This document shows, in pieces, positions 1-29,199 of a stretch of 29,199 nucleotides of DNA. The notes below the pieces were generated by a model that had not been told where the DNA came from, ran no database searches, and was given only the letters and a program-made list of their open reading frames with translations. Both the position numbers and the translations under genes were made by a program. The stretch spans positions 1-29,199 of IMG/VR virus record IMGVR_UViG_3300018084_000009. The stretch is one strand, 5' to 3'. The DNA is from a virus. How positions within the stretch are numbered: position 1 is the first letter of the stretch; the number at the start of each line of letters is the position of its first letter.

Positions 1-2977
1 ACTTATGCACCAGATTGCGCAACACTTCCCTTCGGTTGACATTAGGCAGCTTCTTCTTAAGTGCTTTACGTGCCTCTACCGTAGTCTCATCACTTAGTGA
101 CGTAATTCTTTCAATGATATTGCCAGTATATTCTGACAACATCTCGTATTCCTTTTCTGTTAACTCTTCGATCAATAGGTATTGTGATCGCATAAGTCGG
201 CGGGGCAGATTGAATTCATCTAATACACCTGCTGCAATGAATGCATCCACCACAGAACGCTTCATCTTGTGCTGTGCTGCTAGCGTAATAAACTCGGGGA
301 ATGTCTTGGCGCCACGACATCCCTGAACGGACTTCATAGCTGCGGCACCCACTCCTCTAATATGAGAGAAGCCGAACGAGATCATCTTCTCATCGATAAT
401 AGAGAAATCATCAGCACTACTATTCAATCTAGGAGGCACAACGTCCACACCCAACAACTTACCATCATTTACGAATGATGCAATGATTTCTTGTGGTGTC
501 TTTTGGCCAGCTTTATCCTTTGAATAGATCAAGTTGGCACATAGGAACTCAACATAATAGTTGGCTTTAACCCATGCGGTCCAATAAGCCATCACTGCGT
601 AACCCACCGCATGAGACTTGTTGAAACCGTAACCAGCCTGCTTCTCAATCCATGACCAAATCTGTTCTGCGATTTCCTTTGGAACATTCTTACTAGCACC
701 AGTCATGAATTGTTCCTGCTTTTCGCGCAACTCCTCTGGCTTCTTCTTGCCGATAGTTTTACGAACCGCATCAGCTTCCTTAAGATTCATTCCGGCTACC
801 TTCTGACAAATCTCCATTACCTGTTCTTGATAAAGTAGAATGCCCTTAGTTGGCTTAAGGATTGGCTCAAGGATTGGATGGATATAAGTAGGATTCAGCT
901 CTCCATTCTTAATCTTGGCGTATGTTTCCGACATACCAGTATCCAAGCAGCCTGGACGGATGATGGAAACTAGCTCACTGATCTCTTCAATACTTTGTGG
1001 CTTGCACTTCTTAGACCACGCCCTACCAAGTGGTGACTCTAGCTGGAAGATGCCCTGATTATAGCCCTCAGCTAATAACGCAAACACCTTCTTATCTTCT
1101 AGGGGTAGATTGAGTAGGTCAAACTTCTTACCATGACGCTTCTCAATAAGTTCTAGGGCAGTACGAAGGACATCTAGAGTAGTGATTCCTAGTATATCTA
1201 CCTTAAGTAGTCCGAATGCGTCTACCGCATCCATATCCCAACCACAAATCAACTCTTCCTTATTCGCACCTTTAACTAGAGGGATACCAGCTTTGTCAAA
1301 ATCCCTATCAGCAATAACCACAGCAGCAGGATGAACACCCGAAGTTTTATAGCATCCTTCAAGTCTTCTCGCAATATCGAACAATTCTTGATATGATGTT
1401 GTTCTGATGACTCTGCCATTTCGTTCAATCTTGATTGGTTTCGTGTCATTGGCAATCTCTTTTAACTTAGGGACGGCTGCAATAGCTTCATCTAGAGAGA
1501 TGTTTGCATGGTCGTCATTCTTTGCTGGGATCAAGCCGCTGATGAGCGACTTTGTATTTTCGTCAATACCCGCAACCTTAAGGACATCTTTCAAAACCTG
1601 CTTTGCACCTAAAGAAGATAGAGTTACTAATTGGGCAACTCTTTGTTCGCCGAATCGTTGGCGAATGTAGGCAATAACCTCATCGCGGCGACTCATTTCT
1701 ACGTCTGTGTCAATATCTGGCATAGATCCTTTACGTCCAGCGTTATAGAATCGCTCCCAAATCAAACCATACTTAATTGGGTCGATATGGGTGATGCCTA
1801 AGAGATAACTGACCAATGAACCACCAGCCGATCCTCTTGAAGGACCAAGGGTAATGGTGTTGATTCTGCAATAGTCCGTAATGTCTGATACGATCAAGAA
1901 GTAGTCAGCCAAACCAGCAACCTCAATGTCTGCCAATTCATACTGGACTCTCTTGGCATAAACGCTTTGTGGATCTTTAACCTGACGACGGCGCCAACCC
2001 TCTCTCAACTTATCCTTCAAGATTTCAATTGATGGGCGAATATCTGTCGTTGGATACTTTGGCAATCGCATCTGATTTAGTGATAGCTCAGAATAACATC
2101 TAGCTGCAATAACTCTAGTGCGATCTACTTCTTCTGGTCTGATGTCTGTTCCGTTAAGAACAAGTTCGCGATTCTTGAGATAGAATTCTTCAGTAGAGAA
2201 TCCGTGCGATCCTTCTTCCACCGCGGACTTCCCGAACGCCATTGCCTTAAGGAAACTGTGAGCCTTAGAGTCTTCCTTTCGCACATAATGAGCATCCTGA
2301 GTTGCAACTACATCAACATTGAGTTCTTTTGCTAGTTCGCGCAATCTCTGGTTGATTAACTTCTGTTCTGGAATTCCACCATCCTGGACCTCAAAGAACA
2401 GATTTTTATTGCCGAGGATTTTGATTAGCTGTCTAGCAAATCGATATGCCTCTGGAATATTTGCAGCCTCTTTTAGTTGAGACTCTTCGCCAGCTTGTGG
2501 CCATGACATCTTGTCGAACAACCAATAAGAGATTGGGCCGTGCATACATGCCGTGAGCACAATCAATCCTTCTCTATTTTGCTCTAGGTCATTAAAGTCA
2601 ATCCTAGGCTTATAATGCCACCTCTGATTTGCGATTGTAACCAGCTTGATGATATTCATCAAACCTACTTCGCTTTCAGGCAACACAACTAAGTGATGCG
2701 CGTGGCGACTCTTCTTTTCGTGTTCATCTGTAAGATAGAACTCGCATCCAAGAATTGGCTTAATGCCATTCTTCTTGCACTCCTTATAGAATTCAACCCA
2801 ACCAAAGATGTTGCCATGATTGGTGAGTGCAATGCAGTCTAATCCCAACTCTTTAGCTCTAGCAATCATATCTTTGACGGACGCCTGCCCATCTAGAAAT
2901 GAATGACTTGAGTGATTGTGGAGATGAACTATCTCGTTAGTCTGATTTAAGCTTTTGCTCGCCTTGTCCTGATCCAT
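1..2977 (-). CDS. dnaE: DNA polymerase III alpha subunit, DnaE type (3' end outside window)
   Basis: Replicative C-family DNA polymerase; 992 residues are visible and the C-terminus runs off the window (bacterial DnaE is usually about 1100-1200 aa). The N-terminal PHP domain starts with VHLHNHSSHSFLDG (from residue 17). All nine metal ligands known from proofreading-active PHP domains align: H20, H22, D29, H54, E79, H95, C144, D228 and H230. The palm has the GPSRGSAGGSL loop and MPDIDTD at 419-425, giving catalytic D421 and D423, and the third aspartate D594 in LKVDILGI. The ATG overlaps the zinc-ribbon gene by 41 nt, with AAAGG only 2 nt upstream. An in-frame GTG at 2998 has a better-spaced AAAGGA (7 nt) and may be the true start. 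It is the last visible gene of the replication operon. Function is very likely; the start is less certain. Confidence 0.95.
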   Translation of the reverse strand, partial: MDQDKASKSLNQTNEIVHLHNHSSHSFLDGQASVKDMIARAKELGLDCIALTNHGNIFGWVEFYKECKKNGIKPILGCEFYLTDEHEKKSRHAHHLVVLPESEVGLMNIIKLVTIANQRWHYKPRIDFNDLEQNREGLIVLTACMHGPISYWLFDKMSWPQAGEESQLKEAANIPEAYRFARQLIKILGNKNLFFEVQDGGIPEQKLINQRLRELAKELNVDVVATQDAHYVRKEDSKAHSFLKAMAFGKSAVEEGSHGFSTEEFYLKNRELVLNGTDIRPEEVDRTRVIAARCYSELSLNQMRLPKYPTTDIRPSIEILKDKLREGWRRRQVKDPQSVYAKRVQYELADIEVAGLADYFLIVSDITDYCRINTITLGPSRGSAGGSLVSYLLGITHIDPIKYGLIWERFYNAGRKGSMPDIDTDVEMSRRDEVIAYIRQRFGEQRVAQLVTLSSLGAKQVLKDVLKVAGIDENTKSLISGLIPAKNDDHANISLDEAIAAVPKLKEIANDTKPIKIERNGRVIRTTSYQELFDIARRLEGCYKTSGVHPAAVVIADRDFDKAGIPLVKGANKEELICGWDMDAVDAFGLLKVDILGITTLDVLRTALELIEKRHGKKFDLLNLPLEDKKVFALLAEGYNQGIFQLESPLGRAWSKKCKPQSIEEISELVSIIRPGCLDTGMSETYAKIKNGELNPTYIHPILEPILKPTKGILLYQEQVMEICQKVAGMNLKEADAVRKTIGKKKPEELREKQEQFMTGASKNVPKEIAEQIWSWIEKQAGYGFNKSHAVGYAVMAYWTAWVKANYYVEFLCANLIYSKDKAGQKTPQEIIASFVNDGKLLGVDVVPPRLNSSADDFSIIDEKMISFGFSHIRGVGAAAMKSVQGCRGAKTFPEFITLAAQHKMKRSVVDAFIAAGVLDEFNLPRRLMRSQYLLIEELTEKEYEMLSEYTGNIIERITSLSDETTVEARKALKKKLPNVNRREVLRNLVHK

Positions 2978-3323
2978 AACCTTTGTGTCGCTTGTCACTA
3001 CCTTGTCCTTTGTTTTGCTTATCAATCTTCGATATAACTCTTTCAGTGTGACGATCCGCTAGTTTCTTAGCCAGCTCGTCTTCTTTTTGCTTGGCAAGCC
3101 CTTTATTTTGAGCCCACCACCTCTCCATACTCATGTAATTCTTTGAGCCACCTAGTGCGGCGGGTGCTGTCTTTATGCACCTATAAAGATTAATTGTCTC
3201 GCAATTCTCACACTTTTTATCCTTCAATCTACCATCTTCTTCAACTAGATTATCATAGTCACTAGCTGGAAATGATTCAACTTGCTCATGTTGGCAAGTA
3301 GTGCATAAGAAATCGTATAACAT
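2937..3323 (-). CDS. Zinc-ribbon protein (FmdB-like N-terminus)
   Basis: A 128-aa protein with two CxxC pairs, C7/C10 (CTTC) and C38/C41 (CENC), typical of a zinc ribbon such as the FmdB family. The rest is a charged linker and a Gly/Lys/Gln-rich basic tail that could bind nucleic acid. The last 41 nt overlap the start of the polymerase gene, so part of the odd tail composition may reflect the dual-coding constraint. Its ATG overlaps the stop of the SprT-like gene as TAATG, indicating translational coupling. It may regulate or assist the adjacent polymerase or protease, but that is inferred only from position. No specific function is known to me. Confidence 0.8.
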   Translation of the reverse strand: MLYDFLCTTCQHEQVESFPASDYDNLVEEDGRLKDKKCENCETINLYRCIKTAPAALGGSKNYMSMERWWAQNKGLAKQKEDELAKKLADRHTERVISKIDKQNKGQGSDKRHKGYGSGQGEQKLKSD

Positions 3324-3715
3324 TAGTCTTCTATATACTCTCTGTAAAGCACTCCATATTTTCTAGCAAAAACATCACCATGATCTTTTCCATCTACAAG
3401 TTGATACCATGTCAGCGCATGAGCCCACTCGTGTAATAGTGTATCTGTCTGAACACTCCATGGATTTGTTTTGCAAAGCGTGATAACAAAGTATCGCTTA
3501 GCTTTTGGCTTATTCTGATTAACTAGAGAGCATGTTCCAAATAGTGGTGTATCTGAACTTAGACTTTCTTTGTTTACTCTTCGCACTTTAATAGGATGTT
3601 CTGGAGGAAAATCCTTCTTAAGCATATTTAAGAGTAAACGAAACTGCTGGCTGACTGTCATATGAGCAGGTTGACCTTGTAGATATTTTCTGCGATCGTC
3701 TATCTTCTCAGTCAT
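3323..3715 (-). CDS. SprT-like zinc metalloprotease
   Basis: A 130-aa protein with the zincin motif HEWAHAL: H95 and H99 should bind zinc and E96 should be the general base. H112 in GKDHGDVFARKYG is a plausible third ligand, as in SprT/Spartan-like proteins. Family members in cells cleave proteins crosslinked to DNA; in phages the role is mostly unknown. The ATG lies in the last codons of the nuclease gene (8-nt overlap), with AGGG about 10 nt upstream. It is short, containing little beyond the protease core. Its place between a DNA nuclease and a DNA polymerase suggests it acts on DNA-bound proteins, which is inference. Confidence 0.8.
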   Translation of the reverse strand: MTEKIDDRRKYLQGQPAHMTVSQQFRLLLNMLKKDFPPEHPIKVRRVNKESLSSDTPLFGTCSLVNQNKPKAKRYFVITLCKTNPWSVQTDTLLHEWAHALTWYQLVDGKDHGDVFARKYGVLYREYIED

Positions 3716-4676
3716 TTTCTTTTACCCTATCAATCTTGTTTGGGTTAGATCCATCTATACCTTGCTTAAGTTCTTCCCACTTTTCATCACATAGTGGGCG
3801 ATTACATAGATGTTTACAATAGTGATCGTTTGCTCTTCGTTTTATTGTTCTAGCTTTCTTTACTCTGTTATAGAGTTCGACTACTTCAACTCTAGTCTTT
3901 TCGTCATCTGCACCTGTAAAGGCATATTCCATTGGAATGCCTCTAAAGTAATCGAACTGCACCCAAATATACTTGTACTGAGGAAAAAGTTTCTTTGCTG
4001 CATATGAATACATTCTTGGTTGAAGGTCACCAATGAAGTCTTCATGATTTGGAATTGAATATCCTGTCTTATAGTCAACAATGATTAATGTTTCTGAATC
4101 ATATTCAACTACTAGGTCGATAAAACCATTCATCTTGATGTCCTGGCCATCAACATCGTGACCCCAGGAGATATCGGCTTTTTGCTCTACGCCAATAATT
4201 TTACCGTTAGGATTTTCTACGCTTTTGATACCCGATTTAAAGTAAGAGTCGTAGCGTTTTACTGCGGTGTGAATCATACTTAAACCGTCTTCATACAGCT
4301 TTTTGGGACAGCCATCGAAGTGCTCTACATGTTGATTCACTAATTGGCATTTACCATTTTTAGGATTGAAAAACGGACAGGTTTGGCACACTTTATCTAT
4401 AAAGAATGCGGCCCTAGCTTTAGAGGGCGCCTTTTGCATATCGTCCGTAAATGGATTCTCTATAGAGAGTTGCTTAAGATACTCCTCTTTGAGATCTAGC
4501 TGTCCTCTGCTATTAGCGTAAGCTTCTAACGTATTATGAATAGCTGTTCCAAACTCGCTAGAAAATGAATACGTAAATAACTCGTCAGCCCAACCCCACT
4601 CGTATTGAAGAAAATACTTAAAGTCGCACTTTAATGCGGTCTTTAGTCTTGTCGGGCTAACTGTAGTTATTCTCAT
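3708..4676 (-). CDS. Cas4/RecB-like PD-(D/E)XK exonuclease with Fe-S cysteines
   Basis: A 322-aa nuclease of the RecB/Cas4 class, expected to degrade DNA ends. Visible motifs in order are H47 (FGTAIHNTLEAYA), E164, D187 in GFIDLVVEY, D201-x-K203 in IIVDYKTG, and Q220/Y223 in LQPRMYSYA. Cysteines C17 near the N-terminus and C287, C291, C296 near the C-terminus match the four-cysteine Fe-S cluster of Cas4/AddB nucleases. Between them is an additional C97-xx-C100...C110...C123 group, probably a separate metal site. The start overlaps the dNMP kinase stop as ATGA. There is no cas1/cas2 or CRISPR array here, so a role in phage recombination or DNA processing next to RecA is more likely than spacer acquisition. 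Confidence 0.88.
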   Translation of the reverse strand: MRITTVSPTRLKTALKCDFKYFLQYEWGWADELFTYSFSSEFGTAIHNTLEAYANSRGQLDLKEEYLKQLSIENPFTDDMQKAPSKARAAFFIDKVCQTCPFFNPKNGKCQLVNQHVEHFDGCPKKLYEDGLSMIHTAVKRYDSYFKSGIKSVENPNGKIIGVEQKADISWGHDVDGQDIKMNGFIDLVVEYDSETLIIVDYKTGYSIPNHEDFIGDLQPRMYSYAAKKLFPQYKYIWVQFDYFRGIPMEYAFTGADDEKTRVEVVELYNRVKKARTIKRRANDHYCKHLCNRPLCDEKWEELKQGIDGSNPNKIDRVKEND

Positions 4677-5353
4677 GCAATGAAATTGTGCTTCTTAAGA
4701 ACAAGCATTAGCTTTTCCTTAAGCTCACTAAAATCTCCATTGTTGTCTACCACTTCATTAAAGTGTTCATAATTGTCTAGAGCGAGTTCAGAAATATGAA
4801 GATCACTACGTTGACCAGTATCTCTTTCAATCTTGATCAACAAACCATTCTCTCTGGCAAATTCCGCTTCATTTGGGAAACGACAATCTGCTACTATGAC
4901 AATATCATTTGCTGGATATTTCTTGTGGAAGATGGACTTCACCCAAATATCTGGATCCATTTGATTGCGGAACAGATCTGTTCCTACAAACTGTAGCACT
5001 TCCCGAACGGTCATGTACTTTGGAGCGCCAGCCTGTGGGTGATGTGGTGCATAACCAATCACTTCATAATCTTGACCCATTTGACGTAGCTGTTTGGCTG
5101 GCCACACAATATCTGTCAATTTCTTCTTGCCCTCCTCAGTCTCCATATCATTTCGATCGATACCAAACATATGGACACATGCTTCTTTAAGTGCATCCGC
5201 AAAGTGGACAATATGTACATTTAATGTGGGCTCTGCCCATTCTTCTAGAAATGTCTTATCTGGTAGACGACTGCCTATGATCCTGGCAATCTTTTTAGCA
5301 CTGGTATCTTTACCAACCTGTTTTCTACCCGCGAGCGTTATGAACCGTGGCAT
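4673..5353 (-). CDS. Deoxynucleoside monophosphate kinase
   Basis: A 226-aa P-loop kinase with GRKQVGKDT at residues 9-17. The segments FADALKEACVHMFGI and IVADCRFPNEAEFARENG resemble phage dNMP kinases of the T4 gp1 type. These transfer phosphate from ATP to dNMPs, raising dNTP supply from degraded host DNA or de novo synthesis. The ATG has AGGAG with 9-nt spacing and lies inside the end of the upstream deoxyribosyltransferase-like gene (29-nt overlap). The neighbouring nucleoside-processing gene and polymerase support a nucleotide-supply role. Which bases it accepts, including modified ones, cannot be told. Confidence 0.88.
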   Translation of the reverse strand: MPRFITLAGRKQVGKDTSAKKIARIIGSRLPDKTFLEEWAEPTLNVHIVHFADALKEACVHMFGIDRNDMETEEGKKKLTDIVWPAKQLRQMGQDYEVIGYAPHHPQAGAPKYMTVREVLQFVGTDLFRNQMDPDIWVKSIFHKKYPANDIVIVADCRFPNEAEFARENGLLIKIERDTGQRSDLHISELALDNYEHFNEVVDNNGDFSELKEKLMLVLKKHNFIA

Positions 5354-5822
5354 AAGTAGTTTCTCCTCTAGCTGCTTGCATTCTCTTGACTAATGTAATG
5401 GACGCATCTTTTAGACTATCAAAGATACGTGTTGGACCTAGGATGCCCCAAAGCCAATGTGATACTTTATCAACACCCTCTGGCATTACTAGAACTACAG
5501 GAATTCTGTTGTCTAATGCAAATACAAGTTCGTGCGTGCAACCAAACGTCTTTGATTGGGCGGGAAGATAGCAAATCATACCTTCACATTGACGAAGCAT
5601 AGCAAGATCGCGCTCAACAATATTGGCGCAAAACGCAGCCATACCAGCCCAATCCTTCTTTGCCTTCATCTTATCCACTGTTGGTGTTTCATTACAATTT
5701 GGTGGGCAAGGATCGACGCTCTCAACGCGGGGGTCAGACTCCTGCATTAATTTCAAACACCTCTCTTTCCAACTTCCTTCTGCTCTAGAATGCTCATACG
5801 GACTAGATAAATAAACTCTCAT
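5325..5822 (-). CDS. Nucleoside 2-deoxyribosyltransferase-like protein
   Basis: A 165-aa Rossmann-like protein. It begins MRVYLSSPYE, the usual first strand of the NDT superfamily (YLAGP/YLSSP). It continues with E70-R-D72 before a strand (CEGMICYLP) and then KTFGCTHELVFAL, where E98 fits the catalytic nucleophile of the G-T-x-x-E motif. Such enzymes swap or hydrolyse nucleobases on deoxyribose. The ATG overlaps the primase stop as ATGA, with AAGGA 6 nt upstream. Together with the next gene, a dNMP kinase, it suggests nucleotide salvage or modified-nucleotide handling. The superfamily also has members of unknown activity (DUF4406-like), so the reaction is not certain. Confidence 0.72.
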   Translation of the reverse strand: MRVYLSSPYEHSRAEGSWKERCLKLMQESDPRVESVDPCPPNCNETPTVDKMKAKKDWAGMAAFCANIVERDLAMLRQCEGMICYLPAQSKTFGCTHELVFALDNRIPVVLVMPEGVDKVSHWLWGILGPTRIFDSLKDASITLVKRMQAARGETTYATVHNARG

Positions 5823-6919
5823 AGGTATTCCTTAAGAATAAGTCTTAGTTGTCCCGGATCAGTTTCTCCAGGATCTTTGTTATTAGGTAACACAATTGCT
5901 CTGTAATCAAAGTAGTCTTTGCACATTTTCTCCACACCGTTAGTTGCTTTTTGTCCTGCTTCATCAGAGTCCAATAAACAAATCACACGCTGACATCCTA
6001 CCTTGTGTAACAATAATTTGTGCTGCTTGGAGAATCCTGTCCCTAAAATTGCGACAGCATTTTTGACTCCAGCTTCCCATAACCTCATAACATCGAGAGG
6101 CCCTTCTGTAAGGACAATCGTTTTTGATTCTCCCATATTCTGTTTAGCTCTATGCAAGTTAAACAACACAGAGGATGCATGGAATCTTTCCTCCTCAGCA
6201 CGCTCAGACGATTTCTTTCGCATATCTGCGAAGTTAATGGCATGACACCACTTTGGTCTCCAAGTCTCGATAAGATCGTCATTTAAAATACGACATGTAA
6301 ATGCGATTAAATATCCATCTAGAGGATCATAGATTGGGACTACCATTCTATTTTCGCCATAAGTTCCTATTTTATGCCAAGAACCGCCGGCATTAAACTC
6401 TTTAACAACTTCCTTTGAAAATCCTCTCTTTACAAAGTAATCATTAGGAGTGAGATGTTTCATCATCTCTTCTTCGGCTCTCTTATGTCTTACTAGTTCA
6501 GATTTCTTCTGAATAAAGCTCTGAATCTTCTGCGCTTCGGCAGAGTCGATATCTTTGATGGAGTCAATATCCTGATTTAGAACATTTAGAATCCACTCGA
6601 TAGCCACCTTAAACGAGCAGTTATGATACGCTCTTACAAGTGCAAAAATATCTGCACCATGAATGGTGTGACATCTATGACTAAAGCACTGCCACATTTG
6701 GCGTGTAAAGTCCCAGCTAAAAGCTTTATTGTTGTCGTTGGGAGAGCCAGATGCCTTATGAGGAATTGGACAACATCCAACAACTCTATCACCAAAGTCG
6801 TTTCCCTTGAAGTTCATATGCTTAAGGATAAGCCGTATGTTTTTATGCGCTTGCTTCCTTACGCCTTCGAGCTTGGTTTTTGTTAACCGATCATCAGGTA
6901 TTGTCATCGTCTTGGTCAT
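5819..6919 (-). CDS. dnaG: DnaG-like DNA primase
   Basis: A 366-aa primase making RNA primers for the lagging strand. The N-terminal zinc finger has CCPIPH (C50, H54) and CFSHRC (C78, C83), followed by GADIFALVRAY as in CHC2 fingers. The core contains TEGPLDVM (E272, D275) and LLDSDEAGQ (D317, D319), the TOPRIM metal-binding motifs. It stops soon after TOPRIM, so the helicase-interaction domain of cellular DnaG appears missing or very short. The start is uncertain: ATG at 6919 or ATG at 6907, neither with a strong ribosome binding site. A longer reading up to 7015 would lie deep in the helicase gene and is unlikely. It overlaps the helicase stop and is probably coupled. Confidence 0.9.
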   Translation of the reverse strand: MTKTMTIPDDRLTKTKLEGVRKQAHKNIRLILKHMNFKGNDFGDRVVGCCPIPHKASGSPNDNNKAFSWDFTRQMWQCFSHRCHTIHGADIFALVRAYHNCSFKVAIEWILNVLNQDIDSIKDIDSAEAQKIQSFIQKKSELVRHKRAEEEMMKHLTPNDYFVKRGFSKEVVKEFNAGGSWHKIGTYGENRMVVPIYDPLDGYLIAFTCRILNDDLIETWRPKWCHAINFADMRKKSSERAEEERFHASSVLFNLHRAKQNMGESKTIVLTEGPLDVMRLWEAGVKNAVAILGTGFSKQHKLLLHKVGCQRVICLLDSDEAGQKATNGVEKMCKDYFDYRAIVLPNNKDPGETDPGQLRLILKEYL

Positions 6920-8375
6920 TCTTAGTAGTCGCCTTCTTGGCATATCCTTGTGGTGGCGCTGCCTGTTTAGCCTTTGGATTGGCAACTCCCAGCTCTTTAA
7001 ACTTACCAATTCCAAGGTCTGCTTGGATGTTAATGAATGTGCTTACACCCTTACCATATCTAGATGCTAGGACATACAACTCGTGTGTTCCTTGTGGACT
7101 AATCACTAAATCGTCAGCATCCTTAGCTCTCCATAGAGAGATTGAGTCAACTAGCTCTACAATCTTTTTTGCGCCAGCAATCATATTAAGATCAATATCT
7201 AACTGACGATTGGTCTGACCGAATGCCAGGATTGGGAGGTTGTATTCTTCTGCGAAGTCATGGAGCGCCATACAGGCATCACCAATAACATCGTGTGCGC
7301 CTACACCCATATTCTTTACGTCATCTATACGGGCTAGCTTGATATAGTCCCAAACGATTAGACATCTAGGTGTTCTAATATTCTTGTCGATTCCTACATG
7401 TTGCATAACCCAACGACGCAAGAATGGGATCATTTCTCGCGCGGTCATACCAGTCATCTTTTTGTAGTAAAGCTCGCGAGATTGGAAGACTTTCCAAGTT
7501 TCATCGTCTTCCAAAAGATTACGCGCCAGTTTGCATTGGGTTGCAAATGTTTTGTCGTAACCATCTGCGATAATCTTATTGTAGTCGCATGACCAATATC
7601 CTGTTTCAAGGATTTCGTAATTGATCTCATTAAACATTCCACAGGCACGAACAGCTTGTGCAATTTCGTTTAGTTCGCTATCGCAATAAAGAACAGGCAT
7701 ATACTTAGATAGTTCCACCGCCGCTCTAATACCCACCTGGGACTTGCCAGCCTTAGCTGTTGCTGCAAGGAATGTCACGCTACCATTGCGCATTCCACCT
7801 ATGCTACGTTGCCATATTGGAAATCCGACATCTACACCCAGCTCACCTGGATGGGCAGCTAGATCCATAATGATAGACTTTGTTTTCGTAGCAAGGTTGA
7901 TAATCTCGTCGCTAACTACTCCTTGAATCTTGTTACCCAAACTAATCAGACTTGTGTCTAATTTGTTGATAAGATCGGCTGTAGGATCAGCGGTTTCATC
8001 TAGATATTTGATGTTCTGCTTAAACATCTCTCGATAGCTGCGTTTCACCGTCTCCCGCTTAACCTGCGCGAAGGAACGCATCACGTCATCCTTGGCTGTT
8101 GCGTGAGCAAGACATGCCTCGATTAGCTCGCCCTCGCCACATGTATCGTAAAAGTCTTTAAGACCTAGTGCGGCAGCCTCCGCTAATAATCCAGGCTGAG
8201 TAACAACTAGATTAGTAGTTGAGTTCATCAATAGGCGTTGGAGCACTATGAAGAAATCCCTATGTGACTTAGTTGTGAAGTCGTCTATCGACAAATGCTG
8301 TTGTACATCGAAATAAGCATCCGGGTGCTGGCATAATCCTGCCAACAATCCGAACTCTGCTGCAACGTTAACCAT
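6894..8375 (-). CDS. dnaB: DnaB-like replicative DNA helicase
   Basis: A 493-aa hexameric helicase of the DnaB/RecA-fold family that unwinds the fork with the primase. The N-terminal ~100 residues are a DnaB-like helical domain. Walker A is ATAKAGKS at 205-212 within the GGMRNGSVTFLAATAKAGKS block, and Walker B is CLIVWDYIKL with D343. LPILAFGQTNRQLD and ASRYGKG match the later DnaB motifs with the sensor glutamine and arginine. The C-terminus is Lys/Asp-rich and disordered. The ATG overlaps the previous stop by one base (TAATG), with AAGGAAG 4 nt upstream. Length and order (helicase, then primase) fit a phage replisome. Confidence 0.93.
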   Translation of the reverse strand: MVNVAAEFGLLAGLCQHPDAYFDVQQHLSIDDFTTKSHRDFFIVLQRLLMNSTTNLVVTQPGLLAEAAALGLKDFYDTCGEGELIEACLAHATAKDDVMRSFAQVKRETVKRSYREMFKQNIKYLDETADPTADLINKLDTSLISLGNKIQGVVSDEIINLATKTKSIIMDLAAHPGELGVDVGFPIWQRSIGGMRNGSVTFLAATAKAGKSQVGIRAAVELSKYMPVLYCDSELNEIAQAVRACGMFNEINYEILETGYWSCDYNKIIADGYDKTFATQCKLARNLLEDDETWKVFQSRELYYKKMTGMTAREMIPFLRRWVMQHVGIDKNIRTPRCLIVWDYIKLARIDDVKNMGVGAHDVIGDACMALHDFAEEYNLPILAFGQTNRQLDIDLNMIAGAKKIVELVDSISLWRAKDADDLVISPQGTHELYVLASRYGKGVSTFINIQADLGIGKFKELGVANPKAKQAAPPQGYAKKATTKNDQDDDNT

Positions 8376-8722
8376 TATTCTTCCTTCTTATCTAATGCTT
8401 CTTGTAACTTGTTTATTATCAATTCTCTTGTCATCTCTTCATCAAATCTTACTCTCACAAGGGATATACCTAATTCTTGACATCTAAGTGTCTTTGTGAG
8501 ATCTCTCTTCTTGGCAGCACGAAAGGCTTCCTGCGATCCATGAAAATGCTTGCTATAAGCAAAGTGCTGCTCACCATCATACTCAAACGCAACAGAAAGT
8601 TGTGGTAGATATATATCTAAGAATAGACCGCCAGTCTGTGCTATATTGTGCTCCAGAATGATTTTTTGGTTAGGAAAAACCAACTGAACTATAGATAGTA
8701 GTTGATCGCAACCTTTACTCAT
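8375..8722 (-). CDS. VSR/DUF559-like PD-(D/E)XK endonuclease
   Basis: A 115-aa single-domain protein. D36 (LFLDIYLPQL), then E47-x-D49 in AFEYDGEQHF, then KKRDLTKTLRCQELGISLVR resemble the VSR/DUF559 nuclease fold (an acidic strand, EYDGxQH, RDxxK and a buried G-I-x-L-V-R strand). Family members include mismatch-nicking and homing-related endonucleases. It overlaps the RecA-like gene by 8 nt and the helicase by one base, so it belongs to the replication/recombination operon rather than being a stray insertion. It could resolve recombination intermediates or nick DNA. That is inference; substrate and partner are unknown. Confidence 0.72.
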   Translation of the reverse strand: MSKGCDQLLSIVQLVFPNQKIILEHNIAQTGGLFLDIYLPQLSVAFEYDGEQHFAYSKHFHGSQEAFRAAKKRDLTKTLRCQELGISLVRVRFDEEMTRELIINKLQEALDKKEE

Positions 8723-9779
8723 CTAGTTTGACTGCATCCGCCACGTTTGTTTGTTGAACCGCTTTGGCGATAAAGATGTCTGAATATAGTGCCTTAACTT
8801 GATCCAAGATCTTGTTATAGAAGGCTGGATCGGCTCTCATCATGTCTTTTACCGTCTTTGGTGGTCTCTTCTTAACATCACCCTTCTCATCTTCTAGAAG
8901 GATAAAGGTACCATCCTTATGAAGGACATCTAGATCACAAGCTAGATCGACTAATTCATCCACTTTATCGATACCCTTACCATAGATAAGAGGAAAATCT
9001 CCTTCAACAAAAGGAACTGTTACCGAATTCTTTGCCACCTTGAATCGGGCGCGATGACCAATAATGTTGTCATTTGCGTCAAGGATGCGACCATCTTTGT
9101 TAATCGGCATTAGCTGAATACGCTGGCTGGCATAGAATAGGAGTGCTTTTCCGCCGCTAGTTGTATCTGGATTACCATATCCACCGATCTTGCTACGAAT
9201 CTGGTTTAGGAAGATGATAGTGCTACCAGAGACGCCACAGGCGCGTGCAAGACGACGACAGGCATCACTCATCAAGCGCGGCAAGCCACCAACTGACGAG
9301 TCACCGATGTCATTATCAGAGATTGTTTCTGGAATGAGAGCGTCTACTGAATCGACAACTACTAATGAGCCCGGAAACTGACGTACCCATAGCTCTACGA
9401 TCTTAAGTGCCTGCGTTCCATTAGGTGCCTGAATCACTTCTAACTTATCCTTAAGTGCAGGAAAGGTTGCAAGTAGTGTTGATTGCAATCTCATCTCTTG
9501 ATCGATGTATAGAAGCTTCTTGCCAGGATTGTTTAAGACGGCTTCGTTAAGCACTGATAACGCTAATGTTGTCTTACCACTTCCTGATTCGCCAAATAAT
9601 TCTACAAGTGCTCCGCAATAAAATGGAGCGTGTAACATGATGTCAAGTCGTAGACTGCCAGTAAAGTTAGGAATCGCTGGAGGTAGATCGTCAGCACTCA
9701 TAAATTTGGTGTCTTCGAATTGTTTCTTTAGTGTCTTCTTGAAGATTTCTACTTCTTTATCAACTTCTTTCTGTGTCAT
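8715..9779 (-). CDS. RecA-like recombinase
   Basis: A 354-aa recombinase expected to form filaments on single-stranded DNA and drive strand exchange. Walker A is GESGSGKTT at 63-71. LLYIDQEMRLQS matches the RecA IDAE block, SLVVVDSVDALIP is Walker B, FLNQIRSKIGGYGNPDTTSGGKA spans the RecA signature and loop L2, and YASQRIQL follows. I chose ATG at 9779, which has AGGAG 9 nt upstream; a TTG two codons earlier is only 3 nt from that site. The N-terminus is short compared with bacterial RecA. It is followed by a small nuclease and the helicase, so recombination-dependent replication or repair is likely. Phage UvsX-type naming is not assigned because the motif set looks closer to RecA. Confidence 0.93.
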   Translation of the reverse strand: MTQKEVDKEVEIFKKTLKKQFEDTKFMSADDLPPAIPNFTGSLRLDIMLHAPFYCGALVELFGESGSGKTTLALSVLNEAVLNNPGKKLLYIDQEMRLQSTLLATFPALKDKLEVIQAPNGTQALKIVELWVRQFPGSLVVVDSVDALIPETISDNDIGDSSVGGLPRLMSDACRRLARACGVSGSTIIFLNQIRSKIGGYGNPDTTSGGKALLFYASQRIQLMPINKDGRILDANDNIIGHRARFKVAKNSVTVPFVEGDFPLIYGKGIDKVDELVDLACDLDVLHKDGTFILLEDEKGDVKKRPPKTVKDMMRADPAFYNKILDQVKALYSDIFIAKAVQQTNVADAVKLDE

Positions 9780-10242
9780 TCTCAATCTCTCCTAAGATGT
9801 CTTGCAGACTCCGCTTTGCGGGCGCTGCCTCTTTTACGCGATAACCAGTAGATTGCTCTACATATGCAGAAGATTCACCAATCATTGACTTGTAAAGTGA
9901 ATCGTAATGCTGCCTAAATGATTCAAGATTTTCCCACTTGAAGTATTTCGTAATCTTATAACGAACCAATCCAAACTCTTTGTAATCAAGTGTTACAACT
10001 CTATACTTCCTTACATACCATGCGATCTGCATTGGATCGAGTGCCATGATCTGAGATAGTTTTTTAACTATCTTGACAACCCCTCCCCACTCGTTAGCTA
10101 AAGCTGAGTCTTTACGCCATGCCCCGCTCGGAATCATTCCGTAGCGATTTATCATTATCGCCTCAACGATAAGATTATAGACGTCGTGCCGCACACCTTC
10201 CGTTGAAGGGCTAAGATATTTAGTCGTCTGTTTTTGTCCCAT
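9760..10242 (-). CDS. Hypothetical protein, first gene of the replication operon
   Basis: A 160-aa protein I do not recognise. It is rich in Lys, Arg and Tyr (KYFKWENLESFRQHY, WYVRKYRVV), with a predicted helical central part (VVKIVKKLSQIMALDP) and no membrane segment, signal peptide or cysteine cluster. It starts at an ATG preceded by GAGAG and overlaps the RecA-like gene by about 20 nt, so it is co-translated with the recombinase. A recombination mediator or DNA-binding accessory role is possible from position but not shown. Confidence 0.72.
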   Translation of the reverse strand: MGQKQTTKYLSPSTEGVRHDVYNLIVEAIMINRYGMIPSGAWRKDSALANEWGGVVKIVKKLSQIMALDPMQIAWYVRKYRVVTLDYKEFGLVRYKITKYFKWENLESFRQHYDSLYKSMIGESSAYVEQSTGYRVKEAAPAKRSLQDILGEIENDTERS

Positions 10243-10287
10243 ACTCTCTTGTAGATTGTGTCAACAAGATGTCAGCGTTCTGTCTTA

Positions 10288-13200
10288 CTAGCTAAACTTT
10301 AAGAAGTTCTGTCTGTTCGAGAAGAAGAACTTGCCAATAATTTCCTCTCCTGTTCCTGGCGTTGTTGGGTTTGTGTTTAAAACCGCTGCCGAGAAGAAGA
10401 ATCCTTTATCACCTACGATTACGAATTCAGGATGAGGCATCGGTCTAATACCAGTCACAAGCTCTGCTGCCGTGTTCACTTCGCCGTTGCTATTGAGTTC
10501 ACGGACCGATACTATTGCGCCCGATGTTCCTGGATTTAGGATCGAGATGACCTGCACGGGGCTAACTGAGTTACCACCCGGATTTAGGAACAGCCCATCG
10601 ATATTAAGGGCGCTTCCGTCACGACCAAGTGTTCTACGTGTGGCTTCTCCTGCTCTTGATACTAGTGTCGTTGACTCTCCTACGTTAACTGCTCCGTTTA
10701 GGAGTGGAACATCAACTAGACGACGAAGAGGATTGGTTCCTTCGATAGCTACGTCATAAACGTCGCTGCTTGATCCAATGCCGCTAACGAAGACGATCGT
10801 GCCGTTAGCAAACGGGCGACCGCCAGTGAAGTATCGCTTGATCTCGCGACGACCACCTGGAAGTTTAAACTCGTTAACGTGGTAAAGGGCCTCATCGCCG
10901 ATGTTTAAGAAGCCATCAACACAGATGGCACCACCTAAGGAATCGAAATCTGGATCGTTTGACCCCGGACGAATTGGAGGCGCATTGTAATCTTGTTCAG
11001 TTAATCCGCGATATCTTTCTTGAGTGCCAGCGTTTGGTGTGTTCGTAAATGTTAGAGCGTTGTTAACATCCGTAATAGTCACTTTGCGGATTACTTCGCT
11101 CTTACTAGTGCTACCGACAAGAATCTGTGGTGGCGGAGTAGGACGCGATGGCGTTCTGATGCTGGGTGTTAATGTAAGTAGATCAGTATCTATAGGATTA
11201 ATGATACCATTTAGAATAGAACGTTGTCTTTCGCCAAGTGGCGCATCTCGTCCGAATGAGGCAAAAAAGCTAGCGATCCGATAGTTGCATCGAATGCCGT
11301 TTGTGCCTAGACTAAAGTTAATATCTGTGATACCGTGATTACGGATACCAATACGACCGCTTGTGTCTGGATCGTTGTTAGAGAATGCATCGAATGAGAT
11401 AGTTGGCATACCAACCACTTCGATTTGTGCAAATGTGGAGGTTGCTGCTGGCGCGATCAAACCTTGTAGGCGGCGGATGGCGCGATCTTCCATTAGTTTA
11501 ATGGAGGTCGTAGTTCCTTGCGGCGGAAAGTTCCATGGTGCGAATTGATCATCTACCACTAGAGATTCGGCATCACAAGGTGTCAGGAGCGCACCGCTTA
11601 CCCAAATGGATGGAAAGGCCATTCCATATCTATTTGGCGCTAAGATTGGGATAGCTACTCCTATGAGAGATCCATATGGTGCGATTAATAAACTTGGATC
11701 AACAACGTCAACTAGACCAGAACTTGTTGAATCTAATGCTTCTTCCGCTAACGTAACAAGATTGCGGAAAATGAAGTCCGAAGATAATCCAGTTCCCGCT
11801 ATTACAGGAAGCTCTACCAATAACGTTCCTTCTGGATACTCTTCGAAAGCTCTGAGAGGATCGTGAGGATCGATTGTTAGTTGTCCTACTTCTGTAAGCG
11901 TAACGGGAACATAGTGTTCTCCGGTTCGTGTACGTCTACCGCTTGTGGCCGGTATGTTACCAATATTGAAGTCTTCTGTCCACTGTCCGAAGCCCGCTGG
12001 CGACTCATCGCCCTCCGCACCATAGACCGTGCCTGATGGCAACACTGTATAAGCAGAGATCTTGTCATCGGTGCCCTTGAATGGAGCTAATGGACTGAGA
12101 TCTAGATTGATCTCATAGTCGTTTACGAACAAACCGCTTGCTCCAGCTACGCTGATTGGTTGTCCTTCAATCTGATTCTCAACGTTACCCCATGCTGCGT
12201 TTGCTAGCTTGAAAGCGCCAGATGCGGCATTTGCCAAGATACCAGATGCAATGTATGCTCTGCCATAGAAGCGAGAAGCGTGATCTCGCACGCGAGCATA
12301 GAAGTTTAGCACCCAATTCTGAGCGGCATCGCGTCTATTATTGATCAACCTTAGTTGACCAGATTCATTACCACCTAGGTTTGCTAATGGTTGTGCTGGA
12401 TCTAATCTACTTTGGAAGTCTGGATGTTGTGCGGCAATGCTACCAGCATCAGCAGGAAGGCCGAAACCTGGAGAGGTCAAACCTAAATTGATTGCTGCCG
12501 TCTGATACTTCTTGTAGTATGCCCAATGCTCGATGCTCTTGAGGGCGGCTTTCAACTCTAGATCGTTTGGCTTATAAGAACGTAGGATGCCGTATGGATC
12601 TGTGAACTGGACCGAGAAGTTATTCCATGCTGGATAGAACGTGATTCCTGATGCTGGAGTATCTAATCCATCTAGAGGAGATAGAAGTGGCGAATTAATC
12701 CACCCCTCTTGGTGAGCGCCTAATAATCTGACGCGGCGAGCTTGCGTAATGAGGTCGTCACCAAAAGCTAGTCTAATCGTGTTATCTAAACCGCTAGCTG
12801 CTCCGAGATTGGATACTATACTGAATAGTTCGCTCTCATGCAACGCGAATGGGATGCGTCTATTGATGAGTTTGACGGTCTGTTCCGACATGCTCCAATA
12901 CCAATCATAGGCGCACGCTTCAAGAACCTGTGTGATGGCGTCAGTGAGAGGAGTGCCTTCAAACTGGAAACGAATAGCTGAGGCGGTTCCACCAAGGTTA
13001 GCTTCTAAAGCGGCAACACTTGGAATAGAGTTGATGTTGAATTGGATCTCACCCTGGTCGATAGCAAGCTGGATAGCTTTGATGATCTGAGGATATGTTG
13101 CACCCTGTTCAAGAATCTTGCGATACTCTCTGAACTTCTCTTCTGAGATCTGACCATTTAGATCTTGGAAACCATCAACAATACGAATAGCTCTAGCAAT

Positions 13201-13647
13201 AGAGAGCGTTCCAGAGCCAGGATTGTTTGGTCCCAAATCTTCTGTGACGATTTTAATTCGATCTAGGCAACGTCTAGTGTCCTGGATATTAACAACCAAG
13301 ATGGTGCCACCACCGGCATCGATATTGTATTCTGAATGCGAAATCTCACCACTAACTAGGAAGTTGCCGATCGTGAAACCGATAATCTGTCCTACAGTTG
13401 GTGCTTGTCCGCTTGCTCCATGAAACGCTTGTGGATCATCTCTTGTTGGAACCCACGTAGTGGAAAATCCGTGTGGTGTGGTATTGAATCCAAATGTTGC
13501 ATTGATTTGGATTAGCGCAGCTTCTAAATCTCGTCCCGGTTGTCCTGGCGGAATCAATCCACTTGGAAAAGTAATGATGGGGCCACAGTCACCTAGACCA
13601 AGCCCTGCAACATCAATATCTGCTCCATTCAGATTGAAATTTGGCAT
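10288..13647 (-). CDS. Large tail/baseplate hub-like virion protein
   Basis: A 1119-aa protein, last of the structural module. The first ~330 residues look hub-like: IGFTIGNFLVSGEISHS then TILVVNIQDTRRCLDRIKI resembles the beta-barrel/ligand block of phage tail hubs, and ITQVLEACAYDWYWS then VKLINRR resembles the following domain. The middle and C-terminal parts are beta-rich, Gly/Pro/Asn-rich and without recognisable enzyme motifs. No signal peptide or transmembrane segment is visible. Its ATG overlaps the previous stop (TGATG). The family is not identified, so 'baseplate hub or tail tip' is inference from these segments and from lying downstream of the tape measure. Confidence 0.7.
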   Translation of the reverse strand: MPNFNLNGADIDVAGLGLGDCGPIITFPSGLIPPGQPGRDLEAALIQINATFGFNTTPHGFSTTWVPTRDDPQAFHGASGQAPTVGQIIGFTIGNFLVSGEISHSEYNIDAGGGTILVVNIQDTRRCLDRIKIVTEDLGPNNPGSGTLSIARAIRIVDGFQDLNGQISEEKFREYRKILEQGATYPQIIKAIQLAIDQGEIQFNINSIPSVAALEANLGGTASAIRFQFEGTPLTDAITQVLEACAYDWYWSMSEQTVKLINRRIPFALHESELFSIVSNLGAASGLDNTIRLAFGDDLITQARRVRLLGAHQEGWINSPLLSPLDGLDTPASGITFYPAWNNFSVQFTDPYGILRSYKPNDLELKAALKSIEHWAYYKKYQTAAINLGLTSPGFGLPADAGSIAAQHPDFQSRLDPAQPLANLGGNESGQLRLINNRRDAAQNWVLNFYARVRDHASRFYGRAYIASGILANAASGAFKLANAAWGNVENQIEGQPISVAGASGLFVNDYEINLDLSPLAPFKGTDDKISAYTVLPSGTVYGAEGDESPAGFGQWTEDFNIGNIPATSGRRTRTGEHYVPVTLTEVGQLTIDPHDPLRAFEEYPEGTLLVELPVIAGTGLSSDFIFRNLVTLAEEALDSTSSGLVDVVDPSLLIAPYGSLIGVAIPILAPNRYGMAFPSIWVSGALLTPCDAESLVVDDQFAPWNFPPQGTTTSIKLMEDRAIRRLQGLIAPAATSTFAQIEVVGMPTISFDAFSNNDPDTSGRIGIRNHGITDINFSLGTNGIRCNYRIASFFASFGRDAPLGERQRSILNGIINPIDTDLLTLTPSIRTPSRPTPPPQILVGSTSKSEVIRKVTITDVNNALTFTNTPNAGTQERYRGLTEQDYNAPPIRPGSNDPDFDSLGGAICVDGFLNIGDEALYHVNEFKLPGGRREIKRYFTGGRPFANGTIVFVSGIGSSSDVYDVAIEGTNPLRRLVDVPLLNGAVNVGESTTLVSRAGEATRRTLGRDGSALNIDGLFLNPGGNSVSPVQVISILNPGTSGAIVSVRELNSNGEVNTAAELVTGIRPMPHPEFVIVGDKGFFFSAAVLNTNPTTPGTGEEIIGKFFFSNRQNFLKFS

Positions 13648-14096
13648 CAGTTAATTATAAGTGTGAAAGGCATCTGATTAGTTATATCACGTACCTCTTC
13701 TTCTGCTGCTCCATCTTCTGAACGCCATACGATCTTAAGTACTTTACCAACTAAAGATCCGACGCCAACCGCTCTATACTCATACTGTGGATGTGGAGCC
13801 ATTAGAACTCCTAGCTTTTTGGCAAAGAAGTATCCATCTGCATCTGGCACTGCATTAATCTGTAGATCTGGACGATCTCTAAAAGCGTATGCCATATGCA
13901 TAATGCGTTTATTTTGCTCTTGGCAATACATCTTGAGTCTGATCCACGCATTAGGTTCAGCAAGTTTTTGATCATCCTCAGACTGATAAATTTCTGTTCC
14001 GTCATCTAGAAGTACAACCCAAAATTGGTCGAATGGACATTCCTCCAATCTCGTTGCGAGATGGTAGGAATTCCTAGCCATGTCATTACTATTCAT
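13647..14096 (-). CDS. Hypothetical protein in tail module
   Basis: A 149-aa soluble protein I do not recognise. It contains FWVVLLDDGTEIYQSEDD, then AWIRLKMYCQE, then MAYAFRDRPDLQINAVPDADG and FFAKKLGV: a compact alpha/beta fold with a beta-rich C-terminal end (VGVGSLVGKVLKIVWRSEDG). It is acidic, has few Ser-Gly pairs and does not look like a fibre. The ATG has AAAGGA upstream, and the stop overlaps the next ATG (TGATG). It could be a tail accessory or chaperone-like protein, but nothing in the sequence proves this. Confidence 0.75.
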   Translation of the reverse strand: MNSNDMARNSYHLATRLEECPFDQFWVVLLDDGTEIYQSEDDQKLAEPNAWIRLKMYCQEQNKRIMHMAYAFRDRPDLQINAVPDADGYFFAKKLGVLMAPHPQYEYRAVGVGSLVGKVLKIVWRSEDGAAEEEVRDITNQMPFTLIIN

Positions 14097-14106
14097 ATCC
14101 TATCCT

Positions 14107-14763
14107 TTACAAGAACTCTACTACCATGAAGAAGCCAAAGTTGTTTCTCTGGCCAAGCGCCTCAGGTGAGGCGGACAGACATGTAAAAAAGTCATGCTGT
14201 GTTTGCGAAATTGTATGATCCACGAATGAAAGCTGGTTACTAATCGTGCCCACGCCAGCAAGTTGTGTCCACACGCTTTGGTTCACCGGCTCGAAACCTT
14301 GGATCTTGATACCGGTAACAACTGTAGAAACATCATTTACACCGCTTGATGCGTTGAGGGCTACTGCTCTTAGAACTGCGTTCTGTGTTCTTACTGAAGC
14401 TGCACCAGATGGTGCGAAGCGGATGAGGAGTGTACCAGAAGCGAATGGAACTGTGCTTACTGCTACTGCACCTGCGCCGTTAATGTTTACGGTGTTGATT
14501 GACGCATATTTGTTATTGATAAGCTGTCCACTTGCTCTAAGTCCCCATGGAGACTTTCCAAGATTTGTACCACTCGTGTTAGTGATGAAGGTTTTATCCT
14601 GGTATCTATCGATGATGATGGCAAAAGGAGTACCCTCGGGGCCACCAATGCCGAAAAATCCTAAGTGGTTGGCACCGCTGGTGTTGCCCGGAATAACGAG
14701 CGATTCAATAATAGTACCGCTTGCAGGTGCGCCAGAAGGCGCCATAAATGTGATAGTATTCAT
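14107..14763 (-). CDS. Ser-Gly-rich virion structural protein
   Basis: A 218-aa beta-rich protein with very few charged residues and eight Ser-Gly pairs (for example APSGAPASG, NTSGTNLG, FASGTLL). Composition and place among tail genes suggest a virion surface or tail protein, perhaps a small fibre or decoration protein. No specific domain is recognised. It has the strong ribosome binding site AAGGAG 5 nt before the ATG, and its 37-nt upstream gap carries a motif shared with another gap, so it may begin a transcript. Confidence 0.75.
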   Translation of the reverse strand: MNTITFMAPSGAPASGTIIESLVIPGNTSGANHLGFFGIGGPEGTPFAIIIDRYQDKTFITNTSGTNLGKSPWGLRASGQLINNKYASINTVNINGAGAVAVSTVPFASGTLLIRFAPSGAASVRTQNAVLRAVALNASSGVNDVSTVVTGIKIQGFEPVNQSVWTQLAGVGTISNQLSFVDHTISQTQHDFFTCLSASPEALGQRNNFGFFMVVEFL

Positions 14764-14800
14764 AACCGCTCCTTAGATGACTAGTCTATTGCCTTATACA
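14764..14800 (-). promoter_or_regulatory. Intergenic gap with shared 10-base motif
   Basis: A 37-nt gap before the 218-aa gene. It holds AAGGAG and ACTAGT (14780-14785). CCTTATACACTAAA (plus strand) at its edge, 14792-14805, overlaps the previous stop codon. ATACACTAAA recurs exactly at 22422-22431, again upstream of a gene with a strong ribosome binding site. It may be a phage promoter or processing site; no canonical -35/-10 pair is visible. Confidence 0.3.
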
Positions 14801-16978
14801 CTAAATGCTTATGATAGCCGATCTGCCGCTTAAGATAACGTCGGCTGAATCGACCTCGTTTATGTAGTTAATAACGAACGACGTATCCATTTTTGCAAAA
14901 TAGAAACGCGGAACTGCATCTACAGTTTTAAAGTAGATGTAATTGACTCCCTCGGAAGGATCCCAAACTGCCGGGCCAAATGTATCGACCCTACTTGTGG
15001 TCATTGGAATTCCTGTAGCAAAGCTGATAGCTGTAAACGCAGAAGAGACACTTATTGTGTCTGGAACAACGAACTGGTTATTTGTTGTAACTGCTAAACG
15101 AATCTGCCAAGAGGGGAAAGAGCCAACCGTATAGGTTGACTCAGAGCGCGCAGTTGGTGGAACTAATTTTGTTGTGGCAGCACCAATAACTGAAAATCTA
15201 TTGCAAATAGGTTTTACAGGAATACCACCAATACGGTCACTCCACTGTATAGCTATATCTCCATTTACATGAACAAATCCATAATTCGGCTTCTGCAAGA
15301 AGAAGAATGAAAAGATATTGTTAACATGATAGGTATTTCGATAATATTGAAGAGCTTGTGTAGTTGTAATTGGTGACTGTGGGGGTGGAAGTTCTACCCA
15401 TGCAAACAATCCAGTCGTCGGATCTGTTCCTTCTCGATATATATGAGTAACATAGGTGATTGTATCTGAAATCTTGCTACCTCCGGTTGCCATATCGTTA
15501 TCTGGTACTACTAGTTGATCGATAGTTCCCCATTGGTTATACAACTTGCGTGTAACGATGCGATTAGTAGAAGCGTTGATATCACCTAGAGTATAATTTG
15601 TGCTGTCCGGTGCGCCGAACACACCTCTTGTAGGCACATAAACCGTAGTTGAAAATGTTGTCCAGGCTACTGGTGAGAATGTTTTGTTGGTGGAAAACCA
15701 TGAAACGATAGAAGAGTCACCAACCCTAGGAACAAGAATACCACCGAAGCCATAAATTATATCTCCGTTAGCATATTTGGTGGCTTGATTATATCCTTTA
15801 CCTTGTGAGTTTGTTTCTGTACCAACAAAGTGTCCGAATATTCTTTTGCCATTAATGATGCTGCGACCAGCTAATAGATTTCCTGGAGCACCAGCCGTTA
15901 TGTCATAAATTAGGCGATTCAGGATATGAACTCCATTATGTGCTTTGCCATTTCTATCGACACCACTTGGTGCATAGTAATTGGCTGGCCAATGTTGAAC
16001 GTTATATCCACTGATGCCAACATCTGCAACATCAAGCAACATTACACCCTGTGTATTTGGTATAGTTGTACTTGGTATAGTTGTGTTGTAAATTGATTTA
16101 CGACCAGAGACTGAGATAGTTCCATTAGCTACTGTCTCGTAGTATCTATTTAGGCCCGTTCCGCAGGGATAAAGAGCCCATGGCACCATTTCCTGGAATA
16201 AACCCTCACCACTAGCCGCTACTCCAGATCCTGGTAGTAATTTGAAACTGGTACCATCAAGTAATCCATCACCAGTAATAAGTACTCCACCAGATGCTGA
16301 TGCTCCCAACGCTAGTTGTCCATACTTTTGATCATCTAGAGTTGACATGGTGGGAAGTGAACCATCCAAATTAAGAGCCATCGGGAAGATTGGTTCAAAT
16401 GGCACGTTGTTATTTGTTAGGGTCGCCAACTTCTTAGGACGAGCAAATGGTTGCCACTGTAGCTCATCCATATCAATATCTTGCCAATACTTGGCGCCCA
16501 ACTCGTCGCCCGATGGTGTTAAACCAACCGGATTCTTATGAACATAGTCACCAGGAATTACGTCTGGTCTAGAAGAAGTGGGAAGATTGTATGGCGTATG
16601 CTGTCTATCTAGATGTGCTACTTTGAAGTCTTGTGCAGTATGATCGCTATCTGCTGCATGACCAGTAAAGGCTGCACTTAGCGTACTGCGTATGTCTAGG
16701 ATAACATCTGCATAGTGCGGCGTGCCGCGTTCATAACCGCTAGCATTGATGGTTGGCTCTTGTGAAATTGTTGTATTCGATGTGCGATTGATATATAGCT
16801 TGAATATATTAGCAACAGGATGGCTAGCTAAAGCTGTGAACAATCTCTTGTCAAGCTGTGCAGCAAAAGCCGGAATAGAAAAGAGTCTACCCTCGAACGC
16901 CACCTTTTCACCAGAGGCTACTAAGAAGGGTTCACGAGCATATGGGTACGGACGTTGTAAATACTCGTATCCACTCAT
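14801..16978 (-). CDS. Tail fibre/spike-like virion protein
   Basis: A 725-aa beta-rich protein, rich in Thr, Ser, Asn, Gly and aromatic residues, with no signal peptide, membrane segment or enzyme motif I recognise. It contains a short internal duplication, TTIPSTTIPNT, and about 11 Ser-Gly pairs. The ATG overlaps the stop of a 25-aa mini-gene (ATGA), so its translation is probably coupled to it. Being directly downstream of the large LamG adhesin, it may be a second receptor-binding or fibre-attachment protein. The product name is inference from composition and position. Confidence 0.75.
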   Translation of the reverse strand: MSGYEYLQRPYPYAREPFLVASGEKVAFEGRLFSIPAFAAQLDKRLFTALASHPVANIFKLYINRTSNTTISQEPTINASGYERGTPHYADVILDIRSTLSAAFTGHAADSDHTAQDFKVAHLDRQHTPYNLPTSSRPDVIPGDYVHKNPVGLTPSGDELGAKYWQDIDMDELQWQPFARPKKLATLTNNNVPFEPIFPMALNLDGSLPTMSTLDDQKYGQLALGASASGGVLITGDGLLDGTSFKLLPGSGVAASGEGLFQEMVPWALYPCGTGLNRYYETVANGTISVSGRKSIYNTTIPSTTIPNTQGVMLLDVADVGISGYNVQHWPANYYAPSGVDRNGKAHNGVHILNRLIYDITAGAPGNLLAGRSIINGKRIFGHFVGTETNSQGKGYNQATKYANGDIIYGFGGILVPRVGDSSIVSWFSTNKTFSPVAWTTFSTTVYVPTRGVFGAPDSTNYTLGDINASTNRIVTRKLYNQWGTIDQLVVPDNDMATGGSKISDTITYVTHIYREGTDPTTGLFAWVELPPPQSPITTTQALQYYRNTYHVNNIFSFFFLQKPNYGFVHVNGDIAIQWSDRIGGIPVKPICNRFSVIGAATTKLVPPTARSESTYTVGSFPSWQIRLAVTTNNQFVVPDTISVSSAFTAISFATGIPMTTSRVDTFGPAVWDPSEGVNYIYFKTVDAVPRFYFAKMDTSFVINYINEVDSADVILSGRSAIISI

Positions 16979-17052
16979 CTTTCATTCTCATGAGGACATT
17001 TACCATAGAGTCCCCTTGCTATCTTGTTGTATTTCTTGCCTAGATTGCTCAT
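16975..17052 (-). CDS. 25-aa mini-protein bridging two fibre genes
   Basis: A short frame that exactly fills the gap between the 1523-aa and 725-aa genes. Its ATG overlaps the upstream stop as TAATG, and its TGA overlaps the downstream ATG as ATGA. The peptide begins MSNLGKKYNKIARGLYGK and ends CPHENER; it is strongly basic with one Cys and one His. There is no ribosome binding site, so it would be translated by re-initiation. It may be a real small virion or regulatory peptide, or simply a coupling leader carrying ribosomes to the next gene. Confidence 0.5.
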   Translation of the reverse strand: MSNLGKKYNKIARGLYGKCPHENER

Positions 17053-20000
17053 TAGTAATCCGAACCAGCAGAAATAGAGTCAGATACAACACCCCACGAG
17101 CCGCTCACCGCCCACACTGGCGTATAACTTCCAGGCATGGTATAATCGTGAGTTCTCACAAAGTTGATGAACTGACTGTCAGTCGGCATTTCCAATCCGT
17201 TTAATAAAGTTTCTTGTTGATCCGCGAAGTCTGTGTATTCCAATAGACCACTCGTAGTGCTGATACCAGACAGCGAGTAGGTAAGGAATATGCGTTGAAT
17301 TGCACTTCCATCAACCGGATTACCAGATAATGTGATTCTTGGTAAAGTTGATAGATAGGCTCCAGATGTTGAGCCACTAGGAACTAATAAGAATGGACGC
17401 ACACAACTATGGCGATAACCATAACTATCTGTGACTTCCATCTTGATTGTGTACCAACCAGGAGTGTTGAATGTTCTTGAAGCTTGGAATAATCCACTAA
17501 ATGGTAGGCCACCAATTAATGTTCCGCTCTCAGCCCCCTTGAAGTCGGCAAAGGTGAATCTTACCTTGGCAATACTCTTATTTTCGAATGCCCAACCACT
17601 ACCTTGTACTGTTAGGGTGTAGGGCGTGCCCGATGCAATATGACCAACTGCTGGCAATTGCATTGTGCATTCTGGTGGTGCGGTGATTCTGATTACGCCC
17701 ATCATGGCGTCGAAGTTCTGGTACTGGCTCTTAACAACTTCAAGTCTTGAGTCGAAGTCCTTAGCTGCAACAATCTGGAAGTTAAACGTGATATCAAACT
17801 CAGATAGAGCTTCGCCAGCACCAATTGTATAGGCTCCGATTACACCGCTTGCTATACCCATACCGTGCAAGAAGCCAGCATAGAGTCCGCTAATTTGGCC
17901 TATACCATGAATGAAGCTTCCGATACCTATGCCGCTGAGATTTCCAACGCCATAGATATAGCCACCCATATGGTCAACTATACCAGATGTACCGATGATA
18001 TATCCACCTAGCCAAGATAGATCTTGAGCCATACCGTGGATGTATGATGCAATTAAACCTGATACAATTTGCTCTGGAATACCGCTTAAATAACCTCCAA
18101 TGAGCGATGTTACCTGCGTTCCGGCAGTCTTGGCAAAGCTATAGCTATTTGCTGCAAGACCTGAAATCTCGGGTAGGGTTAATGCTCTGCCAAAGATCAT
18201 GAAGTCATCTAGAATACCAGAGAATGCGCTACCACCAGCAATTGGGTCTAGTTGTGTATCACCGCGGCCACCAAGGGCAAATCCCGATGTATTGACGGGG
18301 ATGCCGAATAGAAGTTGTTGAGTAGTGCCAGCATATCTACAGTTAACAACAGATGTGAACTTATTATTGTCACGATCGTAAATGAGTGCAATATGGTTCC
18401 ACGAACCTGGGGCTAGGTCACCATTATTTGCCTGAGTCGTGATACCAGATGCGTAACCAATTAGCTGTAGAGAATCTGGTGGTGTGTAAACCTGAATACC
18501 AGATCCTTCAAGATCGTTACCGCCGCCCTTATTCATAATCACATGACGATCGGTATTTGATGCGCCATCTGGTGGTGTCACCCATCCAAGCAAAGTCCAA
18601 GACTGAGTACCAGAACCTAAATCTAGTCGCTGTGATTGAGGATTGTTTGGTAATGAATCTAGATATTCAGGTACTCTGATAACTACACCACTACTATGGA
18701 TTGCTTTAAAGTTACCAATACCGTGAGCATCTGGATTTACCAGAGTTAGATGGTTATTCTCTCTACCAAAGTCGCGAGTTGGATTGATTGGCTCATTCAT
18801 TCTCCAATGTGAAATGTTGGCAGGATCTGTTGATGATACTCCGCCACTTACCAATGGAATATTCAATATAGCAGCGCGCTTTGTAAGCAGCCACTGATCA
18901 TAGGTTTGATAACCTAAATGCATGAACGCTAAACCAATTCTAGTAGTTTGTGGAAAGCCCAATTGCATGTTAGGAACGTTCAGTAAACTAAGTCCACTCG
19001 CTCCTACGGGATTGGGGGTTGTGTGATCGTTTCCAAATTGTTCGTCTATAGCGTATGTAGCTTCTAAAGTTTCATCTTGGGCAGCATAAACCACCTGTGC
19101 TCTAGTAAAACCTCCAGATGGGAAGATGTTACATCCAATAAAGAATGGAGTATTGAATGGAACTGTTCTCGTTGACGTGAATTCATTCAGTGCAAATTCA
19201 TTATCAAATAGTTTGATATGAAACTTATTATCTCGCACTCCCAAGAACCAAGATCTACCAAATGTATCTTGATCCCATGCACCCATAATCATATGGTCAC
19301 CATAAAGACCACTCGATCCCTGACCTTGTGTACTTAGATCACCAGATGGTAAGAAGATCCATGTTCCAGCACTCATTCCACTCAGTGAATATAGTGTTGG
19401 TAGCGATGCATCTAAGTTTGATCCATGGAAGATACGCTCCAAACTAATCATAGCTCCACTTCCGGTTGTCTGTAGAGCGTTGTTATAATCTACTATGTCC
19501 GTGTTAAGAATCGTTCCTTGTGTAAATGCACCACTAAGATTTGTTAGATGGTGGAAGTACCAACTTTTGTCGTCTACTCTATTACCACCAGCATAACTCG
19601 TAATTTGATCTAGTGGCCAGAAACCAACTAAACTCTTAAGTGTTGTGTTTAGATGTGCGTCTACTGGCTGCTGAATATTACGTAAGGCGAATCCAGACAT
19701 TTCTGGAATGGATAAAACTCTTCTATAAACTGCAAAGTTATCGAACTCAACTGATCCAGTAGATACAGGGAAGAATCCAAAGAATCCTTGATTTACTCCT
19801 AATCCTTCTGATGACCAACCAGATGATGATGATATCTGTTGCGTCATTGGTATTAAGTGCTTAGCGTCCCGCACAATATACATCTGTCCAGCTTTCAGAT
19901 CATATACACCAGCCCATAGATGCCATCCATCATCACCACGATCAAATTCTGGAACTACGTTAGCACCGTTTGTTAAACCAAGGGCGTTACCTGGGCGGTT

Positions 20001-21623
20001 GTTGGCTGTAGCGGTTGTGGCAAAACTAGTCATACGCTGATTGCCAACACCGCTTGCAAATGCACCAGTAGAGAGTGTGTTCGTGTTTACTGCAACACCA
20101 GCTTGAACGCTATCAATAAAGAATGCGTTATGTCTTCCGGCTGCTCCCAACCATCCGAAGCCACCACCATTGAGTGCAGAACCTGTTGGAACAGATCTCA
20201 TCCATCCAATAACAGTCATACCTTCATCTAATATATGACCGCTTGGGAATAGTAGTGCTAATCCGCTTTGCGCCGGAATAGCTGGATACTGTTTATTATT
20301 TAGTAGAGTTCCACCATCGGTTGTATTTGCAATAGTAGTTGTTGGTGTAATACGTATTGCTTTACCACCATCAATACCATTCACGAAAGCCGATGCGGCG
20401 ATACCACTTAGTGATAGATTAAGTCTTGGATCTGATGCTGTTGCTGGCGCTGTGTTATTTCCATTATTTTCAAATGGCCAATAAGCAACTAGTCCATTAT
20501 TACCAGGATATTCTGGAACGAATCCACTACTTTCTGGATTGCTTGTTTCGATAAGACGAATACCACTCAGCGCATAGTGTGTGATCCTATCATTACTTAA
20601 AAATCCATCATTAACTACTATTAGTTCATCAATAATGGTACCGCTTGCGGTATGGCGGTCGCGCGCAGTTGTGTTTGTTCTCGGGTGAGATTCGCTCAAA
20701 AGAGATACTGGAACGCCGTTAAGATCTGGCGACAAGAAGATTACTGGTAAATCTGGACCTCTAAAGGCAAAGCTTCTAGTTTGAATAAGTCCGCTAGCCT
20801 GTGTTCCAATATATACCGTAATTTGTCCGCTACCACTAATACCGTATGATCTATTGGTTTCTGAATCTTCTCTACGATATTGACAAGCTATCCAAAATGG
20901 TTGTGCTCTATTTTTAGGAAAATTTGGTGAAACTACAGTAGCTACGTTTGAGGAAGCTGGAAATTTTGTGATATTACTTGAAACCTGACAGCTTACTACT
21001 CTTGTAGCTGGAGTATTAGGTACGGTAAAGTTTGTATTAGCAAGATGTGTAAACTGTAGTGCATAATCTCCAGCATTCTGAGCCCAAGATAGACGCCATT
21101 GCACTGTTGTTGCTAATGCACCGTTATCCTGATCTGACCTGCCAATAATCGCCTGTTCTGTTGTCTGATCTGGAACTTTATCAGGAATTTGTATCCATGC
21201 GATAATTGTAAAGCCGGAATACATTGGAGCGCCAATGCTTAATGTTCCATGAGGCTTGGCTGTCGTTGAGTTTTGTTCAAGCATAATAGACGGATCAACA
21301 TACAACATCTTGTTGTCCGCTGCATTAAGACAATGAAACTTTAAACCGCTACCATTCAATGCCCATGGTGCAATACCTGATACAGGTTGCAACACTTGAG
21401 TATTTGCAGGATTAGTACCAAAAAAGTATGGTTTAAGATGGTGCTTTTGAGGACCAGAATCTACCATCAATCCCGATAGATAGTTCGATATCCCCTTTTC
21501 TTCTGGAGTCTGATAATTGTTTTTAGGTGAAGCGTCGCCAAAGCGCCACCACGCTGCGATCAGCGGATTGTCACTTCTCCAATAGTCGTAGTTCGAGCCA
21601 TTAGGCTGCCAAATTCTTGACAT
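17052..21623 (-). CDS. Large multi-domain adhesin with four LamG-like and PKD-like domains
   Basis: A 1523-aa virion protein, probably a receptor-binding tail fibre. Four concanavalin A/LamG-like repeats lie at about 18-357, 376-648, 664-925 and 936-1158. Each opens with a W/Y-x-F-type strand (GLVAYWPFENN, SLVGFWPLDQ), has a central strand such as FTIIAWIQIP or MTVIGWMRSVP, and closes with a DEL/DNF/DDF segment (FDNFAVYRRVLSIPEMSG, LDDFMIFGRALTLPEISG). The third has the most divergent ending. These folds usually bind glycans. Residues 1176-1276 are seven Gly-rich repeats. Residues ~1335-1520 contain two Ig/PKD-like domains (FNTPGWYTIKMEVTDSYG, THDYTMPGSYTPVW). I count 48 Ser-Gly pairs. The ATG has AAAGGAG, about 6 nt spacing, inside the previous gene's end. 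Confidence 0.85.
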   Translation of the reverse strand: MSRIWQPNGSNYDYWRSDNPLIAAWWRFGDASPKNNYQTPEEKGISNYLSGLMVDSGPQKHHLKPYFFGTNPANTQVLQPVSGIAPWALNGSGLKFHCLNAADNKMLYVDPSIMLEQNSTTAKPHGTLSIGAPMYSGFTIIAWIQIPDKVPDQTTEQAIIGRSDQDNGALATTVQWRLSWAQNAGDYALQFTHLANTNFTVPNTPATRVVSCQVSSNITKFPASSNVATVVSPNFPKNRAQPFWIACQYRREDSETNRSYGISGSGQITVYIGTQASGLIQTRSFAFRGPDLPVIFLSPDLNGVPVSLLSESHPRTNTTARDRHTASGTIIDELIVVNDGFLSNDRITHYALSGIRLIETSNPESSGFVPEYPGNNGLVAYWPFENNGNNTAPATASDPRLNLSLSGIAASAFVNGIDGGKAIRITPTTTIANTTDGGTLLNNKQYPAIPAQSGLALLFPSGHILDEGMTVIGWMRSVPTGSALNGGGFGWLGAAGRHNAFFIDSVQAGVAVNTNTLSTGAFASGVGNQRMTSFATTATANNRPGNALGLTNGANVVPEFDRGDDGWHLWAGVYDLKAGQMYIVRDAKHLIPMTQQISSSSGWSSEGLGVNQGFFGFFPVSTGSVEFDNFAVYRRVLSIPEMSGFALRNIQQPVDAHLNTTLKSLVGFWPLDQITSYAGGNRVDDKSWYFHHLTNLSGAFTQGTILNTDIVDYNNALQTTGSGAMISLERIFHGSNLDASLPTLYSLSGMSAGTWIFLPSGDLSTQGQGSSGLYGDHMIMGAWDQDTFGRSWFLGVRDNKFHIKLFDNEFALNEFTSTRTVPFNTPFFIGCNIFPSGGFTRAQVVYAAQDETLEATYAIDEQFGNDHTTPNPVGASGLSLLNVPNMQLGFPQTTRIGLAFMHLGYQTYDQWLLTKRAAILNIPLVSGGVSSTDPANISHWRMNEPINPTRDFGRENNHLTLVNPDAHGIGNFKAIHSSGVVIRVPEYLDSLPNNPQSQRLDLGSGTQSWTLLGWVTPPDGASNTDRHVIMNKGGGNDLEGSGIQVYTPPDSLQLIGYASGITTQANNGDLAPGSWNHIALIYDRDNNKFTSVVNCRYAGTTQQLLFGIPVNTSGFALGGRGDTQLDPIAGGSAFSGILDDFMIFGRALTLPEISGLAANSYSFAKTAGTQVTSLIGGYLSGIPEQIVSGLIASYIHGMAQDLSWLGGYIIGTSGIVDHMGGYIYGVGNLSGIGIGSFIHGIGQISGLYAGFLHGMGIASGVIGAYTIGAGEALSEFDITFNFQIVAAKDFDSRLEVVKSQYQNFDAMMGVIRITAPPECTMQLPAVGHIASGTPYTLTVQGSGWAFENKSIAKVRFTFADFKGAESGTLIGGLPFSGLFQASRTFNTPGWYTIKMEVTDSYGYRHSCVRPFLLVPSGSTSGAYLSTLPRITLSGNPVDGSAIQRIFLTYSLSGISTTSGLLEYTDFADQQETLLNGLEMPTDSQFINFVRTHDYTMPGSYTPVWAVSGSWGVVSDSISAGSDY
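17796..18098 (-). repeat. Seven tandem 14-16-residue Gly-rich protein repeats
   Basis: Residues 1176-1276 of the 1523-aa adhesin split into seven units starting GGYLSG, ASYIHG, GGYIIG, GGYIYG, GSFIHG, AGFLHG and GAYTIG. The spacing is 16, 14, 14, 15, 14, 14 and 14 residues. The pattern is small-small-aromatic-hydrophobic-x-Gly, often followed by a Ser-Gly. Nucleotide codons differ between units, so the similarity is at protein level. Confidence 0.75.
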
Positions 21624-22116
21624 GAACTACTCCTTTATCAAGTGGACTCATACTTAGTCTATAAAGTATCGTTTCATCTTCTTGCAATATGTCTGCATTA
21701 ATAGATTGGATACACAGCATTTCTTTGTCTAGCGTTGCTAAAAATGGAACAATAACTTCTGTTAGTTTAGTTTCTTCTGATGGATGTAGATGTTCAACTA
21801 GATAAACTGTGTCGCCAACTTTTAGATCGTAAGTGTGACTGTTGTAAGTCACTACTAAATCGTTGAGTAGCGAAATTTCTACTTCAAGATCTGAGATGCG
21901 CGAAACTACTCCAATCCTAGCGTTGACACTTGATAATGCGGTGAATGAAATTCTCATCTTTGTTTGTAGATTTTGAGGCAATTCCACCGTTGTCATATGA
22001 TTACGTTTATTACCATAGAGATCAACAAATGATAAATTCAGTGTGTATATATCGAGAAATCCCTCTTGATGAGAGAAATCTAATGTCATATCCGCATCCA
22101 GTAACCAACTTTTCAT
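21601..22116 (-). CDS. Hypothetical tail-module protein
   Basis: A 171-aa protein, mostly beta and soluble, with no domain I recognise (VTYNSHTYDLKVGDTVYLVE looks like a small beta-barrel segment). I chose ATG at 22116, with AGGATGGG upstream. A longer GTG reading up to 22164 would translate through the transcription terminator hairpin at 22131-22162 and is rejected; ATG at 22128 is possible but poorly spaced. Its end overlaps the adhesin start by 23 nt, so it is coupled to the adhesin and may be a connector or assembly factor for it. Confidence 0.72.
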   Translation of the reverse strand: MKSWLLDADMTLDFSHQEGFLDIYTLNLSFVDLYGNKRNHMTTVELPQNLQTKMRISFTALSSVNARIGVVSRISDLEVEISLLNDLVVTYNSHTYDLKVGDTVYLVEHLHPSEETKLTEVIVPFLATLDKEMLCIQSINADILQEDETILYRLSMSPLDKGVVHVKNLAA

Positions 22117-22130
22117 CAAAAATCCCATCC

Positions 22131-22162
22131 TAAAAACAGGGCTACCCCAATAAGGGGTAGCC
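22131..22162 (-). terminator. Rho-independent terminator after the 61-aa gene
   Basis: Read on the minus strand, a perfect 9-bp stem GGCTACCCC / GGGGTAGCC with a TTATT loop is followed by CTGTTTTTA. It lies about 30 nt past the 61-aa stop and just before the ATG of the next gene. It is the only clear intrinsic terminator in the window, so it probably limits or tunes read-through into the adhesin genes. Confidence 0.88.
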
Positions 22163-22190
22163 ACTATTATTCACTCGCCATCCAAACCAC

Positions 22191-22376
22191 TTACGCGATT
22201 GTGAATGGATTTGTGGGCTTAAACTCACTCACTGCGAGTCTAGACACAAATTGTGCAACACCTACGAAAGCGTCCGTAGTTGGATTACGGTCAGAGTAGA
22301 GTAGCAGAGTGCGGCTCTTGCTCATACGCATACGGTTAACGCGGTTGTTGCTTGCAGCAGCATTGATTGTTGCCAT
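22191..22376 (-). CDS. Small basic 61-aa protein with its own terminator
   Basis: A 61-aa protein with a basic N-terminal half (SNNRVNRMRMSKSRT) and a neutral hydrophobic C-terminal half (DAFVGVAQFVSRLAV). No known family is recognised. It has the strongest ribosome binding site in the window (AAGGAG, 6 nt before ATG), a 75-nt upstream gap and an intrinsic terminator downstream, as expected for an abundantly made small protein. The gene order suggests a virion component or tail-assembly protein, but the sequence itself does not show which. Confidence 0.75.
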   Translation of the reverse strand: MATINAAASNNRVNRMRMSKSRTLLLYSDRNPTTDAFVGVAQFVSRLAVSEFKPTNPFTIA

Positions 22377-22451
22377 GTTTTTCTCCTTTTGAACTAGTTC
22401 TGAACACGGAATATGTACTTAATACACTAAAGGTGATTGTACACCTAGACA
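22377..22451 (-). promoter_or_regulatory. Longest intergenic gap; candidate promoter region
   Basis: A 75-nt gap before the 61-aa gene. On the plus strand it contains CTTAATACACTAAA (22418-22431), a perfect 10-bp palindrome GAACTAGTTC (22391-22400) and the AAGGAG site. On the minus strand, AGGTG...CACCT forms a weak 5-bp stem. Because a terminator ends the same short unit, a promoter here is plausible; no textbook -35/-10 pair is visible. Confidence 0.4.
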
Positions 22452-23042
22452 TTAATAGAAATCAAAGGTTAAGCGTGGACGTAATAAACCACTACCACAA
22501 GCTCCATATGTTCCAACAGGAAAATCTCTATCTAAGAACAAACGCATATAAATCCATTCACTGACGTTCTGATCATTAAAGCTTAAAAGCTCTGATCTGC
22601 CATCTATACGTCTGAGATTGAATTGAGTCGGTAGAGTAGATAAAAACGTCTGTCCAAAACCACTAGGAAAGCTCGGATTAGGCGTCCAGGTGGGACTGGT
22701 GTAGAACTGAAGGCTCGCTCCTGGAAGGCTAATAGAGGTGCCCGAGCCCGCTGGGAGCCATAATCTCATATTGTATACTGCGTATAGTCCGGATGCTGAT
22801 AGTGTTCCAAAGTTAGGAACGCAAACATTCACTACGGCTACTTTTGAACCTATAAACGGATCATTGTTCGCTAAACTTAACTTAAGATTAGAGAACGACA
22901 TGGCGCCAGAGCAATTTAGTCCCAGCTCTTTGTCATAAGCGAAGGCGCCGCCAACCAAATGACGGGTTCCGACTGGATCGGCAAGTTCCGCACTATTCCA
23001 TGAGGAAAATCTAATCTGAGGTACAACACCAGAGTATGGCAT
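22452..23042 (-). CDS. Virion structural protein, paralogue of the next upstream gene
   Basis: A 196-aa beta-rich protein that aligns with the neighbouring 175-aa protein. Shared features are a V-P/L-P-Q-[IV]-x-F start and an NFGTLSASGLYAVYNMRLWL block. The shared C-terminus reads NVSEWIYMRLFLDRDFPVGTYG here, then R-P-R-L-x-F-D-F. It carries about six Ser-Gly pairs. The ATG has GAGGA, about 8 nt spacing. Probably a tail or baseplate decoration subunit; the family is not recognised. Confidence 0.75.
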   Translation of the reverse strand: MPYSGVVPQIRFSSWNSAELADPVGTRHLVGGAFAYDKELGLNCSGAMSFSNLKLSLANNDPFIGSKVAVVNVCVPNFGTLSASGLYAVYNMRLWLPAGSGTSISLPGASLQFYTSPTWTPNPSFPSGFGQTFLSTLPTQFNLRRIDGRSELLSFNDQNVSEWIYMRLFLDRDFPVGTYGACGSGLLRPRLTFDFY

Positions 23043-23054
23043 CTAGATTATCCT

Positions 23055-23582
23055 CTATGAAAAGTCGTACAACATTCGGTATCTGAAACTGCCAGCCGAT
23101 GGACCACCATAAGTTCCATAAGGAACATCGATGTCAACATAGTTTGCTAGGTAGATGTACTGACTAACGTGACCGTCGAACAAGCCACTTAGGACTGGTT
23201 GTCCACTCGTTGAAAGTACATTCTGAACTGGTTCAGTCAATGGTACATCTACATCTGCTAAGCTGAGTCCAAAACTTGATCCAAGCCAATGCGTAGAGAT
23301 TCTTTGAAGGAAACGATAGTTACCTAAATAGAACGCGTTAGTGTTGGTCAAGAAGAAGCGCATATTAAAGATACCAGATGCGCTGCCGAAGTTAGACACC
23401 CTAAAGATGGCCATCTTTGTATCAGTAATGCGTCCAGAGACTGAAGTATTCACGTTACCAAACTCTAGACATCCAGTGATGCTAGTATCCAGCACTTTGA
23501 TACCACTAGCTGCAATATGTCTGAATCCAGATGGATTCACACTCTTGTTGAATTGGATGAACTGTACCTGAGGTAATATCAT
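23055..23582 (-). CDS. Virion structural protein, paralogue of the adjacent 196-aa protein
   Basis: A 175-aa beta-rich protein with six Ser-Gly pairs. SNFGSASGIFNMRFFL and HVSQYIYLANYVDIDVPYGT match the corresponding blocks in the adjacent 196-aa protein, as does the C-terminal R-x-R-M-L-Y-D-F ending. The pair therefore looks like a tandem duplication that has diverged. The ATG overlaps the previous stop as ATGA, so it is coupled to the 496-aa gene. Role is unknown; a tail-tip or fibre-base subunit is likely from the surrounding genes. Confidence 0.75.
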   Translation of the reverse strand: MILPQVQFIQFNKSVNPSGFRHIAASGIKVLDTSITGCLEFGNVNTSVSGRITDTKMAIFRVSNFGSASGIFNMRFFLTNTNAFYLGNYRFLQRISTHWLGSSFGLSLADVDVPLTEPVQNVLSTSGQPVLSGLFDGHVSQYIYLANYVDIDVPYGTYGGPSAGSFRYRMLYDFS

Positions 23583-25069
23583 GATATACGTCCTAGTGAA
23601 ACTGGAGCTTCATCACCAGGAACAGTTGCGATGTCCTGAGCGAAGGTCCAAGTAAAGGACACTTGAATGCTGCGATTGATTCTGTCAATTGTCTGCTGGC
23701 GACCAGTTAGCCTAAGTGCTGTGTAATCAGCTGGCTCTGGTTGTAGTCTGATCATCTCAAACTCTGCAACCTCTATCGCACGATTTGTATCAACAATTTC
23801 ACCACCAGTGTTGAGTGCGGTTACGTTACACTGAATAGTGTATGTTCCTTCGTTCGTTGAGCACAAGCGTTGGAATACAGGACCAAGGGCTCGGAATGGA
23901 ACGGCAATAATTGCATTTAGAACAACAGGATCAGTGCGCTGGACTGTACATGACATCTCTTGAATACCGCTTGGGAGGTTCTCAGAAGGATTGTCAGTAT
24001 AAGTAACGGCGTATGCAATTGATGCATTGCCAGGATTTTGAGTAACAGAGATTGATTGCGGATTCGTGATCGCCAAAGATCCCGATCCACCATATCTACC
24101 GTAAGTGATGATAGCATCAGTTGTCCACTGTGGGCGAACTAGGCTATTGAAACCACTTAGCGCATTAATGAAGCCTGTGCCACCACCCGTGCGGCTGCTG
24201 CCAGCGTCAGGACCGTCGTTAGTGCGCCCAAATCCACGAACTGTGCCCTGTAGGGAAACTGTTACTATGCCATCAGCATCTCTTTGCCACTGTGATGTTC
24301 TTTCATCTCGGAATTGTAATAATCCCGACACCAGTTTGAAGTTCTCTGATACGCTGTATGTAGCGTCCTCAAGATTGATACTCTCCTCTCGCTGTGTGGT
24401 GACTTCATAGAATCGATTGGCACTAGTACCATAACGAGGTTCGGCATAGTATGGAAATCCAGATGGCGCGTTGGCAAGACCTAGTAGAGATCTTACACGA
24501 AGAATGGCATTGTCGATAGCATTTGAAGGTAAACCAGAAACCGATGTGTTAATACCCTGTGCGCTAACGCTATGAGCAATCTCTATCAGAACTTCGTTAT
24601 CTTGTTCTGCGTATGTCCATGTATTGCTGAGATTTTGGACTAATCCAGAAACACCGCTTGGCGCGGTAGTATCTTCTAGAACAATTGTATAGTCCAGCCT
24701 ATTGAACTGAACGTCTTCACGAATATCGATCGAAACAACGTTGGGGAATACACCACTTTCAATTGGTGTTCCTGGCACTAAGCATGGATGATCGATCGCC
24801 GCAACAATCTTAAACTCTAGATGATCTTGTGAGAACGCAGCTTCTAGCTCGCGCTGCTTTTGTCTAACGTAGTGATATCCTAGACCAGAAGTTAGAATCT
24901 GGCCAGTTAGAGTTCTTGTGGTGCGTATTAACTCTCTATTACCCGCCTCATCTCTCTCAATCTGAACAGAGTGAGCGATAAGTGGAGATGGCAATAGGAT
25001 AGAATCACCGTAACTTACAGTAAGCTGCGATGGGTTCAGTCCTGGGAGTGTTGATCTTGGATCGCTCAC
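23579..25069 (-). CDS. Virion/baseplate protein of 496 aa
   Basis: A 496-aa protein starting at GTG, which overlaps the homing-endonuclease stop as GTGA. The N-terminal part (IAHSVQIERDEAGNRELIRTTRTLTGQIL) resembles a beta-rich segment seen in uncharacterised phage baseplate proteins. The middle has SG-rich linkers, and the C-terminus is beta (IQVSFTWTFAQD). About ten Ser-Gly pairs. It is the first structural gene after the tape measure, where distal-tail or baseplate proteins usually sit. The exact family is not recognised. Confidence 0.72.
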   Translation of the reverse strand: MSDPRSTLPGLNPSQLTVSYGDSILLPSPLIAHSVQIERDEAGNRELIRTTRTLTGQILTSGLGYHYVRQKQRELEAAFSQDHLEFKIVAAIDHPCLVPGTPIESGVFPNVVSIDIREDVQFNRLDYTIVLEDTTAPSGVSGLVQNLSNTWTYAEQDNEVLIEIAHSVSAQGINTSVSGLPSNAIDNAILRVRSLLGLANAPSGFPYYAEPRYGTSANRFYEVTTQREESINLEDATYSVSENFKLVSGLLQFRDERTSQWQRDADGIVTVSLQGTVRGFGRTNDGPDAGSSRTGGGTGFINALSGFNSLVRPQWTTDAIITYGRYGGSGSLAITNPQSISVTQNPGNASIAYAVTYTDNPSENLPSGIQEMSCTVQRTDPVVLNAIIAVPFRALGPVFQRLCSTNEGTYTIQCNVTALNTGGEIVDTNRAIEVAEFEMIRLQPEPADYTALRLTGRQQTIDRINRSIQVSFTWTFAQDIATVPGDEAPVSLGRIS

Positions 25070-25635
25070 TTGATGTCACTCCATCGTTGACCAGTATTAA
25101 TTTTACTAATTGCCTGTGTATTCACACCAAATCTTATAGCTAATTTCTTCTGAGAAATACCAATACGAAGTGCTCTCTTTATAACTTTAACTTGTTTTAT
25201 AGTAAGTTTAGCATGAGAATTGGCTTCACCTGTATATTTACCAATTCTTTTTTGGCTCATTAAAAGTTTACTCTCAATAGAGTGTTTCAATCCTGTTTTA
25301 ATTTTGCTAAGATGTAATTTGGTCGCCTTACTATGTTTGAATCCAAGTTGACTATTGGCAATAGGACGACAGTTATATTCAGGTTTAACAAAATCTAAAT
25401 AATATTGTTCGCGCTCAATACATTTTTCTGGAACACACTCTTCTAACACTTCAAATACAAAACTTTCTTCTCCATATTTATTCCAAGCATTTTGTAATTT
25501 AGATGAATGATGTTTGTCTTTTTTAAGATCAGCTAAATGAAATTGCCATCTATTCTGGAATCCTTTACCAGCAGCACTACCTATGTAGAGCTTATTATTT
25601 AGAATATTTCTAATCTGATAGATGCCAGTATTCAT
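25066..25635 (-). CDS. GIY-YIG homing endonuclease (free-standing)
   Basis: A 189-aa selfish endonuclease. The catalytic domain shows G4-I-Y and Y17-I-G (TGIYQIRN...NKLYIGSA), R29 and E75 (IEREQYYLDF). Two NUMOD3-like DNA-binding repeats follow (GFKHSKATKLHLSKIKTG, LKHSIESKLLMSQKR). The C-terminus is a helix-turn-helix (SQKKLAIRFGVNTQAISKI), as in I-TevI/Seg-like enzymes. These enzymes cut allelic sites in related phages and copy themselves by recombination. The gene is visibly more AT-rich than its neighbours, consistent with recent arrival. It overlaps the tape-measure stop as TAATG, and its own stop overlaps the next GTG. No intron boundary is evident, so it seems free-standing. Confidence 0.93.
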   Translation of the reverse strand: MNTGIYQIRNILNNKLYIGSAAGKGFQNRWQFHLADLKKDKHHSSKLQNAWNKYGEESFVFEVLEECVPEKCIEREQYYLDFVKPEYNCRPIANSQLGFKHSKATKLHLSKIKTGLKHSIESKLLMSQKRIGKYTGEANSHAKLTIKQVKVIKRALRIGISQKKLAIRFGVNTQAISKINTGQRWSDIK

Positions 25636-28600
25636 TATAGTTGATTACGGTTTAAAATTCCTAGTCTTTGTAGTTCTAGTCTAATCGACTCAACTACTTG
25701 ATTTGCGATATCACGAGCCTCTGTCTCTGTTGCGAAGCCTCCGAATGTATCAGATAGTGCTTGAGCAATGCGGGTTACACCAGCTTCGAATCCTGTTACT
25801 GTCACCTTCTGCTCGCCATTGATATTGATTGTAATCTCTGGTTGAGCGGCTGTTCCAGCAACGGTAGCTGTCGCAGTTCCTGCCACGTTTCCACTACTAT
25901 CACGAATCTCTGTCAACACCTCGCTGTTTGTCGCAGTGACGGTATTGATATTCTTTAGTTCACTAAGGATGTCGCTTAGACGCTGGTTAGTCTCTTTAGA
26001 ACTTGATGAGTCTGGTAGGTTAGAGTTTTGCTCTTGGGCGTTACCAAAAGCACGACTAACGATACCTGGAGCTAAGCCAGCCTGACTAGCTATTTGCTGT
26101 TGTAGGGCTGCGTTACTTCCATCTCTACGGAAGTTTTGTGCCATCTCGGCTCCACGATCCTGTGGAGTTGTAACGTTTTGAGCCTGTGGGGCTGTTAATC
26201 CTGGAACGGTTAAACCACCAGTTGATAGAACGTCTCTAAATGCTTGGGCGATCTTGACACTTAACGCATCTGGTAGAGTGTTGGTTATGATGTCATTCGT
26301 GCGGGCAATAACACCCGTAACCATATTGAATCCATTCTTAGCGTTAGCGTCCTGCTGTAATAGGACGGTTCTAAGATCAGAATTCAATTCGGCAATCTTA
26401 CCGCGAAGTGCTCCACCCTCCTCTTTGAGGCGATCCAACTGGATCTTAGCTAGATCTTTTGCTGCCTGAGCTTCTGTTAACTGCTGCTTGGATTGATCAA
26501 CTTGCTGTTGTGCAGCTAGTAATTGATCTGTTGCGATTAGAGCTTGCTGCTCGGTTAGGGCCGCGATGCGCTTCTGGACCTCAAACAGCGGATCAACATC
26601 TAATCCCTCTTCGCTCACACCAAGTGAAGCTGTCTCAATAGCTGTTAACAATTGGTCAGATGTAAAGCCACCAACGGTTGCTCCACCTAGTTGTCCAAGA
26701 GTTTCTAGAGATCTAACAATTTGCTGACGGGTTTCTTGTGGTAGAGATAGTAACTGCGCACCTAGATCGTTAATAGCACCTTCACCCATCTTCTTGAAGT
26801 TCTCGAAACTTCCGCCCAATAGGTCTGCAACACCTTTAGCCTGCTGGATGCCTTGGAATAGGGATGCTTGATCCTCTGCGCTACTCTGGAAGAATGTCTT
26901 TGCTAGATTCGACTGCTCACTTAGCAATTGATTAAAGAGTGCTAGTTGCTGATCGATAGACTGTTTACGAATTTCAATTAAGGTCTTTTCGCTGGCTCCT
27001 ACGTTTCGAGCCATGCTTTCTGCCGCCTTAAAGGCATCTGTCACAGCGGACAACTGATCCTTAACTCCAGTAAATCCTCCGGTGAGTTTGATAGTCTGGA
27101 CCTCTGCTAGTCGTAGATTCAGATTGTATTGTGTAGTTGCAAGGATCGCTCCCTGGATTGCCTCCCTATATGATAGATAAGCATCAGATAGTGCCTTTGT
27201 TGCATCTAGAATTGCCTTCTGAGCGTTTACCTGCTCTTGCTGATTAGCAAGCGCCTCTTGCACAACCTGCTGAATAGCTGCGCGGCGTTCTGAAACAACT
27301 TGAGCTTCCGCCTTTGCGGCATCTAGGGCTGCGATTGTTCCACGCTTTCTTATATCTGCAAGGCGAGCTTCCTTTTCTGCTCCATCTGTAATAGTAGCAT
27401 TCACTACGGCAGTTTCTGCGGCTAGGGCAGCCTGTGTGGTCCGAAATGTCTGAGTATTCTGTTCTAGCTTGCGATTAAACTGATCAATTTGTCTCTCACC
27501 CACACTTAGTAGGTCAACAAGTTCTCCACGACCAGCAATTACTGTGCGCTGGAAATCAGCCTCTCTTTGTCCGGCAGCAATAGCCTCTTGTGCTACTGCG
27601 AGCGTTTGTTTGATGTTTGCAATACGCTCAGATGCTAACATTTCCTCTAGAGAAATAGTCTCTCTTGTGCGCTCCTCTTGAAGAAGTGCAAGTTTATCCT
27701 TTGCTGCGGCATCATCCTTATTAATTGCGATGGCAGCCTGTTCGACCGCCATTAATTTCTCAAATGACTTGATTCTATTTTGCGATTCTGTGATATTGGC
27801 AGCGGCTACACCAGACTCAAGTTGTCGGGCGGCGGCAAGTTGTCTTATACCAGTTAGTTCCTCAATGAGTGCTCTGGCATTCTGAGCCGAGATTTCGCGG
27901 CGCTGCTTGCTGATACCGATCTCCTTCTCCTGCTCACTTAGTAAGAATTTGAGTTCATCTACCTTTGCTCGGTTGACACGGAGTCTTTCCTCGGCTACGT
28001 CAGTATCTAGCTGAATGAGCTTTTCTCCGAGCTTTTTAGCATTGTCAACGATTGTATTGATAGACTCTTCACCGATTGCGTCTCGCACATTCTTTTGAGG
28101 TAGCGACTTCTCTAAGATTTGGCGCTGCTGTTGAGGATTTGTAATACCCTCTTTTCTAATCTTCTCTAGTGCTAATAATAAGCCACCAGATAGTTCCTTT
28201 ACAGCATCACCCACAGTACGATCTGCATCCTCTGGCGCGAAGCCTGGAAGAACGTTACCCTTTTGGTCACGCCCTATCACGCGTTCTAATCCCTCGATTT
28301 GTTCGTTGATAGCCTTTGTGAACTCCAGGATGGCGTCGGTCGAACCAAGTCCACGACGTTCTGTAGCGGATTCAAGTCTTCCCTCTGCAAACTGTCTTAG
28401 ACGAGAAGCCAACTCCTTTTGAGGAGTGGTAGCATTTAGTGTCGCCTCATTCAAACGAATAATTTCTGTTGAGAAGTCTGCTATGAAGTTACGTAAAGCA
28501 ATTTGTAGTTTGTCAACTGGCTGACCAATACCTCTAACGATCTGACTACTTGAAGTAATCATCTGTGTTGCAATACTATCGAATGCTAATAGCTGTGATG

Positions 28601-29199
28601 CTAATTGAGCACCACGGTTACGCTGGGCAGCTTCGTTTTGAGCCTCAAGAACGGCCTTTTTGATTTCGGCTGGCAATGTCTGTAACACCTTATCAAGTGC
28701 TGCTCCAGCTCTGCCTAGTCCTGATCTACGCTCCTCGCCACCAAGTTCGCGCGCCTGCGCGATAGCGCGAGCGACCTGATCTACACTTAGTCCAACACCA
28801 CCAGCGCCAGTAGGTCCACTACCTCTAGCTGCCGAAGCTAATGCTGCATTAAGTGCTTTTTGTACATCCTCAGTTTCAACACCCTTCGAAAGTTGTTGTA
28901 AAGCTCCAGAGAATGGTTTATTTGCTCTAGCACTTACAATATTGTTAATAGGTAGTAGCTGTTCAATTTGATCTGTAAACTGCTTTTGGCGCTGTCTTAA
29001 TTCAACCGCGCGTTTCTTAAGCTCATCGGGAGATAGAAGATTTGCTGTTTCCTCGAAGAACTTTTTAGCCTGTTGCTCAATTCGGCTCTTCGCATTTTCT
29101 GGAGTAATAGCAACTAGTGCATCAGTAATAGCGTCGAATTCTTGAGATGTGACTTGCCGCAATGCTTCCGATCCCATTTTAAGAGTTTCATCCTGCAAC
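25635..29199 (-). CDS. Tape-measure-like tail protein (5' end outside window)
   Basis: An open frame with at least 1187 visible residues whose start lies beyond the right edge. It is overwhelmingly helical and coiled-coil-like, rich in Ala, Gln, Glu, Leu and Lys over most of its length, with few Pro or Cys. The C-terminus has EITININGEQKVTVTGFEAG, then an amphipathic helix, resembling ends seen in other phage tape-measure proteins. Tape measures set tail length and enter the host during infection. The usual hydrophobic transmembrane stretch is not visible in this part. The first in-window start (TTG near 29198) is not the real start. Its place before the baseplate and fibre genes fits the canonical tail order. 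Confidence 0.8.
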   Translation of the reverse strand, partial: LQDETLKMGSEALRQVTSQEFDAITDALVAITPENAKSRIEQQAKKFFEETANLLSPDELKKRAVELRQRQKQFTDQIEQLLPINNIVSARANKPFSGALQQLSKGVETEDVQKALNAALASAARGSGPTGAGGVGLSVDQVARAIAQARELGGEERRSGLGRAGAALDKVLQTLPAEIKKAVLEAQNEAAQRNRGAQLASQLLAFDSIATQMITSSSQIVRGIGQPVDKLQIALRNFIADFSTEIIRLNEATLNATTPQKELASRLRQFAEGRLESATERRGLGSTDAILEFTKAINEQIEGLERVIGRDQKGNVLPGFAPEDADRTVGDAVKELSGGLLLALEKIRKEGITNPQQQRQILEKSLPQKNVRDAIGEESINTIVDNAKKLGEKLIQLDTDVAEERLRVNRAKVDELKFLLSEQEKEIGISKQRREISAQNARALIEELTGIRQLAAARQLESGVAAANITESQNRIKSFEKLMAVEQAAIAINKDDAAAKDKLALLQEERTRETISLEEMLASERIANIKQTLAVAQEAIAAGQREADFQRTVIAGRGELVDLLSVGERQIDQFNRKLEQNTQTFRTTQAALAAETAVVNATITDGAEKEARLADIRKRGTIAALDAAKAEAQVVSERRAAIQQVVQEALANQQEQVNAQKAILDATKALSDAYLSYREAIQGAILATTQYNLNLRLAEVQTIKLTGGFTGVKDQLSAVTDAFKAAESMARNVGASEKTLIEIRKQSIDQQLALFNQLLSEQSNLAKTFFQSSAEDQASLFQGIQQAKGVADLLGGSFENFKKMGEGAINDLGAQLLSLPQETRQQIVRSLETLGQLGGATVGGFTSDQLLTAIETASLGVSEEGLDVDPLFEVQKRIAALTEQQALIATDQLLAAQQQVDQSKQQLTEAQAAKDLAKIQLDRLKEEGGALRGKIAELNSDLRTVLLQQDANAKNGFNMVTGVIARTNDIITNTLPDALSVKIAQAFRDVLSTGGLTVPGLTAPQAQNVTTPQDRGAEMAQNFRRDGSNAALQQQIASQAGLAPGIVSRAFGNAQEQNSNLPDSSSSKETNQRLSDILSELKNINTVTATNSEVLTEIRDSSGNVAGTATATVAGTAAQPEITININGEQKVTVTGFEAGVTRIAQALSDTFGGFATETEARDIANQVVESIRLELQRLGILNRNQL

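Follow-up and report, generated by a model that had tools for sequence, protein, structure and literature searches.

The window analyzed here, a 29,199-nucleotide stretch of viral DNA (IMG/VR record IMGVR_UViG_3300018084_000009), encodes a 1523-residue tail adhesin-like protein that contains a glycine-rich array built on a 14-residue unit. We consider it probable (roughly 0.6) that this array forms a fibrous shaft of beta-repeats within a phage tail adhesin. The repeat is unnamed (SG-hh-GG-Y-h-x-G units followed by FDA rungs) and marks the tail adhesin in a clade of large phages that are uncultured and had no named relative in our searches, for which it offers a sequence handle for annotation and a target for phage fibre structure work. 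Beta-repeat shafts in phage adhesins are already known as a fibrous class; this particular repeat had no named match in the libraries searched. The genes and domains that frame the array are as follows.

25635..29198, minus strand: 1187-aa coiled-coil-rich, tape-measure-like gene, upstream of the adhesin (sequence and gene order).
About 17052-21623, minus strand: 1523-aa tail adhesin-like gene with the repeat (open reading frame; full-length relatives).
18144..18722, minus strand: LamG/ConA-like jellyroll directly before the repeats, residues 968-1160 (PF13385).
17388..17642, minus strand: PKD/Ig-like domain, residues 1328-1412 (PF00801 below the cut-off; AlphaFold beta-sandwich).
10288..16978, minus strand: neighbouring tail/virion-type genes of 1119, 149, 218, and 725 aa (synteny; relatives L007-L017).

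Full-length relatives of the adhesin were found in other phage contigs at 31-66% identity, and the gene order around it was kept in relatives L007-L017. We infer the tape-measure-like label of the 1187-aa gene, which had no match in PHROGs, and because of this upstream gene we place the adhesin in a distal-tail block. A LamG domain N-terminal to the repeats, as originally predicted, was confirmed by a match to Laminin_G_3 (PF13385) at 64.4 bits against a cut-off of 27.6 (E = 1.8e-17, residues 1005-1154). A profile of this region matched pentraxins and an S-layer-domain protein in the PDB. The PKD domain predicted on the C-terminal side was supported in relative L018 (PKD_4, PF18911, 44.6 bits against a cut-off of 27), but the window protein itself stayed below the threshold for PF00801 (18 bits against 23.5); AlphaFold modeled this part of the window protein with beta-sandwich strands at a pLDDT of about 90. 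Family members keep the array in one position: a LamG-like jellyroll, or the helix that closes it, precedes the array, and a PKD-like domain follows it.

Seven Gly units occupy residues 1172-1275 (minus strand, window 17799-18110), with lengths of 16, 14, 14, 14, 15, 14, and 17 residues in order. They are followed directly by three units of a second kind, F-D-[A/S/G]-x-h-x-h...D, which keep an exact spacing of 14 residues across the family.

18063..18110, minus strand: rung 1, TSLIGGYLSGIPEQIV, 16 aa.
18021..18062, minus strand: rung 2, SGLIASYIHGMAQD, 14 aa.
17979..18020, minus strand: rung 3, LSWLGGYIIGTSGI, 14 aa, SG replaced.
17937..17978, minus strand: rung 4, VDHMGGYIYGVGNL, 14 aa, SG replaced.
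17892..17936, minus strand: rung 5, SGIGIGSFIHGIGQI, 15 aa.
17850..17891, minus strand: rung 6, SGLYAGFLHGMGIA, 14 aa.
17799..17849, minus strand: rung 7, SGVIGAYTIGAGEALSE, 17 aa.
17673..17798, minus strand: three FDA rungs, FDITFNFQIVAAKD, FDSRLEVVKSQYQN, and FDAMMGVIRITAPP, 14 residues each (conserved spacing and F-D motif).

The array is best described as seven Gly rungs plus three FDA rungs, a total of ten because the three FDA units continue in register. Comparison with relatives indicates that the true period is 14 and that the units of 15-17 residues carry local insertions; the one-residue insertion in rung 5 was seen in the window member only, and the last Gly unit of relative L041 is likewise 17 residues long. 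The original prediction of seven tandem glycine repeats thus stands, with its unit length of 14-16 residues corrected to a period of 14 with insertions up to 17. The array was predicted at 17796-18098; its Gly units cover 17799-18110, and the predicted range left out the FDA rungs at 17673-17798. The description of the region as nearly free of charge fits the window and its closest relative (four D/E/K/R in 105 residues) but not other relatives, which have up to 12.

Both the adhesin and its 1119-aa neighbour served as entry points for gathering relatives, and the family has the consensus unit S-G-[IVL]-[IFV]-G-G-[YF]-[IVM]-x-G-x-[DE]-x-[GA] in an exact 14-residue register. In a logo of 173 distinct units, where the search pattern imposed or favoured the residues at positions 1, 2, 5, 6, and 7 and left positions 4, 8, 10, 12, and 14 free, Gly occupied position 10 in 134 units and Asp or Glu occupied position 12 in 90. 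A DNA scan of IMG/VR for two tandem S-G-x-x-G-G-[YF] units matched 41 stretches. Of these, about 30 are genuine and show the consensus unit in register; they lie mostly on large contigs, of which many are 150-183 kb long. Eight loci were not counted as family (L028, L029, L032, L035, L046, L058, L059, and L063), among them L029, L058, and L063, which were rejected as other low-complexity repeats, and L035, where only an array end was visible. The number of units was mostly 7 or 10 (a Gly part of 101 or 143 residues ahead of the FDA rungs). Members with 5, 6, 8, and 9 units occur too, and we rejected on that account a geometric rule by which the number would step by three. All seven large phage contigs that were searched whole contained one array each.

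The steady 14-residue period that had been predicted was only modestly visible in the window protein alone (lag-14 identity, z = 2.4). Pooling eight orthologs, namely the window and seven relatives that are 46-69% identical to it over the repeat region, raised the lag-14 score to z = 11.7 and gave z = 9.3 for lag 28, with other lags at or below 2; the shuffles applied a single permutation to all sequences and so preserved their relatedness. Relatives were found to be more regular than the window, the opposite of a loss of periodicity. In addition, a 14-column profile made from 164 distant-clade units, with the window clade excluded, scored the window region at 20.6 against -79 ± 21 in shuffles, and none of 1000 shuffles reached 20.6.

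In line with the original prediction, which recognised no named repeat family, profile searches of the repeat region against Pfam, PHROGs, NCBIfam, and PDB sequences returned no significant named-family match, and the repeat profile gave chance matches only against the PDB. One of 33 members matched phrog_35574 (function unknown) at E = 0.004. Searches of 50,697 named phages by tblastn with the whole adhesin, the repeat region, and idealised repeats found nothing relevant; putative tail proteins of Aeromonas phage (E 1e-3) and Stenotrophomonas phage proteins (marginal, below 60% identity), both matched by the idealised query, were treated as unrelated Gly-rich sequence. Our literature search, which covered open-licence papers, found no description of the 14-residue repeat.

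A scan for FDA pairs found the FDA module only alongside SG units, plus one outlier (L071). Among 84,980 bacterial and archaeal genomes, the FDA pattern had one true case, on a 158-kb contig that carries the phage-type protein and belongs to a MAG labelled Hydrogenophaga, and the remaining matches looked like chance. Of 301 bacterial genomes, this MAG was the only one with the module, which was absent from the 300 others around it. Because the contig is probably a binned phage, Hydrogenophaga is only a weak hint to the host. The outlier is a tail-collar-like protein from an unrelated 55-kb contig. It contains many FDAAFxLxGIEKTx repeats in tandem, which are 14 residues long and resemble the FDA rungs in period and FDA motif. 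It differs from the window adhesin in lacking the SG-GGY array and in its other domains (weak PF07484, below the cut-off), and its repeats are at most possible relatives of the FDA rungs.

If the array is a shaft, each unit would make up a single rung in a beta-solenoid or beta-prism. The alternating G2-h4-G6-h8-G10 face would be packed inside, leaving x3, x9, and D12 outside. The chain would probably oligomerise, most simply as a trimer by analogy with other phage fibres. Ten rungs at 4.8 Å each would give a rod of about 5 nm, which could determine how far and how stiffly the PKD/tail-anchoring end is held from a receptor-binding lectin array, and the number of rungs (7 vs 10) could tune its length. 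The LamG array, pentraxin-like by profile, is the putative binding part. The shaft reading is supported by the 14-residue register, the unit logo, the two standard classes of 7 and 10 units, the kept spacing of the FDA rungs, the LamG/PKD context, the location among tail genes, the presence of one array per contig, and the near absence of the module from bacterial genomes.

Structure prediction bears on this reading in both directions. AlphaFold monomer runs on window residues 968-1523 (10 sequences; pLDDT 30-43 in the repeats) and on the L041 array (33 sequences; pLDDT 43, pTM 0.26) both placed strands in the repeats at low confidence; over several units, the second run repeated a 12-residue strand and a 2-residue turn with a period of 14 residues. 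The predicted beta character was therefore supported, and the original interpretation as a whole in part: the repeats are likely to be beta in nature, with fold and oligomeric state not established by the models. The low confidence of both models in the repeats weakens the case for a shaft, as does the strand pattern of the second run, which equally fits an antiparallel meander. A fold search with the repeat model had no match in the PDB below E = 1, which also weakens it, and a search with the first model brought up generic virion proteins for the most part, Ig/PKD-type ones included. Two sequence features count against the shaft as well: SG is missing from two of the window's rungs (3 and 4), and the locus L019:5868-9956 encodes a single protein in which SG-GGY units, some alone and four as a group, separate LamG-like domains, the isolated units being unexplained by a self-standing solenoid.

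If the units formed a left-handed parallel beta-roll or solenoid as a monomer, in the manner of YadA heads or hexapeptide repeats, no trimer would be needed; we regard this as the strongest competitor while judging it rather unlikely. The left-handed parallel beta-roll heads of YadA and BpaC, which are trimeric autotransporter adhesins, share with the repeat a layer of about 14 residues, glycine and small residues, and an adhesin context (PMC9543794). The best PDB neighbours of our model, non-significant and drawn from a low-confidence prediction, were for the most part enzymes with a left-handed beta-helix and ice-binding proteins. However, those heads belong to bacterial cell-surface proteins and not to phage tails, and YadA_head, Hexapep, and Pentapeptide of Pfam had no match at E <= 1 in any of the 33 members. 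With an alignment of 33 rows, a self-standing solenoid would usually be predicted more confidently than this, a point we count against this fold. The logo differs too, since the canonical YadA head motif GxNSVAIGAxSxAx has a single invariant Gly at position 8 (PMC9543794), which Gly at positions 2, 5, 6, 10, and 14 does not fit.

A flexible or low-complexity linker with no defined fold would account for the glycine content and the low pLDDT, and single units are seen in linker positions between domains in L019. Disordered linkers are expected to drift in length and pattern, though, and here the register is strictly 14 residues with few indels, Gly positions are invariant or nearly so, positions 4 and 8 are consistently hydrophobic, the FDA rungs are kept, and the units mostly number 7 or 10; we consider a linker improbable. 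Very improbable, and the least likely of the rivals, is insertion into the host membrane as a glycine zipper or a pore-forming segment; the glycine zipper had been offered as an alternative in the original prediction. Such a role would suit a hydrophobic, Gly-rich array that in the window member is almost without charge, but the maximum 19-residue Kyte-Doolittle mean reached 1.34 for the window and no more than 1.54 for other members, so that every member tested stayed under 1.6. In seven distant-clade members the regions hold 8-17 charged residues, recurring at position 12, where about half of the distant-clade units have Asp or Glu. The low hydropathy and this recurring acidic residue argue against a membrane segment, and the array is flanked by two extracellular-type domains.

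The shaft reading also invites comparison with known phage and viral rods. The triple-stranded beta-helix of T4 gp5C, the cell-puncturing needle, shares with the repeat a phage tail setting, a short Gly-containing unit, inward hydrophobic residues, and a rod shape, but it is an octapeptide repeat and a needle at the hub (PMC3004832), whereas the window repeat has a period of 14 (lag 8, z = 0.9) and lies between LamG and PKD domains. In the adenovirus fibre, the repeated beta units of the triple beta-spiral likewise build a rod bearing a receptor-binding head (PMC8869412). Neither a sequence nor a fold match between this spiral and the repeat was found. The signature of the adenovirus repeat differs from the 14-residue unit.

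A clade-wide excess of Ser-Gly in virion-type proteins is a sharply defined puzzle separate from the repeat; about nine such proteins of these phages show a 2- to 3-fold enrichment. Tail-type proteins of the window contain 106 SG dipeptides against 38.9 expected, with no other dipeptide above z = 3.2, and the enriched set comprises seven virion-type proteins (window 10288-25069; about 2.7-fold, a size biased upward because the seven were chosen for their SG excess). With the rungs masked, these proteins still had 103 against 38.4, and GS, NG, DG, TG, and AG were at or below expectation. The excess was absent from the window's replication genes and its tape-measure-like gene. Unselected totals over all ORFs gave 1.6-2.2 times expectation per clade locus, compared with ratios of 1.18, 1.22, and 1.06 in the controls T4, MTATph1, and SPO1. 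In one 176-kb relative, nine ORFs had an excess (picked by P < 0.01, with up to about two expected by chance) and the other 176 ORFs were at a ratio of 1.01. Ser and Gly within SG were more conserved than other Ser and Gly; in the 1119-aa neighbour, Ser conservation was 0.95 in SG and 0.51 elsewhere, with the Gly of SG only marginally more conserved (P = 0.06). Turn propensity was rejected as the cause since NG and DG are not enriched, and a mobile 6-mer at the DNA level since many codon pairs are used for SG.

On sequence grounds we can suggest, with considerable doubt, that SG is a clade-specific functional motif in about nine tail/virion-type proteins, for example an acceptor of a modification such as Ser glycosylation. 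If so, the 14-residue repeat would be a dense array of [small/hydrophobic]-S-G-[hydrophobic] motifs, and the modification could be phage- or host-encoded. Matches to GT2 glycosyltransferases, 3-6 per contig and several of them clustered, were present in all seven large contigs (G001-G007, which are the contigs of L016, L007, L018, L054, L060, L036, and L062), a weak support for glycosylation because GT2 is common.

Several observations on the surrounding loci are recorded here. A homing-endonuclease-like gene (25066-25635), whose best PHROG match was phrog_314 (likewise a GIY-YIG family), sits between the tape-measure-like gene and a 496-aa gene. Relative L024 has a partial second copy of the N-terminal half of the adhesin (L024:5203-7035) upstream of the full-length gene. 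The window also encodes a phage DNA polymerase III alpha subunit (2-3025) that is about 32-35% identical to versions in named phages, including Moorella phage MTATph1.
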